From an uncultured Lachnospiraceae bacterium (GTDB lineage: Bacteria > Bacillota > Clostridia > Lachnospirales > Lachnospiraceae), in NCBI GenBank assembly GCA_900318375.1, contig ONKG01000007.1, positions 62,001 through 126,000 on the forward strand: 64,000 nt of DNA. Reading direction: 5' to 3'. Position numbers and translations under genes: made by a program. Shown here one piece after another: positions 1 to 64,000 of the stretch. How positions within the stretch are numbered: the first letter of the stretch is position 1; each line of letters begins with the position of its first letter. Below the pieces are notes generated by a model. That model saw only the letters and a program-made list of their open reading frames with translations, searched no databases and was not told the DNA's origin.

Positions 1-565
1 AATGCCGCTCATCCATCCACCCGATTTCTTCCAGCGCGGACATGCGGTACATGGCGCACCCGTCCGGCACGGCAATGATCTGCTTCACCGCATGCCGCCT
101 GCGGCTTTTCCAGTCTGTCCCGGGGAAAAAAGTCTTTACTTCAGCTTTGCGGAAAATCCTGTCTGCGCAAGATTCCCGGTCCACTTTACCGGTCTTTTTT
201 CCGGCCTGCGCCGCGCGAAATTCCGGCACAGAGCAGAAAACACTTTCATCGCCTTCCATGGTCTCCAGCAGCCTGGACAGACAGTTTTTTCCGGCAACAA
301 GATCCGGCCGGATCAGAAAGGCATATTCCGTTCTCACCAGGCGCAGCCCTGCGTTGGAGGCATGGGCATAACCGGTGTGGGCCGGAAGCGACAGATATGT
401 TACTGCAGGCCAGTGCCTGCGGATCATCTTTTCCGTTTCGTCGTCAGAACCGTCGTCCACGACAATGATATCAGGAACAGTTTTACCCCTGCCGAGAACC
501 GACAGGCATCTGTACAGATCCTGCCGACAGTTTCTGGCAGGCAGAACTGCAGTTATTTTTTTCAT
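1..565 (-). CDS. GT2 family glycosyltransferase (partial, runs off the window start)
   Basis: The reading frame begins at an ATG at 565 and stays open to base 1, so the stop lies outside the window; 188 residues are visible. The N-terminus MKKITAVLPARN followed by IIVVDDGSDDET (about residues 35-46) is the nucleotide-binding start of a GT-A fold family 2 transferase, and HTGYAHASNAGL (about 72-83) matches the next conserved block. IRPDL near residue 95 stands where GT2 enzymes carry the metal-binding DxD-like motif. It probably transfers a sugar from an NDP-sugar in the cytoplasm. It is the third glycosyltransferase in a row on this strand, 86 bases after the previous stop, so it is likely co-transcribed. 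The AAGAGG upstream is rather far (about 14 nt) from the ATG. Donor and acceptor cannot be told from the sequence. Confidence 0.85.
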   Translation of the reverse strand, partial: MKKITAVLPARNCRQDLYRCLSVLGRGKTVPDIIVVDDGSDDETEKMIRRHWPAVTYLSLPAHTGYAHASNAGLRLVRTEYAFLIRPDLVAGKNCLSRLLETMEGDESVFCSVPEFRAAQAGKKTGKVDRESCADRIFRKAEVKTFFPGTDWKSRRRHAVKQIIAVPDGCAMYRMSALEEIGWMDERH

Positions 566-651
566 AAAAGTGACTATAACCTCTTGCTCACAAACAAGTA
601 TTTGCTCGTCGGCAATGAGCCCTCTCTATGCTGCACCTGTCCGGAATCCCC

Positions 652-1983
652 TCACCTGCGCACAATGCGCTTCAGCATCGGGTTCCAGACAATGGTATAT
701 CCCATTTCCCGTATCCGCGCACAGAACTCCCTGCTCAGGGTCCCGAGATTTTCATCAGCATACATGACATGCCCGTCATAAGAGCATCCGAACACCTCTT
801 CATACACGCTGAAAAGCTCTTCGCGGATCTTCATGCAGCGGACATCGATTGCCCATGCATTCTGAACGGTCTGCGCGATCAGACGGGGACCCTCCTCGGC
901 CTCATCCCATCCTTCGTAGAGGACACTGCCCTGTTCGTCCTGCATGCCGCCGATAATCCTGTGTTTTTCATCCAGAACCTTGCCGCCGACTGCACCGACC
1001 ATCTTTCTTGCGGAGAAAATCTCCGGGATATATTCAATTTCCATGATTCCCGCCATACGGGAAGGACGGACAGCAGCGCGGATCTTGCGAATGCGGAAAT
1101 ATTCCTCCAGCGCCCTTTTCCTTGCGTCCATCACCTCTGCGCCGGGAGCATTCTTCTGGAAGACGTGGCACAGTACACGGGAAATGTGATGGACTCCCGT
1201 TTTCGGTGCCCGCAGCATGAAATCATACTCCGGTGCTTCGTCATATTCCTCCCGGAACCGCAGCGCCAGGAAGAGAGACCTTCTCACAACCAGAACCCTG
1301 GAAATATAATCCGTCGCATATAAATAGTCAATACTGAAATCGGGTTTAAACCAGGGATCGCTGAAATGTTTTCCCCTGGCGTCCCGCCGGTCCTCGTCTG
1401 TGTACAGAATTTCGGCATCTGTCTGCATGATCGAGAGGGCCATTTCAAAAAGGGCATCTTTTGTCAGGAGATCCCCGCACTCGAGGCGGAAGATATAATC
1501 GCCGCCGGCCTGTGAGGCAGCTCTGTTTACAATCCCGGCAAGGCCTGAGTCGGCAGACATGTCCAGATAATGGAGTCTGTCCTCCCGGTACCAGGCAATC
1601 ACATCCCGCACCCGGTCCGAGATACTCCTGTCGAGAATATACAGTTCGAAGTCTCCGTAGGTCTGCTCCAGAACCGAAGTCAGTGTAGAGCGGAACATGC
1701 GCAGATCCGGCTCACGCACTGCTATGAAAATGGAGAAAAAAGGCGGCCTCGCATCTTTTTGAAGATAGACTGACGAACCGAGTACGGTCTCAGGCGATTC
1801 TCCCTCCCTTATTCTCTCCGAGACAGTTTCCTGCATCAGAAGAACATCTTCCTGCGGCTCTTCATAGCTATAGTCTGCACGACCGTTCCGACCGGCAGTG
1901 CGTACAGCAGCGGCGCGGATCTGCTCCGCGCTCTTAATCCCCGCTGATGCAATTTTATTTCGAATCTTGCCAATCGGAGCCAT
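652..1983 (-). CDS. GT2 family glycosyltransferase
   Basis: This 443-residue protein has one GT-A domain starting near residue 80 (PPFFSIFIAVREPD), with SVLEQTYGDFELYILD typical of family 2 transferases. The motif LYTDEDRRD (about 195-203) supplies the acidic DxD-type metal site, and FSDPWFKPDFSIDYL following it is characteristic of the rhamnosyltransferase-like GT2 proteins found in O-antigen and surface-glycan loci. The first 75 residues are basic and helical with no recognised domain. The C-terminal 100 residues after the PEI..ARKMVGAVGGK block resemble the second half of two-module GT2 proteins. The ATG is preceded by AAGAGG at 7 nt. It lies 334 bases after the upstream transferase on the same strand. 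The glycan made is unknown; cell-wall polysaccharide, S-layer or flagellin glycosylation all fit. Confidence 0.85.
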   Translation of the reverse strand: MAPIGKIRNKIASAGIKSAEQIRAAAVRTAGRNGRADYSYEEPQEDVLLMQETVSERIREGESPETVLGSSVYLQKDARPPFFSIFIAVREPDLRMFRSTLTSVLEQTYGDFELYILDRSISDRVRDVIAWYREDRLHYLDMSADSGLAGIVNRAASQAGGDYIFRLECGDLLTKDALFEMALSIMQTDAEILYTDEDRRDARGKHFSDPWFKPDFSIDYLYATDYISRVLVVRRSLFLALRFREEYDEAPEYDFMLRAPKTGVHHISRVLCHVFQKNAPGAEVMDARKRALEEYFRIRKIRAAVRPSRMAGIMEIEYIPEIFSARKMVGAVGGKVLDEKHRIIGGMQDEQGSVLYEGWDEAEEGPRLIAQTVQNAWAIDVRCMKIREELFSVYEEVFGCSYDGHVMYADENLGTLSREFCARIREMGYTIVWNPMLKRIVRR

Positions 1984-2317
1984 GCCAGTACCTCTTGGGG
2001 AAAATCATTTTATGCCGATATCTTCCGTCAATAGTTTGTCATCCGTCCTGTACATGCCTTACTTGACAGCTGCAGTTTTTGTCCATTACATCTCCGGGGG
2101 GCGTGAGAACAGCCTGCGTTTCAGACAGCTGCATACAGATCTGTACCGATCTATACAGATTTATACCCTTATGTTTTATTCGTTACAGTACAGACCCACC
2201 TGAAACTCGACGTGTTTTTGTACGCCGAAGCGTACAAAAACCGGAGTTTTACGGCGTTCGACGCACGCGAAGCGTATTGGCGTTACATGTACACGCCCTC
2301 GACAGGGCGTGTAACTT
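1984..2317. other. Non-coding gap between two glycosyltransferases with two hairpins
   Basis: No gene is seen in these 334 bases. Two perfect stems stand out. One pairs 2215-2225 with 2230-2240 (11 bp) and reads on the minus strand as a C(UUCG)G tetraloop hairpin. The other pairs 2291-2299 with 2304-2312 (9 bp) just past the stop of the upstream gene. A run of about 35 bases near 2135-2172 has a loose 10-11 bp rhythm of CAGATCTGTACC-like units. The hairpins could slow or end transcription after the 2318-3871 gene, but neither is followed by a convincing U-tract on the minus strand. Confidence 0.5.
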
Positions 2318-3871
2318 TTATTCCTCAATAGTCAGGGCGGGGAGAAACCGCGTTTCGTTTCCGTCCTGCGTAAGATACTTGTGATAAAAAGGATCCGAAC
2401 CGTCCAGCAGCGGATGGAACCTTCGAAGAGCATCCAGCTCGGCGGGCCTGTTCTTTTCACGCTGCTCCAGGGTCTCCAGATTTTCCTGGGAGACCGGATC
2501 ATAATAATACAGATACATATTGTTGCGGACTACGTTGTAATATCCTTTTTCAAAAACACGGTAGCAGAAATCTACATTTGTGAAGCAGTCCGGGAAGTGC
2601 TCCTCGTCAAAGCCTCCGACCTCTCCGAACACATCCGCACGGATCATGATACATGCGCCCGACAGAGCCAGTACATTGCGGACGCCCTTGTTAAAACCGT
2701 AGTACCAGATTTCTTCGTTGCGTCTGTACTGAAGCTTATAGACCGGACCGTCTGCCACAGACACGATGCCTGCGTGCTGGATGACGTTGGAACTGGGGTA
2801 CAGCAGCTTCATGCCGACCGCGCCCACATAGGGAAGTTTGGCTTTCTCCGAAAGATGGGAGAGCCAGCCTTCCTTGCGCACAACGACATCATCGTGCAGA
2901 AACATCAGCATCTCGCCGTTTGCGCAGGCCGCTCCCATATTGTTCATCCGCGCCATGTTGAAGGACATTTTCCGATATATATATTGCGCGGCGATATCGC
3001 CGTTGTTGATCTCATCGACGAGTTCCTGCGTTCTTTTCCGGTTTTCATCATTACTGCCATTATCCACAATGATCAGTTCATAGGGGGTGCGGGTATAGTC
3101 CATTATGGAATGGACACATCTGGAGAGAACCTCCGGATTGTCCTTGCTGGGAATAATGATACTGATCAGGCGGGTCTGCGCAGCTGCCCAGCTGTAGCGT
3201 CCTGTCAGGGAATCGCGGATCAGGTCCGCATCCCAGGCCTCGGGCTTTGTATCCGCATGGAAAAGAATTTCCGGAATATGTCCGACAGGCATCCTGTCAC
3301 TGCGCCTTTTGGAAAAGCCTTCCTCTGCCTGCGCTATCTTGAGACAAAGTTTTCCGTAGATCCATGAGCGGAGGGCGGTGTCAGGCTCCGAGCGTCTGGC
3401 CTCCTGCTCCTCGACCGCGTCCTCCAGAATCCTTGCCTCGGACTCAAACTCCTGCGCAGTTCGCTTTCCCGGATTGATCAGTGCCAGTGCGCTGGAGCGC
3501 AGCGCAAACACACTTCCGAAATAGAAAGTGCACAGAAATGTATCGGGAGACCAGTCAGCCTTGAACCAGGGGCTGATATAAGCTCCTTCGGAAAGCTGAT
3601 CTTCATCTCCGTACAACATAGTCACCTTCGGATGCACAGCGAAATAATCACGGATCAGCCGCACTGCGTATTCGGACAGTTCTCCGTCATCGTCACAGGC
3701 GATCAGGATATCCGGTTTGCTCTCATCGGAAAGAATATAGTTTTTCAGATGAGAATAACGCACGACTTCAACAGAAAGTCCTGCACCCGGCCCCTCTCCC
3801 TGCGCGGCAAGTTCCGCGTTGATTTTATTTTGATGGTGAATATACCAGTCGTGATATGATCTTGCCTTCAT
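2318..3871 (-). CDS. Two-module GT2 family glycosyltransferase
   Basis: The 517-residue product has a degenerate first module (YGDEDQLSEGAYISPWF near residues 90-106) and a complete GT2 module from about residue 235. The second module shows LISIIIPSKDNPEVL, ELIIVDNGSNDEN, the metal-binding FLHDDVVV, and GACIMIRADVFGEVGGFDE with FTNVDFCYR for acceptor handling. This bimodular layout is known from rhamnan and O-antigen type transferases. It is a cytoplasmic enzyme that uses NDP-sugars; the sugar cannot be assigned. It is the first gene of the minus-strand glycosyltransferase set and has a good promoter at 4005-4033. The ATG at 3871 is the first methionine of the frame. Confidence 0.87.
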   Translation of the reverse strand: MKARSYHDWYIHHQNKINAELAAQGEGPGAGLSVEVVRYSHLKNYILSDESKPDILIACDDDGELSEYAVRLIRDYFAVHPKVTMLYGDEDQLSEGAYISPWFKADWSPDTFLCTFYFGSVFALRSSALALINPGKRTAQEFESEARILEDAVEEQEARRSEPDTALRSWIYGKLCLKIAQAEEGFSKRRSDRMPVGHIPEILFHADTKPEAWDADLIRDSLTGRYSWAAAQTRLISIIIPSKDNPEVLSRCVHSIMDYTRTPYELIIVDNGSNDENRKRTQELVDEINNGDIAAQYIYRKMSFNMARMNNMGAACANGEMLMFLHDDVVVRKEGWLSHLSEKAKLPYVGAVGMKLLYPSSNVIQHAGIVSVADGPVYKLQYRRNEEIWYYGFNKGVRNVLALSGACIMIRADVFGEVGGFDEEHFPDCFTNVDFCYRVFEKGYYNVVRNNMYLYYYDPVSQENLETLEQREKNRPAELDALRRFHPLLDGSDPFYHKYLTQDGNETRFLPALTIEE

Positions 3872-4004
3872 GGCACTCAGCTCCCCGCCGGTCCGGAACT
3901 ACAGATAATTCCTCCGGCTTTTACAAAACACACTGACGGCAGCGCCCCCCGACATTTTTAAGGACGGAGGCCCGCCTTATAGTGAAAAATCGACAGTTAT
4001 ATAT

Positions 4005-4033
4005 AGAGTAGCATTTTTTGACGTCTTTCTCAA
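4005..4033 (-). promoter_or_regulatory. Sigma-A type promoter for the glycosyltransferase cluster
   Basis: On the minus strand TTGAGA (4033-4028) is separated by exactly 17 bases from TACTCT (4010-4005). Transcription would start near 3998 and give a leader of about 127 nt before the ATG at 3871. Confidence 0.6.
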
Positions 4034-4118
4034 CAGATTTCCTCAAACACACTTCCTGTCCCGCTCACCTGTTCTGCCTTTCACGGCCTTTCCTCTGCTT
4101 CAACGGCGGTACTTTCCA

Positions 4119-4147
4119 TTGACATGATGACAAAAAACCGATATATT
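4119..4147 (+). promoter_or_regulatory. Sigma-A type promoter for the phospho-sugar mutase gene
   Basis: TTGACA (4119-4124) and TATATT (4142-4147) are 17 bases apart. It is the best promoter in the 578-base gap between the divergent genes. It implies a start near 4154 and a leader of almost 300 nt. Confidence 0.6.
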
Positions 4148-4153
4148 TCTATT

Positions 4154-4449
4154 TAGGAATATTGTCTGATTACTGTGCGCTTTTTCACAGAAAACTATGG
4201 CATTTTGTCTATAAAATTGAACCTCGCCGGCTGTTTTTGCAGCTTTTTCCCGGGAGATGATTCAAGACCTGCCCGCAAGTCGGGCAAAGACAAATGCTGC
4301 GTCTGTCAGAGCCTTCAGAAAGCCCTGGCGAATGCCCGGAATCTACACCGCACAGTACAATGGCAATGGACAGAGTTCTTAAAGCAGAGCGCAACGTTCT
4401 GCCGCAACAGGTAACACTTTATCTAAATAAAAGAAAGCAGGTGCAAGGT
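4154..4449 (+). other. Long untranslated leader of the phospho-sugar mutase gene
   Basis: If the promoter at 4119-4147 is used, about 296 nt precede the coding start. The leader holds a short stem TGCCCG/CGGGCA around 4273-4290 and several GC-rich inverted segments (GCCCTGGCG near 4321, GCCCGG near 4335). No known riboswitch core is recognised and no U-tract attenuator is obvious. An in-frame ATG at 4294 exists, but the residues it would add do not resemble the enzyme family, so the stretch is treated as leader. Confidence 0.4.
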
Positions 4450-6132
4450 ATGTATCAGGATGAGTACAAACGCTGGCTGGAAGCTGATCTGATTGACTGT
4501 GATCTTAACGCTGAGCTGCAGAACATCGCAGGCGACGATGATGCCATCAAAGAGCGCTTCGCGATCGCGCTGTCCTTTGGTACCGCGGGTCTTCGCGGAA
4601 CTCTCGGCGCAGGCACAAACCGCATGAACATCTGGGTTGTCCGCCAGGCAACACAGGGTGTCGCAGAATGGGTCAAGACCCAGGGCGGCAATCAGACGGT
4701 TGCAATCAGCTATGACAGCCGTCTGAAAGGCTGGAATTTCGCACGTGACGCTGCAGGCGTCCTCGCTGCAAACGGAATCAATGTCCGCATCTATGACGAG
4801 CTGATGCCCGTCCCGGCGCTGAGCTTCGCTACCCGCTATTACAACTGTAACGCTGGTATCATGATCACCGCTTCCCACAACCCTGCAATCTACAACGGTT
4901 TCAAGGCTTACGGCCCCGACGGCTGCCAGATGACAGACGACGCCGCAGCAGTCGTCTATGACGCAATCCAGAAGACCGATGTCCTGACCGGCGCCAAGTA
5001 TATGTCCTTTGCGGAAGGCGTTGAGAAAGGCTTCATCAAATTTGTCGGCGAGGACTGCAAGGATGCTCTGTATGAAGCAATCGAAGCACGTCAGGTCCGC
5101 CCGGGTCTCTGCAAGACCGCAGGCCTCAAGCTTGTCTATTCCCCGCTGAACGGCACAGGTCTTGTCCCCGTCACCCGCGTCCTCAAAGACATGGGCATCA
5201 CCGATGTCACCATCGTGCCCGAGCAGGAGTATCCCAACGGCTACTTCACTACCTGCTCCTATCCCAACCCCGAGATCTTCGCTGCTCTTGAAATGGGCCT
5301 GAATCTGGCCAAGGAAGTCGGCGCAGACCTCATGCTGGCAACCGACCCCGACGCAGACCGTGTCGGTATCGCCATGAAATGCCCGGACGGCTCCTATGAG
5401 CTGGTTTCCGGCAACGAGATGGGCGCCCTGCTCCTGGACTACATCTGCGCAGGCCGCATCGAGAAGGGCACAATGCCCAAGAACCCTGTCGCCGTCATGT
5501 CCATCGTTTCCACTCCTCTGGCAGAGAAGATCGCCGAGAACTACGGCGTCGAGCTCCGTCAGACCCTGACAGGATTCAAGTGGATCGGCGACCAGATCGC
5601 ACAGCTTGAGGCAGCAGGCGAAGTCGACCGCTTTATCTTCGGTTTCGAAGAGAGCTACGGCTACCTGGCAGGCCCTTATGTCCGCGACAAAGACGCCATC
5701 ATCGGCTCCATGCTCATCTGCGAGATGGCTGCATACTATCGCAGCATCGGCTCCAGCATCAAGCAGCGTCTGGAAGAGATCTATGCCCAGTACGGCCGCT
5801 ATCTCAACAAGATCGACACTGTCGAGTTCCCCGGCCTTTCCGGCATGGACAAGATGGCCGGCATCATGGCAGGCCTCCGCGAGAATCCGCCTGCAGAGCT
5901 CGGCGGCCTCAAGGTTGCATCCGTGACCGACTATGCCAAGCCCGAAGAGACAGGCCTTCCCAAGGCCAACGTCCTCTCCTACGTCCTCGAAGACGGTGCA
6001 AAAGTCATGGTCCGTCCTTCCGGCACAGAGCCCAAGATCAAGGCTTACTACACCACCCTCGGCAAAGACCTCGCAGCTGCGCAGGCTGAAAAGGACGCTC
6101 TCTCCGAGGCGATCAAGCCCATCTTCTCCTGA
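4450..6132 (+). CDS. pgcA: Alpha-phosphoglucomutase / phospho-sugar mutase (PGM2-like)
   Basis: The 560-residue enzyme belongs to the alpha-D-phosphohexomutase superfamily and should interconvert glucose 1-phosphate and glucose 6-phosphate through a phosphoserine. It has FGTAGLRG near residue 42, the active-site loop TASHNP with the phosphoserine at about residue 142, the Mg-binding loop DPDADR at 299-304, the sugar-binding loop GFEESYG at 398-404, and the phosphate-binding loop RPSGTEPK at 522-529. The length fits the long PGM2-like bacterial form. The start at 4450 is chosen because AGCAGGTG lies just upstream and the protein then begins MYQDEYKRWL as in relatives. It feeds nucleotide-sugar synthesis, which fits the divergent glycosyltransferase cluster. 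Codon use is strongly biased to C-ending codons, as in highly expressed genes. Confidence 0.93.
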   Translation: MYQDEYKRWLEADLIDCDLNAELQNIAGDDDAIKERFAIALSFGTAGLRGTLGAGTNRMNIWVVRQATQGVAEWVKTQGGNQTVAISYDSRLKGWNFARDAAGVLAANGINVRIYDELMPVPALSFATRYYNCNAGIMITASHNPAIYNGFKAYGPDGCQMTDDAAAVVYDAIQKTDVLTGAKYMSFAEGVEKGFIKFVGEDCKDALYEAIEARQVRPGLCKTAGLKLVYSPLNGTGLVPVTRVLKDMGITDVTIVPEQEYPNGYFTTCSYPNPEIFAALEMGLNLAKEVGADLMLATDPDADRVGIAMKCPDGSYELVSGNEMGALLLDYICAGRIEKGTMPKNPVAVMSIVSTPLAEKIAENYGVELRQTLTGFKWIGDQIAQLEAAGEVDRFIFGFEESYGYLAGPYVRDKDAIIGSMLICEMAAYYRSIGSSIKQRLEEIYAQYGRYLNKIDTVEFPGLSGMDKMAGIMAGLRENPPAELGGLKVASVTDYAKPEETGLPKANVLSYVLEDGAKVMVRPSGTEPKIKAYYTTLGKDLAAAQAEKDALSEAIKPIFS

Positions 6133-6182
6133 CAGTGACTCTTCAGCATCCGTGCTGATTTACACGGATCTATACTAATCCG

Positions 6183-6251
6183 CATTGATCTGCATTGATC
6201 TGCATTGATTTTTATTGATCTTCATTGATTTTTATTGATCTTCATTGATTT
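6183..6251. repeat. Seven-copy 10-bp phased AT-rich tandem repeat
   Basis: Variants of CATTGATCTG, CATTGATTTT and TATTGATCTT follow one another in strict 10-base register about 50 bases after the mutase stop. The period equals one helical turn, so the array may be curved DNA. It sits just before two terminators between convergent genes. Confidence 0.7.
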
Positions 6252-6263
6252 GTTTTCCGAAGT

Positions 6264-6308
6264 CTGCCGCGGCGTGATCTCCCTGATCCTGCCGCGGCAG
6301 CTTTTTTC
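6264..6308 (+). terminator. Rho-independent terminator of the mutase gene
   Basis: CTGCCGCGGC (6264-6273) pairs perfectly with GCCGCGGCAG (6291-6300) and is followed by CTTTTTT. Confidence 0.85.
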
Positions 6309-6320
6309 CCTTCAACATGC

Positions 6321-6366
6321 ACACCATGCAAAAAAGCCGGCATAAGCCGGCTTTTTTGCATGGTGT
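6321..6366. terminator. Bidirectional terminator between convergent genes
   Basis: A perfect 21-bp inverted repeat (6321-6341 with 6346-6366, loop ATAA) has a GCCGGC core flanked by A6 and T6, so it can end transcription from both sides: the mutase on plus and the sugar transporter operon on minus. Confidence 0.85.
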
Positions 6367-6535
6367 CCTGCTCGCGAAGACTGATTATTCACTGTTTTCT
6401 CCTCCGCAAAAGGTTTCGCACACCTGCACAGCATGTGCTGACTCTCCGACGGAGACATATTTGAAAAAGTGAATGCAGCACTGCAAAAAGTGCAGAGCAG
6501 AGGGGCATAGTAAAAATCTCAGGCGGTCGGGGTTA

Positions 6536-7399
6536 TTAACCCTTGACAGCACCGCTGGTAACACCTTCGACGATGTATTTCTGCAGGAACACATACAGAA
6601 TCAGGATCGGTGCCATGGCAAGAAGGAGGGCAGCCATGACAAGACCGATATCTGTCGAATAAGTTCCGTAGAAAGCCTGGGTGGCAATCGGGATAGTGTA
6701 GAGATTTTTCTTAGTCAGCACGAGGCTGGGCAGAAGGTAATCGTTCCAGAACGCCATTGCGTCGATGATCGCTACAGTTGCGATGGTGGGCTTCAGCAGC
6801 GGGAAGACGATCTTCCAGAAGGTCTGCCAGCGGGTGCATCCGTCAATGTAGGCAGCCTCTTCAAGTTCCAGCGGGATATTGGTGTGAATCGCGCCGTGGA
6901 ACATAAATGTTGCCATGGAGACAGAGAAGCCGACATGCATCAGAATCAGGGTCAGCCGGTGGTTGAGGACACCGAGTGTACCGCCGTAAACGGATACAAG
7001 GGGTACCATCAGGACCTGGAAAGGAATGACCATGGATGCAACCATTGCAGCGAACAGAAGAGCGCAGGCTGTCCATTTCTGATTTCGTACAATGACAAAG
7101 GAAGCCATTGCGGAGACCAGAATGGTGAGAATCGTAGCGCTGATGGTGATGATCGCCGAGTTCATGAACACAAGCCAGAAGTTCATCTTCTTCATGGCTT
7201 CAGGGAAGTTTTTGAGTGTAAATCCGTGTTCACCGACAAGCGACAGCGGATTGGAAGTGATATCGCCCTTGGTCTTGAAAACGTTGATCACGACCAGGAT
7301 GAAGGGAGCGACAAAGCAGATAAACAGGATCAGCAGCACAACCCACATAACAGCGTGCATGATCTTTTTCTTTCTTGCGGCTTTTTCGTTCTGTGTCAT
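6536..7399 (-). CDS. Carbohydrate ABC transporter permease, MalG type (CUT1)
   Basis: The 287-residue protein has six predicted membrane helices, the first at residues 14-38, and the EAA loop LEEAAYIDGCTRWQ at about 179-192 that docks on the ATPase subunit. The ending FLQKYIVEGVTSGAVKG is typical of MalG-like permeases. It forms the membrane channel of a sugar importer together with the preceding MalF-like gene, which it overlaps by 4 bases (ATGA), a sign of translational coupling. It is the last gene of the operon GH32, binding protein, MalF, MalG. No ATPase is encoded here, so the importer presumably borrows a shared MsmX-type ATPase encoded elsewhere. The neighbouring GH32 enzyme suggests sucrose or short fructans as cargo. 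Confidence 0.93.
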   Translation of the reverse strand: MTQNEKAARKKKIMHAVMWVVLLILFICFVAPFILVVINVFKTKGDITSNPLSLVGEHGFTLKNFPEAMKKMNFWLVFMNSAIITISATILTILVSAMASFVIVRNQKWTACALLFAAMVASMVIPFQVLMVPLVSVYGGTLGVLNHRLTLILMHVGFSVSMATFMFHGAIHTNIPLELEEAAYIDGCTRWQTFWKIVFPLLKPTIATVAIIDAMAFWNDYLLPSLVLTKKNLYTIPIATQAFYGTYSTDIGLVMAALLLAMAPILILYVFLQKYIVEGVTSGAVKG

Positions 7400-8274
7400 G
7401 CTGCCACCTCCCCTTTCTTACCGATGTAAACCTGGGTGACACCGACAATCGCGCAGACCACAAAGAGGATCAGCGCCTCTGCCTGACCGAGACCATACTT
7501 CTTGTAGGTAAATGCCGTGTTGTAGACGTGCATTGCTGCCATGACAGAAGTGTTGAAGGGCTCGCCCTTGGTCAGGGACAGGTTGACATCGTAAATAACG
7601 AAGCATCTTGTGATACTAAGGAAGATGCACTGTACGAAGGACGCGCGCATGAGCGGGATCGTGACATTCCACATAGCCTGTGAGGGCGTGCAGCCGTCGA
7701 TCATAGCCGCTTCCTTGAGGGCATCGGAGACGCTCATAAAGCCGGCAACATAGATCAGCATCATATAGCCGGCAAACTGCCAGACGGACACAAGCACAAG
7801 GCAGAACATTGCGCCGGATGTCGTTGACAGGAGTGAAGGAACTGTTCCCTTGGCAATGGCTGAGCCGATAGCCACGAATGCGCGGTTAAAGACAAATTTC
7901 CAGACATAACCGAGAACGATACCGCCGATCAGATTGGGTACGAAGAAACCCGCGCGGAAAAAGTTCTGTCCCTTGATACCGCTGGTCACCAGATAGGCCA
8001 GGGCAAAGGCGACCACGTTTATGAGTACAACCGCAAAGATTGAATAAATAGCAGTGCGTCCCAGGGCATGCCAGTAATCGACATCCTTGAAAGCATCCAC
8101 ATAGTTTGCAAAGCCGACGAAAGGTTTTGTCTTAGCGATACCGTCCCAGCTGGTCAGTGTCAGATAAATACCGTAGATAAACGGAATAACGACAACCGCA
8201 CAGAAAAGAACTGCCGCAACGCCCGCAAACATGAGGAACTGCTTCACCTTATAAGACATGGTATTACGTTTCAT
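7396..8274 (-). CDS. Carbohydrate ABC transporter permease, MalF type (CUT1)
   Basis: The product (292 residues) has about six membrane helices and the EAA loop ALKEAAMIDGCTPSQ in the C-terminal third. The start at 8274 (MKRNTMSYKVKQ) is preferred over an upstream methionine at 8379 because a GGGGGAAC ribosome site sits 3-4 bases before it and the extra 35 residues look unlike a permease N-terminus. It pairs with the MalG-like protein to form the translocation pore of a sugar importer in the cytoplasmic membrane. Upstream lies the lipoprotein binding component, downstream the partner permease overlapping by 4 bases. Confidence 0.92.
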   Translation of the reverse strand: MKRNTMSYKVKQFLMFAGVAAVLFCAVVVIPFIYGIYLTLTSWDGIAKTKPFVGFANYVDAFKDVDYWHALGRTAIYSIFAVVLINVVAFALAYLVTSGIKGQNFFRAGFFVPNLIGGIVLGYVWKFVFNRAFVAIGSAIAKGTVPSLLSTTSGAMFCLVLVSVWQFAGYMMLIYVAGFMSVSDALKEAAMIDGCTPSQAMWNVTIPLMRASFVQCIFLSITRCFVIYDVNLSLTKGEPFNTSVMAAMHVYNTAFTYKKYGLGQAEALILFVVCAIVGVTQVYIGKKGEVAA

Positions 8275-8452
8275 TATGTTCCCCCTGAATAGTGAGCCGG
8301 GGAAAGGGCCGGCGGGATGTCCCTGCAGGACATCGCCGCGGCGCCTTATGCTCAGAACAGACTGTCCGCTCAAAAGCACGGAATCCCCGGACTGATGTGC
8401 AAGTCAGAACAGGCTGACACCTGTTCGCAGATTCATTCTGCAGCTACTGCAA

Positions 8453-9745
8453 TCAGTGCGCACCTACTTCTGCTGTTGCCCAGTATTTTGTAACTTCATC
8501 GGCAAGGCCTGCGCGGTCGATCTCGCCTGCCAGATACTTCTGCATGGAAGCACCGACGATGGAGTAGTGGTCATCGGGAAGGTAGTTGTAGTTGGGGATC
8601 AGGGCATCTGCATCCGCATACTTCTTGACGGATTTTCCGAGAGGATCGGAAACGTCCAGAGTATTGTTGGAGTACGCAGGAACCAGAGCGCACTCAGTAA
8701 CGATGAATTCCTGGCCTTCGGGGTCGTTTGCCAGCCAGTTGAGGAAATCCTTGGCAGCCTGCTGCTGTTCAGCAGAGGTGTTCTCGGAGCTGTCGATGAA
8801 GAAATACTTGGAGCCGCCGCCGACAAGTTTGGAGTCGGAGCCGTCGCCGCTGTTATTGGGAACAGGCATCATGCCCATGTTCTCGGAGTAGTCATATGCA
8901 TTGATGACGGACCAGTCCCAGTTGCCGCCGTACATGAAAGCGATCTCGCCTTCAGCCAGCTTCTGCTCTGTGACTTCACGCTCTGCGGAGATAGCAGCAT
9001 CCTTTGCGTAGTTGTTGTCGCGGAGAACATCAAAAGTATCCATCATTTCGTTGAACTTCTTGTCATCGGCCAGCTTGATGGAGCCGTCCTTGATGCCTGC
9101 GATGAAGGCATCGGGATCTGCCTGCTGCTCATAAATCTCTGCGAAGAAATGAGCGGCCAGAGACCAGTCTTCCTTCATGACGCCGACAGGGCTCTCCATG
9201 CCGCCGGCTTTGCACTTCTCAATGATGGCCTTGAAATCGTCAGTGGTCTTGATGGACTCGGGATCGAAGTCCTCGCCGGTAGCGTTCTTGATGGCGTCAG
9301 CATTGTAGATAATGCCGCGGGCCTCGACGCATACAGGGAAGCCATAGACTTTGTCGCCGATAGAGATCGCCTGTGTTGTGTTGCCGACCCATTCCTGATC
9401 ACTGAGATCCAGCGCATGCTCTTCTGCCAGTGAATAGACGTCCTTGGCATCAACCATGGACAGGGTGTAAGGCTCATTGGAGGAATACCTGGTTGCAAGG
9501 TGTGCCGCAACCGTGTCACTGGAATAGTAAACCTCAACATTTACGCCCTTCTCCTCGGAATACTCGGCAGCCTTTTCCTCGAGCTGGCTCTGGATTTCCA
9601 TCTTGGAGTTGAAGATGGTGATGGTTGTGCCGTCGCCGCCTCCGGAAGATGCCGCACCACCGCCGCCGCCGCAGCCTGCGAGGAGTCCTGCTGCAAGAAT
9701 TCCGGCGAATAACGCCGCTGCAGCCCTCTTAAAATGTTTTTTCAT
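8453..9745 (-). CDS. Sugar ABC transporter substrate-binding lipoprotein
   Basis: The 430-residue protein starts MKKHFKRAAAALFAGILA and ends its signal in LLAGC, with Cys25 as the lipid-modified residue, followed by a Gly/Ser linker. The rest matches the extracellular solute-binding family 1 (MalE-like) pattern: TITIFNSK at the start of the mature domain, YGFPVCVEARGIIYN at the hinge, and FMYGGNWDW in the second lobe. It captures the sugar outside the cell and passes it to the two permeases encoded next. The start at 9745 is set by the GGGAGAAC ribosome site; an ATG at 9820 would place 25 unrelated residues before the signal peptide. It is separated by 101 bases from the GH32 gene upstream. 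Confidence 0.93.
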   Translation of the reverse strand: MKKHFKRAAAALFAGILAAGLLAGCGGGGGAASSGGGDGTTITIFNSKMEIQSQLEEKAAEYSEEKGVNVEVYYSSDTVAAHLATRYSSNEPYTLSMVDAKDVYSLAEEHALDLSDQEWVGNTTQAISIGDKVYGFPVCVEARGIIYNADAIKNATGEDFDPESIKTTDDFKAIIEKCKAGGMESPVGVMKEDWSLAAHFFAEIYEQQADPDAFIAGIKDGSIKLADDKKFNEMMDTFDVLRDNNYAKDAAISAEREVTEQKLAEGEIAFMYGGNWDWSVINAYDYSENMGMMPVPNNSGDGSDSKLVGGGSKYFFIDSSENTSAEQQQAAKDFLNWLANDPEGQEFIVTECALVPAYSNNTLDVSDPLGKSVKKYADADALIPNYNYLPDDHYSIVGASMQKYLAGEIDRAGLADEVTKYWATAEVGAH

Positions 9746-9846
9746 AAAGTTCTCCCTTTCCGGGCTATCGCCCTGAAAATGTCCGGCCCCATAATTATGT
9801 AACATCATGCAGTCCGACACATTAATGGTACCTGATTTAAAAATGC

Positions 9847-11388
9847 TTATAGTTTGATCTCTCTCTTCGCCACATCGATGACCGCTTTGCCTCCGGCGCG
9901 GAAGGAGATCCGGTCTGCTGAGGGATCCGTGTAGATCACAGCGCTCATGGCATATCTGCCGTCATTGATGAAAATCTCGAAGCTGTATCTGTCAAGCAGA
10001 ATGCGCACAGACAGGTTTCCGTCCATACTTTCCGGCACCAGGCAGCTCTGCTGATGCATCAGCCCTTTCCTGGTACCCGAATTTTCCCTATTGATTAAAA
10101 AGATTCCCGTGTCAGGGCTGTACATGGCTTCGGAATAGTGTTCCTCATTCATGGCAAAGCGGATGACAAAATACCGGTAGACCGGTTCATCCTCTGCAGG
10201 GTGTACCGTGATGTCCAGGTCGATCATCCTGCCATCCACCCCGTACAGATTGATTTCATCTATGACCGGCACTTTTCTGTAAAGAACCGTACCTGCGTAA
10301 TACCGGGAGATTTCCCTGACAGGCTGCTGGCAGAGACGTCCGTCACGGAAAGACAGTTCTCTCGGTACAGTCATCTGTCCTGCCCAGCGTACATCTTGGG
10401 GAATCATTGCTCTCGTTTCCCAGTTCTGCATCCAACCGATCATAATCCGGCGGCCGTCGGGCGCCAGCATGGTCTGGGCTGCATAAAAGTCAATCCCGTA
10501 ATCCACGCACTGGTCATAGTCCGGATTGAATTCCAGTGATTCTTCATCGAAGGACCCGCCCATCACTATGGACTCGTATCCATTACGATATTCATAGCCC
10601 CTGCGCATCATATCCATCGGGCTGACCATCAGGAACCATTTGCCGTCCAGTTCAAAGAAATCCGGGCATTCCCACATCAATCCGAAACGGCCGTCATTGC
10701 GGTACAATTCTCCCGCAAAGTTCCATGAAAAGCAGTCACTGCTCTGAAACAGGAGAACCCGGCCGAGCCCGTCCTTCCCCATGCACACCGTCAGAACCCC
10801 ATAACTTCCGTCTTTCAAGGGAATGATTTTGGGATCCCGGAATTCATGGAGATCCAGACCTTGCGGAAGCATATCGCTCCCGATCACCGGATTCTTCTCA
10901 TACTTCACATAGTCTCTGCCGTCACCGACTGCGATATTCTGCACCTGATAGTATTCCGGAGCCTTCTGTCCGGCCGGGTCACAGGCACCTGCTTCCGAAC
11001 TCCCGCAGTTCTCCGGCACCGGAGTGAGGCCTGTATACATCAGAAGCTGCCTGCCATCCTCCAGCTCTACAGCACTCCCCGAAAAGCATCCCCCCTCATC
11101 CAGAATGGAATCCGGCGCAAGCACAGCCGGGCAATAAGTCCATTTCAGCAGGTCATCTGTGACCGCATGCCCCCAGTGCATCTTGTCCCAATGTGAAGCG
11201 TAGGGATTGTATTGAAAAAACTGATGATATTTTCCGTCGTAAAAAGAAAAACCATTGGGATCATTCAGCCATCCGGTCGGCGGCGTCAGGTGAAAAGCCG
11301 GGCGCTCTTCGGGAGAAATCCTCCCCATCCCTTCAGCCTCTGCCCTGCGGGCGGAAAGCAGCATAGGACTGCAGTTGTTAGTGTTCAT
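9847..11388 (-). CDS. Glycoside hydrolase family 32 (sucrose-6-phosphate hydrolase / beta-fructofuranosidase)
   Basis: The 513-residue enzyme shows the three GH32 acidic motifs: WLNDPNG with nucleophile Asp43, EFRDPK with transition-state stabiliser Asp185, and MWECPDFF with acid/base Glu240. An N-terminal five-blade propeller is followed by a C-terminal beta-sandwich (about residues 370-513, with SFEIFINDGRYAMSA). There is no signal peptide, so it should cleave beta-fructosyl bonds in sucrose, sucrose 6-phosphate or imported fructo-oligosaccharides in the cytoplasm. As the partner transporter is of ABC type rather than PTS, free sucrose or short fructans are the more likely substrates. It is the first gene of the operon, with a consensus promoter at 11522-11550 and a divergent LacI regulator. 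Confidence 0.93.
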   Translation of the reverse strand: MNTNNCSPMLLSARRAEAEGMGRISPEERPAFHLTPPTGWLNDPNGFSFYDGKYHQFFQYNPYASHWDKMHWGHAVTDDLLKWTYCPAVLAPDSILDEGGCFSGSAVELEDGRQLLMYTGLTPVPENCGSSEAGACDPAGQKAPEYYQVQNIAVGDGRDYVKYEKNPVIGSDMLPQGLDLHEFRDPKIIPLKDGSYGVLTVCMGKDGLGRVLLFQSSDCFSWNFAGELYRNDGRFGLMWECPDFFELDGKWFLMVSPMDMMRRGYEYRNGYESIVMGGSFDEESLEFNPDYDQCVDYGIDFYAAQTMLAPDGRRIMIGWMQNWETRAMIPQDVRWAGQMTVPRELSFRDGRLCQQPVREISRYYAGTVLYRKVPVIDEINLYGVDGRMIDLDITVHPAEDEPVYRYFVIRFAMNEEHYSEAMYSPDTGIFLINRENSGTRKGLMHQQSCLVPESMDGNLSVRILLDRYSFEIFINDGRYAMSAVIYTDPSADRISFRAGGKAVIDVAKREIKL

Positions 11389-11521
11389 ACCGGTTAATCT
11401 CTGTAGCCTCTTTCTTTTAGATAAGTTTATCTATTTGTAACAACATATATGTAACAATATGCATAAATTATTCGCATACTAAGTAATTTTACATTTGCAC
11501 AAACCTTTTACATACACAAAC

Positions 11522-11550
11522 ATTATAAATGCCCTAATGTTGACTGTCAA
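11522..11550 (-). promoter_or_regulatory. Consensus sigma-A promoter of the GH32/sugar transporter operon
   Basis: On the minus strand TTGACA (11550-11545) and TATAAT (11527-11522) are perfect consensus boxes 17 bases apart. Transcription should start near 11515, leaving a leader of about 127 nt. Confidence 0.85.
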
Positions 11551-11673
11551 CTTGTTTTTTGTGACTATTGTTACATTATATTACGCAAAATCGCAAAGAA
11601 TGTTACATTTGCACAATGATTAATTTTGCATTGAGTGTGACATTTGTTTATTTTACACTGCTGTTTACATAGT

Positions 11674-11702
11674 TTGACGAACCCTTTTTACTTTTGTATA
11701 AT
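11674..11702 (+). promoter_or_regulatory. Sigma-A promoter of the LacI-family gene
   Basis: TTGACG (11674-11679) and TATAAT (11697-11702) are separated by 17 bases, about 115 bases before the coding start. Confidence 0.82.
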
Positions 11703-11816
11703 TAATACATATTCAGTATGTTTGCCGGTTTGATCCCGATATGCAGATCATCACCGACACCCGGTGCGGGAGAGGCGGGACAGGCAGCAAGACCGTAGAA
11801 CAGACAGGAGTTCAAC

Positions 11817-12938
11817 ATGTCCTCAAGAGTCACAATGCAGGATATTGCCGACGCTCTCGGCCTTTCCAGAAATACCGTATCAAAAGCAATCAATAACACA
11901 GGCATCATCGCCCCCGGCACCAGAGAACTCATTCTGCGCAAGGCCATGGAAATGGGATACCGTCAGTTCTCTGACGCAAGTTTTTCCGGTATTTCCATTT
12001 CAGGTGTGAATCCTGCCGGATTCTCTCAGACAATCACCAGCGGTGTTTCTCCTGTACAGTCGGCTGCGACCGACCGGAGGGAAATTGCCCTGATCACTGC
12101 ATCCAGACCCGGTAATTCCCATTTCGGCGTGACGACCCTGGACCGCATGCAGCAGATTTTTTCCTCCTACGGTTACTCTCTGACGATCTACACGATTCTT
12201 CCCGGAGACCTGGATCTGCTGCGTCTTCCCGGAAATCTGAATATTTCCGGTTTAGCCGGCATCTTCAGCATCGAACTGTTTCATTACGAATACTGCCGTA
12301 TGCTCTCTTCTCTGGGGCTTCCCTTTCTGATGATCGACGGTCCCGCCGAATTTCACCGCGACGATATCTCTGCGGATCTTCTTCTCATGGAAAATAAGAA
12401 AGGAATCTATACCTATCTGCAGCAGATGGCAGAAAAGGGCAGAAAAGCGGTGGGATTTGTCGGGAATATGAAGCACTGCCGGTCCTTTTTTGAACGGGGG
12501 GCCGCCTGTATCTCCGCCGCGGCCTATTACGGATATGAACCTGTCCAGCCCTATTCCATCCTTGACTATCCCCCGAGAAAAACTCCCTCACGCGTAACCG
12601 ATTCTGCTGAAGAGCTGTATATGCTGCTCAGCAAGATACCTGTCCTGCCGGAGATCATGATCTGTGCCAATGATTTTATCGCCATCAATCTGATCAGCTC
12701 CCTGCGCCGCATGGGTGTCCTCTGCCCGGATGACATCCTGGTACTGGGTTTTGATGATTCACCCGAATCCCGCTTCCATTCCCCTTCTCTTTCGACCGTC
12801 CACATCCATACACAGGCCATGGGACGTATCGCTGCAGAGCTTCTGCTGGGAAGGATCACTGACATAAGCCGCGAATATAGGATCACCTATATGCCGACCG
12901 AACTGATCCTGCGGGAATCCACCGGTAACGGATTCTGA
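11817..12938 (+). CDS. LacI family transcriptional regulator of the sucrose/fructan operon
   Basis: The 373-residue protein begins with a LacI helix-turn-helix: VTMQDIADALGLSRNTVSKA at about residues 6-25, then a hinge-like region near residue 50. The periplasmic-binding-protein-like effector domain follows, with EIALITASRPGNSHFG, KAVGFVGNM, the dimer-type block PEIMICANDFIAI and DDILVLGFDDSPESRF. It is expected to bind operators in the adjacent divergent region and release them when a sugar binds. An unusual insert of about 30 Ser/Thr/Gly-rich residues (about 60-88) separates the hinge from the effector domain. The gene is followed by an RNA-like element and a strong terminator. The regulator-target link is inferred from position. 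Confidence 0.9.
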   Translation: MSSRVTMQDIADALGLSRNTVSKAINNTGIIAPGTRELILRKAMEMGYRQFSDASFSGISISGVNPAGFSQTITSGVSPVQSAATDRREIALITASRPGNSHFGVTTLDRMQQIFSSYGYSLTIYTILPGDLDLLRLPGNLNISGLAGIFSIELFHYEYCRMLSSLGLPFLMIDGPAEFHRDDISADLLLMENKKGIYTYLQQMAEKGRKAVGFVGNMKHCRSFFERGAACISAAAYYGYEPVQPYSILDYPPRKTPSRVTDSAEELYMLLSKIPVLPEIMICANDFIAINLISSLRRMGVLCPDDILVLGFDDSPESRFHSPSLSTVHIHTQAMGRIAAELLLGRITDISREYRITYMPTELILRESTGNGF

Positions 12939-13004
12939 CCGGCAGTCTCTGCGGACAATTGTCCGCAGCAGCAATTAATAATAATTAATCCACCGCAATG
13001 AAAA

Positions 13005-13090
13005 CAGGGAAGATGCGGCCCTGCCGCCCGCTGCCCAGGCCTGTCCGTACCCGCCGTAAGGCGGAATAATTCATTACACAGGCAGTGACA
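13005..13090 (+). repeat. Copy A of a dispersed 3'-end RNA-like element (shortened form)
   Basis: Located between the LacI stop and its terminator, in sense orientation. The distal half is intact: GCCTGT (13039-13044) pairs with ACAGGC (13078-13083) around a CCGCC-GTAA-GGCGG hairpin (13051-13064). The proximal half has a different hairpin, CAGGG with CCCTG (13005-13023), in place of the ATATGAACTG stem seen in the other three copies. Confidence 0.7.
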
Positions 13091-13100
13091 CAATAGAAAA

Positions 13101-13156
13101 AACCCGCATGTCATTCCGGATTCAGCAATCCGGAATGACATGCGGGTTCTTATTTG
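13101..13156 (+). terminator. Strong terminator, bidirectional in form, after the LacI-family gene
   Basis: A perfect 22-bp inverted repeat (13101-13122 with 13127-13148, loop CAGC) is preceded by A-rich and followed by T-rich sequence. It separates the plus-strand regulator gene from the convergent membrane-protein gene ending at 13214. Confidence 0.88.
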
Positions 13157-13213
13157 TTTTTTATTATTTTATTTTATGATGTGTTTTATATAATTCAGAT
13201 CCGGTTTTTTCCG

Positions 13214-13795
13214 TCAGCCGAACCTGACAATCTGCAGGGCTATGCCGATCAGAAAAAGGAGTACTCCCCCCATACCGAAGGCCCTGCTGCAGGGCTCCGC
13301 GCCCCAGATCTGACCGGAAATGTAGCCGCCCGCTGCAGACACGACCGAGATAATAAAGGCACAGATGAGCACAACAGGAAGGCTGTACTGCAAAAGTCCG
13401 CAGGCAATGCCCGCAAACAGTCCGTGCACGCACATGCGCAGTGCCAGCAGCAGGTCCTGACGGATATCCAGCTGTTCCATACGGTGCTCCAGAAATGTTT
13501 TTTTCTGAACCGCCTTCATCAGCATACGCACTCCGATCCCTGCAAGTATCAGACCCGCCAGGAGATTTACCCAGAAAATACTGCGCTCTTTAGAAATCTC
13601 AAAGTTCAGGATCCAGCGCCCTGCTCCGTAACCCGCCAGGGATGCGCCCACATGGATCGTTCCCCAGGTCAGGGCCATGATCCCGGTCCTCACATCCATT
13701 CTGACCAGATTGGCTCCCTCCTGGATCACAACACCGTAGATTCCCAGGGCCAGTCCCGCGGATATTAACATAATAAACAGTGTATGTATTCCCAT
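13214..13795 (-). CDS. MntP/YtaF-like six-helix membrane protein
   Basis: The product (193 residues from the start chosen) has six hydrophobic helices arranged as two triplets, each ending in a Gly-rich helix (NLLAGLILAGIGVRML and GGVLLFLIGIALQIV), as in the MntP manganese-exporter fold. The acidic residues that bind manganese in MntP are not visible at the expected helix starts (RMCVHGLFAG has His where MntP has Asp), so transport of Mn is doubtful. An ATG at 13861 overlaps the preceding stop as TGATG and could give a form 22 residues longer; the internal ATG at 13795 is preferred for its AAGGGA ribosome site and because a helix follows at once. It is probably co-transcribed with the heptad-repeat gene upstream. 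Confidence 0.65.
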   Translation of the reverse strand: MGIHTLFIMLISAGLALGIYGVVIQEGANLVRMDVRTGIMALTWGTIHVGASLAGYGAGRWILNFEISKERSIFWVNLLAGLILAGIGVRMLMKAVQKKTFLEHRMEQLDIRQDLLLALRMCVHGLFAGIACGLLQYSLPVVLICAFIISVVSAAGGYISGQIWGAEPCSRAFGMGGVLLFLIGIALQIVRFG

Positions 13796-13860
13796 ATTTC
13801 CCTTGCCGCCTTCCAAAAATCGCTGCCACGCTTTTCTGCCGGTATTTCCGGAACGGGGCA

Positions 13861-16800
13861 TCAGTCTTCGTCCGTCTCAATACCGTCGGTCTTAATAATG
13901 AATTTCACATTGTTGTCTTCATTATTGAGTGCACCGCTGAAGGTCTTATAGGACTTGGCCGCATCCTTGAGCTGCATCAGACTGTCGTCCAGGGATTTGA
14001 TATTTGTCCTGTAAATATCCGCCAGCTTCTTGATGCCGTCATCGCGGAACTCTATGACACCGTCGTTGAGTTCGATGCATCCGTCCAGCATTTCCTGCAT
14101 GCCGTCCACGAATTCTCCCACGCCGTCCACCAGCTCTCCGGTGCCGTCATTGAGCTTTCCGGAAGCGTCACTGAGCTTGGAGGTGCCGTCCGCAAGCTTG
14201 CCCGCGCCTTCGCTGATCGTCTCCGCGCCGCTGATATATTTATTGATTCCCTCGGCAAGGACATCGGCACCGGATTTTGCCGCAGCTGCTCCTGCGGAGA
14301 GCTTATTCGCCCCGGTATTGACTGCCGAAACACCGTCCGTGTATGCCTTGATTCCCGTCTGCAGCTGGATCGAACCGGCATTTACAGACGCAATACCGTC
14401 CGCGAGCCCGGCTGCGCCGTTTTTGATCGATGTCATGCCGCCTGTCAGAATACTGTTCCTGGACGCGATCAAAGAGAGTCCGGCCGCAAGTCCCTTCTCT
14501 CCATACAGAGAGTCATTCAAAGTCTGAACACCGTCGTTTACAGCCGAAACACCGTCCCGTACCGCAGTCCCGGAGCCCTTAAGCGTCAAAAGCCGGGTCT
14601 GCATGGGGTCACCGCTCAATGTACCGTAGAGTTCTCCCAGACCGTCACTGACCAGGCCGGCCCCGGTCTTCAGCTCCTCCATCCTTTCAGCAGCCGTCTT
14701 CCCGTCCTCATCCTCTGCAGCCATGGCTTCGCCGATTCCCGCGATCGCCTTCGCGTCTGCGGCAAGTGTTGATGCGTCTGCGGCAAGGGTCTCTTCGGCA
14801 TCCGTCTTCAGTGTGCCGGCGTCTTCCTTCAGGGTGGTGACGTCCGAATTCAGAGTATCCAGCGAGAGCTTATCCGCCGCCTCGGCCGCATCCTTGAGGT
14901 CTTTCGCTTTGTCGGAGGTATCCTTGGCAGCTGAAGCCACCTTGCCCGCCTCCGCTGCCAGGCTGCCGGCGGCGCTCTTCACAGAATCGGCCGCATCGGA
15001 AATCGATCCAACCGCTGCTTTTGCATCATCTTTCGCATCATCCAGACCGCTTTTGGCGTCCTCAATACTGTCCGCCGCCTGGCCGGCCTTGTCGTGCGCA
15101 GTCATCAGTGCTTCATTCTTTTCCTCGATCACTCCGTTCGCTTCCTCGACCTTTTTGCTGACAGCCTCTTTGGCGTCTTCTTCGGCCTGACCGACGGCAT
15201 CATCGATCGCGTCTTTTGCAGCATCTGCCGCAGCATTCGCGGCACTTTTCTTCTCCTCATCGCTCATGCTGTCGGGAAGAGAATCGTACACTTCATCATA
15301 TACCGTCTTCCGCAGGTCTCCGCTGTCAACACTGATGTCGGTATCTCCGGCGGAAATCTTGCCGTCATCTTTGTCAGCAACCTTGGAGGCAGCTGCTGCA
15401 TCATTGATGGGATCGCCCACCTTGCCGAGCGCATCCTTTGCGTCATCGAAAGCACTGTCTGCGGATGAACCAGCAGTATCCGCGGCAGTCACGGCATCCC
15501 CGGCCTTCTTTCCGGGGCCCTTTTCCTCATCTTCAACGGCGTCTTTGGCATCCTCCGCTGTTTTCTTCGCTGCGTCTGCCGAGTCGATCACATCCTGCGC
15601 ATCGTCAGAAGCCCCTGCCAGCGTAGTCTTTACAGATTTCGCGTCATCGATAAAATCCGCCGCGTCGGATGCCGCGTCGCCCGCATGCTCCGCCGCAGTA
15701 CCCGCGTGTCCCGCGGCCGTACCTGCGTCTGACGCCGCCTTTCCGGCTGCTTTTGCCGCAGCTTCGATGCTTCCGCTGAGCTGGCTGACCGTCCCGACGA
15801 TCTCATCCACACCCGCTTTTACACCGGCAGCCCCGGCGGAAAGCTTTCCGACGGAAACAGTGATATTTCCTTCTCCCGCTTCCTCTCCTTCACCGGGAAG
15901 CAGAAGGCTGTCCGCAAGCGCGTTGACTCCGTTCACATAAGCAGGAACACCTTTTTCCTCATCTGCAAGCTGCGCCGCGCCATCGCTAAGAGTCTGCACA
16001 CTCTCCTTTGCGCCGTTGAGTTTTTCACTTGCCGCTGCCACGCCGCTCGTATAGGAGCTGATTCCGTCCGCAATCACATTCAGGCCGGTCTGCAGGGCAG
16101 AAATACCTCCTCCCAGCGTAGTCTCGCCGTCTGTTCCGGTTCCTGCCACCAGAAGACCGATGCCGTCATTGAGGGCAGCATTTTTCTCTGCAAGAGTATT
16201 TGTGCCGTCTGCCAGGGTCTGCGCGCCGTCTGCCAGCGTTCCGGCCCCTTCGTTCAGTGTCTTTACACCGTCTTTCAGATCCTTGTCATTCTCCGTAAGT
16301 GTATTTGTGCCGTCCGCCAGAGTCTGCGCCCCTTCGTTCACCTGATCTACGCCGTCGGTATAATCGCCGATGCCGTCCGCAAGTTCCTTCACACCGTCAT
16401 AGAGAGTATCTGTGCCGTCTTTTGCCTCCTGTACACCGTCCACAAGTTCCTGCGTACCGTCCGCCAGCTCATCGCCGTCCTTTTCAAGATCGCCGACCTT
16501 CTCATCCATCTCATCGAAGGCGTCTTTATGATCTTCGTCAAAATCCTTCTCATCATCCTCGTCCATCTCAAAGACGTTGGAGAAGACCATAGTCAGGCAG
16601 GTACTCATCTTGAAATCGGTGGCGTCCATGGTGATCTCAATACTGCCGGGAATATCCAGTTCGTCGATTCTGTCCAGAGTCTTCTGTTTATCCTCGTCAT
16701 CAAGCTTGTTGACGATATCCTTGGATTCGGTGCGTACTGTTTTGAGACTGTCCTCAAGCCCGGGGAAAGCCATACCCACAACCATGGTATTCTTGCCCTC

Positions 16801-17487
16801 CGAGACGACAGAACCGTTGTCAATCTTGACATTGGCAACTGTATCATTGGAAAATGCCATACCTGTCACAGCCGCAAACGGGACATAGACGTCCTTGTAC
16901 TTCATATTATTGGTGTAATCAATATGAATCTTCACCTTTCCGCTCTTGCCGGCCAGATCCTTGGCGGCAATCTCTTTCCCGTCGAGATAATAGGTGATCT
17001 TCTCGGAAACGGGGGGCTGCCTTGTGGTGGTTCCCTGATAATAAATATCATTTCCGTTCGCATTCCAGACAAGCTTGCTCCCGTCTTTCCGGAAGGTCTC
17101 ATCCCCCTTGACATTCTCGATGTCCTGCAGGTCGGATTCATCCTCCAGCGTATTCTTTTTTTCCGGGTTTTTCAGCCAGTTGGAAACGGTAATATCCCGC
17201 TGTTTACCATAGGCATCTGTAAAAATATAAACAGTCTCTTCCTTGGCGGCACCGGTCGAGACCTGCCCCACCGCATCCGTGATCGCCTGCTCCAGGGCGG
17301 CGCTGTCCGATTCGTCATCCGAATCTCCATCTTCCGCTTTCACACCCGGATCCATATATTCCCTGGTCAGCGCGGATCCGCTGAGCTCCGCCGCACGGGA
17401 CGCGGCCATCGCTGTCACCGCCGTCATATTGGAACCCGCCAGGAGCGTCACTGTCAGCATCAATGCCAGAAACTGCTTTCTTTTCAT
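13861..17487 (-). CDS. Large secreted heptad-repeat protein (YhgE-like, LxxG repeats)
   Basis: The 1208-residue product starts with a signal peptide (about residues 1-29, MKRKQFLALMLTVTLLA). An N-terminal globular region of roughly 300 residues contains VFTDAYGKQRDITVSNWLKN and TYYLDGKEIAAKDLAGK. From about residue 335 comes an array of L-x-D-G heptads (ELVDGVQEAKDG, TLADGTNTL), then a 400-residue Ala/Asp/Lys-rich coiled-coil zone (about 570-970), then more heptads up to about 1165. Heptads of this kind occur between the membrane segments of YhgE/Pip proteins, but no membrane helix follows here, so it should be fully exported or wall-associated. The gene follows a TetR regulator, as yhgE often does, and overlaps the next gene by one base. 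Its function is unknown; a long rod or adhesin-like stalk is one possibility. Confidence 0.75.
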   Translation of the reverse strand: MKRKQFLALMLTVTLLAGSNMTAVTAMAASRAAELSGSALTREYMDPGVKAEDGDSDDESDSAALEQAITDAVGQVSTGAAKEETVYIFTDAYGKQRDITVSNWLKNPEKKNTLEDESDLQDIENVKGDETFRKDGSKLVWNANGNDIYYQGTTTRQPPVSEKITYYLDGKEIAAKDLAGKSGKVKIHIDYTNNMKYKDVYVPFAAVTGMAFSNDTVANVKIDNGSVVSEGKNTMVVGMAFPGLEDSLKTVRTESKDIVNKLDDEDKQKTLDRIDELDIPGSIEITMDATDFKMSTCLTMVFSNVFEMDEDDEKDFDEDHKDAFDEMDEKVGDLEKDGDELADGTQELVDGVQEAKDGTDTLYDGVKELADGIGDYTDGVDQVNEGAQTLADGTNTLTENDKDLKDGVKTLNEGAGTLADGAQTLADGTNTLAEKNAALNDGIGLLVAGTGTDGETTLGGGISALQTGLNVIADGISSYTSGVAAASEKLNGAKESVQTLSDGAAQLADEEKGVPAYVNGVNALADSLLLPGEGEEAGEGNITVSVGKLSAGAAGVKAGVDEIVGTVSQLSGSIEAAAKAAGKAASDAGTAAGHAGTAAEHAGDAASDAADFIDDAKSVKTTLAGASDDAQDVIDSADAAKKTAEDAKDAVEDEEKGPGKKAGDAVTAADTAGSSADSAFDDAKDALGKVGDPINDAAAASKVADKDDGKISAGDTDISVDSGDLRKTVYDEVYDSLPDSMSDEEKKSAANAAADAAKDAIDDAVGQAEEDAKEAVSKKVEEANGVIEEKNEALMTAHDKAGQAADSIEDAKSGLDDAKDDAKAAVGSISDAADSVKSAAGSLAAEAGKVASAAKDTSDKAKDLKDAAEAADKLSLDTLNSDVTTLKEDAGTLKTDAEETLAADASTLAADAKAIAGIGEAMAAEDEDGKTAAERMEELKTGAGLVSDGLGELYGTLSGDPMQTRLLTLKGSGTAVRDGVSAVNDGVQTLNDSLYGEKGLAAGLSLIASRNSILTGGMTSIKNGAAGLADGIASVNAGSIQLQTGIKAYTDGVSAVNTGANKLSAGAAAAKSGADVLAEGINKYISGAETISEGAGKLADGTSKLSDASGKLNDGTGELVDGVGEFVDGMQEMLDGCIELNDGVIEFRDDGIKKLADIYRTNIKSLDDSLMQLKDAAKSYKTFSGALNNEDNNVKFIIKTDGIETDED

Positions 17488-17571
17488 TCTATGAACCTCT
17501 TCCTTGCTGTATATAATCCTTACTGTCTATATCACAGGTTTGTAATCTTTATCCTGAAACCGTCTTTAAAT

Positions 17572-17607
17572 ATAAAAAAAAGGATTGGATATGAAAATAT
17601 CCAATCC
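17572..17607 (-). terminator. Terminator of the TetR-family gene
   Basis: GGATTGGATAT (17582-17592) pairs perfectly with ATATCCAATCC (17597-17607); on the minus strand eight or more T residues follow. The 90 bases between it and the TetR stop hold small palindromes such as GATATTTTGTATATC (near 17639), possible regulator sites. Confidence 0.8.
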
Positions 17608-17699
17608 GAAAGCCGTGTTGTATGTCAATATACAAACCGGATATTTTGTATATCAGGCACTTGCGAAAATATTCCGGCCTGCCTCAATATGCTCCGTAC

Positions 17700-18263
17700 T
17701 CAGAATTCATCGAGGATTTCCCACATTGATCTTGTCGCAATATACTCATAGATCGTTGCCATTTCTTCAGGAGGGATCGACATCCCGCTCCGGATCCACT
17801 CCAGCATGACATAACTCATGGAATTAGCGTAGTACATTGCCAGATTTTCGGGATTCATCCAGCGATGTTCCGGATGGGACCTGTCCGCTCCTCTCTCCCT
17901 GAACATATCCAGGACCATCTGAAAGGCACAGTCATTGACAATTTCCGCAAAGGAATTCTGCCCCTCGATTTTGACAGCCCGCATATAAAAGTCCTTGTCC
18001 CGCAGCAAGTTGCTGAAGATCAGCACAAGAGACTCCCGGTACATCTGATTGGAGATGAGGATCCGCACAGGATCCAGGATCTCCCTGCGCACGATCCAGG
18101 CCAGAAGATCATACTTGTCCAGAAAATGATTATAAAAAGTCACGCGGATGACACCCGCGCCGTCCGCGATCTGCTTGATGGTTATTTTATCAAAGGGCAT
18201 TCTGACAACCAGTTCTTTCAGGCTGTGCGCAAGCGCCTTTTCAATATCCCTTTTCCCCTCCAA
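17700..18263 (-). CDS. TetR family transcriptional regulator
   Basis: The 187-residue protein has the TetR N-terminal domain: KALAHSLKELVVRMPFDKIT, then the helix-turn-helix TIKQIADGAGVIRVTFYNHF (about residues 31-50) with the usual KYDLLAWIV continuation. The C-terminal domain resembles the DhaS/YhgD type. The start is taken as TTG at 18263, because GGAGG lies 8 bases upstream and this gives a standard TetR length. An ATG at 18356 would add 31 residues unlike the family. It has its own terminator before the heptad-repeat gene, which lies downstream on the same strand and is its likely target by analogy with yhgD-yhgE. Confidence 0.88.
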   Translation of the reverse strand: MEGKRDIEKALAHSLKELVVRMPFDKITIKQIADGAGVIRVTFYNHFLDKYDLLAWIVRREILDPVRILISNQMYRESLVLIFSNLLRDKDFYMRAVKIEGQNSFAEIVNDCAFQMVLDMFRERGADRSHPEHRWMNPENLAMYYANSMSYVMLEWIRSGMSIPPEEMATIYEYIATRSMWEILDEF

Positions 18264-18519
18264 AAATACAACCTCCGTCCCGGCTGTCCTCTGCAGTCCG
18301 GCATGGAGATTACCGGACATGAAAGCAGAAAAACTGACCCTGCCCTGCAGAGACAATAAGTTAGTTGCAACTCACTTCCTTGTTCCACCCTATTATACAC
18401 TAAACAGAAAAAAATGCACCTGAAATTTTTTTCCTGATCGGATCAATTCCTTCATTTTATTTCGGATCATGGTTATTGAAATATTGTTAGCGGACTATTA
18501 TTTCCCGCTGACCGGACTT

Positions 18520-19227
18520 TCAAGTCAGCCACTTCAGAAGCAGGTCACGCTGCCAGAGCATCAGGCCGAGCACCGCCCACTGGATCAGGATCACGAGCAC
18601 GCCGCTTATGATACTGCCGCGAATCAGAAAGTTTCCCGCCACACAGGAGGCGAGGATCTGCAGCCAGCCTCCCATGGCAGTCCCGATAAAAAACCGCTCC
18701 GGCTCCATATTTCTCTTGACCGCGATATAGGGGACGATCCCGTTGGGAACGCCTGGAACCATATACACCACTATGACCACGAGCATGGTCGGAGTGCCGC
18801 TCAGCATTTCCAGGATTTTCTTCCCCGTAGGGCCGGGATTGACTTTAATGGATTTTCCCTCTTCCCTCATGCGCCGCACGAACAGAAAAACAGCCATGTT
18901 TCCGATAATAAAGCCGGTGTAGCACAGAAGGAAGGCCTTCCACCAGCTGTAGAGAACTCCGGCGGCGACATGGATCGCGATTCCGGGTAGCACAACACTT
19001 GCCACCTGCAGTCCCGACAACAGCATGACACAGATCATTCCCGTGATTGCGTCTTCTTCGGAAAGGTAGGTGACAATCGCATGTTTGTCTCCTCTGCGGA
19101 CCATAGGCAGCAGTATACGAAAGCTTGTTCCGAAAGCCGCCCAGATGAGAATAAGCGAAATTGCCAGCAGTGCCAGCGCAGGCAGGCGCCTCTTGATTTT
19201 AGGCCAGAGTGTCCGTAAAAGTGTCAT
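18520..19227 (-). CDS. TVP38/TMEM64 (VTT domain) membrane protein
   Basis: The 235-residue protein has about six hydrophobic segments and the VTT/SNARE-associated signature region: GIAIHVAAGVLYSWWKAFL (about 85-103), GFIIGNMAVFLFVRR with the conserved Gly, and YMVPGVPNGIVPYIA with the conserved Pro/Gly re-entrant turn (about 153-167). This family (TVP38, DedA-related) is linked to lipid scrambling or undecaprenyl-phosphate recycling in some members; the role here is not known. AAGGAGAAC precedes the ATG at 19227. It is transcribed alone: a terminator lies upstream after the acyltransferase-like gene. Confidence 0.85.
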   Translation of the reverse strand: MTLLRTLWPKIKRRLPALALLAISLILIWAAFGTSFRILLPMVRRGDKHAIVTYLSEEDAITGMICVMLLSGLQVASVVLPGIAIHVAAGVLYSWWKAFLLCYTGFIIGNMAVFLFVRRMREEGKSIKVNPGPTGKKILEMLSGTPTMLVVIVVYMVPGVPNGIVPYIAVKRNMEPERFFIGTAMGGWLQILASCVAGNFLIRGSIISGVLVILIQWAVLGLMLWQRDLLLKWLT

Positions 19228-19273
19228 GAGCCTGTTCTCCTTACGACCTCAAATACGCGGCACAATATTTTAA

Positions 19274-19298
19274 GTAAAAAGAGTCCCGCTTGCGGGAC
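19274..19298 (-). terminator. Terminator downstream of the DUF1624 gene
   Basis: GTCCCGC (19283-19289) and GCGGGAC (19292-19298) pair with a TT loop; on the minus strand TCTTTTTAC follows. The 225-base gap also holds a looser inverted pair CACTCGC/GCGAGTG (about 19297-19352). Confidence 0.65.
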
Positions 19299-19452
19299 AC
19301 TCGCGCCGGGCGCGGCCGCTGCAGCGACAGGATTCCCTGCGTGCGAGTGCCCATCCTCCAAGCATCGGCATTATTGATTCCGGCATCATTGTTTACTTAT
19401 ATTTTACTTCGCCGGCTTCCAAAACAAAACCTTTTTAGTACAAAAACAGTTT

Positions 19453-20337
19453 TCAGAACAAAAAACTTGTCAATAGATATAGCAGAGGCTGATGGAGCAG
19501 ATAGACCGGAAGGGAATGCCTGCCGATGAGATTGAGGAAGGGAAGCTTCAGATGAAAAAGAGGGCTGTCATATATTCTGTTTCCGGACTGCGTATTCTCA
19601 GTCCCCCCTCCTGCCTCCGCTCCGCTTCCCGCCGCCGCGAGCACGCGGTTGAGGAAGAATCCTGCCCGGAACAGGAAAAACCAGGGCAGAAATGAGAAGT
19701 AATCAGTCGAAAAAAAATCCCTCATCGGAAATCCCAGACCTGTCAGCACATAGCCCGGGAAGGCCCCGCTGCCGAATGTGTACAGACCTGCAGGAAGGTT
19801 CAGCCTGATCCAGGGTCCCAGCCGTAGATACCCGTGATTGATCCATCTCGTCACATGGAATAAAAAAAGACAGACTGCAGCCCCTGTCAGCTGTCTTTTC
19901 AGTCCGCTTTCGGGGTCATTTTTCAGCCCCCCTGCAAAAAAGTGTTCCAGGAGACCTGATACAAGCATGGCGGCGCCCAGGAATGACAGCACACCGAAGA
20001 GGACCCGGTCTTCATAAAGGGCAATGACCGTCACCGCGCTCACAGCGATCCCTCCCGCGCTGACCTCAAGCCCGCGCCGGAAAATGCGTCGTGAAAAGGG
20101 CACACAAAAACCGGAGAGCAAAATAAAAGTGCGGCAGATACTCTGCTGCCACAGATGCCCGCCGGTTCCCTCATACCAGGTCCGCAGCGCCGTAAATGAC
20201 GCGCCGCTGTCGGAAAGGTATAGAAAATCCCACATTCCGTGGTAAATGATCATACTGATCAGGGTCAGTCCGCGCAGCAGATCCAGTGTCTCAAGTCTGC
20301 CGCCGTGCCTGCCGGGTACAGCTCCTGCTTTTTGCAT
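19453..20337 (-). CDS. DUF1624 / heparan-alpha-glucosaminide N-acetyltransferase-like membrane protein
   Basis: The 294-residue protein opens with RLETLDLLRGLTLISMIIYH (residues 14-33), the hallmark of the HGSNAT catalytic-like family, in which the membrane-embedded His-containing helix takes part in acyl transfer. Multiple helices follow, with FILLSGFCVPFSRR, LFLFHVTRW and a C-terminal LIGRHSLPVYLLHQP block conserved in acyltransferase-like membrane proteins. It likely acetylates a sugar or glycan across the membrane, which would fit a surface-polysaccharide-making organism, but the substrate is unknown. The ATG at 20337 has GGATAA just before it. Confidence 0.85.
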   Translation of the reverse strand: MQKAGAVPGRHGGRLETLDLLRGLTLISMIIYHGMWDFLYLSDSGASFTALRTWYEGTGGHLWQQSICRTFILLSGFCVPFSRRIFRRGLEVSAGGIAVSAVTVIALYEDRVLFGVLSFLGAAMLVSGLLEHFFAGGLKNDPESGLKRQLTGAAVCLFLFHVTRWINHGYLRLGPWIRLNLPAGLYTFGSGAFPGYVLTGLGFPMRDFFSTDYFSFLPWFFLFRAGFFLNRVLAAAGSGAEAGGGTENTQSGNRIYDSPLFHLKLPFLNLIGRHSLPVYLLHQPLLYLLTSFLF

Positions 20338-20355
20338 TTATCCGAAACCTTCATA

Positions 20356-20435
20356 TTGCTATTGTTACAATCTGTTATTGTTACAATCTGTTATTGCTAC
20401 AGCCTGTTATTGTTACAGTCTGTTATTGTTACAGT
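20356..20435. repeat. Five-copy 16-bp tandem repeat
   Basis: Five adjacent units of CTGTTATTGTTACAGT with few changes (copies begin at 20356, 20372, 20388, 20404 and 20420; the first is the most diverged). The array lies 18 bases before the DUF1624 start codon, in the 402-base gap that also serves the divergent CYTH gene. The core TATTGTTACA also occurs in the GH32/LacI control region at 11567-11576. No promoter with good boxes was found in this gap. Confidence 0.9.
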
Positions 20436-20739
20436 GCGCGCCCCTGTCAGGTTCGTGTACGATTACACCTCTTTACTGTATATTCTATACTCGTTCACAG
20501 CCTCTCGAGGGTGTGAACAAGTAACATTGCGCACGAACATTGCGCCCGGCGCCCCCAAGGCCCTTTCCGCCAGTTGTCTCGTCACAGGAGGGGTGGTAAA
20601 CTATACCCGTAACTCCAATTGCCGCGCGTGTGCCCGCATCGGCCCTGGTCCCGTGCCCTCACACAGCTGCCTTTTGATCAGCCGGTCCCGTCAAAGAGAA
20701 AAGAATCATCCGGTTCCGGTCCAGGAGGAGATCAACAGT

Positions 20740-21255
20740 ATGGAAATAGAACGCAAATGGATGGTAAAAGGCTGGCCCGAGGAGTCCTCTTCACTCCCCC
20801 TGGTCAGCGAACAACTGATGCGTCAGGGTTATATCACCGTATATCCCACCGTACGGATCCGCGAGGAAACGGAAAAGGGGGGAGAAACAGACTATATCCT
20901 CTGCTTTAAATCCCCGCCCGCTTCTGACGGGCTCTCCCGCAAAGAAATCGAATTTCCCATCACGCAGGAGCAGTTCAGCCAGCTCGAAGACCTGATCGGA
21001 TACCCGCTCATCCCCAAGCTCCGCCGCTGCTATCGCCTTGCGGACGGACTTATTCTGGAAGTCAACCTTGTCGACGAAGGAATGAAGACAGAATTCATGT
21101 ACGCAGAGGTCGAATATGACTCAGAAGAGCAGGCCCGCAATTGGGACCCTGCCGATTTCGGGCTCTCCGAATACCTGAGCGACGATGTGACCGGCCAGCC
21201 CGGACAGACAATGGGAGCCTATTGGCAGATCACCCGCCTTCATTCAGCAAAGTAA
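20740..21255 (+). CDS. CYTH domain protein (triphosphate tunnel metalloenzyme)
   Basis: The 171-residue protein starts MEIERKWMV, the ExExK signature (Glu2, Glu4, Lys6) of the CYTH superfamily. Alternating charged strands follow: VRIREETE, DYILCFKS, RKEIEFPI, LILEVNLVDEG and FMYAEVEYDSEEQA, which form the tunnel that binds triphosphate and divalent metal. Bacterial single-domain members act as inorganic triphosphatase or related triphosphate hydrolases; adenylate cyclase is a rarer activity. The start at 20740 is fixed by AGGAGGAG about 8 bases upstream. It converges with the next gene, only 12 bases apart, without a clear terminator. The product is cytoplasmic. Confidence 0.9.
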   Translation: MEIERKWMVKGWPEESSSLPLVSEQLMRQGYITVYPTVRIREETEKGGETDYILCFKSPPASDGLSRKEIEFPITQEQFSQLEDLIGYPLIPKLRRCYRLADGLILEVNLVDEGMKTEFMYAEVEYDSEEQARNWDPADFGLSEYLSDDVTGQPGQTMGAYWQITRLHSAK

Positions 21256-21267
21256 AGGCGGTCCCGG

Positions 21268-21777
21268 TCAGCGGTACCGCGCCTTCTCAAGGATCAGCTG
21301 CATATTGTCGAACGCGACAGGAATCTTCAGCTCGCCGCTGCTGCCTCCCGAGGTCTCGTTTGTCACCGAACCATGCAGGATATAATACCCGCGCTTGACA
21401 TCTACGCTGCGCAGCTGCGTGACAGAGTAGACGTTATAGCGCGGTTTGCTCATTACGAGCTTTTCCGCTTTGTGATACACAATCTTTTTTTTGTAAAGAT
21501 CGATCGTACTGTTCTTATAGAGCCGTGTCCTGCCTGTGGACAGAAACCATGCGGTCGGAAAGACAAAAACCGAGGGAATAATATAGATTGCACTGAACAG
21601 AGCGGCCAGAGTAGGCACGAACGAGGGAAGCTTTCCCGCCTGAAAAAAACCGGCATTGATCAGGGCGATCATCACGGCGCCCAGAAAAAGTCCCGGCAGT
21701 GTCCAGTTCATTACTTTTCTGTAGATCCATCCGTTTCCTTCGTCAAATACATTTCCGTCAAAAGACAGTGTCCTCAT
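21268..21777 (-). CDS. Membrane protein with two helices and a PH-like C-terminal domain, function unknown
   Basis: The 169-residue protein has two hydrophobic segments (about residues 28-46 and 55-77), then a beta-rich C-terminal part (TRLYKNSTIDLYKKKIVYHK and VTQLRSVDVKRGYYILHG) resembling bacterial PH-like domains of the YcxB kind. It is not assigned to a named family with certainty. AAGGGG precedes the ATG at 21777. It lies convergent to the CYTH gene. A membrane-tethered cytoplasmic domain is the most that can be said. Confidence 0.65.
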   Translation of the reverse strand: MRTLSFDGNVFDEGNGWIYRKVMNWTLPGLFLGAVMIALINAGFFQAGKLPSFVPTLAALFSAIYIIPSVFVFPTAWFLSTGRTRLYKNSTIDLYKKKIVYHKAEKLVMSKPRYNVYSVTQLRSVDVKRGYYILHGSVTNETSGGSSGELKIPVAFDNMQLILEKARYR

Positions 21778-22027
21778 ATATAATTCCCCTTTCCGTCTTC
21801 AAAGGTTATTCATTCAGCTTTTAATGTGCTGTCTATGTCCTCTTTCCCGTCATTCCGGATCTATAACCGGATCCAAGCCAAAGCCGAATAGGCGCTGTGA
21901 GATACTATTCTATCACATACAATGTTTATTATCCATGAATGAAATCGCTGAAGGAGCAGGAACTGCAGCGGAACTGCAGCCGCGGCGGGGGAGCATCCCG
22001 GGCCTCCAAGCAGTCTCTGCCCGATTT

Positions 22028-23848
22028 TTAATCTGCCCAGACACTCTCCTCATACTGTCTTGTAAACAGCTGATAATAATAGCCTTTCTGCCGCATCAGT
22101 TCCTGATGCGTGCCTTTTTCGAGGATTCTGCCGTCCTGCACGGCAAGAATCACATCCGCCCCGACAATGGTCGAGAGACGGTGGGCGATCACAAAAGAGG
22201 TCCGTCCTCGGATGACGGCCGCGATCGCGTCCTGGATGGCGCGCTCTGTCACCGTATCGACGGAGGAAGTGGCTTCGTCCAGCACGAGGATCCTGGGATC
22301 CGCGAGAATGGCACGCGCAATGGAGAGCAGTTGTTTTTCCCCTGTCGAGAGCATACTGCCGCCCTCTCCCACATCGCTGTCCAGGCCTTTTTCCATCCGG
22401 TCGACGACAAAGTCCGCAGACGCCGTCCGCAGGGCCTCCCGGATCTGTTCGTCCGTTGCCTCCGGCCTGCCGTAGCGCATGTTGTCGCGGACGGATCCCG
22501 AGAAAAGATAGGGGGTCTGCAGAACATAGCCGATATTACTGTGAAGCCAGAGCTGAGAGCGCTCCCGCACGTCCCGTCCGTCGATCAGTACTCTGCCGGC
22601 AGTCGGTTCATAAAAGCGGCAGGCCAGATTCACCAGTGTGGACTTGCCCGCGCCTGTCTCGCCGACGATGGCAATGTTTGTGCCCTGCGGCACTTTCAGG
22701 TTAAAGTGTTCGAGCACCATCTCATTCCCGTCCGGGTACATAAAAGAGACATCTTCAAACTCCACATCCCCCAGAAGAGGTTCCCAGTTCTCTTTTTTCG
22801 CATGAAAATGGTCGCCGTATTTTTCAATGACTTCGGGGGTATCCTGCACATCCGACTCCTCTGCCAGAAGCCCCGTGAAGCGCTCGATATTGACCTGGAT
22901 CGAGATCAGGGACGACAGGGATGTGATGATACCCTGCACCGGTTCAAGCATGCCGACCGCGTAGGACATAAAGACCGAAAGTGTACCGATCCGGATGACT
23001 CCTTCCATGGTCAGTGCGCCGCCCCGCCACAGGACCAGAGCCAGGGCCATGGAGGACAGAAAGGTGATCATCGATGTCAGAAGGGCTCCGTGCCTGGCCG
23101 TGCGCACAGCTGTCCGGCGCATGCGGTCCGTCTCCTCTTCAAAGCCTCTTTTTATGGTGTCCTCGATCCGCAGGGACTTTATGCTTTTGATGCCCGTGAT
23201 CCCCTCGTTGAAATTTCCTGTGATCCGTGAGTTGATCTCCCGGACCCTGCGGCTCCCGGCGACGATTTTTTTCTGAAAATACATAATGATCACGGCCGCT
23301 GCGGGCACCATGACCAGCACATACAGGGCCAGCCGCGCATTGACGGCCAGCATCACCCCGGTCACACATACAATATAGGAGACATTCCAGACCACATCCA
23401 TCATCCGCCAGGCCATCAGTTCACCGATGCGTTCTGTATCACTCATGGTCCGCGCATGGATATATCCGACGCTGTTCTGGTTAAAATATGAAAACGACAG
23501 TGTCTGCAGATGGGCAAATGCCGCATTGCGCAGATCTCTGTCAATCTCCACCTCCACTTTTCCGCACTGATACAGGCAGTAATAGTTGTCCAGTTCCTGC
23601 AGGATCATCAGCAGAATATACAGAAACAGGAAGACCGGGAGTCCGTCCAGAGTCCGCTCTGCCACAAAGTGATCCAGAGCCCAGCTGTTGAAAAGGGGGT
23701 AGATCGTATCCGCCAGACTCGACAGGATCCCGAGAAAGATCATCAGAGCTACTGTCGGCACATAGGGACGTAAAAAAGGCATGATCAGAGGAATGCCGAA
23801 TAAGCGCGTCCTGCCCTGTTCTTTTTTCTTTTTCTTTTTAGTATCCAT
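22028..23848 (-). CDS. ABC exporter half-transporter, catalytic-site partner (B subunit)
   Basis: The 606-residue protein has an N-terminal six-helix exporter domain (about 20-320) and a C-terminal ATPase domain. The Walker A motif GETGAGKST is near residue 395, the signature is altered to LSTGEKQ near 499, Walker B is ILVLDEATSS near 521 with the catalytic Glu, and the switch His is in AHRLST. It pairs with the half-transporter encoded just upstream on the same strand. Combined, its intact Walker B faces the partner's normal LSGGQ, while its altered signature faces the partner's Asp-containing Walker B. This is the usual layout of heterodimeric type IV exporters (BmrC/BmrD, TM287/288). The cargo may be a drug, peptide or lipid and cannot be assigned. 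Confidence 0.92.
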   Translation of the reverse strand: MDTKKKKKKEQGRTRLFGIPLIMPFLRPYVPTVALMIFLGILSSLADTIYPLFNSWALDHFVAERTLDGLPVFLFLYILLMILQELDNYYCLYQCGKVEVEIDRDLRNAAFAHLQTLSFSYFNQNSVGYIHARTMSDTERIGELMAWRMMDVVWNVSYIVCVTGVMLAVNARLALYVLVMVPAAAVIIMYFQKKIVAGSRRVREINSRITGNFNEGITGIKSIKSLRIEDTIKRGFEEETDRMRRTAVRTARHGALLTSMITFLSSMALALVLWRGGALTMEGVIRIGTLSVFMSYAVGMLEPVQGIITSLSSLISIQVNIERFTGLLAEESDVQDTPEVIEKYGDHFHAKKENWEPLLGDVEFEDVSFMYPDGNEMVLEHFNLKVPQGTNIAIVGETGAGKSTLVNLACRFYEPTAGRVLIDGRDVRERSQLWLHSNIGYVLQTPYLFSGSVRDNMRYGRPEATDEQIREALRTASADFVVDRMEKGLDSDVGEGGSMLSTGEKQLLSIARAILADPRILVLDEATSSVDTVTERAIQDAIAAVIRGRTSFVIAHRLSTIVGADVILAVQDGRILEKGTHQELMRQKGYYYQLFTRQYEESVWAD

Positions 23849-23980
23849 TCCTTTATTTATTCCTGTATTTTATTCCTGCTCACCGGTCTAATCCTGCGCG
23901 TTTATTCCTGCTCACCTGTTTTCCTGCGCATTTATTCCTGCTATTCCTTTGCATTTATTCCTGCTCACCGGTCTGGAGGG
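23849..23980 (-). repeat. Degenerate repeats of the 3' end of the upstream ABC gene
   Basis: The stretch carries several copies of GAGCAGGAATAAA-like units. The copy at the gene end encodes the last residues TGEQE plus stop; others follow with small changes (ACCGGTGAGCAGGAATAAA near 23866, AGGTGAGCAGGAATAAA near 23901, AGCAGGAATAAATGC near 23929). Each repeats a ribosome-site-like AGGAATAAATG pattern just before the next start codon at 23848. Confidence 0.75.
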
Positions 23981-25841
23981 CATATACACGGCTGTAGATT
24001 CCGCCCTGCGCCATAAGTTCCTCATGATTTCCATGCTCGGCGATCTGTCCGTCTTCGAGCACAAAGATCTCATCCGCGTGGCGCAGAGTCGTGATCCGGT
24101 GGGCGATCAGGATGACTGTCGCGTCGGAAGTGTGCTTTCGCAGCTCCGCGCGGATCCTGGCATCCGTCTGCGCGTCAACCGCTGAAAGGGAGTCGTCGAA
24201 AACCATGATCGGCGTATGACGCACCAGCATCTGCGCTATGGCCGCGCGCTGTTTCTGACCTCCCGAAAGTGTCACACCGCGCTCTCCGACAAAGGTGTCA
24301 TAGCCGTCCGCGAACCGTTCGACCGCCTCGTCGAGACAGGCGATCCGCGCCGCCCTGCCGATCTCCTGCGTCCGCCGTTCAGCACTCTGCTCCGCATCCC
24401 CGTCCGCTTCATCGGACATGGCGATCACGATATTGTCCGCAAGGGTCCGCGAGAACAGATAAGGCTCCTGAAGGACCATTCCGATATTGCTCCTGAGCCA
24501 GCCGCGGTCAATCCTGCGGATATCCACACCGCCGATCGTAATGGAACCCTGTTCCGGCGCCAGCTCCCACATACGGTCCAGAAGCAGTACAAGGGTGGAT
24601 TTTCCCGCACCTGTGGCTCCCAGTATTCCCACTGTCGAGCCTGCCCGGATCTTCATGGAGACATCCCTGAGAACATCAGGCGCATCCTCGGCATACCGGA
24701 AGAAAACATGCGAAAATTCGATGTCGCGGTCCATGGGGGCAAAACGGGAGTCCGGAGTCTCCGCGCCCTCTTCCGGATCCGCATTCATAATATAGCGAAG
24801 GCGGTCCATGGAGACTCCTGTCTTGGACATGTCGGCAATGACACGGCCTATGCGCCGCACCGGCAGGGACATCAGGGCATTGTAGGACAAAAACGCGATC
24901 AGCCCGCCTGCCGTCAGCTCGTCCCTCACACAGAGGACGGCGCCGTAAACAGCGACTGTCATATTGCGGACAGTCGCGATGACATTTCCGGAGACCCAGA
25001 AGGCCGCCAGCACCCGCATCAGCCGGATCCAGTGGCCGGTGTAAAAATCATTCTGGGCCTCGAATCTCTCCCTCTCGAACAATTCCCGCCCGAATGTCCG
25101 TACGACACGGACTCCCGTCAGATTTTCCTGGGCAATCGCGGACAGATGCCCCTCTTCACTGTCGACCGTCTCAAACTCCTCTCCGATCAGTCCGTAAAAA
25201 ATCAGGGAACTGATGATCATAATGGGTATAAAGACCGCAGCAGCCGCCGTCAGTCCGGGCTGGATCGTGATCATAAAATAAAGAGACATAAAGACCAGTA
25301 TGAAGACATGCAGCAGGGAGGTCAGCTGTTCAGAGACAAAAACCCGTATCGTTTCGACATCCGATGTGCAGCGCTGGATAATATCTCCCGTGCTGTTTTC
25401 CCCCAGCCAGGCATACGGAAGGGACAGGATCTGCCTGAAGAGCTGATTCCTGGTCCTGCGCAGAAAGGTCTCCGAGCCTTTTTCATTGCTCACCCTGAAC
25501 CCGTAGCGGCTCAGCGCTCCCGCCATTGCTGCGGCGGCGACTGCCGCTGCCATAATCCACAGATGCCCGCGCAGATAATCCGCTCCGCCAAGGCGCGTGA
25601 TGATCCGGGCTGCCCATCCGGGGACGGAGGACAGATTTCCTCCGATCACTGCATCGACAGTGTACTGGATCAGACGCGGGATGATCAGATCAAAAAGAGC
25701 CACCAGACAGGCAAAGACGGCCCCTGCCGTAAAGTAGAAAATGCTTCCCTTCAGGAAAAAGAGGATCAGGCTGGTATTTGTCGGAAACCGCAGTCCGCTG
25801 TCCTTTTTATTGTCTTTGATTACGTTTATTTTTTCTTTCAT
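23955..25841 (-). CDS. ABC exporter half-transporter with degenerate Walker B (A subunit)
   Basis: The 628-residue protein has a six-helix exporter domain followed by an ATPase domain with Walker A GATGAGKST (about residue 407), a normal signature LSGGQKQ (about 522), Walker B MVFDDSLSAVD (about 545), and the switch His in LIAHRITTL. The catalytic Glu after the Walker B Asp is replaced by Asp, which in heterodimeric exporters marks the non-hydrolysing site. It is the first gene of a two-gene operon; the partner begins 106 bases downstream after a repeat array. CGGAGAA precedes the ATG at 25841. A near-palindrome ATACTATCATGGTAT (near 25902) in the divergent gap with the FHA gene could be an operator. 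Confidence 0.92.
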   Translation of the reverse strand: MKEKINVIKDNKKDSGLRFPTNTSLILFFLKGSIFYFTAGAVFACLVALFDLIIPRLIQYTVDAVIGGNLSSVPGWAARIITRLGGADYLRGHLWIMAAAVAAAAMAGALSRYGFRVSNEKGSETFLRRTRNQLFRQILSLPYAWLGENSTGDIIQRCTSDVETIRVFVSEQLTSLLHVFILVFMSLYFMITIQPGLTAAAAVFIPIMIISSLIFYGLIGEEFETVDSEEGHLSAIAQENLTGVRVVRTFGRELFERERFEAQNDFYTGHWIRLMRVLAAFWVSGNVIATVRNMTVAVYGAVLCVRDELTAGGLIAFLSYNALMSLPVRRIGRVIADMSKTGVSMDRLRYIMNADPEEGAETPDSRFAPMDRDIEFSHVFFRYAEDAPDVLRDVSMKIRAGSTVGILGATGAGKSTLVLLLDRMWELAPEQGSITIGGVDIRRIDRGWLRSNIGMVLQEPYLFSRTLADNIVIAMSDEADGDAEQSAERRTQEIGRAARIACLDEAVERFADGYDTFVGERGVTLSGGQKQRAAIAQMLVRHTPIMVFDDSLSAVDAQTDARIRAELRKHTSDATVILIAHRITTLRHADEIFVLEDGQIAEHGNHEELMAQGGIYSRVYALQTGEQE

Positions 25842-26007
25842 TTCTCCGATTTATTAATAAGAATGGACTCGATGTTAAGAATATGCGTTTTATTTTATCA
25901 TACTATCATGGTATATTAATATCAGTATCAGCAATGATTCCGGACTGACTGCAGATCCGGTCAGCCGAGATCTGAATAGATTGTAGATTCAAAAAAGGAG
26001 ACATGCT

Positions 26008-28434
26008 ATGAATTGCTCAAATTGCGGCCGTCCCATCCCCGAAGGAAATCTTTTCTGCCTAAACTGCGGCGCCGGCGTTTCCGCCGGCTCCCCCGGCCCT
26101 GCTCCGGGAGGGTCGGATTATCCCCGTATGAGTCCCTCCGGGCCTGCACCTGCACCGGCCCCTGCATATAGTTCCCGTCCCGGCTCTTTCGGAAAGATTT
26201 CCGAAGGTGTGAGGATCGTGCGCAGCCTTGCCGGCTCCGCTCAGTTTCTGGCTGCATCGATCACCTTCACCCTCTCTATTGTGCTGGGGCTGATCGTCTC
26301 CAGTACAGCATACAGTTCCACCCTCAACCGGCTGCTGTCTTTATTGAATGAAATGGGCTTATCCGGTTCCGAGCTGTCCGAGTTGGAATCCCTGAGGGAA
26401 TACGCTTATAGAATCGACTCTGCTTCCTTTGGGATCGGACTCTTGTTCAGTATCCCTGCCATACTTACTGCAGTAGGGCTGTGGATGACTTATATGGAAG
26501 GCAGAAAGACAGAAAAAAGGGACTTTTCGACAACAGGTCTTTCCATCATTCATGTCCTTGCCATTCTGGATTTCGTCGTCACCTGTATTATCTGCGCAAT
26601 TATCACGCTGTTCGTACTGATCTCTGTCTTTGGGATTCTGTCTTATATGTCGTCAGATGACAGCGGAGGTGTGATCGCCGGCATATTGATCGGAGTCGCG
26701 CTGTTCGCCCTTATCATTGTACTGGTTCTGCTTTACAAATTTAAAGTATTCCAGATGGTGGGAGCCGCAAAAGAAATGGCCTTGTCCGGAAAACCGGTCC
26801 AGAAGGCATCTATGTATGTCGGCATCATTCTGATGATCAGTGCAGTTTTCTCTCTGCCCGGCATATTCACAGGCCTTGCGACATCGATTTTTGTATCTCT
26901 GCAGTCGCTTTGCAGCATCATTTACACTGTGTGTTTCGCGCTGCTGATCTTCTCCTGCAGAAGTAAGACCGAAGATGCTCTCCTTAATCCGGGGGCAGAT
27001 TATTACAGCGGATCCTCCGATCCTGAAAGGCTTTATAATGATTCACCTCGTTCAGGCGCATCGCCTGACCTGACTCCCTACGCGGAAGCTGCAGGCCGTC
27101 CCGCCTCTCCGGTTTCGCCTTACGGCGGTGCCCCCGGCGCTTCCGGAGGACGTCCCGTCCCCCCGGCTCCGCCCTATGCCGGCCGTTCCGGCGCTCCCGT
27201 CGGCCGGCCCGCTTCCCCGGCTTCGCCTTACGGCGGTGCCCCCGGTGCTCCTGCCGGCCGTCCCGTCTCCCCGGCTTCGCCTTACGGCGGCGCCCCCGGC
27301 GCTCCCGCAGGCCGTCCCACCTCCCCGGCTTCGCCTTACGGCGGTGCCCCCGGCGCTCCCGCCGGCCGTCCCGCCTCCCCGGCTTCGCCTTACGGCGGCG
27401 CCCCCGGAACTCCTGCAGGCCGTCCCGCCTCTCCGGTTTCGCCTTACGGCGGCAGCCCCGGCGCTCCCGCCGGATCGTCCCCGTCCTATCGCCCGGTTGA
27501 CGTCTCGGGATTCGGTCCCGCCTCCTCTTCTTCCGGTTCAGGCGCGGATTTCTCTCCTCTTGATTTTGGTCTCTCTGACATGACCTCTTTGAATTCTGAT
27601 GAAAAACAGCCGTCTTACGGACGTCCGGCAGAGGACAATTCCTTCGGATTTTCCGGCTTTTCCTCAGACAGCAGCAGTGACTACTCTATGAATTTCACTG
27701 CCTCGGGTCCTTCAGACAGGCTCAAGGGATCCCTCCTCAATTCCCTGCAGGATGGAGGAAAGGACAGCGCACAGGAAAACAGGGAACCCGCTCCCTCCAG
27801 ACTGAAAGGTTCTCTTTTACAGTCACAGGCCGATCGCGCATCGGAATCCGATTATTCCGACAGTTCATCTGCCTCCGCGGATCTCTTCTCCGATCAGGGA
27901 CAGGCTGCGGATGTGCCCGGCTACCCGGACAATAGTTTCCCTCTGCCGGAAGAAGCTGCCCCCGCGGCTGAAGAGCCCGCATACGATACACCTGCCGCAG
28001 CTCCTGCCGGACAGCCCGCCGAAGATTATTCTCTTCCGGAACAGCTTGAGACCGTTGACAGCTCCTACAATCCAGCCACCGTATACGCAAGTCCTTACGA
28101 GACTACCTCCCTGGATGAAGCGACGCTCCGACAGCCTCATGCATACCTGTTCCGAGTGAAGGACAACACAGAATTTGCCATCAACATACCCTTTCTCCGC
28201 ATAGGCAGAAGCTCCTCCCTGTCAGATTATGTCATCGAGGACAATCCGGCAATCGGCAGGCATCACGCGGACATCGTCTGCCATGGCACTGATTTCAGCA
28301 TCATAGACAATAATTCCGTCAACCATGTTTATGTAGACGGCTCCATCATACCTGCCGGGCAGGAGATTCCTCTTCCCGATCAGGCTGAGATCCGCCTCGC
28401 GGATGAAACCTTCCTCTTCAAAGTGGAGAGGTAA
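26008..28434 (+). CDS. Zinc-ribbon, six-helix membrane, Pro/Gly repeat and FHA domain protein
   Basis: The 808-residue protein has four visible parts. A zinc ribbon opens it (NCSNCGRPIP...FCLNCG, residues 2-22). About six membrane helices lie between residues 75 and 320. A low-complexity stretch (about 360-500) has seven or eight 18-residue units of the form SPYGGAPGAPAGRP. A Ser/Asp/Pro-rich linker leads to a C-terminal FHA domain (about 712-806) with LRIGRSSSLSDYVI, GRHHADI and SVNHVYVDG. FHA domains bind phosphothreonine; the Arg of the GR motif is present but the usual Ser before RxH is Gly. It may read phosphorylation by the Hanks-type kinase encoded nearby. AAGGAG precedes the ATG. The repeat units are near-identical at DNA level, so length may vary between strains. 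Confidence 0.85.
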   Translation: MNCSNCGRPIPEGNLFCLNCGAGVSAGSPGPAPGGSDYPRMSPSGPAPAPAPAYSSRPGSFGKISEGVRIVRSLAGSAQFLAASITFTLSIVLGLIVSSTAYSSTLNRLLSLLNEMGLSGSELSELESLREYAYRIDSASFGIGLLFSIPAILTAVGLWMTYMEGRKTEKRDFSTTGLSIIHVLAILDFVVTCIICAIITLFVLISVFGILSYMSSDDSGGVIAGILIGVALFALIIVLVLLYKFKVFQMVGAAKEMALSGKPVQKASMYVGIILMISAVFSLPGIFTGLATSIFVSLQSLCSIIYTVCFALLIFSCRSKTEDALLNPGADYYSGSSDPERLYNDSPRSGASPDLTPYAEAAGRPASPVSPYGGAPGASGGRPVPPAPPYAGRSGAPVGRPASPASPYGGAPGAPAGRPVSPASPYGGAPGAPAGRPTSPASPYGGAPGAPAGRPASPASPYGGAPGTPAGRPASPVSPYGGSPGAPAGSSPSYRPVDVSGFGPASSSSGSGADFSPLDFGLSDMTSLNSDEKQPSYGRPAEDNSFGFSGFSSDSSSDYSMNFTASGPSDRLKGSLLNSLQDGGKDSAQENREPAPSRLKGSLLQSQADRASESDYSDSSSASADLFSDQGQAADVPGYPDNSFPLPEEAAPAAEEPAYDTPAAAPAGQPAEDYSLPEQLETVDSSYNPATVYASPYETTSLDEATLRQPHAYLFRVKDNTEFAINIPFLRIGRSSSLSDYVIEDNPAIGRHHADIVCHGTDFSIIDNNSVNHVYVDGSIIPAGQEIPLPDQAEIRLADETFLFKVER

Positions 28435-28495
28435 TGACCGGATTCAAGTCAATATATTCAATCTAATATTATATCCAATCTAATATTGCAGCAGC

Positions 28496-28540
28496 AAAAG
28501 GGAGCGGTCCACATTTTGAAAATGTGCCGCCCCCTTTTTT
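28496..28540. terminator. Bidirectional terminator after the FHA gene
   Basis: AAAAGGGAGCGG...CACATTTT pairs with AAAATGTG...CCCCTTTTTT over about 20 bp with small mismatches, with A- and T-rich ends. It lies between convergent genes; the bases from 28541 to 28655 hold nothing else recognisable. Confidence 0.8.
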
Positions 28541-28655
28541 GTTCTCACAAAAGAGATGTCCCGCCGCAGCTGTCCTTCCTTCCAGTGGTGCACTGGTTAT
28601 TCTTCATGGAGCTTTACACGTGCTTCAGTCTCAGACCCCCTTTTCTGCCCCGGCA

Positions 28656-30626
28656 TCAGGGGCTGACATAAAAGTCTTCATGCCACAGCGACCTGCCGTC
28701 CCAGGTCATCTCAAACTCTGCCGCGTCGCATTTAAACAGGAGCACAGCATGTCCATCCACATCGATCCTGTCAACCGTATAGGTTCCTGTATACGTATAA
28801 TGATAGTCCTGATCCATGGGATCATTCTGGCTGAATATTGGAAAGATGCAGCTCAGGCGGAAAGTCCCGTCCTCGTACAGATCCATTTCCGTCGGAATCG
28901 CGCCGTCCCCCTGGGGCTTGACACCCTCATAATGTCCATAGGACAGACCTATGCTTTCCATGGTCAGGTCCTGCGGCTGGTCCTGATGTTGATCCTGCGG
29001 CTGCTCCGGAGCTTCCTGCTGAGGCGGTTCAGCCGCGGATGACTGACCTGTACTGCCCGAGATCGACGTCATAGTTCCCATGCAGTCCACACGTTCCCGG
29101 ACAAAATACAAATATCCCACGTCAGGATCTGTATTGAAATTATCCCGCTCAAAATCCTGCGATATGCGCATTCTGCCCAGGCGGACCATCTTCCCGCTCA
29201 CAGGCGCATAGCACTGATCCGCGGTCAGCCTATAGTCATCATGGCTCCGCAGCCTCTGAATTCCAAGTCTCTGAAGCCCCTGTACAAAAGCCTTCTCCGA
29301 ATTCTCATAGCTTCCGTCAGTCGGGCGGACAACGATTTCCCATCCGCTTTCCATATAGAAAAAACCGGACATGTCCATGGCCGCGTCGGCAGAGCCCGGC
29401 TCAAAGTAAATACCGAATGAGTCCTCGGAGAACCAGAATCCCATCCGCGCACCCCCGTCCATAGTTATCGTGCCGTCACGGTAGGAAAAAGCGACCAGAG
29501 AGACGTCATCGGCATGGTCCTGCTCCGTCACATAGCTTTCCACATAGATTCTCGTCTTACCGTCCCCGTCTGTACAGCGGAAAAACTCAAAGCTGCTGCC
29601 GCTCACAAACAGGTTGATTTCGTCACGAACAGCCGCCTGGGTACTGTCCGCAAGAACATATCCGTTTTCTGTGAGCTCATAGACTTCCAGATGAGCTCCG
29701 GTCCATTCTGTCACATAATCCGGGTTGACGCTGGATCTTCCTGTGACAGGATCTCTGCGTATGGTCAGAAGTTCCGGTGTACCGTCGCCGTCGTAATCAT
29801 AGAGATCTGCCGCCAGAAGGCCTCTGTCCTTTAAAAACGCCTCTCCTGTAATATCCGGATATATGGATCTCCCGGTATCCACAATCGGGACTTCCACAGT
29901 CTCCTCCCCGAAAGGCAGGAGGCCGTACTCGTCCGCAAGCTCGCGGATCTTTTTCTCAGCCTGTTCAGCAGGGTCTTCTGAAGGCACAGAGCCGGCTCCG
30001 CCTCTGCCGATCCGTTCGCGCAGTTCCCGGTCTTTGGGCTGATATTCCGGATGTCCCACGACCTCCAGCCATTGTATCAGCTCTTCCCCGTCCACGCCGT
30101 CCGCTTCAAGTGCCAATAGTCCGCTCTCCAGGGCATGATCCCTGCGGCCGACAACATCGATCACATAGACTGCGTCATAGACCTCTTCTGTGACCGGATG
30201 ACTTGCTGAAGGAAGGTCTGCGGTCCCCTGGGATGTCTGCCCGACCAGGGTCCGGATCTCTTCCTCTGTCGCACCGTCAGGCGGCAGGACACCTGCGACC
30301 GTGATCACCGCCTGATCATAGTTCTCAACTGCTGATTTCCATTCGCTCTTGCCGGTATAAGCATCGCCCAGGCCGGTGTAGGCAGCTGTATTTTTATCGT
30401 CGATCTCCACGACTTTTGAAAATGCAGTGACCGCCTTATCGTATTCCATTTCAGACAGATATCTTTTACCCAGACGCAGCTCTCTTTCAACAACAACCTG
30501 TCTGGTCTTTCCGAGGACGGAGGGGAGAATGGCCCGGCGGATGATCAAAAGCACGGCAAGGATCACCACCAGCACGGCCAGAACGATCACCAGAATGACA
30601 AGGCCGTCCTTTTTCTTTCTGCGCAT
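28656..30626 (-). CDS. Membrane-anchored TPR protein with a large extracytoplasmic domain, function unknown
   Basis: The 656-residue protein begins with basic residues and one strong membrane helix (about 9-33, LVILVIVLAVLVVILAVLL), placing the rest outside the cell. Two TPR units follow (about 47-105: YLSEMEYDKAVTAFSKVVEID and AAYTGLGDAYTGKSEWKSAV). Further on, DLYDYDGDGTPELLTI (about 285) is a VCBS/EF-hand-like calcium loop, and the C-terminal 100 residues form a separate small domain after a Gln/Pro linker (about 545-570). It is encoded 133 bases after the Ser/Thr kinase gene and probably shares its transcript. GGGGGAT precedes the ATG. The topology mirrors the kinase, whose TPRs are also predicted outside, so the two may form one sensor assembly. 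Confidence 0.7.
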   Translation of the reverse strand: MRRKKKDGLVILVIVLAVLVVILAVLLIIRRAILPSVLGKTRQVVVERELRLGKRYLSEMEYDKAVTAFSKVVEIDDKNTAAYTGLGDAYTGKSEWKSAVENYDQAVITVAGVLPPDGATEEEIRTLVGQTSQGTADLPSASHPVTEEVYDAVYVIDVVGRRDHALESGLLALEADGVDGEELIQWLEVVGHPEYQPKDRELRERIGRGGAGSVPSEDPAEQAEKKIRELADEYGLLPFGEETVEVPIVDTGRSIYPDITGEAFLKDRGLLAADLYDYDGDGTPELLTIRRDPVTGRSSVNPDYVTEWTGAHLEVYELTENGYVLADSTQAAVRDEINLFVSGSSFEFFRCTDGDGKTRIYVESYVTEQDHADDVSLVAFSYRDGTITMDGGARMGFWFSEDSFGIYFEPGSADAAMDMSGFFYMESGWEIVVRPTDGSYENSEKAFVQGLQRLGIQRLRSHDDYRLTADQCYAPVSGKMVRLGRMRISQDFERDNFNTDPDVGYLYFVRERVDCMGTMTSISGSTGQSSAAEPPQQEAPEQPQDQHQDQPQDLTMESIGLSYGHYEGVKPQGDGAIPTEMDLYEDGTFRLSCIFPIFSQNDPMDQDYHYTYTGTYTVDRIDVDGHAVLLFKCDAAEFEMTWDGRSLWHEDFYVSP

Positions 30627-30759
30627 CTTCTTATCCCCCTTCCTGCGTCAGCTCTTGTCCTTTTGAATAGAAAATGAATAGAAAACAGCGGGAAAAGCAG
30701 CCATAGGTGCCGGCTTGCCGGGTATTTGCGGATCCCGAAGGGCCTGCCCGGACTTGTCC

Positions 30760-33120
30760 TCAGAGCCAGCCCTTCTCTCCGAGCTGTCTGTAAATATCAT
30801 CCAGAATTCCCATCTCCGGGTCCTGGCTGACATCTCCTCCCTGTCCGCTGAAGAGCTCCTGCGCCTTTGTGCAGTATTGGGCAAACCTGCTGTAGTCCCT
30901 GTCATCCGGATCAAGCCGCTCCTGGTATGCCTGCTCCAGGAACGCCCTGCGCTTAAAGGTCCTGTAGTCATCCGGCCACAGCTGTTCCATCTGGTCGAGG
31001 TACTCTCCCGCCTTGTCCAGATTATCGATCTTCTGGTACATGGTGACAATATTGTTGTATGTCAGCGCGGACCCCCATCCGCTGCGGATGATCTGATCAA
31101 AAACATCAATACTGTTCTGTGCGTAAGTGCTTATTTCCGTCAGGTCATACAGATAAATATAGACCTGGGCCAGCCTTTCCAGGACAGGTGCCTTTTTATC
31201 CTCCGGCAGACGCATGCGGGCGTCCTCCAGCATCTGCGCCGCCATGAGCATGTTATCGGCTGTGATCCCCTTGCCCTCATAGGCCTTCTCTTCCAACAGA
31301 CAGGCGCGGAGTCTGTCAGTGTCGTCCTCTGCCTGCTCAATACAGAAATCAAAGTTGGATATAGCCTCTTCGTATCTGCCCTCCCGGGAGCAGATCTCAC
31401 CCTGTACAAGGGCGATCTGGCTCTCCCGGAGACCGTATCGGTCCGCTTCGTCCAGAATCTTTTCCGCACCCTCGATATCGCCCGACTGGGCAAGCGCGAT
31501 CGCATAGTCACGGAAAAAGTCCGGGTTGGTCTCCGTATTGTCCACGGCCTTTTCATAAGCCTGAACGGCTTCTTCCAGATCTCCCTTTTCATAAAAGGCA
31601 TTGCCCAGAAGATAGCAGACTTCACCGTAGGACTTTGGATCGGAGGGCTTTCCGTCCGGCTCGACCAAATCGCTGCGGATCAGCTGTATACAGGCGTCAT
31701 ATTCCTTTGACAGGTACAGAAAACGAGCCATCTGCACCAGAGGCTCCAGTCTGTCCGGATAAAGATCCCCGCAGTTTTCATACAGGTTCAGGGCCTCTTC
31801 ATATTTCCCGTCAAAAGCCTGATTACTACCCCCCGCTGTCCCTGCTTCCTGCGCAAGGGTCTCAAGCCTGGTCAGGTTTCCCTGATATTCTTTCTCCTTT
31901 GCGTTCCTGCGGATCCGGAAGACACCTGCAGTGATCACGAACACCGCCAGCACCGCCGCTGCCGCACAAAGGAGCAGAACTCTGCGGCGGATCACCTTCT
32001 GCCGATAGCTTCGTTCTTTTTTCCGGTAATTGCGGAGTTCCTCCAGCATTTCCTCCGCTGACCGATACCGCTGTTGGGGATCCGGCCGCATTGCCCGCCA
32101 GATCACCGAGATCAGACCGTCGCTGACCTGCATCTGTTCCAGTATTTCCTGCATCGGGTCCCAATCCCGGCCGGGCAAATAGCCCGTCAGAAGTGTGAAC
32201 AGAACAGCGCCCACGCTGAACAGGTCGGCTCGTTCGTCAAAGGATCCTGACGGCACCCTGCTGCCGGTGTTGATCGCTCTCTGAATCGCAAATACCTGCT
32301 CAGGTGCCGCATATCCCTGCGTATATCCTTTTACAAAAAGCCGGTTATCTGTCAGATAGCCCGAGATATTAAAATCGATCAGGCAGATATTGCCTTCCGG
32401 CGTCAGCATTATGTTGGAGGGTTTGATGTCCCCGTGAAGGACCGGCGGCATCTGTCCGTGCAGATAGATCAGTGCCTCCAGAAGCTGTCCGCCATATTTG
32501 ACCGTCTCCTCCTGCGAAAAACGACGTCCTTTTTTCATGACTGCCGAAAGAGACTGCCCCTCAATATAGTCCATGACGGTGAACACTTCCCCGTTGACGT
32601 CTATAAAATCGATCACTCCGGGCAGGTAGGAATGACGCAGCCGCTTGAGGATGTCGGTCTCCCGCCTGTTTTCATTAATATTGGACCTGGTGATCTTCAT
32701 CTTTTTGAGGACGACCGGCTTCTGCAGGCGCTTGTGCCATGCCTTGTAAACGATTCCGCCGCTGCCGGACCCGATCTCGCCGTCGATGACATAAGTATTG
32801 CCGATCTCACTCATGGGCTGCCAGCCGCCGGATCCTCCCCCGGCAGCAGGACCGGGCATACCCTGTCTGCCCGGAACCGCCTGTCTTCCGCAGGGGTTCT
32901 GGCCATTTGCGCCGCCATAGGCTCCGTTCTGTCCCTGCCGGCCCGGCGCCGCCTGTCTTCCGCAGGAGTTCTGCCCGTTCGCGCCTCCATAGGCTCCGTT
33001 CTGCCCCTGCCGGCCCGGTGCCGCCTGTCTTCCATATGGGTTCTGCCCGTTTGCGCCGGACTGTCTGTATTTTCTTCCCTGCGCATCCGCGCCGGGCTTT
33101 CCATCATAATGACCCTGCAT
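30760..33120 (-). CDS. Hanks-type Ser/Thr protein kinase with extracytoplasmic TPR domain
   Basis: The 786-residue protein has an N-terminal low-complexity region (about 1-100) with 21-residue units rich in Asn, Gly and Gln (PGRQGQNGAYGG). The kinase domain (about 108-370) shows the Gly loop GEIGSGSGG, the ATP-binding Lys139 in VVLKK, the catalytic loop HGDIKPSN with Asp231, metal-binding Asp249 in IDFN instead of DFG, and APEQ at 272. One membrane helix (381-402) is followed by about 380 residues of TPR helices (NAFYEKGDLEEAVQAYEKAV and similar). The catalytic Lys and both Asp residues are present, so it should be active, but it lacks the Arg of HRD and the Gly of DFG. A promoter lies at 33188-33216. 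PASTA repeats, common in such kinases, are absent. Confidence 0.92.
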   Translation of the reverse strand: MQGHYDGKPGADAQGRKYRQSGANGQNPYGRQAAPGRQGQNGAYGGANGQNSCGRQAAPGRQGQNGAYGGANGQNPCGRQAVPGRQGMPGPAAGGGSGGWQPMSEIGNTYVIDGEIGSGSGGIVYKAWHKRLQKPVVLKKMKITRSNINENRRETDILKRLRHSYLPGVIDFIDVNGEVFTVMDYIEGQSLSAVMKKGRRFSQEETVKYGGQLLEALIYLHGQMPPVLHGDIKPSNIMLTPEGNICLIDFNISGYLTDNRLFVKGYTQGYAAPEQVFAIQRAINTGSRVPSGSFDERADLFSVGAVLFTLLTGYLPGRDWDPMQEILEQMQVSDGLISVIWRAMRPDPQQRYRSAEEMLEELRNYRKKERSYRQKVIRRRVLLLCAAAAVLAVFVITAGVFRIRRNAKEKEYQGNLTRLETLAQEAGTAGGSNQAFDGKYEEALNLYENCGDLYPDRLEPLVQMARFLYLSKEYDACIQLIRSDLVEPDGKPSDPKSYGEVCYLLGNAFYEKGDLEEAVQAYEKAVDNTETNPDFFRDYAIALAQSGDIEGAEKILDEADRYGLRESQIALVQGEICSREGRYEEAISNFDFCIEQAEDDTDRLRACLLEEKAYEGKGITADNMLMAAQMLEDARMRLPEDKKAPVLERLAQVYIYLYDLTEISTYAQNSIDVFDQIIRSGWGSALTYNNIVTMYQKIDNLDKAGEYLDQMEQLWPDDYRTFKRRAFLEQAYQERLDPDDRDYSRFAQYCTKAQELFSGQGGDVSQDPEMGILDDIYRQLGEKGWL

Positions 33121-33187
33121 CCTGTCTCCCTCGCCGCGGCCGCGGTTTTTGCCTGCATACGCGTCACTTTATTCCTACAACATTTTC

Positions 33188-33216
33188 ATTATGGACTGAA
33201 CACAGAATGATTTCAA
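33188..33216 (-). promoter_or_regulatory. Promoter of the Ser/Thr kinase gene
   Basis: On the minus strand TTGAAA (33216-33211) and CATAAT (33193-33188) are 17 bases apart, about 60 bases before the ATG at 33120. Confidence 0.55.
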
Positions 33217-33308
33217 GCACGTTTGGACTGGTGTGCCGGACAGCAGCAGGCTTGCGGGCATCAGACTTGCCGGCTTCAGACTTGTCAAAAAACAAAACAG
33301 CAATGTTT

Positions 33309-33480
33309 ATAATATGATGTTGAGGTCAAAAGGTGGTTAAGGGAACACCGTCTCGTCAAGTTGCACAAACGCCTTGGGCACGCTCTCGCTCTACCCTCGC
33401 TGGCAGCGCCCTTCGGCTGTTTGTGCAACTTGACGAGACTCAGAGCCAATGGATACCTTTTGACCTTTACATCATAATAT
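33309..33480. repeat. Nested inverted-repeat element (MITE-like) between kinase and LRR genes
   Basis: Outer arms of 26 bases (33309-33334 and 33455-33480) match as inverted repeats with about four mismatches and contain AGGTCAAAAGGT. Inner arms of 21 bases (33350-33370 and 33419-33439) match perfectly; each contains TTGCACAAAC or its complement. A central loop of about 48 bases has further pairing potential (GGGC/GCCC). No transposase is present. It may be a non-autonomous mobile element or a very stable RNA/DNA cruciform in this 560-base divergent gap. The rest of the gap (33491-33680) holds only the ribosome site of the next gene. Confidence 0.8.
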
Positions 33481-33680
33481 ATGTTATAATCTTATGGGAA
33501 ATGCCGTTTTCAGAGCAGCCCGAATACAGTGCATAGTTCAATGCCTCAAGATCGTCATAACTGCGGCCGCGGGCGGGTGCCCGGTCATGACTGCTGTATG
33601 ATTGGAACAATAACTGCGGTCATCCGCAGCAGACTGATTTCTATCTACTTTTATATTTTAAACGGAAGGAAATAACGGAT

Positions 33681-36600
33681 ATGAAAAAATGCAGCAAATG
33701 CGGGAGTGTCCTGGTGGAAGGCGCAAAATTCTGCAGAATATGCGGTGAACCCGTGCCACAGGACACATTTGAGGAGGTCACACTGACAGAGACCGGCATC
33801 GCCGCTGATCTTCCCCAACCGGCCGGCACTGCTGCGGGCCTTCCCGCGCAGACAGGCACAGCACAGGACACTTCTGAAAACACAGGAAGGGCACATCGGC
33901 CGCATAAGAATGACGCCCCTGCGCAGACGGTATCGAATCAGGACGTCACGGCCCGGAACACCAATATAGAGAAGAGCCAGGACCAGGATTCCAAAGTGCC
34001 GGATACCGCTCCCCGTCCCGCAAAGCACCGCCAGGGTTATCAGGATCCTGCCTACGCTGCCATATTGGAGGAAATCGAGAAGAAACAGAAAGCGCAAAAG
34101 GAAGCGGCTGCAAAATCCGATGGAGAAATCCCCGGGAGCAGTGTTTCTTCCGCTGACACAGAATCCGAAGGATCTCATGACAATACCCCCGGAGCGTCTT
34201 CGGTGACGGAAATACTTCCCGGTGTCTCTGCAGGCGGAAAGACCGGGTCTTCAGTTTCCCGTCGGAAAAAGCTTCCTCTTATTCCGGCGGCGATCGTTGC
34301 CGCAATCGTTGTCCTCTTTTTGATCCTCGTGACAAGATTTATGGGCAGCGGCAGCGGTATGACCAGAGAGAAGGCCAAGGATGTAGCCTGGTCCGATTCC
34401 GCGCTGGAAATGAGAATGCGCGATATCATGGACAATGACAAAAAGGATTTTTTGCCTGTGGACGCGTGGGATCTGGAGGAACTGGATCTGTCAACCGAGT
34501 ATTACTCCGATACTCTTTATTTTTTCTATTCTTATCCTGAGATTACGGATATCTCTGCTGTAAAAGCCTTCGGCAGCCTGAAAAAGCTGAATCTATATGG
34601 AAACAAGATCAGTGACATCACTGCTCTGGAGAATCTCAGCAGCCTGAAAGAGCTGAGCCTGACACAGAATTATGTCGTTGACCTCTCTCCTCTCACAAAG
34701 CTGAAAAAACTGGAGACTCTCTCTTTGTCCACCACAAGGGACGGGACCGCACCTGACCTTGCACCGCTTCAGAAGATTTCTTCTCTGAAAGATCTTTCAC
34801 TCAATGACATCGATCCGGATATTGATTTTCTGAAATCTCTCCGCGGCCTGGAATCTCTCACTATTTCCAGTTCGACAGTCACAGATCTAAGTTCTCTTAC
34901 AGAGCTCAGCCAGCTGAAGACTCTCAATCTGTATACAGACGCCGTCAGCGATTACTCTTTCCTGTCAAAAATGACACAGCTTCAGCATCTGAGGCTGTGG
35001 GGTAATCAGGTTCAGGATCTCTCCTTTCTGCACAGCCTGACAAAGCTGGAAAGTCTTGACCTCTATGGAACTGCAGTCAGCGATATCAGTCCTGTTGCAG
35101 ACCTGACCAAGCTGAAAGAACTGAATCTGAGCGACACCTGCGTGAGTGATTTTTCGCCACTGCGCGATCTGACGTCCTTGGAAAAACTGAATCTAAATTC
35201 ACAGGGTATAACCGACATCTCTTTTCTCAGTGATATGACATCAATGCAGGAACTGAATCTTTCAGACAATCCGATCAGTGATCTGACACCGATAATCGGT
35301 ATGCGCATGCTGCGGAAGCTTGATCTTTATGATTGTTTAATTGAAGATATTTCTCCGCTTTCAGAAATGAGCCTCCTGACGGAGCTTGATTTATCCGATA
35401 ACCTCCTGACGGATCTCTCCGCGCTTAAGGAACTGACAAGTCTGGAAAAACTGGAAATCTCGAGAAATAAGCCTTCCGGTCTGAATGCGCTTTCTTCTCT
35501 GAATAATCTTAAAGCACTGGATGTAAGCAGCTGCGAACTGGATAAAATCGATCCGATTTTCAATCTGACCGGTCTCGAATCTCTGAGTCTGAGTGACAAT
35601 TATATCCGGAAAATCGATGGCATTGAGAAACTCTCATCCCTGCGCTCTCTGTCACTCTCTTCTAATTCAGAGCTGACTGACATCCAGAGTCTGGAAGACC
35701 TTTCCTCTCTCAGAGAACTGGATCTGGGCTGGTGCGGAGATATCTCTCTGCTGCCTCTCTCCGACCTGACCGGCCTTCGTTCCCTCATACTCAACAGCTA
35801 TGATGGCGATAGCATCAGGCCGCTTTCGTACCTCAACAATCTCCGTCTATTGGAATTATCCTATAGTGATGGACCCACAGATTATTCTCCTTTATCAAGA
35901 CTCAGCAGTCTTGTATCACTTGAAATCGGCAGTACCAAACCTTCTGACTTCTCTTTCCTGTCAGACAAGCCCTGGCTTACACACCTGGATATTGGCAGTA
36001 CAGGTTTTTCAGACTTTACCGAACTGGAAGATCTTCCCTGCCTGAAGGAACTATATGCAAATGAGTTGAATATTGATGATCTGACTCCCTTCTCCGGACT
36101 TTCAAACCTGGAATACCTTTATTTGAGAGACAACTCTGTCAGTGATTTATCGCCGCTGGAGGATCTGGCTCTTCTGGAAACCCTCAATCTGTCTGAAAAC
36201 AAGGTGTCTGATCTGACCCCTCTGCGGGGGATGAAAAATCTTTACTCTCTCGATCTCGAAGACAACAAAATCACAGATCTGTCGCCATTGGAAGAGCTGC
36301 CGGAGCTGTCATCATTGTACCTGAATAATAATCAGGTACATGATCTGTCTCCTCTTGCCGAATCAAGGAATCTCTATTCTCTCAGTATAGAGTCAAATCC
36401 CATTAGCGATCTGTCTCCTCTTAAGGAATGCTGTAATCTGCGTTCTCTGAATCTGACCAACACTGGAGTAACTGATTTCTCAATTTTTGAGGACCTGCCC
36501 GGGATAAGTAATCTGACACTTAATAACCTGGGACTGTCAGACATTTCTTTCCTTGGTTCTCTCAGAAAGCTGAACAGCTTATATCTCAGCTATAACTGGA

Positions 36601-36857
36601 TTGAAAACATCGATATTCTGAAGGATAAAAAAGCTCTGTCCAACCTTTCGCTGGATAATAACGAGATCACCGATATCTCCCCCCTGCGTGATCTAAAGTC
36701 ACTCAGCTGGCTTTATCTGGAAAACAACCAGATTTCGGATCTTTCTCCACTTAAAGATTTGAGCAAGCTCAGTTATCTTACAATCGGAGGAAACGAATGC
36801 TCCGACGATGATATAGAATCGCTGCAGAATGCACTGCCGGATTGCTACATTTACTGA
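33681..36857 (+). CDS. Zinc-ribbon, single-helix, SDS22-type leucine-rich-repeat protein
   Basis: The 1058-residue protein starts with a zinc ribbon (CSKCGSVLVEGAKFCRIC, residues 4-21), a long disordered cytoplasmic linker with a charged coiled segment (about 125-148), and one membrane helix (about 198-221). From about residue 280 to the C-terminus come some 33-35 leucine-rich repeats of 22 residues with the SDS22/internalin pattern (LKKLNLYGNKISDITALEN). The polarity of flanking charges (RRKK before the helix) puts the repeats outside the cell. There is no LPxTG anchor or signal peptide. LRR arrays bind proteins; the ligand is unknown. GGAAGGAA precedes the ATG. It converges with a second, smaller LRR membrane protein gene. 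Confidence 0.88.
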   Translation: MKKCSKCGSVLVEGAKFCRICGEPVPQDTFEEVTLTETGIAADLPQPAGTAAGLPAQTGTAQDTSENTGRAHRPHKNDAPAQTVSNQDVTARNTNIEKSQDQDSKVPDTAPRPAKHRQGYQDPAYAAILEEIEKKQKAQKEAAAKSDGEIPGSSVSSADTESEGSHDNTPGASSVTEILPGVSAGGKTGSSVSRRKKLPLIPAAIVAAIVVLFLILVTRFMGSGSGMTREKAKDVAWSDSALEMRMRDIMDNDKKDFLPVDAWDLEELDLSTEYYSDTLYFFYSYPEITDISAVKAFGSLKKLNLYGNKISDITALENLSSLKELSLTQNYVVDLSPLTKLKKLETLSLSTTRDGTAPDLAPLQKISSLKDLSLNDIDPDIDFLKSLRGLESLTISSSTVTDLSSLTELSQLKTLNLYTDAVSDYSFLSKMTQLQHLRLWGNQVQDLSFLHSLTKLESLDLYGTAVSDISPVADLTKLKELNLSDTCVSDFSPLRDLTSLEKLNLNSQGITDISFLSDMTSMQELNLSDNPISDLTPIIGMRMLRKLDLYDCLIEDISPLSEMSLLTELDLSDNLLTDLSALKELTSLEKLEISRNKPSGLNALSSLNNLKALDVSSCELDKIDPIFNLTGLESLSLSDNYIRKIDGIEKLSSLRSLSLSSNSELTDIQSLEDLSSLRELDLGWCGDISLLPLSDLTGLRSLILNSYDGDSIRPLSYLNNLRLLELSYSDGPTDYSPLSRLSSLVSLEIGSTKPSDFSFLSDKPWLTHLDIGSTGFSDFTELEDLPCLKELYANELNIDDLTPFSGLSNLEYLYLRDNSVSDLSPLEDLALLETLNLSENKVSDLTPLRGMKNLYSLDLEDNKITDLSPLEELPELSSLYLNNNQVHDLSPLAESRNLYSLSIESNPISDLSPLKECCNLRSLNLTNTGVTDFSIFEDLPGISNLTLNNLGLSDISFLGSLRKLNSLYLSYNWIENIDILKDKKALSNLSLDNNEITDISPLRDLKSLSWLYLENNQISDLSPLKDLSKLSYLTIGGNECSDDDIESLQNALPDCYIY

Positions 36858-36956
36858 TCTTCCTGTGAACATTGTCCCGCACAGGCAGGGCAGCCGCCTG
36901 CATGACTTTGGCGTATGACTTTACCACATCATTCAGCTGCATATCATTTAAATGCA

Positions 36957-37003
36957 AAAAATCCCGGATGCGGAAATCTCCTTTCCGCATCCGGGATTTT
37001 CCC
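36957..37003. terminator. Bidirectional terminator between convergent LRR genes
   Basis: AAATCCCGGATGCGGAAA (36959-36976) pairs perfectly with TTTCCGCATCCGGGATTT (36982-36999), flanked by A- and T-rich sequence. Confidence 0.88.
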
Positions 37004-37064
37004 TGTATGTTTTCCGACATATAATTCCTGTCCGGATACTGTCTGCATGTCTATTTCTGAATGT

Positions 37065-38297
37065 TTATTTTTTCAGAGCCTCATCTGACAGAAAAGAGAC
37101 CGGGCTGTAGTCTGTGATCCTGTTTCTGCTGAGGACCAGATGCTGCAGCCGGGTCATGCCGGCAAGCGGCGAGATGTCATCGATCATGTTGCCGCCCAGT
37201 TCCAGCTTCTGCAGGTTGGTCAGATTCCGCAGTGACGACAGGTCGCTGATCTGATTGTCGTTGGCGTAGAGTTCTGTCAGCTGTGTCATATCAGTCAGCG
37301 GAGAAAGATCCGAGACCCGGTTCTGGCACAGATAGAGCCAGGACAGTTTTTTCAAGTTCTGCAGAGGAGAAATATCCGTGACCTGATTTTCACGGACGAT
37401 CAGTCCTTCCAGGCTTGACAGAGAGCCCAGCGGCTCCAGATCGCTGATCTTATTGGTGCTCAGATACAGGGTCCGCAGGCCGCTCAGACCCGACAGGGGT
37501 GTCAGATCGGAGATCTTGTTGTTATAGAGCCACAGATGTCTGAGGCTCATCATATTCTGAAGGGGACTGAGATCAGAGATCTCATTGCTGTGCAGATTCA
37601 GTTTTTCCAGCTGGTCCATCCCGCTCAAGGGCCTGATATCCCGGATCATATTCTCCTGCAGTTCCAGACTTTTGAGTCCTTTCATTTCCGACAGAGCGGA
37701 AATATCCATAATCTGAAAGCCTGCCACCTTGAGTTCTGTCAGATCATGAAATTCGGAAAGCCCGGACAGATCATCGATGATCAGGGAAGTATTGCCCGAA
37801 TCATTTTCCATCTTCAGACTGTCGATATTGTAGGTGTCACTCACCAGTATCTCATCACGGGTAATGCCCAGCGCACTGCGCACAGCGTCCTTGAGCACCT
37901 GATCCGGAAAATCAATGACCCTGGTCCCGTCTTCGTCCTTCTCCTCTTCCTCCGGCTCGTCTTCCTCAGGCTCTTCTTCGTCCTCTATGTCCTGTTCTGC
38001 AGTCACACCGGGCGCAGGATTGTCGCTGATGACTATATCTGTACTGTTTCCCCCGCCTGCACCTCCGGTATGTCCGGGATCGGGGATTACATTTTGTCCG
38101 TCTCCGGCGTCAGTCTCCTGTACAGATTCCTCTTTTTGTGAGCCGCCCGTGAAAAGACTGTGAAGCCGGGTAATATTGATCAGGAGCAGCAGAAAAGTCA
38201 GAAGCAATATAGCCGCACACAGTATCAGTATGACGATATTTGCTATATCCTTCTTCTCCCCGGGTCTACTGTCCCTCCTGTCGTAACGCATATCCAT
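37065..38297 (-). CDS. Membrane-anchored leucine-rich-repeat protein
   Basis: The 410-residue protein has a basic N-terminus, one membrane helix (about 20-45, NIVILILCAAILLLTFLLLL), an acidic Glu/Asp stretch (about 102-122) and then an N-cap region with VIDFPDQVLKDAVRSALG, as in internalin-type LRR proteins. About ten 22-residue leucine-rich repeats follow (LEKLNLHSNEISDLSPLQNM) to residue 405. The domain should lie outside the membrane. The repeats are close in sequence to those of the 1058-residue neighbour, suggesting duplication or shared ligands. It has no zinc ribbon. The two LRR genes are convergent and share a terminator. Confidence 0.88.
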   Translation of the reverse strand: MDMRYDRRDSRPGEKKDIANIVILILCAAILLLTFLLLLINITRLHSLFTGGSQKEESVQETDAGDGQNVIPDPGHTGGAGGGNSTDIVISDNPAPGVTAEQDIEDEEEPEEDEPEEEEKDEDGTRVIDFPDQVLKDAVRSALGITRDEILVSDTYNIDSLKMENDSGNTSLIIDDLSGLSEFHDLTELKVAGFQIMDISALSEMKGLKSLELQENMIRDIRPLSGMDQLEKLNLHSNEISDLSPLQNMMSLRHLWLYNNKISDLTPLSGLSGLRTLYLSTNKISDLEPLGSLSSLEGLIVRENQVTDISPLQNLKKLSWLYLCQNRVSDLSPLTDMTQLTELYANDNQISDLSSLRNLTNLQKLELGGNMIDDISPLAGMTRLQHLVLSRNRITDYSPVSFLSDEALKK

Positions 38298-38447
38298 AAC
38301 TATTTCCTCTCCAGGGCTGCCGTTAAGAATGAACCATCTGATCCATATTGCCCTTTTTCCCCGTCTGTTTCAGACACCATGTTATCACATTTAACTTTTT
38401 CTTTCTATCTGTGAAGGGAAAAACTCCATTTGTTAAGCAATACAGCA

Positions 38448-38476
38448 TTGAACAACGGGGAAGCTGCCGATATAAT
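38448..38476 (+). promoter_or_regulatory. Promoter of the DUF2752 and DUF898 genes
   Basis: TTGAAC (38448-38453) and TATAAT (38471-38476) are 17 bases apart, 85 bases before the coding start at 38561. Confidence 0.75.
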
Positions 38477-38560
38477 AAACAGGAATTAAGAAATCAGGTT
38501 TCAGAAAACAGTATGCCGGAACATCCGGTCAGGGGAACACAGTTCAGAAAGAGGAGTCTC

Positions 38561-38941
38561 ATGAACCGCACACAGCGAAAAAGACATATACTTCGTACAT
38601 GGCTTGAAGTCCTGATCGCAGGTATTATCTACCTCATTGTGATCAGCTTCACCAGTTTCCGGATCCCATGTGTCTTTCATCTGCTGACCGGTTTAGACTG
38701 TCCCGGCTGTGGAGTTACACGGATGGCATACTCACTGGCACATCTGCATTTCAGGGAAGCATTTGCTGCAAACCCCTTTGTTCTGTGTCTGCTTCCCTTT
38801 TTAATTCCATATGCCGTCTACCGCACCCGCAAATATATTGACGGGAAAAGCAGTCAGTACAGTATGATCGAAGTCGCGATCCTGACTATACTCCTGCTCG
38901 GTGCGATCGCATTTGGAATTATCCGAAACCTGCCTTCCTGA
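38561..38941 (+). CDS. DUF2752 family small membrane protein
   Basis: The 126-residue protein carries the family hallmark LTGLDCPGCGVTRMAYSLAHL (split here: GLDCPGCG at about residues 44-51, then VTRMAYSL) in a short loop between hydrophobic helices, followed by AFAANPFVLCLLPF. Three or four membrane helices are visible. The biochemical role of DUF2752 is unknown. The start at 38561 is chosen because GAGGAG lies 5 bases before it; a frame open from 38348 would cross the promoter. It is 47 bases upstream of the zinc-ribbon/DUF898 gene, so the two form an operon. The CPGC pair could bind metal or form a disulfide. Confidence 0.85.
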   Translation: MNRTQRKRHILRTWLEVLIAGIIYLIVISFTSFRIPCVFHLLTGLDCPGCGVTRMAYSLAHLHFREAFAANPFVLCLLPFLIPYAVYRTRKYIDGKSSQYSMIEVAILTILLLGAIAFGIIRNLPS

Positions 38942-38988
38942 TCGAACAGGACGGAAAACACACATACATCATAAAGGAGGAGATAATA

Positions 38989-40122
38989 ATGTTTTGTCCA
39001 CATTGCGGCAGCCAGTTGGAAGGAACTCCGAAATTCTGCGGAGTCTGCGGACACAAGATCCCGAGTGGTTCATCCGGCGGATCCAAACTGACTTTCAGCC
39101 CGTCCGGCGGCAGCTTTAACGGATTTTCACAAGGTGAGGAACTGAACAGCGGTTCTTATTCAGATATGAGCGGGGCGGGAGCCTATAGCAGCAGCGATCA
39201 GTATGGTGCCTCCGGCAGCAGCGGATCTTCTGCCTCTTCCTACGATTACGGTGATAACAGCAATTACAATTCCGGCGGCTATGGGGCCGAAGCTCCCGGC
39301 AGCTACAGCGGTGACAGCGGTTACGGCTCTGACGGCTATGGCGCGGGCGGTTACAGTTCTGGCGGCTATGGCTCTGACGGCTACAACTCTAACGGCTATG
39401 GCTCTGACGGTTACGGTACAGGCGGCAGTGTTCCTACTCCCCCTCCTGTGACTCCCGGTTACAATCCCGGCTCTGACAACGGCTCCTACTTCGACGGTAC
39501 TGGCGGTGAAATCTTCGTCAAACTCATCCTTTTCTCACTCCTGACTGTCGTCACCTGCTCGCTTGCAACCCCCTGGATCCTGGTAGATATCCTTCGCTGG
39601 CGCAAGAGACATACCGTCATCAACGGCAAGCGCCTCGACTTCGACGGTACAGCCGGAGAACTCTTCGGCCTCTGGATCAAATGGCTGCTTCTCAGCGTAG
39701 TCACCTGCGGCATCTACAGCTACTGGGTCCGTAAAGACTACCTGGATTGGGAGAAGAGCCATACCTTCTATGAAGGACAGGCTCCTTACTCCAGCACAGG
39801 CGAACGCATCTCCTATTTCGACGGAAGCCTGTTCGAGCTCGTCGGTGTCAGCCACCTTGCTCAGCTGTTGAAAGCCGTCACCTGCGGCATCGGCGGCGCA
39901 TGGGGTGACAACTGGGCCAACGAGGTTGAGTTCAAGGGAACCTGCATCTGCGGAGACCGTTTCTTCTATACCGGAACCGGCGGAGCCATCTTCGGCCTCT
40001 ATATCAAGAACGTTCTGCTCACAGGCATTACCTGCGGAATCTATGCCCCCTGGGCAATGTGCGCAGTCTACCGCTACTTCTACAGCAATGTTCACTACGA
40101 TCCCAAGAAGTCCGGTCACTGA
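38989..40122 (+). CDS. Zinc-ribbon, Gly/Ser/Tyr-rich, DUF898 membrane protein
   Basis: The 377-residue protein starts with a zinc ribbon (CPHCGSQLEGTPKFCGVC, residues 3-20). A low-complexity region of about 130 residues is rich in Gly, Ser and Tyr (units like GYGSDGYGAGGYSS). The C-terminal half (about 165-370) is a DUF898/YjgN-type membrane domain of three related units, each with F-x-G-x-G-G-E-x-F, a hydrophobic helix, then TCGIYSYW or a variant (TCGIYAPW). The middle unit is followed by one whose motif is modified to TCGIGGAW. The function of DUF898 proteins is unknown. AAGGAGGAG precedes the ATG. It is the third protein in this cluster with an N-terminal zinc ribbon. An RNA-like element and a terminator follow. 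Confidence 0.87.
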   Translation: MFCPHCGSQLEGTPKFCGVCGHKIPSGSSGGSKLTFSPSGGSFNGFSQGEELNSGSYSDMSGAGAYSSSDQYGASGSSGSSASSYDYGDNSNYNSGGYGAEAPGSYSGDSGYGSDGYGAGGYSSGGYGSDGYNSNGYGSDGYGTGGSVPTPPPVTPGYNPGSDNGSYFDGTGGEIFVKLILFSLLTVVTCSLATPWILVDILRWRKRHTVINGKRLDFDGTAGELFGLWIKWLLLSVVTCGIYSYWVRKDYLDWEKSHTFYEGQAPYSSTGERISYFDGSLFELVGVSHLAQLLKAVTCGIGGAWGDNWANEVEFKGTCICGDRFFYTGTGGAIFGLYIKNVLLTGITCGIYAPWAMCAVYRYFYSNVHYDPKKSGH

Positions 40123-40186
40123 TCACATACTCTCTTATACAATCTGTTCCGTGCGCGGAAGCAGGGCAGAGGAAGCCCTGCGAACA

Positions 40187-40290
40187 GGGTAAAGGCGGCA
40201 ATATGGACTGCTTTGCAGTTCATATGCGCCCCCTGCCCCGACCTGTCCGTGTCCGCCGAAAACCGGAAAAATACATTACACGGGACATAT
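40187..40290 (+). repeat. Copy B of the dispersed 3'-end RNA-like element
   Basis: It lies between the DUF898 stop and its terminator, in sense orientation. ATATGGACTG (40201-40210) pairs with CAGTTCATAT (40216-40225) with one G-U. GTCCGTGT (40245-40252) pairs with ACACGGGAC (40278-40286) with one bulge. The inner CCGCC hairpin is partly degenerate here. A separate hairpin CAGGGC/GCCCTG lies just upstream (about 40162-40180). Confidence 0.8.
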
Positions 40291-40296
40291 CATGAT

Positions 40297-40352
40297 AAAA
40301 AAGAAGCAGCTCCTGCACCGGGTAAATACCGCCGGCAGGCAGCTGCTTTTTT
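40297..40352 (+). terminator. Terminator of the DUF2752-DUF898 operon
   Basis: AAAAAAGAAGCAGCTCCTGC pairs with GCAGG-CAGCTGCTTTTTT (ending 40352) around an 18-base loop. The form is bidirectional, and thiD ends on the other side at 40418. A 17-base direct repeat (TGTCAGAACTTCATGTC at 40367 and 40392) follows it. Confidence 0.8.
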
Positions 40353-40417
40353 ATGTCCGTGCTTAATGTCAGAACTTCATGTCGGAATTTCTGTCAGAAC
40401 TTCATGTCAGAAATCAC

Positions 40418-41215
40418 TCACTGAAGGAACTCTCCCTCGATCGCAAAGGCATGATTCATGGGGCCTCTTCCCTTTCCCAGATCCAGCATGGCAGCCAGAG
40501 CGCCGGAAATATAGTTCTTGGCACTCTTTACTGCAGTCGGAAGATCATATCCCTTGGCCAGGCCGGATGCGATCGCGCTTGAAAGCGTACAGCCGGTCCC
40601 GTGGGTATTGGGATTGTCGATCCTCTTCCCCCTGAACCAGATCAATTCCTTTCCATCATATAGAAGATCGTTAGCGTCGTTGATACTGTGGCCGCCCTTG
40701 CAGAGAACGCCGCAGCCGTACATCTCATAGATTTCCTTTGCGACAGCTTCCATATCCTCACTGGTGCGCACGGTGCGTCCCGAGAGCACTTCCGCCTCCG
40801 GAATATTGGGTGTGATCACCGCGGCGATGGGAAGAAGTTCCTTTTTCAAAGTCTCAATGGCATCTTCGCTGATCAGTCTGGCTCCGCTGGTGGCGACCAT
40901 GACCGGATCAACGACAATATTTTCCGCTCCGTAAAAGCGGAGCCTCTCCGCGATCACCTCGATGAGGGCAGAAGATGAAACCATTCCTGTTTTCACTGCA
41001 TCCGGACGGATATCCGTGAAAATACAATCCAGCTGCTCCTTCAGAAAGTCAGGAGTAACTTCCATAATACCTGTTACGCCGGTCGTATTCTGCGCAGTCA
41101 GGGCAGTGATCGCGCTCATGGCATAGACTCCGTTCGCGGTCATTGTCTTGATATCTGCCTGGATGCCGGCGCCTCCGCTGGAATCACTTCCGGCGATCGT
41201 TAATGCAGTCCTCAT
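40418..41215 (-). CDS. thiD: Hydroxymethylpyrimidine/phosphomethylpyrimidine kinase
   Basis: The 265-residue enzyme matches ThiD over its whole length. It begins with ALTIAGSDSSGGAGIQADIK (residues 3-22), has NGVYAMSAITALTAQNT, the KTGMVSS block, DPVMVATSG, and the C-terminal anion hole GTGCTLSSAIA (about 211-221) with the catalytic Cys/Asp region. It phosphorylates 4-amino-5-hydroxymethyl-2-methylpyrimidine twice to give the pyrophosphate used in thiamine synthesis or salvage. No other thi gene is adjacent. No TPP riboswitch is seen upstream. AAGGAGACTAAAT precedes the ATG. Dual use with pyridoxal is known in some Bacillota relatives and cannot be excluded. Confidence 0.93.
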   Translation of the reverse strand: MRTALTIAGSDSSGGAGIQADIKTMTANGVYAMSAITALTAQNTTGVTGIMEVTPDFLKEQLDCIFTDIRPDAVKTGMVSSSALIEVIAERLRFYGAENIVVDPVMVATSGARLISEDAIETLKKELLPIAAVITPNIPEAEVLSGRTVRTSEDMEAVAKEIYEMYGCGVLCKGGHSINDANDLLYDGKELIWFRGKRIDNPNTHGTGCTLSSAIASGLAKGYDLPTAVKSAKNYISGALAAMLDLGKGRGPMNHAFAIEGEFLQ

Positions 41216-41267
41216 ATTTAGTCTCCTTCCTGCTGGCTCTGAGGTATGTACAGCATTAATTTTTTAT

Positions 41268-41306
41268 AGCGGCAGAAGGTGGTGCCCCCGATCTGCCGCT
41301 TTTTTT
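41268..41306. terminator. Terminator-like stem upstream of thiD
   Basis: AGCGGCAGA (41268-41276) pairs with TCTGCCGCT (41292-41300). The T-run (seven T) is on the plus-strand side, while on the minus strand the stem is followed only by ATAAAAAATT. It directly follows element copy C on the minus strand, so it occupies the same place as the terminators after copies A, B and D, but its polarity for a minus-strand transcript is imperfect. Confidence 0.55.
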
Positions 41307-41310
41307 GACA

Positions 41311-41411
41311 CAGCCCGTGTAACGTGATTTTCCGCCTTACGGCAGATACGGGCCGGTCGGAGCAGAGAACGCATATGAACTGCAAAGCAGTTCATATTGC
41401 CGCCTCTGCCC
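41311..41411 (-). repeat. Copy C of the dispersed 3'-end RNA-like element
   Basis: It lies on the minus strand, sense to and 40 bases after the PNPOx-like gene. GGGCAGAG (41411-41404) pairs with CTCTGCTC (41367-41360), enclosing ATATGAACTG/CAGTTCATAT (41397-41373). GCCCGT (41353-41348) pairs with ACGGGC (41318-41313) around CTGCC-GTAA-GGCGG (41345-41332). Confidence 0.85.
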
Positions 41412-41452
41412 TATTTAATCTTGTTTATGCTTATATACTTTTTATCTTATTC

Positions 41453-41851
41453 TTATGAGAGAAGATCCACCCCGGGGCCCATCATTGCGATCTCGACTGC
41501 CGTGGCTTCTTCCAGATGGAAGACCATCATCTTGTGGCCGGTCTTCTCGTTGTAGATGTCCTTCAGATTAGGCATCACCTCAAGACCTGCTGCCTCGTAT
41601 TTGGGATCGGTATCAAACACGGCCTTGCCGGTGTAGCGCATCCAGTGTCCGTCGGGCTTGCAGGCCACAATCTCCACCTTGGGATTGGCGACCAGCTGCT
41701 TGTAGACATCCTTAAAATCGCCTACGCCGAACATCTCTTTTCCTTCCATCTCCATGTGGAAACCAAGGGGACGGAGTTTGGGCTGATCGCCGTCTGCTGT
41801 CGCGAGAAAAAAGACACCTGCTTCATTCAGAAAATCATGTACTTTGCTCAT
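41453..41851 (-). CDS. Pyridoxamine 5'-phosphate oxidase family flavoprotein
   Basis: The 132-residue protein has the split-barrel FMN-binding fold signature of the PNPOx-like family: VFFLATADGDQPKLRPLGF near the N-terminus (about residues 13-31), MFGVGDFKDVYKQLVANPKVEIVAC, and the C-terminal HKMMVFHLEEATAVEI. Small members like this usually bind FMN or heme or reduce nitro-compounds and quinones; they are not the vitamin B6 oxidase itself. The start at 41851 is fixed by GAGGAGG 5 bases upstream; a methionine at 41878 would put the ribosome site inside the gene. It is cytoplasmic and stands alone. The exact substrate is unknown. Confidence 0.87.
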   Translation of the reverse strand: MSKVHDFLNEAGVFFLATADGDQPKLRPLGFHMEMEGKEMFGVGDFKDVYKQLVANPKVEIVACKPDGHWMRYTGKAVFDTDPKYEAAGLEVMPNLKDIYNEKTGHKMMVFHLEEATAVEIAMMGPGVDLLS

Positions 41852-41982
41852 TTTTCCTCCTCTATCATTCATAAACATTCATAAAATAACAAATATTCCG
41901 TCTGCTGACTGTTCTTTATAAGGTCAAAGTAAATTATAGCTTTTCAATGTGTTTTTCGCAATAACCCTGCCCCGTCAGAGAT

Positions 41983-43215
41983 TCAGGCATTGAACACACA
42001 GCGGTCCAGGCGGTCCATGGCCTCCTCCACCCGGGAGAGAGGCAGAGCCAGATTAATGCGCAGATGGCAGGATCCGCGGAACATCTTTCCGTCCTGCAGG
42101 GCGACTCCTGCCTGCCAGCACAGATGCTCGACTTCCTGCAGGGTTTTCCCGTGTTCCTCACACCACCCTGTGCAGTCCGGGAAAAGCATATAAGTGCCCT
42201 GGGGATCGGCCAGGCTGACGCCTTTGAAATGTGTGCGAATATATTCCGCCGCATAGCGGACATTGCCGGTGAGTACGTGAAGCAGTTCAGCCAGCCACGC
42301 CTGTCCCTCATCCGTGTAGGCGCCGATCAGGGCATACATGGAGAGAACATTCATCTCATTGTAATGGCAGAGCGAAGATTCCTTGAGGATACGCTCACGA
42401 AGAGTCTTATTGTAAATAATATGATAGCTGCCGACCAGACCTGCCAGGTTGAAGGTCTTGGAAGGAGCGTAGAGAGCCACTGTATTTTCACGGGCATAGT
42501 CACTGACACTCTGGACCGGGATATGCCTGTATCCCTCCAGAATGAGGTCGGACCAGATTTCATCGCTGATGACCTTTACCTCATATTTTTCAAAAATCGC
42601 GAAGGCGCGCTCCAGTTCCTCTCTTTGCCACACACATCCGCAGGGGTTGTGAGGCGAGCAGAAAACCGCCGCATGGATATGCTGTTCGCGTATCTTTCTC
42701 TCCATGTCGTCATAGTCCATACGCCATCTGCTCACACCGGGCGCCGTCTCCTCACAGATCAGGGGACTGTGGACAATGTGGTAACCGTTGTTGCGAAGCG
42801 TATTCGTAAAACCGATATAGGTGGGACTGTGGACGAGAACATTGTCGCCGCGGGAGCAGAAAACATTCAATGCACTGACAAGACCGCCCAGTACACCATT
42901 TTCATAACCGATGCAGTCCCTTGTCAGGCCTTGAACGGCCTCCGCACCGTGACGCTCCTGCTGCCAGCGGATGATCGAGTCATAATACTCGTCCCGAGGC
43001 CTGAAATATCCGAAGGCCGGATGCTGCAGACGCTGCGAAACAGCCTGTATGATAGAAGGAGCCGCGGGAAAATTCATGTCCGCGACCCACATGGGGATCA
43101 CGTCAAAGCCTTCCGCAGGTGCCTCGGGAGCAAATCCGCTCAGATTTCCGATGGCATCAACTGCGAGAGCATCATGTCCGCGCCGATCCATAATAGTAGT
43201 AAAGTCATATTTCAT
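41983..43215 (-). CDS. MalY/PatB family PLP-dependent C-S lyase (cystathionine beta-lyase type)
   Basis: The 410-residue enzyme starts MKYDFTTIMDRRGHDALAVD as in MalY/PatB proteins. It shows PMWVADMNFP (about 38-47), YENGVLGGLVSALN, the cofactor-binding FCSPHNPCGCVWQ, VISDEIWSDLIL, and the PLP lysine Lys253 in APSKTFNLAG, with SCHLRINLALP near the end. Family members cleave cystathionine or related cysteine conjugates to pyruvate, ammonia and a thiol. GGGGAGG is about 14 bases before the ATG at 43215, somewhat far; a methionine at 43260 is less likely by homology. The gene is not next to other sulfur genes, so the physiological substrate is open. Confidence 0.92.
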   Translation of the reverse strand: MKYDFTTIMDRRGHDALAVDAIGNLSGFAPEAPAEGFDVIPMWVADMNFPAAPSIIQAVSQRLQHPAFGYFRPRDEYYDSIIRWQQERHGAEAVQGLTRDCIGYENGVLGGLVSALNVFCSRGDNVLVHSPTYIGFTNTLRNNGYHIVHSPLICEETAPGVSRWRMDYDDMERKIREQHIHAAVFCSPHNPCGCVWQREELERAFAIFEKYEVKVISDEIWSDLILEGYRHIPVQSVSDYARENTVALYAPSKTFNLAGLVGSYHIIYNKTLRERILKESSLCHYNEMNVLSMYALIGAYTDEGQAWLAELLHVLTGNVRYAAEYIRTHFKGVSLADPQGTYMLFPDCTGWCEEHGKTLQEVEHLCWQAGVALQDGKMFRGSCHLRINLALPLSRVEEAMDRLDRCVFNA

Positions 43216-43313
43216 CGCTATAATAGTAACCTCCCCTTTGTCTTTTTGTATACTTATCAAGTATATGTCCGGTCAATACGGAAGTCAATCAAGGCGGGGA
43301 AAACGTGCTTACA

Positions 43314-43413
43314 GCGTATTGACGGTGTATCGCCAGCGCATTAGCGTATTGACGGTGTATCGCCAGCGTATTAGCGTATTGACGGTGTATCGCCAGCGTA
43401 TTAGCGTATTGAC
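43314..43413. repeat. 30-bp tandem repeat upstream of the C-S lyase gene
   Basis: Three near-identical 30-bp copies (43314-43343, 43344-43373, 43374-43403) and a 10-base partial fourth. The unit GCGTATTGACGGTGTATCGC plus CAGCGTATTA contains TATTGACGGTG. The copies differ at only one position. They abut without spacers, so this is not CRISPR. The array is about 100 bases before the divergent lyase start. Confidence 0.92.
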
Positions 43414-43876
43414 TATGCTCGCTGCAAATGCTGTGATATCAGGGCAAAAGACGAAAGGCCTGCCCTGACGGAAGTGAATTACTATTCACAGTCCCTTCGG
43501 AACTGTGACAGTAACTTGCGTCTGCCAATTTCAAATGCTTTTCGAGCATGGGCAAACGCCGTTTACTCGTTTTTTTGCATGCCCCCCATGCAAAAAAACC
43601 TCGAAGGCGGAGACCGTGAATAGGAGTAAGGGAACTGATCCGTTCACTGCAGTCCGGCAGAGTTTTTCTTGCATTCATCCTGCACGCGCACTAAAATAGT
43701 AGTCAGCAGTCCCCGGTTCCGGGAGGAGGGCGGCGAGGTATTCTGCCACGTGCAGTCTGCCGGACTGTCCGGCCGGTATTCAGAGCAAAATAATAAGAGA
43801 ATGGTTGATATACGCGGCCGCCGGGGCGTATCAGATGATCGGCAACTGTTCTGCAGTCAGAAATAAGGAGGAGCCC
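43414..43876. other. Hairpin-rich non-coding stretch before coaX
   Basis: No gene is supported here. Several stems are visible: TCAGGGCA/TGCCCTGA (about 43439-43471), GTGAAT/ATTCAC (about 43473-43488), CACAGT/ACTGTG (about 43487-43507), ATGCT/AGCAT (about 43536-43550) and a 13-bp stem GTTTTTTTGCATG/CATGCAAAAAAAC (43569-43599) that has T- and A-runs inside the arms. The coaX ribosome site AAGGAGGAG ends the stretch. Confidence 0.5.
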
Positions 43877-44677
43877 ATGATTCTCGCAATCGATACCGGC
43901 AACACCCATACTGTCATCGGATGCATCGACTCTGATGGACAGATTGTCCACATCATGCGGATGGAAAGCAATCATTACAAGACAGAGCATGAGTATGCCG
44001 CAAACATGAAGCTCATCCTTGAACTGAACGGTGTCAATCTGCGCCGGATCGAGGGAGCGGTGATCTCATCCGTCGTTCCTCCGCTCACCATCGTGCTCAA
44101 AAAAGCAGTAAAGATCATCACGGGTGTGGATGCGCTGGTCGTTGGTGCCGGCATCAAGACCGGTCTTCCTATAATGATCGACGATCCCGGTACTATCGCA
44201 GCGGATCTCGTTGCCACCGCAGTAGCCGCAAAGGAATATTATCCTCTTCCCTGCATCATCATTGACATGGGAACTGCGACGACAGTGACCGTTGTCGACC
44301 GCAACGGACGCTACATCGGAGGAGCTATCCTTCCCGGTGTGGGTCTTTCCATGGATGCCCTGACCAAAGGAACCTCTCTTCTTCCCAAGATCGAGATCGT
44401 ACCGCCCAACAAAGTCATCGCCACGAACACTGTGGAGTGCATGAAGGCCGGCATCATCTTCGGCGCTGCGGGCGCGATCGACGGTGTTCTGGACCGCTTC
44501 ACAGACTCCCTGCAGGCGACAGGTGATGAAGAGTGGAGCATTGTTGCCACAGGAGGACTTGCAGGAACGATCTGCCCCTGCTGCAGGCACAATATCACAC
44601 TGGACGAGAACCTCCTTCTCAAAGGCCTTCTCATTATCTGGGAAAAGAACCGGGGAAATCGCAGGAAGACCAGATAA
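43877..44677 (+). CDS. coaX: Type III pantothenate kinase
   Basis: The 266-residue enzyme has the ASKHA phosphate-binding start MILAIDTGNTHTVIG with Asp6, the GAVISSVVPPLT block, the pantothenate-site IDDPGTIAADL, and the second phosphate loop IIIDMGTATTVTVVD (about 129-143), then GGAILPGVGLSMDAL. It phosphorylates pantothenate as the first step of coenzyme A synthesis and needs a monovalent cation. The start at 43877 follows AAGGAGGAG by 6 bases; a frame open from 43805 lacks support. A tandem repeat and a strong terminator follow. In many Bacillota coaX is next to birA or hsp33, which is not the case here. Confidence 0.94.
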   Translation: MILAIDTGNTHTVIGCIDSDGQIVHIMRMESNHYKTEHEYAANMKLILELNGVNLRRIEGAVISSVVPPLTIVLKKAVKIITGVDALVVGAGIKTGLPIMIDDPGTIAADLVATAVAAKEYYPLPCIIIDMGTATTVTVVDRNGRYIGGAILPGVGLSMDALTKGTSLLPKIEIVPPNKVIATNTVECMKAGIIFGAAGAIDGVLDRFTDSLQATGDEEWSIVATGGLAGTICPCCRHNITLDENLLLKGLLIIWEKNRGNRRKTR

Positions 44678-44730
44678 TTCCGCTTTCTGCCGCAGAAACG
44701 GCATAACAGACATTCCGGCAAAAACATATC

Positions 44731-44822
44731 GGCAGAAAAATACCTGCAGAAAGATATTTCAGCAAAGAATCATTCCGGCAGAAAGATACCTGCAGAAAGA
44801 TATTTCAGCAAAGAATCATTCC
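44731..44822. repeat. Two-copy 46-bp tandem repeat after coaX
   Basis: Copies at 44731-44776 and 44777-44822 are identical at 45 of 46 positions; a further partial unit follows. The unit contains GGCAGAAAGATACCTGCAG and TTTCAGCAAAGAATCATTCC. It sits in the 3' region of the coaX transcript, before the terminator. Confidence 0.9.
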
Positions 44823-44830
44823 GGCAAAGC

Positions 44831-44885
44831 AAAACTGCCGCATCGGGCTTGACCACATGGTCTGAAGCCCGGCGGCAGTTTTTCT
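44831..44885 (+). terminator. Terminator of coaX, bidirectional in form
   Basis: AAAACTGCCG...CGGGCTT pairs with AAGCCCG...CGGCAGTTTTT around a 14-base loop. The 145 bases from here to the Mrp stop at 45031 show only small inverted pairs. Confidence 0.82.
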
Positions 44886-45030
44886 TATCAGCATATCAGG
44901 GCAGGGGAAGCGGCCGGATGCGGCGCGGCACTGTTTTTCCCGGAAAGATCGCTCAGATCTGTGAGAGATCTCCTGCTCTTTCCTGATTGATCAGAGCGCT
45001 GCGACAGCTTTCCCGCTCCAGAGCAAATGA

Positions 45031-45849
45031 TCAGATTTGGGGAAGAACTTCAGCCAGACCGCTCATGAAGTCTCCGGCATAATACTCGATCTTTCCTGTA
45101 TCGCAGGCCGCGGTCATAGCCGCATCAATCGGAATACGCGCAACGACAGGGATACCTTCCTTTGCCGCAGTTTCTTCTATGTGACTGTTGCCGAACATAT
45201 GGATTTCTTCACCGCAGTGAGGACATTTGATATAGCTCATGTTCTCGATGAGTCCAAGGATCGGAACATCCATCATCTTTGCCATGCCGACGGCCTTTTT
45301 GACGATCATGCTGACCAGATCCTGAGGAGTTGTGACAATCAGAATTCCGTCAAGGGGCAGAGACTGGAAAACAGTCAGGGGAACATCGCCGGTTCCGGGC
45401 GGCATATCCACAAACATATAGTCCACATCTCCCCATGCGACATCTGTCCAGAACTGCTTGAGAGCTCCTGTGATCACAGGGCTTCTCCAGATTACAGGCT
45501 GCTCCTCGTTCTCCATGAGCAGATTCATGGACATAACCTTGATGCCGGTGACAGTAGTTGCCGGAAAGATTGTAGTTTCATTCGCAGAGAGATCATAGGG
45601 AGTCACGCCGAACATTTTGGGAATACTGGGGCCGGTGATGTCTGCGTCCAGAATGCCTACAGAATGGCCATGCCGGCTCGTCCACAGGGCGCTCATGGCT
45701 GTGACCGAAGATTTACCGACACCGCCTTTACCGCTGACGACAGCGATCATTTTCTTTACATGAGAGCCCGGATTGGGATCAACCTTGAAATTGGGCTGCG
45801 GAGGAGCCATTTTACCGGTATTCGACTTCGGGGTGTTTTCATTGCTCAT
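45031..45849 (-). CDS. Mrp/NBP35 family P-loop ATPase (iron-sulfur carrier)
   Basis: The 272-residue protein has the deviant Walker A GKGGVGKSS (residues 40-48), the ILDADITGPSIPKMFGV switch region, VDMPPGTGDVPLT, and the C-terminal CxxC (IKCPHCGEE) that binds a bridging Fe-S cluster between monomers in this family. It probably carries iron-sulfur clusters to target proteins. It lacks the N-terminal MIP18-like domain of long Mrp proteins. The start at 45849 (MSNENTPKSN) has AAAGGAG about 14 bases upstream; the frame is open further up but the extra residues are unlike the family. It is transcribed alone, convergent with coaX. Confidence 0.93.
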   Translation of the reverse strand: MSNENTPKSNTGKMAPPQPNFKVDPNPGSHVKKMIAVVSGKGGVGKSSVTAMSALWTSRHGHSVGILDADITGPSIPKMFGVTPYDLSANETTIFPATTVTGIKVMSMNLLMENEEQPVIWRSPVITGALKQFWTDVAWGDVDYMFVDMPPGTGDVPLTVFQSLPLDGILIVTTPQDLVSMIVKKAVGMAKMMDVPILGLIENMSYIKCPHCGEEIHMFGNSHIEETAAKEGIPVVARIPIDAAMTAACDTGKIEYYAGDFMSGLAEVLPQI

Positions 45850-46059
45850 AGTATTTGTCCTGCTCCTTTCAGAATTATATTGCAAATTCAAGACCCGTCT
45901 GCGGGTCTTGTGTGCCGGGTGCGGGATGCTCACAGGCATCAGTCATATCTTTCCAGGATGGATACAGCATCCATCTTCTGCCGCACCGGCAGTCTTTTTA
46001 TCATACCTTTTATGAATCACTTTTTCAACTCTTTCCGACCATACCTGCTATACCGGACA

Positions 46060-46654
46060 CTTCGTTTTCCGGGCTTCGCTTTCCGTGCCTCGCTTTCCGT
46101 GCCTCGCTTTCTGAGAGACATGTGTGATCTTCTGACCGCCGCGCCCTCCGGTCGCTTTGCTCCTTCTTCCGCAGTGGTGATCTTTTTCTTTTTAAGCGTC
46201 TCCGTCGCTTCGCTTTTGAAAACCAGTGGTGACCTTCTGACCGCCGCGCCCTCCGGTCGCTTCGCTCCTTCTCCCTCAGTGGTGATCTTTTTCTATTAAG
46301 ACATCTCCGTCGCTTCGCTTTTGAAAAACATTGGTGACCTTCTGACCGCCGCGCCCTCCGGTCGCTTTGCCCCTTCTCCCGCAGTGGTGATCTTTTTCCA
46401 TTGAAGCGCCTCCGTCGCTTCGCTTTTGAAAATCAGTGGTGACCTTCTGACCGCCGCGCTCTCCGGTCGCTTTGCTCCTTCTCCCGCGGTGGTGATCTTT
46501 TTCTTTTTAAGCGTCTCCGTCGCTTCGCTTTTGAAAATCAGTGGTGACCTTCTGACCGCCGCGACCTCCGGTCGCTTCGTTCCTTCTCCCGCAGTGGTGC
46601 TCTTTTTCTTTTTATGTGCCTCTGTCGCTTCTTTTCTTCCCCAACAAAAATGAA
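46060..46654. repeat. Minisatellite: five 105-bp units preceded by 14-bp units
   Basis: From about 46126 five units recur with an exact 105-base period (the string CTTCTGACCGCC ends at 46140, 46245, 46350, 46455 and 46560). Each unit contains GACCGCCGCGCCCTCCGGTC, which can fold back, and CGTCGCTTCGCTTTTGAAAA. Just before lie about three units of TGCCTCGCTTTCCG (14 bp, 46070-46110). Although 105 is a multiple of three, stop codons interrupt the plus-strand frame in copies two and three, so the array is not coding. It fills most of the 970-base gap between the divergent Mrp and NYN genes. Confidence 0.92.
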
Positions 46655-46708
46655 AACCGGCACCTCAGCACAATTATTCACTCTTGCCGGCTGGTTATGC
46701 CGGTGAGA

Positions 46709-46737
46709 TTGTCATGCTTTCATAAAAATGATAATAT
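46709..46737 (+). promoter_or_regulatory. Promoter of the NYN-LOTUS gene
   Basis: TTGTCA (46709-46714) and TAATAT (46732-46737) are 17 bases apart, 82 bases before the ATG at 46820. Confidence 0.65.
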
Positions 46738-46819
46738 GATGGAAGTTCTGCACCGTATGAAGAGAAGCGGTGCCATTCGATTTTTAATGCAATTTTTAAT
46801 GCAGATGAAAGGATATTTT

Positions 46820-48076
46820 ATGGATGATATCAACATCGCAATGCTGATTGACGCGGACAACGTCAGTTCAAAATATATTCCCGGAATCCTGAGCGAGCTG
46901 TCCAAGTACGGGAAGATCACGGTGCGCAGAATGTACGGGGACTGGTCTCAGGACCGCCTTCATTCCTGGCTCAACCAGGCGTCCGGGTATTCTCTGACGC
47001 CGGTCATGCAGCCCAACAATACGCCCGGTAAAAATGCCTCTGACATCGGTCTGATCATCGACGCGATGGACATACTTTACACAGGGGATGTCCAGGGCTT
47101 CTGTATCGTATCGAGCGACGGAGATTTCAACAAGCTTGCCACCAGGCTCCGCGAGGCCGGCAAGGTTGTCATCGGCATGGGCGAAAAAAAGACGCCGGAG
47201 TCCTTCCGCGTCTCCTGTGAACGATTTATTTTCCTCGAGGTCATCAATGAAAGTGAGAGCGACAATGATGATGACGTCGTGACCGTGACCGGAAAGCGGG
47301 GACGAACTTCGCGAAAGAAAAATACGGGCGCACAGCTTCCGGTGCCCGCCGCAGGATATGGAAACAGTTTTCCCTCCGGCAGAAGCAGCGCAAGCGGTAC
47401 AGATTCTGCCGGCAGACGGCGGAAAACTGCAGCAGGAACGGCCGCTGCCGCATCCTCGTATGCAGAGTCTGTCAATCCCTACGGTTCCGCCGGCGGAGGC
47501 TCGGGGACGGCTTCCGGGCAGAGTCCCTATGCCTCTTCTGCCTACGCAGGAAACGGGGATTCCTATGTATATGAAAGCTCCTACAGCTACAGTATTGATC
47601 CGGATTCCGTCAGCGATGAGCAGCTCTTCACTCCTCCGGAGACCATCGAGGCCACGATCGTAAAGATGATCGAGGATAACAATGCGGAGGGGAAGGAGAC
47701 TGGGCTGGGGGAGATCGGCTCCCGTCTTGTCAAGATCTTCCCCGATTTTGACATCCGCAATTACCACTACAGCAAGCTGTCGGAGTTTCTCAAAGACCTG
47801 CCCTCGCTATCTGTGGAAAACCGCGACAACGCAGTCTGGGTATCTCTGAGCAGTTCACCGGACTCCGATATAGAAAGTCAGATCCTGAAAATATTCGAGA
47901 ACCACCACACAGACGATATTTACATCACAACCCTGAAAAAAGAACTGGAGGAGGTCAACGACAAGCTGGATGCCACAATCCGCAAGAGCGGTGTGACCCG
48001 CTTTTCCGTCTATCTCAACCGCATGATTCCCTCCGTACAGGTCAACGGACGGCATGTCATGCTCCGCAAAAACTGA
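46820..48076 (+). CDS. NYN domain (PIN-like) nuclease with OST-HTH/LOTUS domains
   Basis: The 418-residue protein begins with an NYN domain (residues 4-150): IAMLIDADNVS with Asp11 and Asp13, KNASDIGLIIDAMD with further acidic residues, and CIVSSDGDFNKLA. These Asp residues form the metal site of PIN-like RNases. After a Gly/Ser/Ala-rich linker (about 165-265) come an OST-HTH/LOTUS domain (about 278-350: TIEATIVKMIEDN, HYSKLSEFLKDLP) and a second, more diverged winged-helix-like unit (about 355-415). LOTUS domains bind RNA (G-rich or quadruplex RNA in some members), so RNA cleavage or decay is the likely role. AAAGGAT is 6-8 bases before the chosen ATG. Confidence 0.9.
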   Translation: MDDINIAMLIDADNVSSKYIPGILSELSKYGKITVRRMYGDWSQDRLHSWLNQASGYSLTPVMQPNNTPGKNASDIGLIIDAMDILYTGDVQGFCIVSSDGDFNKLATRLREAGKVVIGMGEKKTPESFRVSCERFIFLEVINESESDNDDDVVTVTGKRGRTSRKKNTGAQLPVPAAGYGNSFPSGRSSASGTDSAGRRRKTAAGTAAAASSYAESVNPYGSAGGGSGTASGQSPYASSAYAGNGDSYVYESSYSYSIDPDSVSDEQLFTPPETIEATIVKMIEDNNAEGKETGLGEIGSRLVKIFPDFDIRNYHYSKLSEFLKDLPSLSVENRDNAVWVSLSSSPDSDIESQILKIFENHHTDDIYITTLKKELEEVNDKLDATIRKSGVTRFSVYLNRMIPSVQVNGRHVMLRKN

Positions 48077-48120
48077 CCATTTTCCATGAGATAAAAAATT
48101 GAACTTACTGTATCAAGCTG

Positions 48121-49116
48121 CTAGATCAGGGCAACTTCCTGTGCATGGAGGAAACGCTCAATGCGTGCCCAGTAAGTCTCGGGGTCAACATTGACAGACT
48201 GCACATGGTCGGCCTCCGGGATCCACTGGAATGCCTTCGGGCAGGAGGCCGCCTTGTAGAGGGCGGGCATCATTGCGGGCGGCACGAAGCTGTCAGCCTG
48301 ACCGTGAATAAAGAGGGTCGGTGTAGCGGAACGGGCAACCGCGCGGATGGGTGCTGCCTTCGCGATATCATAGCCTGCACGGACAAGCGCGATAGCACGG
48401 ACACTTTCAAGCATAACCGGCGCGGGGATCACCGCCTCATCCAGGCTTTTGTAAACAAAGGTAAAAATATCCATGGCAGACGTATAGGCAGAGTCAGACA
48501 CTGCCGCCCTGACCTGACCGGGAAGATTGTATCCTGTTGTCATCAGAACAGTGGCTGCTCCCATGGAAATCCCGTGGAGAACGATCTGTGCGTCAGGATC
48601 TTTTTCCAGGACCCAGTCGATCCAGCGCAGAATGTCGCGGCTGTCATCATATCCCATACCGACATAATCACCGTCGCTCCTGCCGTGTCCGCGAAGATCC
48701 GGCAGCAGAACATTCATCCCGTAGCGGTCGCGATAGACAGCAGCATACAGCCCCATGCTGTCGGAGGCGTCCGAATATCCGTGCACACAGATGGCAAAGC
48801 GATGTTCCTCCGCTGCTTCTTTATCGGGGGAAGGATCATTTTCCGCAGGGATATAATTGCCGTGCAGCTGAAGTCCGTCGTCGCCGCGGATATAAACATC
48901 CTCGCGCTTTGGATGACTCTTCATCCATCTGCGGCCGGCCGCATACTCTTTTTCCGAAGGTTGCTTGTCAAGCCGCGGATCGTGTTTTTTGGGAGTCATG
49001 GAGTAATTATAAAAATGTCCCGCCGCTCCGATCAGTGCACCTGTGCCTGCACAGGCACCGGTCAACAGTACCAGCCCCGCAGCGTCGCGCAGACCCTTTC
49101 CGATTCTAGTTGTCAT
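48121..49116 (-). CDS. Alpha/beta hydrolase with N-terminal membrane helix
   Basis: The 331-residue protein has a hydrophobic segment at about residues 12-33 and then an alpha/beta hydrolase domain. VHGYSDAS supplies the oxyanion region, LPDLRGHGRSDGDYVGMG follows, and the triad is Ser184 in HGISMG, Asp275 in HGQADSFVPP and His304 in EADHVQS. The pattern matches the clostridial group related to BAAT/YqkD-type hydrolases, probably esterases or peptidases acting at the membrane surface. The natural substrate is not known. GGAAG lies about 12 bases before the ATG. It ends 44 bases from the convergent NYN gene and follows the sensor gene by 80 bases on the same strand, so the two may be co-transcribed. 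Confidence 0.88.
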   Translation of the reverse strand: MTTRIGKGLRDAAGLVLLTGACAGTGALIGAAGHFYNYSMTPKKHDPRLDKQPSEKEYAAGRRWMKSHPKREDVYIRGDDGLQLHGNYIPAENDPSPDKEAAEEHRFAICVHGYSDASDSMGLYAAVYRDRYGMNVLLPDLRGHGRSDGDYVGMGYDDSRDILRWIDWVLEKDPDAQIVLHGISMGAATVLMTTGYNLPGQVRAAVSDSAYTSAMDIFTFVYKSLDEAVIPAPVMLESVRAIALVRAGYDIAKAAPIRAVARSATPTLFIHGQADSFVPPAMMPALYKAASCPKAFQWIPEADHVQSVNVDPETYWARIERFLHAQEVALI

Positions 49117-49196
49117 AGCTTAGTATTCTTCCTTCCTGATCTGATCGATCGCTTCTCGTACATTCTGACCGGGCGCTCCCGCTATGCTCCGGACAT

Positions 49197-52100
49197 TCAT
49201 ACCCTGAGGGCAACTGTCAGTGAAAAACGGGTCATGCCGGAACTGCTCCGGGCATGAACGCTCCCTCCCATGAGGGCTGCTGCTTCCTGAGCCGCGTAGA
49301 GCACAGGCCGTACAGGTATGTCGGAATCCGTTGCTTTTTCCGTCTCAAAGATAGCCTGCATCCCGCTGCCCGGAATATCTGTCCCGTTATCATCAATTCT
49401 GAAATAGATATTTACAAGGCCGCCGGAGGGGCGGTCCGCACGGCAGTGGACACTGATGGTCCCGCCAGGCCGTGAGCGGTTGACTGCATTCTCAATAATC
49501 TCGCACAGAGCGCTCCTGAGCAGGCCGGCAAAACCGATCACCGCAGAAGGAAGCCTGCTGTCCATTTGAAGTCTCAGACTGATATTTTTCTCTGCACAGG
49601 CAGTCTCCTCATAATCTATGACAGACTGCAGAAATGCAGCAGGTGAAAAAGATTCCTCCCGAAGCGCGCCCTTTCCGCCGGATCCGGTATCTGAGGAATA
49701 AACAGGATCTTCCCATTCATCCGACATCATAATGGAATCAGAGAAATCATCGACAGGATCCGTATCCGGATCTGTCTTCATGGAAGAAAAAACTTTCAGA
49801 CTCTCGGTCTGCGTCATCCAGTCTCCTTCGCGGATTTCCGAAGACGCCGGGAATGTACCGTATGCTCCTGCGCTCCCGGGGACTGCTGCCGCACCGGATG
49901 TGCCTGTGCTCCCCGCGGATACAGTTGCTGCACCTGCCTTGCCTGCGCTTCCCGCGGATACAGTTGCTGCACCTGCCCTGCCTGTGCTCCCTGATACAGA
50001 TACTGCCGCGCCTCCTGCAGTCCTTTTACGGACAGCTGCCTTCCTGTCTGTGTTTAATGCAGATACTCTGCCTGAAGATGCCGCCGTGCCCACAGGGCTG
50101 CCGGCTGTGCCGCCGGCGGGTCTTGCGGCTCCTGCGGAAACAGAGGCGGAAGATCCGTCTGCCGGCGCATAGATAACTGCTTTTTCCAATGCTGCGGAGG
50201 AGTTCAGCGCACCGGCGGATGTCAAGGAGGATCCCATGGATTCCGCGATCTTCACGGGCGCCTGACGTCTGTCTTCCTCCTGCTTCGCTTTTTGAAGCTC
50301 TTCATGCTGTTCCTGAAGCTGTCTGTATTGTTCCTCAAGGAGAACGCGGCGGGCCTTTTCCCTGTTGAGCTGCTGCTCAAGGCTGCGGCTGCGCTCCAGT
50401 GCCTCACGCAGCTGTTCTTCCAGAAGATCGCGGGCACTGCGGGCTTCCTTGACCTGCCTGTCGGCGCGCGCTTCATGATTGCGGATTCTGCGGGCTGCAT
50501 CTTCCTCAATACGCTGACGTTCCTCGGCGATCTGTTTCTGTGCCGCCTTCGACTCTTCCAGCTGACGGCTCATCAGAACACCCCGCTTCTTTTCATTTGC
50601 GAGGTTGTTTTCGATACGTGTCAGTTCTTCGGCATGTTTTTTCTCAGCCTCCTTCATAGACGCTGTGAGTTCACTCTGCTTTCTGACTGCGTTTTCCTTT
50701 GCCTTGCGCAGATCTGCCCGGAGCTGCTCCTGTCCGGCCCGGCTCATTTTCATCGCCCGGTCGACCCGGTTCTCCATATCTCTCTGCGCCGCCTCACGAT
50801 CGTAGTAGAACAAGTACAGGCGCATCGTGCCGTCCTTGTCTTTCACCCGGCGGACCATCAGCTCCACCCGGATTGCCTTTTCCTCCGACGGATCGAAGTT
50901 CTTGATGCGGAAAATACCGCAGGAAACAGCTTTTGCGACCGCAGCTTTGTCCGGACTCATAATGCAGGACGACATCAGCCTGTCACGCGTAATACTGGTG
51001 ATCTCCAGTCCGTAGAGCGGATCCTGCAGGATATTCTTCGTAAATACACTGACGGACACTCCGAACATGGATGGAATATTTTTGCTCGTAAAAAGAACCT
51101 TCGGCCCGGTCCCGGTAATTTTCGCGGCCGGAGATTTAAGCGCGGCGGCCTTCTCTGCCGCACGTTTTCCCCTGCGGTTTCCGCGATAGACTTTTACATC
51201 CCCATCGGCTGCCTCCGGGGCCATCTCAGAACCATCTTCCGATTTATCAGATGAAGTTTTCCCTGTGTTTACGGACGCCGCACCTGCCGCCTGCCCAGCC
51301 TGCTTTCCGGCAGCTTCCGCGGCATCACCCCCGAACACCAGGGTCTGCCGGCTGACACCCGATCCGGCGCCGGTATCAAAGATCACGGTCTTCTGTTCGG
51401 CTCCGCTTCCTGCCTTTCCGACTGCTTCCGCAGCCTCTTTCCCGGCCCTTTCTCCGGGCACAAATGCCTGCTCCCCCTTCTTCTTTACATCGGATGCGGC
51501 ATTTGCATGCGCTGTCTTCTCCTCCATGATCCGGGGAGGATATTCGATCACGCAGACCGCCTCGGGAATCTGCCGCAGAATCTCCGTGGCTGTGTCCAGG
51601 CGGCCCTGGAGCCGGTCTGTCGTCATCTGAAAGCCGGTTGTCTCCTGGAAGACACAATAATAAACGGTGCCGCCGTCCGCCTGATAGGCCGGCGCCCCCT
51701 TCATCCTGTAATAAAAGCTGTTGCCGTCCCGCCGGTAAAAGCGTAAGTTTGCGGTAATACTGCCGCCGTTTTTGCGGGCCTGGGCAATCTCATCATGAAT
51801 CCGGTCGCGGTCCTCCTCCGAGGCCATGAAAAAGGGATTCTGTGCCATTGCCCGCGCAAACTCATCCTGCTTGTAGCGCAGACGATTGGCAAAATACTCG
51901 TTGTAAAAAATCGCCTCCTCCCGCTGACCGTCCAGACAGGCAAGGATCATCACTCCACAGGGGAGATTGGAGACGAAAGCACGCAGCTGCTCCGAACTGT
52001 CGCGCTCCGATTTTTTTGAAAAATGCAAAAATGTGATCTCGAGCCGCTTGCTGCGCCGGCAGATCACCATGGAGCACCGCAGATAAAGTGGCCTCTCCTC

Positions 52101-52379
52101 TTCCCTTGACACGAGATTGACCTCGTAAGCCACTGTCATAATATTATCCGCGCTCGGGGAACTCTTGATGGAGATCAGATCCACATATCGTGCCTCCGCC
52201 TCCTCTTTCACCTTCTTGCGCAGATACTTCAAAACCGCGCCTTCGGACAGAAAGTGATGCATATTCTCCGGTGTGATCCAAACCAGATCCCCCGCCAGCA
52301 TTTTCTGACAGGCATCCGCGTCTCTTTGATCAAATAATTTATATAAAAAATCTTTTCCGAAATCGATGGGAGTTTTCAT
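49197..52379 (-). CDS. Sensor-like protein: NTF2/SnoaL-like, PAS-like, long coiled coil and HATPase domains, no visible H-box
   Basis: The 1060-residue protein has an N-terminal SnoaL/NTF2-like region (about 1-130, FLYKLFDQRDADACQKMLAG), a PAS-like region (about 138-245, NEYFANRLRYKQDEF and FYRRDGNSFYYRMKG), and a second PAS-like or variable region (about 255-540). A coiled coil spans about 540-715 (long KEN/EEQ runs). An Ala/Gly/Ser repeat stretch (about 735-850, GAATVSAGS) precedes a C-terminal HK-type ATPase (about 920-1060) with N-box EIIENAVNRS and G1-like FRIDDNGTDIP. No His-containing DHp helix and no receiver gene are seen, so classic two-component function is doubtful. No membrane helix is evident. 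The ATG follows a TGTTATAAT box by 6 bases without a ribosome site. Confidence 0.75.
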   Translation of the reverse strand: MKTPIDFGKDFLYKLFDQRDADACQKMLAGDLVWITPENMHHFLSEGAVLKYLRKKVKEEAEARYVDLISIKSSPSADNIMTVAYEVNLVSREEERPLYLRCSMVICRRSKRLEITFLHFSKKSERDSSEQLRAFVSNLPCGVMILACLDGQREEAIFYNEYFANRLRYKQDEFARAMAQNPFFMASEEDRDRIHDEIAQARKNGGSITANLRFYRRDGNSFYYRMKGAPAYQADGGTVYYCVFQETTGFQMTTDRLQGRLDTATEILRQIPEAVCVIEYPPRIMEEKTAHANAASDVKKKGEQAFVPGERAGKEAAEAVGKAGSGAEQKTVIFDTGAGSGVSRQTLVFGGDAAEAAGKQAGQAAGAASVNTGKTSSDKSEDGSEMAPEAADGDVKVYRGNRRGKRAAEKAAALKSPAAKITGTGPKVLFTSKNIPSMFGVSVSVFTKNILQDPLYGLEITSITRDRLMSSCIMSPDKAAVAKAVSCGIFRIKNFDPSEEKAIRVELMVRRVKDKDGTMRLYLFYYDREAAQRDMENRVDRAMKMSRAGQEQLRADLRKAKENAVRKQSELTASMKEAEKKHAEELTRIENNLANEKKRGVLMSRQLEESKAAQKQIAEERQRIEEDAARRIRNHEARADRQVKEARSARDLLEEQLREALERSRSLEQQLNREKARRVLLEEQYRQLQEQHEELQKAKQEEDRRQAPVKIAESMGSSLTSAGALNSSAALEKAVIYAPADGSSASVSAGAARPAGGTAGSPVGTAASSGRVSALNTDRKAAVRKRTAGGAAVSVSGSTGRAGAATVSAGSAGKAGAATVSAGSTGTSGAAAVPGSAGAYGTFPASSEIREGDWMTQTESLKVFSSMKTDPDTDPVDDFSDSIMMSDEWEDPVYSSDTGSGGKGALREESFSPAAFLQSVIDYEETACAEKNISLRLQMDSRLPSAVIGFAGLLRSALCEIIENAVNRSRPGGTISVHCRADRPSGGLVNIYFRIDDNGTDIPGSGMQAIFETEKATDSDIPVRPVLYAAQEAAALMGGSVHARSSSGMTRFSLTVALRV

Positions 52380-52385
52380 GCATCC

Positions 52386-52394
52386 ATTATAACA
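52386..52394 (-). promoter_or_regulatory. Extended -10 box adjoining the start codon (possible leaderless transcript)
   Basis: On the minus strand TGTTATAAT (52394-52386) is an extended -10 motif, followed by GGATGC and then the ATG at 52379. No -35 box and no Shine-Dalgarno sequence are visible. Confidence 0.5.
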
Positions 52395-52555
52395 GAGCCC
52401 GGTCCTTTTTTCGCCCCTTTTCCGCCAGTTTCATTTTTCTGATTTTTCCACACTAATTATCTGAGTTCTATATCACATTTCCCAATATTGAATTATCCGG
52501 CGAATTTTTTAGTGTTTATTGCGCTAAAACGTAATTTTTTCTACTCTTTTTGAAT

Positions 52556-52589
52556 ATACTTGTGTTTATGACATTCTGTTCACAAGTAT
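52556..52589. promoter_or_regulatory. Operator-like palindrome upstream of the XRE gene
   Basis: ATACTTGTG (52556-52564) is the exact inverse of CACAAGTAT (52581-52589), 16 bases apart and 24 bases before the XRE start codon. The place and symmetry suit autoregulation by the dimeric repressor. Confidence 0.55.
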
Positions 52590-52612
52590 GCTTATTGTAT
52601 AGGAGATGCCTT

Positions 52613-52837
52613 ATGCGTTACAAAGAAAGACTTCGTTCTTTAAGAGAAGAACATGATCTTACCCAGGATCGTGTTGCGAAAGTGATCGGAGTATCGCAGC
52701 GCACCTACAGCGACTATGAATCCGGCCGGCTGCGTGTCCCGGTGGACCGGCTGGTAGATCTGGCCGAATTCTATGATTGCAGCGTCGACTATATCTCCGG
52801 TGCAAGCGATATACGAAGACCCTATCCCGGGAGATAA
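52613..52837 (+). CDS. Small XRE family DNA-binding regulator
   Basis: The 74-residue protein is a single Cro/C1-type helix-turn-helix: MRYKERLRSLREEHDLTQDR, then VAKVIGVSQRTYSDYESGR (about 22-40), VPVDRLVDLAEFYDCSVDYI. The start at 52613 follows AGGAGATGCCTT; a frame open from 52550 would cover the operator. It is a stand-alone regulator of unknown target, and may regulate itself through the adjacent palindrome. The divergent sensor gene begins 234 bases away. Confidence 0.9.
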   Translation: MRYKERLRSLREEHDLTQDRVAKVIGVSQRTYSDYESGRLRVPVDRLVDLAEFYDCSVDYISGASDIRRPYPGR

Positions 52838-53284
52838 AACGGGTACAGAGAAATAACACCCGGATATCCGGCGTCTTATCTGTCAGATACACTGCGGGCG
52901 TTCAGGATTTTTCTCTGCCAATAGACAAATAGACACTTTTCGGCATACAAAATATGAAAGATATGAGGCAGGGATCAGGTTTTATACCTCTCCTGCCTTT
53001 TTATAGTGTCCGTGCTTGCGGTTACACCTGTAACACTGCATAATGAGATTCCGGCGCGCATCTGCCCCCTGCGCCCTGCTGCCTGCTTTTTCGAGAACAG
53101 AGGGCGGCCCCTCCGGAATAACAGGCGGGCCTGTTCTGTAACGACAGCCCGTATATGATCCGGAAAGTGATCCGGAAAGGCTGAGCTCAGCAGTTGCAAT
53201 CTTTTGTCTGCCTTGCTAAGATAAGCAGAACACAGTTTTTTGCTGAAAAGCAGCCGTATGCAGGAAAAACTCGAGAGGAAACAG
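52838..53284. other. Non-coding gap between XRE gene and rlmH
   Basis: A modest terminator stem AGGCAGG (52966-52972) with CCTGCCT (52992-52998), inner pair AGGT/ACCT, and TTTTTAT after it ends the XRE transcript. A palindrome GGTTACACCTGTAAC lies near 53021. No gene and no clear rlmH promoter are seen; the ribosome site GAGAGGAAACAG precedes rlmH. Confidence 0.5.
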
Positions 53285-53770
53285 ATGATCAGACTACTGT
53301 GCGTCGGGAAAATGAAAGACAAGGCTCTGCAGTCACTGGCTTCGGAGTATGTAAAGCGGATCTCGGCGTTTGCAAAAGTCGAAGTCCTGGAAGTGAAGGA
53401 CGAGCCGAACGACCATGCGGAGCGGGAGGCGGAAGTCATGCGGATCAAAGATGGTGAGGCGGAACGCGTGCTGGCAAAACTCCGGGCGCAGGACCTTGTC
53501 ATCCTTCTGGATCTGGGCGGAAAGATGTGGGACAGCGAAGCATTCTCACGTCACCTTAACAGCTGGCAGCAGAGAGCCGGGCAAAAAGGCGGCGACCTGG
53601 TATTTGTCATCGCCGGATCCCTGGGCCCGGGCAAAGCCCTGCTCGACCGCTCGGATGTGCGCTGGAAACTCTCGGATCTCACCTTCACGCATCTGCTCAC
53701 AAGGGTCCTGATCCTGGAGCAGATTTACCGGGGATTCATGATTCTGCACGGCCGTACCTACCACAAATAA
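53285..53770 (+). CDS. rlmH: 23S rRNA (pseudouridine-1915-N3) methyltransferase
   Basis: The 161-residue protein fits RlmH in full length: MIRLLCVGKMKDKALQSLASEY at the start, then the SAM-binding knot FVIAGSLGPGKALLDRSD (about 109-126) and the C-terminal LTRVLILEQIYRGFMI with TYHK at the end. RlmH is a SPOUT enzyme that methylates pseudouridine 1915 in helix 69 of 23S rRNA on the assembled ribosome. The start at 53285 is preferred over an upstream TTG at 53240 because GAGAGG lies 6 bases before it. proA follows 40 bases later, probably on the same transcript. Confidence 0.95.
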   Translation: MIRLLCVGKMKDKALQSLASEYVKRISAFAKVEVLEVKDEPNDHAEREAEVMRIKDGEAERVLAKLRAQDLVILLDLGGKMWDSEAFSRHLNSWQQRAGQKGGDLVFVIAGSLGPGKALLDRSDVRWKLSDLTFTHLLTRVLILEQIYRGFMILHGRTYHK

Positions 53771-53810
53771 GGCTGCAGATGCCGGTCGCCCGTTTTTAAG
53801 GAGGTAACGA

Positions 53811-55121
53811 ATGAATATCCGTGAAGAAGCAAGGAAAATGAAGCTTGTCGCTCCTGTTCTTGCCGCGTCTTCCAATGAGACAAGAAATGCTGCGCTGCGC
53901 GCGATCGCGGACGCATTGAAAGCAAATAAGGAAAAGATCTTTGCCGCAAATGCAGAAGACTGCAGAGCCGCCGGGGAAAACGGTATCGCTCCTGCCGTCA
54001 TGAAGCGTCTTGCCTTTAATGAGGCTAAGCTTACAGATGTCTGCAAGGGAATCGACCAGCTGATCTCACTTCCCGATCCGATCGGAAAGTCTCTCCTCAA
54101 AAGAGAACTGGATGCAGGCCTTGTCCTGGAGCGCGTCAGCGTTCCGATCGGTGTCATCGGCGTGATCTTTGAGGCCAGACCGGACGCTCTGGTACAGATT
54201 TCCACCCTCTGCCTCAAGAGCGGCAACTGCGCGATCCTCAAGGGCGGCAAAGAGACTGCAGGGACAAACCGTGTGCTCTTTTCCATTATTCACGACGCCG
54301 CCGTCTCTGCGGGACTTCCTTCCGAATGCCTGCTGCAGGCGGAGCTGCACAATGAAATCGATGAGCTGCTGCAGTGCGAAAAAGATGTGGACCTGCTCAT
54401 CCCCCGCGGCTCCAACCAGTTCGTCCAATATATCATGAACAACACCAAAATTCCGGTCATGGGACATGCGGACGGCATCTGCCATATCTACGTGGACCGC
54501 GATGTGGATATGGATATGGCGATCAATATCATCATCGACGCCAAGACACAGTACACAGCAGCCTGCAACGCCGTCGAGACTATCCTGATCAACCGGGAGA
54601 TCGCACCCGTCTTCCTTCCTCTCCTTGCCAGGTCACTCAAAGCCGCCGGCGTGAAGCTGCGGGGCACACAGGAGGCAGAGGATCTGATCGCCCGCTCCTC
54701 CGACGCAGCGGCGCAGATCGACGCTGTCGACATTATGGACGATGACGATTTCCGCACGGAATACCTCGACATGATCATCTCCCTGAAGGTCGTTGCAGAC
54801 GTCGAAGAAGCCATAGATCACATCAACCGCTATGGATCTCATCACACGGATTCCATCCTCACCCGCGATGACGCCGCCGCAGCCCGCTTCATGCAGATGG
54901 TCGACTCCGCAGGCGTCTACCGCAACTGCTCCACCCGCTTCGCGGATGGCTTCCGCTACGGCTTCGGAGCAGAGGTCGGCATCAGCACCAGCAAGCTCCA
55001 TGCCCGCGGTCCCGTCGGCCTCGAAGGTCTCGTGACCTACAAATACCTGATCACCGGCAGCGGTCAGATCGTAGGCGATTACGCCAGCGGCAGAAGCAGT
55101 TTCCACTTCAAAGATCTTTAA
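53811..55121 (+). CDS. proA: Glutamate-5-semialdehyde dehydrogenase (gamma-glutamyl phosphate reductase)
   Basis: The 436-residue enzyme belongs to the aldehyde dehydrogenase superfamily and catalyses the second step of proline synthesis, NADPH reduction of glutamyl 5-phosphate. It shows VSVPIGVIGVIFEARPDA (about 107-124), LKSGNCAILKGGKET, VDLLIPRGSNQFV, the catalytic Cys252 in TAACNAVET, and the C-terminal RFADGFRYGFGAEVGISTSK and ARGPVGLEGL. AAGGAGG precedes the ATG. proB is not in the window on either side. An RNA-like element and a terminator follow the stop. Confidence 0.95.
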   Translation: MNIREEARKMKLVAPVLAASSNETRNAALRAIADALKANKEKIFAANAEDCRAAGENGIAPAVMKRLAFNEAKLTDVCKGIDQLISLPDPIGKSLLKRELDAGLVLERVSVPIGVIGVIFEARPDALVQISTLCLKSGNCAILKGGKETAGTNRVLFSIIHDAAVSAGLPSECLLQAELHNEIDELLQCEKDVDLLIPRGSNQFVQYIMNNTKIPVMGHADGICHIYVDRDVDMDMAINIIIDAKTQYTAACNAVETILINREIAPVFLPLLARSLKAAGVKLRGTQEAEDLIARSSDAAAQIDAVDIMDDDDFRTEYLDMIISLKVVADVEEAIDHINRYGSHHTDSILTRDDAAAARFMQMVDSAGVYRNCSTRFADGFRYGFGAEVGISTSKLHARGPVGLEGLVTYKYLITGSGQIVGDYASGRSSFHFKDL

Positions 55122-55148
55122 ACCGGCAGGCACAATGCCGTCTCAATA

Positions 55149-55250
55149 GGGTAGAGTCGGCAATATGAACTGCTTTGCAGTTCATATGCTCCCTCTGCCC
55201 ACGACCGGCCCGTGTCCGCCGTAAGGCGGAAAAATACATTACACAGGCCG
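55149..55250 (+). repeat. Copy D of the dispersed 3'-end RNA-like element (best-preserved copy)
   Basis: It lies 27 bases after the proA stop. GGGTAGAG (55149-55156) pairs with CTCTGCCC (55193-55200). The enclosed hairpin ATATGAACTG-CTTTG-CAGTTCATAT occupies 55163-55187. CGGCCCGTGT (55206-55215) pairs with ACACAGGCCG (55241-55250) with one mismatch, around CCGCC-GTAA-GGCGG (55216-55229). Confidence 0.85.
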
Positions 55251-55259
55251 TGTCATAAA

Positions 55260-55300
55260 AAAATGGTCACACCTGATCAGGTGTGGCCATTTTGTTTTTT
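55260..55300 (+). terminator. Terminator of the rlmH-proA operon
   Basis: AAAATGGTCACACCT pairs with AGGTGTGGCCATTTT (55260-55293, loop GATC) with one G-U, followed by GTTTTTT. The converging CotH gene ends at 55303. Confidence 0.88.
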
Positions 55301-55302
55301 CA

Positions 55303-57762
55303 TCAGGGAATTCTCTCTGCAAGGGCACGCACAGTGACCTTCACTGCCTCTTCTCCGGCAGATCCTGACGTTTCCGATGATTCTTTCGATGATTCCGAGG
55401 AAGGCTCAGACGATCCGGCGGTCCCGCCGGAAGCCAAAGCCTCGCTTACCGCCAGCAAAGCTGTATCCCCGTAACCGGAATCCGCGTCAGCCTCAATAAA
55501 TGTCCCGTTGACCTCCCATCCGGTGATGCGGTATCCCTGCTCCGCCCTGGCAGTGACTGTAAAGGATGTTCCGCAGTAATACTCGTTAGACCAGGAGGCT
55601 CCGGGAGAAACCGTCATATTGTTCCATGTGATGCAGGCGCCCTCCCCTGCCTCGATCCGCACGCTGTAGCGTTCCTCCAGTCCCATGTATTTTTTGATAT
55701 TGGCACGGTAAAGCTCTTCTTTTTCCCGGACATTGTTTTTGGTCTTATCGGCAGTATCCACCATCTCTGCCCAGAAAGCCCCGCCGTAATCGCGGATGTA
55801 TTCCTTCTCCATATCCTCATAGAGCGCATCGAGGACCGCGCAGGCGTAATCGGGTTCGAACACCGTTTTCAGAAGGTCATCGACATAGGTCAGGAAAGTA
55901 TCCCGATATCTGCTGCACTGCATAACATGGAAGAAGGTATTCCCTTTATCCTTCATCAGATAATCGATGAGCTCCGATGACCACTGCTCGGGTATCCCGT
56001 GCAGGTCATTGGTGAGAATCTGGTCCATATCATCCAGAATAAATCTGTAACGGCCGTCCGTGTAGGGATTTTCCGGATCCTGCTCTCCGACATAGCGCCA
56101 CATAGACACATTGTTGAAGGGCCAGTCCGCGTTGTTGAAGAGGACCTCAAGCGCAAAATAGAACAGATAATTGTCCATATCCACAGCTTCTTCCAGAGCC
56201 TTCTGGTTCTCCTGCTGTGTCAGGTCCGCATTAAAGAGAGGCAGGATTTTGGTCCGGGTATACACGTCATAGTCGCTGGATTCATATTTTTCAATCGCGT
56301 CCGGCGTACCCAGTCCGAAAAGCGCGCACATATATTCTTTTGTCACACTCGGTGTGACATCACAGATCGTATAGAATTCCCCGTTGAGATAGGCGATTCC
56401 GAGCCTGGCGTCCGGCAGACCGGGAAATCCGCACGCGTCCGAGAGAATCCTGGCATATTTATTGCGCACACTCCGGATATGATACTGCGGTATGCCGTGG
56501 GTTCGAAAACGGACCTTGTTGAATGCATCCGGCTCTGACAAAACCTTCTCTGTTCCGGCCGCCTGCGCAGACCATCCGCCGTTGACATTGACCGCTGAAA
56601 CACCGCTGTCAGCACCGGGTGCGTCTGTTTCTATACTCAACAGATTGCCGGCCCTGCTGTAGGAACCTTTTTTAAAAATATCCAGGCGGAAGTATTGGTC
56701 GCTGCTTCCCATAGCAGGCGATGCCTCAACGCGCAGCGTCCTGGTCGGCAGTCCGCGCGAGCTGTATCCGCCCACAGTGATCCCCGTGTCTTCCTCGAGA
56801 AGGACTTCTCCCTCAGGGGAAAACAGGGTCACATGTCCGTATTTAATCCATTCATCGCCTTCCTGGTAAAAATTGCCGGAGCGGTCCTCTCTTTTTCCGT
56901 CGTCGATATCCTTCTGATAATGACTTCCCTTGACCATGATGCCATTATCATAATCAAAGAGATTGCGGGAATCCGTACTCAGGCATGCCACATATCCGTC
57001 ATAGCGCTCGAATACGCCCTCGCCGATCACAAACGTCCGTGTCACCACGGCGCTCATGTCATCCCCCTGCACAAGCCGCGCGCGGACAGGAATCACATAA
57101 ATACCGTCATCCTCCTGCTTTACATACACACCGTTATCAGAGGAGGCGGAATATTTTTCCTCTTCCCACTGCCGTCTCTGGTTCTGAAGTGAATAAGGAT
57201 CCGAAGAAGCATCCTGCCCCTCCGTACCTGTCTGTTCCGGAGATGGGGCCGGACCATCCGCACTGTCATCAGTTTTTTCTGTCTCTCCCTCAGCTTCTTC
57301 CGCCGAAGCATTTCCGTCTGCGGCTGTATCCGCATTGAGTTTTTCCGCCTCGGCCTTTTTTTCCTCCTCGGCTTTTTTTTCTATCTCCGCTTTTTCAGCC
57401 GCTTTCACAGCGGCTTCTTCTTTCGCGCGGAGGATCATCTTTGCAAGGTCGATCCCGCCATCGTATAAAAAGCTGTCCTGCATCGGTTCGTCACCGTTGA
57501 CAGTGTAGCGGATTTCAATGCTTTTCTCCTGCGGGATACGCGAATCCGCAGTCAGCTGCAGGACGAAGCTGTTTTCAAAAAATCCGCTGTCGGCGCTGAA
57601 AGACAGAGGATCGCCCTCCACCTTCTGTAAAGCGGCATGGAGCGTCCTCGGCCTGTCATATTTCACATAATAAAAGAACAGCAGGCCGACGAGCAGCAGT
57701 GTCATAAGAACTGCATATTTCATTACAATATTTCGTCCTGCATTTTCTCTTTTCAGATGCAT
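55303..57762 (-). CDS. CotH kinase family protein, membrane-anchored
   Basis: The 819-residue protein has one N-terminal membrane helix (about 15-33) and an extracytoplasmic remainder. A chitobiase/FN3-like beta domain comes first (about 55-95, IEIRYTVNGDEPMQ) with a Glu/Ala/Lys-rich coiled insert (about 112-190). The CotH core (about 330-690) has GYSSRGLPTRTLRVEA, FRTHGIPQYHIRSVRNKYA, GIAYLNGEFYTICDVTP and the metal-binding FILDDMDQIL. C-terminal beta repeats (GYRITGWEVNGTFIEAD) and a Ser/Glu tail end it. CotH proteins resemble protein kinases and phosphorylate spore-coat proteins in Bacillus; outside spores they occur in cellulosome and surface proteins. The target here is unknown. The ATG at 57762 is the first of two; Met14 is an alternative. 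Confidence 0.87.
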   Translation of the reverse strand: MHLKRENAGRNIVMKYAVLMTLLLVGLLFFYYVKYDRPRTLHAALQKVEGDPLSFSADSGFFENSFVLQLTADSRIPQEKSIEIRYTVNGDEPMQDSFLYDGGIDLAKMILRAKEEAAVKAAEKAEIEKKAEEEKKAEAEKLNADTAADGNASAEEAEGETEKTDDSADGPAPSPEQTGTEGQDASSDPYSLQNQRRQWEEEKYSASSDNGVYVKQEDDGIYVIPVRARLVQGDDMSAVVTRTFVIGEGVFERYDGYVACLSTDSRNLFDYDNGIMVKGSHYQKDIDDGKREDRSGNFYQEGDEWIKYGHVTLFSPEGEVLLEEDTGITVGGYSSRGLPTRTLRVEASPAMGSSDQYFRLDIFKKGSYSRAGNLLSIETDAPGADSGVSAVNVNGGWSAQAAGTEKVLSEPDAFNKVRFRTHGIPQYHIRSVRNKYARILSDACGFPGLPDARLGIAYLNGEFYTICDVTPSVTKEYMCALFGLGTPDAIEKYESSDYDVYTRTKILPLFNADLTQQENQKALEEAVDMDNYLFYFALEVLFNNADWPFNNVSMWRYVGEQDPENPYTDGRYRFILDDMDQILTNDLHGIPEQWSSELIDYLMKDKGNTFFHVMQCSRYRDTFLTYVDDLLKTVFEPDYACAVLDALYEDMEKEYIRDYGGAFWAEMVDTADKTKNNVREKEELYRANIKKYMGLEERYSVRIEAGEGACITWNNMTVSPGASWSNEYYCGTSFTVTARAEQGYRITGWEVNGTFIEADADSGYGDTALLAVSEALASGGTAGSSEPSSESSKESSETSGSAGEEAVKVTVRALAERIP

Positions 57763-57787
57763 TCCTACTTCTGCTCCAATCTATCTC

Positions 57788-58098
57788 TTCGCTCTTTCCG
57801 ACCATGCCGCTTGCAAGAGCGGCAGCGCGAGGAGAAAGCCCGGAAAGGGTTTCTCCGATGCGCTCACAGGATGTTTGCGGCGCTCCGACGCATACATCCG
57901 GAGTGAAAAATATTGCATCGGCAATATTTTTCGCTCTTTCCGACATGTCGAAGCGCTCCTGCGCTGAGACACCCCGAGGAGAAATTCGTGAAGACGATTT
58001 CTCCGATGGGATCACAGGATGTTTGCGGCGCTCCGTCGCAAACATCCGGAGTGAAAAATATTGCATCGGCAAGATTTTTCACTCTTTCGAACATGCCG
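57788..58098. repeat. Hairpin-rich 142/148-bp tandem duplication
   Basis: Two units (57788-57929 and 57930-58077) plus a 21-base partial third fill the 340-base gap. Each unit has three stems: GGAGAAA/TTTCTCC, GGATGTTTGCG/CGCAAACATCC (perfect in the second copy, 58017-58047) and GAAAAATATTGC/GCAATATTTTTC (57905-57932; one mismatch in copy two). The units differ by a 6-base indel and scattered substitutions. The region is downstream of the YdjG-like gene on the minus strand. Confidence 0.88.
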
Positions 58099-58102
58099 GA
58101 AT

Positions 58103-59521
58103 TTAAATTTTGCCCGGACCTTTTCCTCCTCCGGGAGGCTGCGCGTTCTGGATCTTGACTCTGGACTCGGTAGTCCTGATATAGTTGTCGCTCCTGGCCC
58201 TCAGGTTCAGTCCGCCGTCAGAGACATAAGCAGACGCGCGGCTCTGCTGCTCCACCGGTTTCATCTGACTGTACAGTACGGCGTTGACGATAAAGGCCGG
58301 GATGAGGGCAAAGGCCACCGCCATAATATAGGAGGCGGCCGTCACATCCTCTCCTGTCAGCAGGAAAGAACTGAAGACCAGCAGGCTGATCACAAAAACT
58401 GCCAGAAACCATATGATCTGTTTCGGTTTGGATACAGGGAGGTTTCCGATCATTTTTCCGGTCTGCCCATTCATGGCGAAAAGGAAATTCTGCCCCTGCC
58501 ATTTAGTGCTCAAAAGCCAGACGGGAAGAACGGCATATTCCGTCTTCTCGTTATAAATCTTTTCGTCATGGGTACGGGTAGTAACGCTGGAATAGCCTTT
58601 GACCGAATTGCGCAGAGCATCCTCGGCGCTCTTTCTGGAGCGCTCGGCGGCGCGTTTCCCGCATTCCTTCCGATCGACATCATATTTATTGGCGAGATAT
58701 CCCGGCATATATGCCAGGGAGAATTCCGTAATAGCCTTGTAATCAAATGGCTCAATGCTGTCCATGAGGTCGTCGGGCATCTTGCTGGACGCATCGACGG
58801 GGATACGGCTGAAGCTTATAGTGCCTTCGCGCATAGCTTCGAAATGCTTGGTTCTGGTCACCTGAAATTCGCCCTGGCGGAAAGTTTCCTCCTGTTTAGC
58901 GTCATAGAACCCCCTCGCATCCACATGTCCGCTGTAGAGCCAGAAAGGAACATATACGCCTTTGATCTCCTCGAGGTGATTGGAGTTGCTGAAGGATCCG
59001 GGGAGGAGGGTCTTTCCTTTGTAATAGCCTTTCAGGGCCTCGATTGCGTCCTTCTTTTCACGTTTAAAAGGAATGACATAATCGGGCTTGAGCGTACCGG
59101 CAAACTGGCCGGGGATGATCGTATTGTTGCCGCAGTAAGGGCATTGTGTCGCTGCCGTCGTCGCGTCGCAGATGAGCTCCGCGCCGCAGGAAGTACAGTT
59201 GTAGGCCCGCATCTTTGCGGCATCACTTCCCCAGCCGGATGCATCTTCTGCACCCTCCGCAGCTTCCGGCTTAACGCCTCCCGCTGCCGCCTGCATCTCA
59301 TTCTGGAAAGCAGCCGCCTCCGCGGCTTCCTTTTCAGCCTTCTTGTCTGCAGCCTCCTTTGCGCTCACGGCAGAGGCGTTTTTAGCAGCATACAGCTTTT
59401 CGACTTCCTGGACCGTGAAGGAGCTCCCGCAGTAGTCGCATTTCAGTTTCCCGATCTTCCCATCAAAATGGAGCGGACCGGTACATGCCGGACACTGATA
59501 ATTTGTTACCTGGTCTGCCAT
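58103..59521 (-). CDS. YdjG-like protein with two zinc ribbons and two membrane helices
   Basis: The 472-residue protein starts with a zinc ribbon (Cys10, Cys13, Cys28, Cys31). An Ala/Glu/Lys-rich coiled segment (about 45-85) leads to a second ribbon (YNCTSCGAEL with QCPYCGN, about 109-135). The middle domain has YVIPFKREKKDAIEAL, KGVYVPFWLYSGHVDA and EYAVLPVWLLSTKW, as in the TFIIB-type zinc-ribbon proteins related to Bacillus YdjG. Two helices lie near 386-405 and 412-435. In Bacillus subtilis ydjG, ydjH and ydjI form an operon, and the products recruit PspA to the membrane. Here the SPFH partner (YdjI-like) is encoded upstream on the same strand, but no ydjH or pspA is seen. GGAGGAACAG precedes the ATG. 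No signal peptide is present. Confidence 0.85.
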   Translation of the reverse strand: MADQVTNYQCPACTGPLHFDGKIGKLKCDYCGSSFTVQEVEKLYAAKNASAVSAKEAADKKAEKEAAEAAAFQNEMQAAAGGVKPEAAEGAEDASGWGSDAAKMRAYNCTSCGAELICDATTAATQCPYCGNNTIIPGQFAGTLKPDYVIPFKREKKDAIEALKGYYKGKTLLPGSFSNSNHLEEIKGVYVPFWLYSGHVDARGFYDAKQEETFRQGEFQVTRTKHFEAMREGTISFSRIPVDASSKMPDDLMDSIEPFDYKAITEFSLAYMPGYLANKYDVDRKECGKRAAERSRKSAEDALRNSVKGYSSVTTRTHDEKIYNEKTEYAVLPVWLLSTKWQGQNFLFAMNGQTGKMIGNLPVSKPKQIIWFLAVFVISLLVFSSFLLTGEDVTAASYIMAVAFALIPAFIVNAVLYSQMKPVEQQSRASAYVSDGGLNLRARSDNYIRTTESRVKIQNAQPPGGGKGPGKI

Positions 59522-59588
59522 CTGTTCCTCCGCTTATATAAATACAGTTTTCACAGGAATCACGCTTTTTTTCTTCTTTATCAAAAAT

Positions 59589-59617
59589 TGTGTCAGGGGA
59601 ATTATTCCCCTGACACA
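59589..59617 (-). terminator. Terminator between the SPFH and YdjG-like genes
   Basis: TGTGTCAGGGGAA (59589-59601) pairs perfectly with TTCCCCTGACACA (59605-59617); ATTTTTGAT follows on the minus strand. It implies that the YdjG-like gene is at least partly expressed from its own start. Confidence 0.82.
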
Positions 59618-59673
59618 GAGAAGTCTTTTTCACCGGCGGTCATAACTGTCTTGAGCCGGATCTGTTATTTGGT

Positions 59674-60984
59674 TTATGCTTTGGGCTTGCCGCAGCCGGA
59701 GCAGAATTTGCCGGTGTTTCCCGTCTGACCGCAGGAAGGGCAGGTCCAGGGGCCGCTGTCCGCGGCAGGTTTTGCCGCGCCGCAGCCGGGGCAGAATTTG
59801 CCCTTGTTGCCTGTCTGGCCGCATGCGGGGCAGGTCCATTCTTCGGCTTCCGCAGGTTTTGCTGTCCCGCAGTTGCTGCAGAACTTGCCTCCGTTGCCGG
59901 TGTGACCGCAGGAAGGGCATGTCCAGCCAGCCGCTGCAGCACCCGGTGCCTGCATCTGAGGAGCCTGCTGCGCTGCCGCCTGCTGCATAAGCTGGGTCAC
60001 ATTGACGCCGCCGGCCTGCTGAGCCATTCCCATACCGGCAAAGCCCATCATTGCACCGTTGGGGTTCTTGGCAGCATCCTTCATTGCCTGTGCATTTGCC
60101 TGGACGGAGATGCCGGCTGCGATGGCTGCGTTGCCGCCAGCCGCAAGACCCAGCTGCAGGTTCTTGATCGCCTGTTCGTCTTCTTCGGAAGCCTTGACGC
60201 TGCTGACGCCGCAGGTCACAATCTCAATGCCGTATACCTGTCCCCAGGTTGAGGACAATTCGTTGTTGAGCGCCTCGGAGAGTTCTTTCGTGTGGCCGGG
60301 CAGAGAACTGTAGCGGATTCCCTGGTCGGAGATCCTGGAGAATGCAGGCTGCAGAGCTGTCAGCAGTTCGGAGCGGAGCTGATCGTCGATCTTGTCGCGG
60401 GTATAATCCCTGTCGACATTTCCGCAGATATTCTTGTAGAACAGGATCGGATCTGTCATCTTGTAGGTGTATTCACCGAAGCAGCGGATGGAGATATCCA
60501 TATCAAGGCCGATGTTTCTGTCTACCACACGGAAAGGAACGGGACTGGCCGTGCCGTATTTATTGCCGATAATATTCTTTGTGTTGAAATAATAGACGCG
60601 CTGATCATGAGCGGTCACACCGCCGTAGGATACACGCGCCGCGAATTTCTTGAAGCTTTCCACGATGCCCTTGCCGAGACCGCCGGAAAAAATACTGGGC
60701 TCTGTGGATGTATCGTAGGTGTAGGCGCCGGGCTCTGCACTGATGTCAACAATTGCGCCCTGGTCCACGATGATCATACACTGACCTTCGTTGACGACGA
60801 TGGTAGAGCCGTTGGTGATAATATTATCACTGCCGCCTTTGTTCAGGAGGCCCGACTTGCCGGTGTGATGCTCTCCCTTGCGGACAAGGACATCTGTCGG
60901 CATTTCAGAGCAGTAAAAGTAATCTTTCCACTGGTCTCCAAGTACAGAACTAAGCGAAGCGCCTGCTGCTAAAATAAGTCCCAT
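59674..60984 (-). CDS. SPFH domain protein (YdjI-like) with three C-terminal zinc ribbons
   Basis: The 436-residue protein opens with MGLILAAGASLSSVLGDQWK and an SPFH/band-7-like domain (about 35-290) with LVRKGEHHTGKSG, IIVDQGAIVDISAEPGAY and IEIVTCGVSSVKASEEDEQA. A Met/Gln/Ala-rich stretch (about 290-345) follows. The C-terminus has three tandem zinc ribbons, each of the form WTCPSCGxTGNxGKFCxxCG (about 350-433). The Bacillus relative YdjI has one such tail. SPFH proteins form oligomeric membrane-bound scaffolds; YdjI is linked to PspA and envelope stress. AAGGAGG stands 6 bases before the ATG. It probably works with the YdjG-like protein encoded next. Confidence 0.9.
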   Translation of the reverse strand: MGLILAAGASLSSVLGDQWKDYFYCSEMPTDVLVRKGEHHTGKSGLLNKGGSDNIITNGSTIVVNEGQCMIIVDQGAIVDISAEPGAYTYDTSTEPSIFSGGLGKGIVESFKKFAARVSYGGVTAHDQRVYYFNTKNIIGNKYGTASPVPFRVVDRNIGLDMDISIRCFGEYTYKMTDPILFYKNICGNVDRDYTRDKIDDQLRSELLTALQPAFSRISDQGIRYSSLPGHTKELSEALNNELSSTWGQVYGIEIVTCGVSSVKASEEDEQAIKNLQLGLAAGGNAAIAAGISVQANAQAMKDAAKNPNGAMMGFAGMGMAQQAGGVNVTQLMQQAAAQQAPQMQAPGAAAAGWTCPSCGHTGNGGKFCSNCGTAKPAEAEEWTCPACGQTGNKGKFCPGCGAAKPAADSGPWTCPSCGQTGNTGKFCSGCGKPKA

Positions 60985-61149
60985 AGTATACCTCCTTGAA
61001 TGGTCAAAATGTTTTGCGCCTGGTACGTCTTTATGATCGTCCGGACAACCTGACCTTCATCAGGCTTTTCCCGGGCTGTTTTTCCTTTTTGCATCAGATG
61101 ATTATTGAATCAGACTGTTAATGCATTCAATGCTTAATTCACTCGATGC

Positions 61150-61326
61150 CTACATTTGATGGCGGACAACAGTGTACTCGTCCCCGCCCTGGTAGTAGGG
61201 GCAGGCGGAGTGGGTGTCTGTCACAAAGCGCACATAATCATCTTCATCCATATCCGCTTCGCAGACATAGTCGCCGTAGTCATCGTCATATGCGCACATG
61301 GCGCAGGTATCACATTCAATCTGCAT
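61150..61326 (-). CDS. Small acidic cysteine-rich protein (DUF6472-like)
   Basis: A 58-residue frame runs from an ATG at 61326 to a TAG at 61150. The product starts MQIECDTCAMCAYDDDYGDY, has VCEADMDEDDYVRF, then SACPYYQGGDEYTVV and ends in HQM. Four Cys residues in the order CxxCxxC...C, with a fifth near residue 44, suggest a metal site. The pattern matches a family of short proteins common in Lachnospiraceae and Ruminococcaceae, of unknown function. A GGAAAAG ribosome-like site is about 12 bases upstream. It lies between the CtpA protease gene and the SPFH gene, all on the minus strand; the opposite strand carries no plausible gene here. Confidence 0.8.
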   Translation of the reverse strand: MQIECDTCAMCAYDDDYGDYVCEADMDEDDYVRFVTDTHSACPYYQGGDEYTVVRHQM

Positions 61327-61469
61327 GTTTATTAATCTTTTCCAAATGAAAATGAATTTTCCATTCTCTAATGAATTTTCTGAATTTTCACTCTCTTATG
61401 GATACTCGGTTTATTATGAATGGTCTGTACCGTTCCGGGGGCAGGGGTCTGCCCGCTCACTGTTTCCGG

Positions 61470-62744
61470 TCACTTTCCCAGAAGAATCTGTTTGGCTCTT
61501 TCCAGCTGGTTATCGGTCTTATCTTTTTCGTAGAGGTCCTTATCAAATTCGAGGACTTCATCGGGTTCGATGCCTACCTTATGAATGTTGCGGCCGTTGC
61601 GTGTGTAGTAATCCGCAATGGTGATCTTGATCGCGGAACCGTCGCCCAGAGGATAGAGGTTCTGGACGATGCCCTTTCCGTAGGTCTGGGTACCGACCAG
61701 TGTGCCGATCCCTGCGTCCTGGATGGCGCCTGACAGGATCTCGGAAGCACTTGCGGAGTAACCGTTCACAAGGACAACAAGAGGAATGTCAAAGTCCGCG
61801 CCGGGGCAGGTGTATTCCTCGCGCTCACCGTTTTTGTCCTCCATATAGAAGATCAGACCCTCGGGCAGAAGCTCTGAGGCAATCTGTGTGACTGCCGAGA
61901 CAGTGCCGCCGGGATTGTCGCGCAGATCGAGGATCATGTACTTCATTCCGTCCGCTTTGAGCTTTGCGAAGTTTTCATCAAACTGACCGGGCGTCACATC
62001 GTCAAACTGGCTGATCTGAAGATAGCCGATTCCGTCTCCAAGCATTTCGGAAGTGACAGTCGGAACATTGATGGTCGCGCGGGTAGCTGTGATCGTGATA
62101 TACTCACCGTCCCTGTTGACTTTGATCGTGACGGTAGTGCCCTCTTCACCCTTGACAAGATTGGCGACCTCGGCCGTATCCATTGCCAGCGTATCGACGC
62201 CATCCACCTCACAGATGATATCGCCTTCCATCAGACCCGCCTCTTCAGCAGGCGTTCCGGGCATGATACCGGTAAAGACAGGGACATGCGTTGTCGCGTC
62301 GATCCCGATATAGGCTCCGATTCCCTTGTAAATACCGCTGGTCTCTTCGCTCATTGACTGGTATTCCTTGGGTGTGTAATACACTGTATAAGGATCACCC
62401 AGGGAATCCATGAGGCCTTTGTACATGCCGTTCTCGAGGGTCTCGACAGTGGCGTCCTCCGGCTCGTAGTAGTATTCGCGAATGCAGTCTTCGAGGAGCT
62501 GCAGCTTTTCGACAGACTCCTGATTCAATGCGGATTCCGTCGTCGAATCGGGATCGCGCTCCGAACTGATGGTCTGCTCCGCGCCGATCCTGACCGGGAG
62601 AAGGTGTGTCACGACCGCCAGAAATGCAATTCCGACAGCCATGCCGATCGCGAAGATACCGACTCTCCCGGCTGCTGTTCCCTGTTTACGCCCTCTGTCC
62701 TGCGGATTCCAGCCGTTTTCGTTCTCGTATTTTCTCTCGTCCAT
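61470..62744 (-). CDS. ctpA: S41 family C-terminal processing peptidase with PDZ domain
   Basis: The 424-residue protein has a cytoplasmic start, one membrane helix (about 27-50) and an extracytoplasmic protease. A CtpA N-terminal region (LEDCIREYYYEP...GLMDSLGDPYTVYYTP) is followed by a PDZ domain (about 130-210, IGAYIGIDATTHVPVF and GTPAEEAGLMEGDIICEVDG). The S41 catalytic domain shows YMILDLRDNPGG, VNGYSASASEILSGA with the nucleophilic Ser, and GTQTYGKGIVQ with the general-base Lys. It should trim or degrade secreted and wall proteins from their C-termini. The start at 62744 has GAGGAT about 10 bases before it. It lies 137 bases downstream of the CdaR-like gene on the same strand. Confidence 0.94.
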   Translation of the reverse strand: MDERKYENENGWNPQDRGRKQGTAAGRVGIFAIGMAVGIAFLAVVTHLLPVRIGAEQTISSERDPDSTTESALNQESVEKLQLLEDCIREYYYEPEDATVETLENGMYKGLMDSLGDPYTVYYTPKEYQSMSEETSGIYKGIGAYIGIDATTHVPVFTGIMPGTPAEEAGLMEGDIICEVDGVDTLAMDTAEVANLVKGEEGTTVTIKVNRDGEYITITATRATINVPTVTSEMLGDGIGYLQISQFDDVTPGQFDENFAKLKADGMKYMILDLRDNPGGTVSAVTQIASELLPEGLIFYMEDKNGEREEYTCPGADFDIPLVVLVNGYSASASEILSGAIQDAGIGTLVGTQTYGKGIVQNLYPLGDGSAIKITIADYYTRNGRNIHKVGIEPDEVLEFDKDLYEKDKTDNQLERAKQILLGK

Positions 62745-62881
62745 ATCTTGTAATATCCTCTATATTCTGTGCATATCTACAGTAACTGCTCCTTTTGTCA
62801 TTTTCTATTCTAATGACTGCGGAGATGTTTGTCACTGATTTCAGAGGATTCTTCACTGCAAATACACAGAATCCGGATTCA

Positions 62882-63970
62882 TCAGAAATCGTACTGTTCC
62901 ATATACTTCATATATTTGACGACCATAAGGGCAATCTTGAACGTGATCGCATCCTCAAATACACGAAGATCCAGGCCTGTACTTTTCTGCAGCTTGTCAA
63001 GTCGATAAACAAGGGTATTCCTGTGAATGAAAAGCTGCCGGGAAGTCTCGGATACATTCAGACTGTTTTCAAAGAACTTATTAATGGTCGCAAGCGTCTC
63101 CTGATCGAAATCATCAGGATTCTTTCCCTTGAAGATCTCACGGATGAACATCTTGCACAGGGGAATCGGAAGCTGATAGATCAGACGGCCGATTCCGAGC
63201 TCATTGTAGGCGATGACTGTGCGGTCCTCGAAAAAGATCTTGCTGACATCGAGAGCCATTTTGGCTTCCTTGAAGGAGCGGCTGACCTCCTTGATCTCCT
63301 CAACAACCGTGCCGTAGGAGACACGGATATCTGTGATGCCGAACCTGTGGAGCTGCTGCTCGATATTGAGGGCAGCTTTTTCAATGTCACGCTCCTTATT
63401 GCTGTCGGAAAGATCCTTGACGATGACGACATTGGTCTCATCAACAGCGGTGACAAAGTCCGCGCTGGATACTCCGATATACTCCTGCAGCAGTTCCAGA
63501 ACATTGCGGTCCCGGTCAGCCCCGTTCTCAACGATCATGACAACGCGTCTGACATCCGGTATGATACGGAGTTTTTTTGCGCGGCTGTAAATATCCACGA
63601 GAAGCAGATTGTCCAGGAGCAGGTTCTTCATAAAGCTGTCTTTGTCATAGCGCTCCTTAAAAGCCGCCATAAGGCCGCGCAGCTGAAAGGCAGCCATCCT
63701 GCCAACCAGAAGAGTATTGTCTGTATCCCCATAGACAACCAGCACATATTCCAGCTGCTGATCCTCCAGAACCTTAAAAAACTGAAAGGGTCCTGCCGAC
63801 TGGGAATCAGCCGGGGATGCAGCAAAATCAGGAATCGCCAGCGATGCTTCCTGGAAAACCGGAGCAGTGGATACTACTTCTCTTCCGTCGGCATCCATAA
63901 TACAGATCTCCAGTTTTGTAATATCTTTGATTCCATCAATTGTATTCTGTAAAACCTGATTAGAAACCAT
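62882..63970 (-). CDS. CdaR/PucR family transcriptional regulator
   Basis: The 362-residue protein has an N-terminal sugar-diacid-recognition-like domain (about 1-130: TIDGIKDITKLEICIMDADG, QFFKVLEDQQLEYVLVVYG), a middle GGDEF-like degenerate domain (about 150-265) and a C-terminal PucR-type helix-turn-helix (about 285-355: FFENSLNVSETSRQLFIHR, NTLVYRLDKLQKSTGL). The family activates carbohydrate, purine or amino-acid genes in response to small ligands. The start is taken as ATG at 63970; a GTG at 63979 is an alternative. No obvious metabolic target operon is next to it in the window. The last 30 bases to 64000 hold only its upstream sequence. Confidence 0.9.
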   Translation of the reverse strand: MVSNQVLQNTIDGIKDITKLEICIMDADGREVVSTAPVFQEASLAIPDFAASPADSQSAGPFQFFKVLEDQQLEYVLVVYGDTDNTLLVGRMAAFQLRGLMAAFKERYDKDSFMKNLLLDNLLLVDIYSRAKKLRIIPDVRRVVMIVENGADRDRNVLELLQEYIGVSSADFVTAVDETNVVIVKDLSDSNKERDIEKAALNIEQQLHRFGITDIRVSYGTVVEEIKEVSRSFKEAKMALDVSKIFFEDRTVIAYNELGIGRLIYQLPIPLCKMFIREIFKGKNPDDFDQETLATINKFFENSLNVSETSRQLFIHRNTLVYRLDKLQKSTGLDLRVFEDAITFKIALMVVKYMKYMEQYDF

Positions 63971-64000
63971 ACCTTCCACTCTTTCCTGCAGACTGTTCCC

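Follow-up and report, generated by a model that had tools for sequence, protein, structure and literature searches.

The window, a stretch of 64,000 nucleotides from a contig of an uncultured Lachnospiraceae bacterium, contains four copies of a short gene-free unit (Table 1), all of which had been reported, with slightly shorter extents, in an earlier note. A scan with a profile built from 111 aligned matches, 109 of them distinct, recovered these four copies and one additional match at the chance level (42224-42265, 6.2 bits, E 0.31). As had been claimed, each copy in the window follows the stop codon of a gene read in the same sense. Directly next to every copy stands a hairpin with an A-tract, and the last bases of the copies overlap the T-tract of the terminator. 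Three of the four lie between convergent genes, where both readings of this placement look alike. Copy 3 is the exception in polarity: its hairpin lies in the leader of the divergent kinase gene, and the right-hand gene points away. All copies except 13003-13097 contain the palindrome ATATGAACTG. The window has no match to an Rfam family at or above the gathering score, and a relaxed search of seven loci (E<=5) gave a single match over the element, a chance-level Thr_leader (L001 1594-1653, 23 bits, E 2).

Table 1. Copies of the hairpin unit in the window, with the hairpins that adjoin them
Feature	Position	Strand	Neighbourhood or basis
Copy 1, short hairpin 1	13003-13097	+	LacI-family gene (11817-12938 +) left, Mntp gene (13214-13861 -) right
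Host terminator hairpin adjoining copy 1	13098-13151	.	inverted repeat, arms 13098-13122 / 13127-13151
Copy 2, long hairpin 1	40183-40299	+	DUF898 gene (38989-40122 +) left, phosphomethylpyrimidine kinase gene (40418-41215 -) right
Terminator-like hairpin adjoining copy 2	40300-40352	.	sequence
Copy 3, long hairpin 1	41299-41415	-	follows PNPOx-like gene (41453-41878 -); T-tract is 41300-41306
Hairpin and T-tract at copy 3	41268-41306	+	sequence; hairpin retained in G014 and G008 without the element
Copy 4, long hairpin 1	55145-55262	+	aldehyde-dehydrogenase-family gene (53811-55121 +; named proA by the earlier reader) left, CotH-family gene (55303-57762 -) right
Terminator-like hairpin adjoining copy 4	55263-55293	.	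sequence

Architecture, predicted fold and decay of the stems

The unit is 96 nt long, or about 117 nt with an extra palindrome, and consists of two adjoining hairpins. Hairpin 1 reads AAYA-GGGYAGAG-GCGGC-loop-GCCGCCCTCTRCCC, and hairpin 2, which encloses an inner hairpin and also has a bulged T and an unpaired strip of 11 nt, reads GACC-GGCCCGTGT-CCGCC-NNNN-GGCGG-AAAAATACATT-ACACGGGCC-G-T-GTC-AT; on the 3' side an A-tract follows and then, usually, a terminator-like hairpin. Both ends are fixed, AAYAGGG... on the left (AATA or AACA in 71 of 96 copies) and ...GTGTCAT on the right, and the left flank carries no strong motif apart from a slight excess of A at positions -1 and -2. The extra palindrome, ATATGAACTGC...GCAGTTCATAT, sits in the loop of hairpin 1 in 13 of the 40 listed copies from the genome of the window, including all window copies except copy 1. 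Units of a second family, type B, agree with the unit described above in layout, hairpin 1 and the bulged T and have a similar tail, while their stem 2 is exchanged (GGGCTGCCGT/ACGGCAGCCC and variants).

The fold predicted for the sense strand of a young copy matches this two-hairpin layout (-58.3 kcal/mol, z -8.35), and a second copy folded on the sense strand gave z -6.94; the opposite strand of the same young copy folds equally well (-59.1 kcal/mol). The GNRA-type loop that had been described for the second stem occurs in 6 of 17 aligned young copies and does not generalise to the rest. On the other hand, the covariation claimed for the stems holds to a degree that depends on the sample: it is weak in the genome of the window, where 27 copies show two-sided changes in 7 pairs against 4.8 after shuffling (94 of 500 shuffles reach that number), and stronger among the 109 distinct copies, with 23 two-sided pairs against 9.7 (0 of 500) in an alignment that was itself fitted to the model. 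Between the subfamilies the signal is clear when counted in cells. In a hand-chosen set of 10 type A and 7 type B copies, 97% of the cells pair and 55 cells are two-sided against 20.9 in shuffles (0 of 500); 10 pairs change on both sides, with at most 3 in six slid controls, but neither this number against 7.6 in shuffles (11 of 500) nor that of pair types, 21 against 21.8 (455 of 500), is remarkable. Much of this A/B signal may be a single A-to-B change counted repeatedly.

The mismatches, by contrast, show no bias towards an RNA strand. There are 161 G-T and 127 A-C mismatches; 14 pairs have an excess of one kind and 13 of the other, and if three G-T-rich pairs are omitted the counts become 99 and 116. 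As the two kinds of mismatch are similarly frequent, neither RNA strand is favoured; so the fold matters for the founders, yet the copies favour no RNA strand.

Several other repeats were noted in the window. A MITE-like repeat distinct from the element occupies 33300-33495; it is about 185 nt long, its inverted arms are long (ATAATATGATGT..GGTCAAAAGGT / ACCTTTTGACC..ACATCATAATATA), and related copies or fragments of it occur on 6 of 8 scanned contigs of G010, another genome of the survey, and at several other loci. Two direct copies of 101 nt, 148 nt apart and each made of nested inverted repeats, occupy 57850-58098, and nearly identical tandem units of about 30 nt (AGCGTATTGACGGTGTATCGCC...) are found at 43313-43413. 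The 54-nt tandem repeats at 27089-27520 have a core, GCCTTACGGCG, that resembles the inner hairpin of the element, by chance or otherwise.

Placement and polarity

The polarity of the element was analysed for 129 distinct copies from loci L001-L135, with flanking genes assigned by a simple ORF caller that used hexamer scores learned from the window. An array-internal pattern set aside 15 copies, at least three of them (L036, L110, L130) probably wrongly because their terminators resemble hairpin 1, and 114 copies were analysed. At L110 (G010:C36:4397-7492; copy at 1501-1596) it is the neighbouring terminator hairpin that bears this resemblance. Of the left-hand genes, 55 are read in sense with the element and 51 against it, the other 8 being uncalled or overlapping, so that the sense relationship to the preceding gene, which holds for all four window copies, is found for only 55 of the 106 called left-hand genes in general. 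The right-hand gene, however, points toward the element in 93 cases and away in 17 (4 uncalled), a bias with a binomial p of 7e-14 if the copies are treated as independent, which not all of them are. A total of 43 copies are located between convergent genes, and another 43 between genes of the same direction, where the element is antisense to both.

An adjoining hairpin exceeds the 95th percentile of shuffles (single-base shuffles, three per copy) in 98 of the 114 copies, the remaining 16 lacking a strong hairpin. Of these 98 hairpins, 81 have a T-tract (read as an A-tract, at least 5 of 8) facing the element and 43 have one on the far side; 41 have it exclusively on the element side as compared to 3 exclusively on the far side.

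The same polarity appears in other material. In S24M_St_59, a separate assembly in which loci were located by exact pattern search, all 17 called right-hand genes point toward the element (n=20, 4 set aside), the left-hand genes are 4 sense and 12 antisense, and the T-tract is on the element side of 13 of 16 hairpins and on the far side of 6. In a 757-kb stretch of G010, some copies of which overlap the set of 129, the right-hand gene points toward type A units in 29 of 34 called cases (n=36, 7 set aside) and toward type B units in 5 of 5; for type A the left-hand gene is sense in 12 and antisense in 22 cases, and of 27 hairpins 17 have the T-tract facing the element and 7 have it on the far side. 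At a tRNA-Arg gene in two species, too, the element comes after the terminator, even though the ORF caller had counted this copy among the exceptions.

The polarity of the right-hand gene and of the T-tract together place the unit just behind the terminator of the opposing gene, in antisense to it, and the adjoining hairpin is thus mostly the terminator of the opposing right-hand gene.

Copy number, occupied and empty sites

The assembly that contains the window (G000; 3.93 Mb, 82% complete) yields up to 79 matches at E<=0.01 when searched with a covariance model built from 27 copies, the weakest of them taken as scored and the first look limited to 150 candidates. A blast search with copy 4 gave 58 matches; 14 of them are echoes of the palindrome on the opposite strand, which leaves 44 places; the repeat is thus present far beyond chance. 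Matches at E<=1e-4 were found in 9 of 61 genomes, all 9 within one genus, with at least 67, 58, 19, 11, 2, 2, 1, 1 and 1 copies; the first number is a lower bound because the survey scored 67 candidates per genome. At the same threshold 28 of the 37 searched genomes of the genus have no match, so that copy number within the genus ranges from 0 to at least 67, and none was found in 24 genomes of the same order but other families. In named genomes, a pattern scan retrieved 46 stretches from five assemblies titled Lachnospiraceae or Eubacteriales, and the scanned 757 kb of G010 contain 56 type A or B places. Tandem stacks were also seen, with the last unit against the terminator. Searches of viral contigs with two exact patterns, of plasmids, and of phages by blastn with one copy (E 1e-5) gave no match.

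Two sites are empty in close relatives, with the hairpin of the host retained. The leader of pheS in G000 has the order T-box, terminator, T-tract, antisense element, ribosome-binding site and gene. The T-box leader itself (L018:1194-1484) scores 72.1 bits, below the Rfam gathering score of 93. In G014, whose gene region is 89% identical, the same T-box terminator runs directly into the leader and the element is absent, whereas the pheS site of G010 shows about ten bases matching the end of the element followed by a run of Ns, and is probably also a shared site. The gene was matched in 6 of 41 genomes, and besides G000 only the matches in G014 and G010 reached the leader. Copy 3 of the window is absent from G014 and G008, which retain the hairpin and a shorter T-tract. 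That hairpin (41268-41300, GCGGCAGA..GTGGTGCCCCC..TCTGCCGC), upstream of the phosphomethylpyrimidine kinase gene, is conserved in G000, G014 and G008, and in G010 without the T-tract; it is perhaps a regulatory element of the leader, and it has no Rfam match at threshold.

From the absence of the element at these sites we infer insertion rather than loss; the intergenic DNA of the relatives at both is too diverged for target duplication to be judged. The intergenic DNA corresponding to copy 4 in G014, G008, G009 and G010 is too diverged for an empty-site comparison, and that of L112 against the window, and of L098/L170, likewise. Some sites, on the other hand, are common to two species, namely L051/L129 (the tRNA-Arg gene) and L068/L176; functional conservation would produce such sites as well.

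Proposed mobility, rival explanations and known systems

We propose, as the probable explanation, that the unit is a non-autonomous mobile hairpin element which targets the flank of intrinsic terminators. The presence and absence of sites, the placement and polarity, the patchy copy number, the tandem stacking and the stem pairing kept between subfamilies are observed. The element would insert mostly one way, and reading along with the terminated gene one would then encounter the hairpin, the T-tract and the antisense element. Its folded single strand would presumably be recognised by a trans-acting enzyme, for which our first guess is an HUH (Y1) transposase that would move the element in trans by single-stranded DNA transposition, and our second guess a reverse transcriptase. 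The first guess is based on the single target-specific flank, the other flank being poor in motifs, on the lack of terminal inverted repeats and on the hairpins at the ends. As landing behind a stop signal would spare the genes, the copies would survive. Counted against a mobile element are the 17 of 110 called right-hand genes that point away, the 16 of 114 copies without a strong hairpin and the G010 stretch, where no more than 17 of 27 hairpins have the T-tract facing the element.

Y1_Tnp matches, some of them long and RAYT-like, were detected in 12 of the 15 genomes searched, including genomes without a detected element. At 10 loci with such matches in 7 genomes only two 21-nt matches to the element were found (E 0.06 and 0.29), and the Y1 loci L042-L045 have no element at their flanks; since a subset of the Y1 hits was inspected, in incomplete assemblies, this absence is not final. 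Open frames of 272-350 aa with Y1_Tnp matches, of RAYT-like length and with no element alongside, were noted at L231, L234, L235 and L236 (G014, G020, G028). In G010, where the left end has 41 exact matches and the right end 53, inspection of 10 of each revealed no larger element carrying both ends: the matches belong to type A or B units or to decayed, truncated or internally deleted ones, and one left-end match (L258) is outside the family. Hence no autonomous parent with the same ends was found in the inspected loci.

The foremost alternative, which we regard as unlikely but worth stating, is mobility through RNA, with a reverse transcriptase copying the RNA of the element from a primer in the T-tract that follows the terminator; in its choice of target the element would resemble group IIC introns. 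The target and the side of the terminator are the same as reported for bacterial-C group II introns in the portion of PMC8919778 available to us, and the A-tract at the end of the sense strand is complementary to the T-tract of the terminator. Right-end-anchored copies at first suggested SINE-like 5' truncation, and among the 56 places in G010 15 lack the 5' part as compared to 6 lacking the 3' part (profile start >15, end <86). However, the fuller scan of G010 and reading of the sequences left a mixture of losses: several copies counted as 5' losses retain part of the left end and represent internal hairpin deletions, clean 3' losses also occur, and 3' pieces are easier to detect than 5' pieces. 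Furthermore, group II reverse transcriptase genes do not co-occur with the element, as none was found in G009 with its 19 copies, whereas strong ones are present in G018 (one copy), in G036 (no copy) and in G062, and no intron domain or other Rfam family reaches threshold in the element. In a more elaborate version, which appears to us somewhat more doubtful still, the element would be a bacterial counterpart of SINEs: a hairpin RNA of 96 nt that a reverse transcriptase inserts downstream of intrinsic terminators, starting from a primer in the T-tract. At least two families would belong to it, which have the fold, hairpin 1, the bulged T and the A-tract end in common and differ by the exchanged stem 2.

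It is also conceivable, but improbable, that the element is useful to the host and kept by selection, e.g. as a barrier to read-through or a fail-safe between convergent genes. The placement at terminators, the 43 of 114 copies between convergent genes and the few sites common to species would agree with such a role. Nonetheless, the equal number of copies antisense to two same-direction genes, the lack of a match in most genomes of the genus, the sites that are empty in near relatives and the like decay of G-T and A-C pairs all speak against it.

The idea put forward in the earlier note, that the repeat is a conserved structured RNA in the 3' end of the sense gene, fares differently in its two parts. 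A repeated, structured, terminator-adjacent element with covarying stems is supported. A functional 3'-end RNA is very improbable and has been largely refuted by orientation: random orientation relative to genes, which the note itself had taken as the mark of a DNA repeat, is what the left-hand genes display (55:51, and 4 sense to 12 antisense in S24M_St_59, i.e. reversed if anything). The stable sense fold and the covariation across subfamilies would suit such an RNA, but an equally stable fold is predicted for the opposite strand, the terminator is that of the opposing gene, the GNRA tetraloop is found in a minority of the young copies, the mismatches are unbiased and sites are empty in relatives. 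Least probable of all is a classical MITE that has terminal inverted repeats and depends on a DDE transposase. The short, non-coding, multicopy and patchy character of the element would agree with this, but the ends of the element (AAYAGGGYAGAGG and, read inward, ATGACACGGCCC, compared by eye) are not inverted repeats of each other and its flanks show no visible target duplication.

If the terminator-targeting mobile element is what we propose, repeats that spread behind stop signals would demonstrate how selfish DNA can multiply in compact genomes while leaving the genes unbroken, and the enzyme that moves them would be one that writes into the flanks of terminators. The exchanged-stem families make the features that may be recognised (the bulged T, the unpaired strip and the ends) testable. 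The case also advises caution, as covariation and adjacency to a terminator do not suffice to call a functional RNA.

We recognised no description of such a repeat in the open-access literature, and a word search in the accessible part of a REP survey (PMC12306157) returned no Lachnospir-, Clostridi- or Firmicutes. The element adjoins a hairpin as 3'-end motifs of the intrinsic-terminator or Rfam kind do, but the hairpin is that of the host, and at two sites it is retained in relatives that lack the element. With group IIC introns, which insert immediately after rho-independent terminators according to the excerpted text of PMC8919778, it shares the insertion position in the reading direction of the terminator, and the position only, since it measures 96 nt and contains neither a ribozyme nor a reverse transcriptase. 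REP palindromes are described, in the sections of PMC2817692 at hand, as linked to Y1 transposases and as being kept palindromic by complementary changes. Like the REP, BIME and REPIN elements associated with RAYT, our element is a short extragenic palindrome occurring in tens of copies and in arrays, with complementary changes (PMC2817692, same sections); however, it lacks a GTAG-type head, no rayt (Y1_Tnp) gene flanked by the repeat was seen in the inspected loci, and it has one preferred orientation at terminators. IS200/IS605 transposition, as outlined in the available extract of PMC7290912, involves no inverted repeats, no duplication, hairpins at the ends and a one-sided target, and end-only elements of the PATE type are moved in trans (PMC7290912, same extract). 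The absence of terminal inverted repeats and the hairpins near both ends are shared with these elements, but their target is a fixed tetra- or pentanucleotide rather than the T-tract side of a terminator, and no IS200/IS605 element with the ends of our unit was found in the inspected loci. We therefore class the element as REP/PATE-like and as a member of neither group, because a linked transposase gene was sought and not found. Relative to the known hairpin repeats, the specific surprise lies in its targeting of the terminator flank and in its families with exchanged stems.
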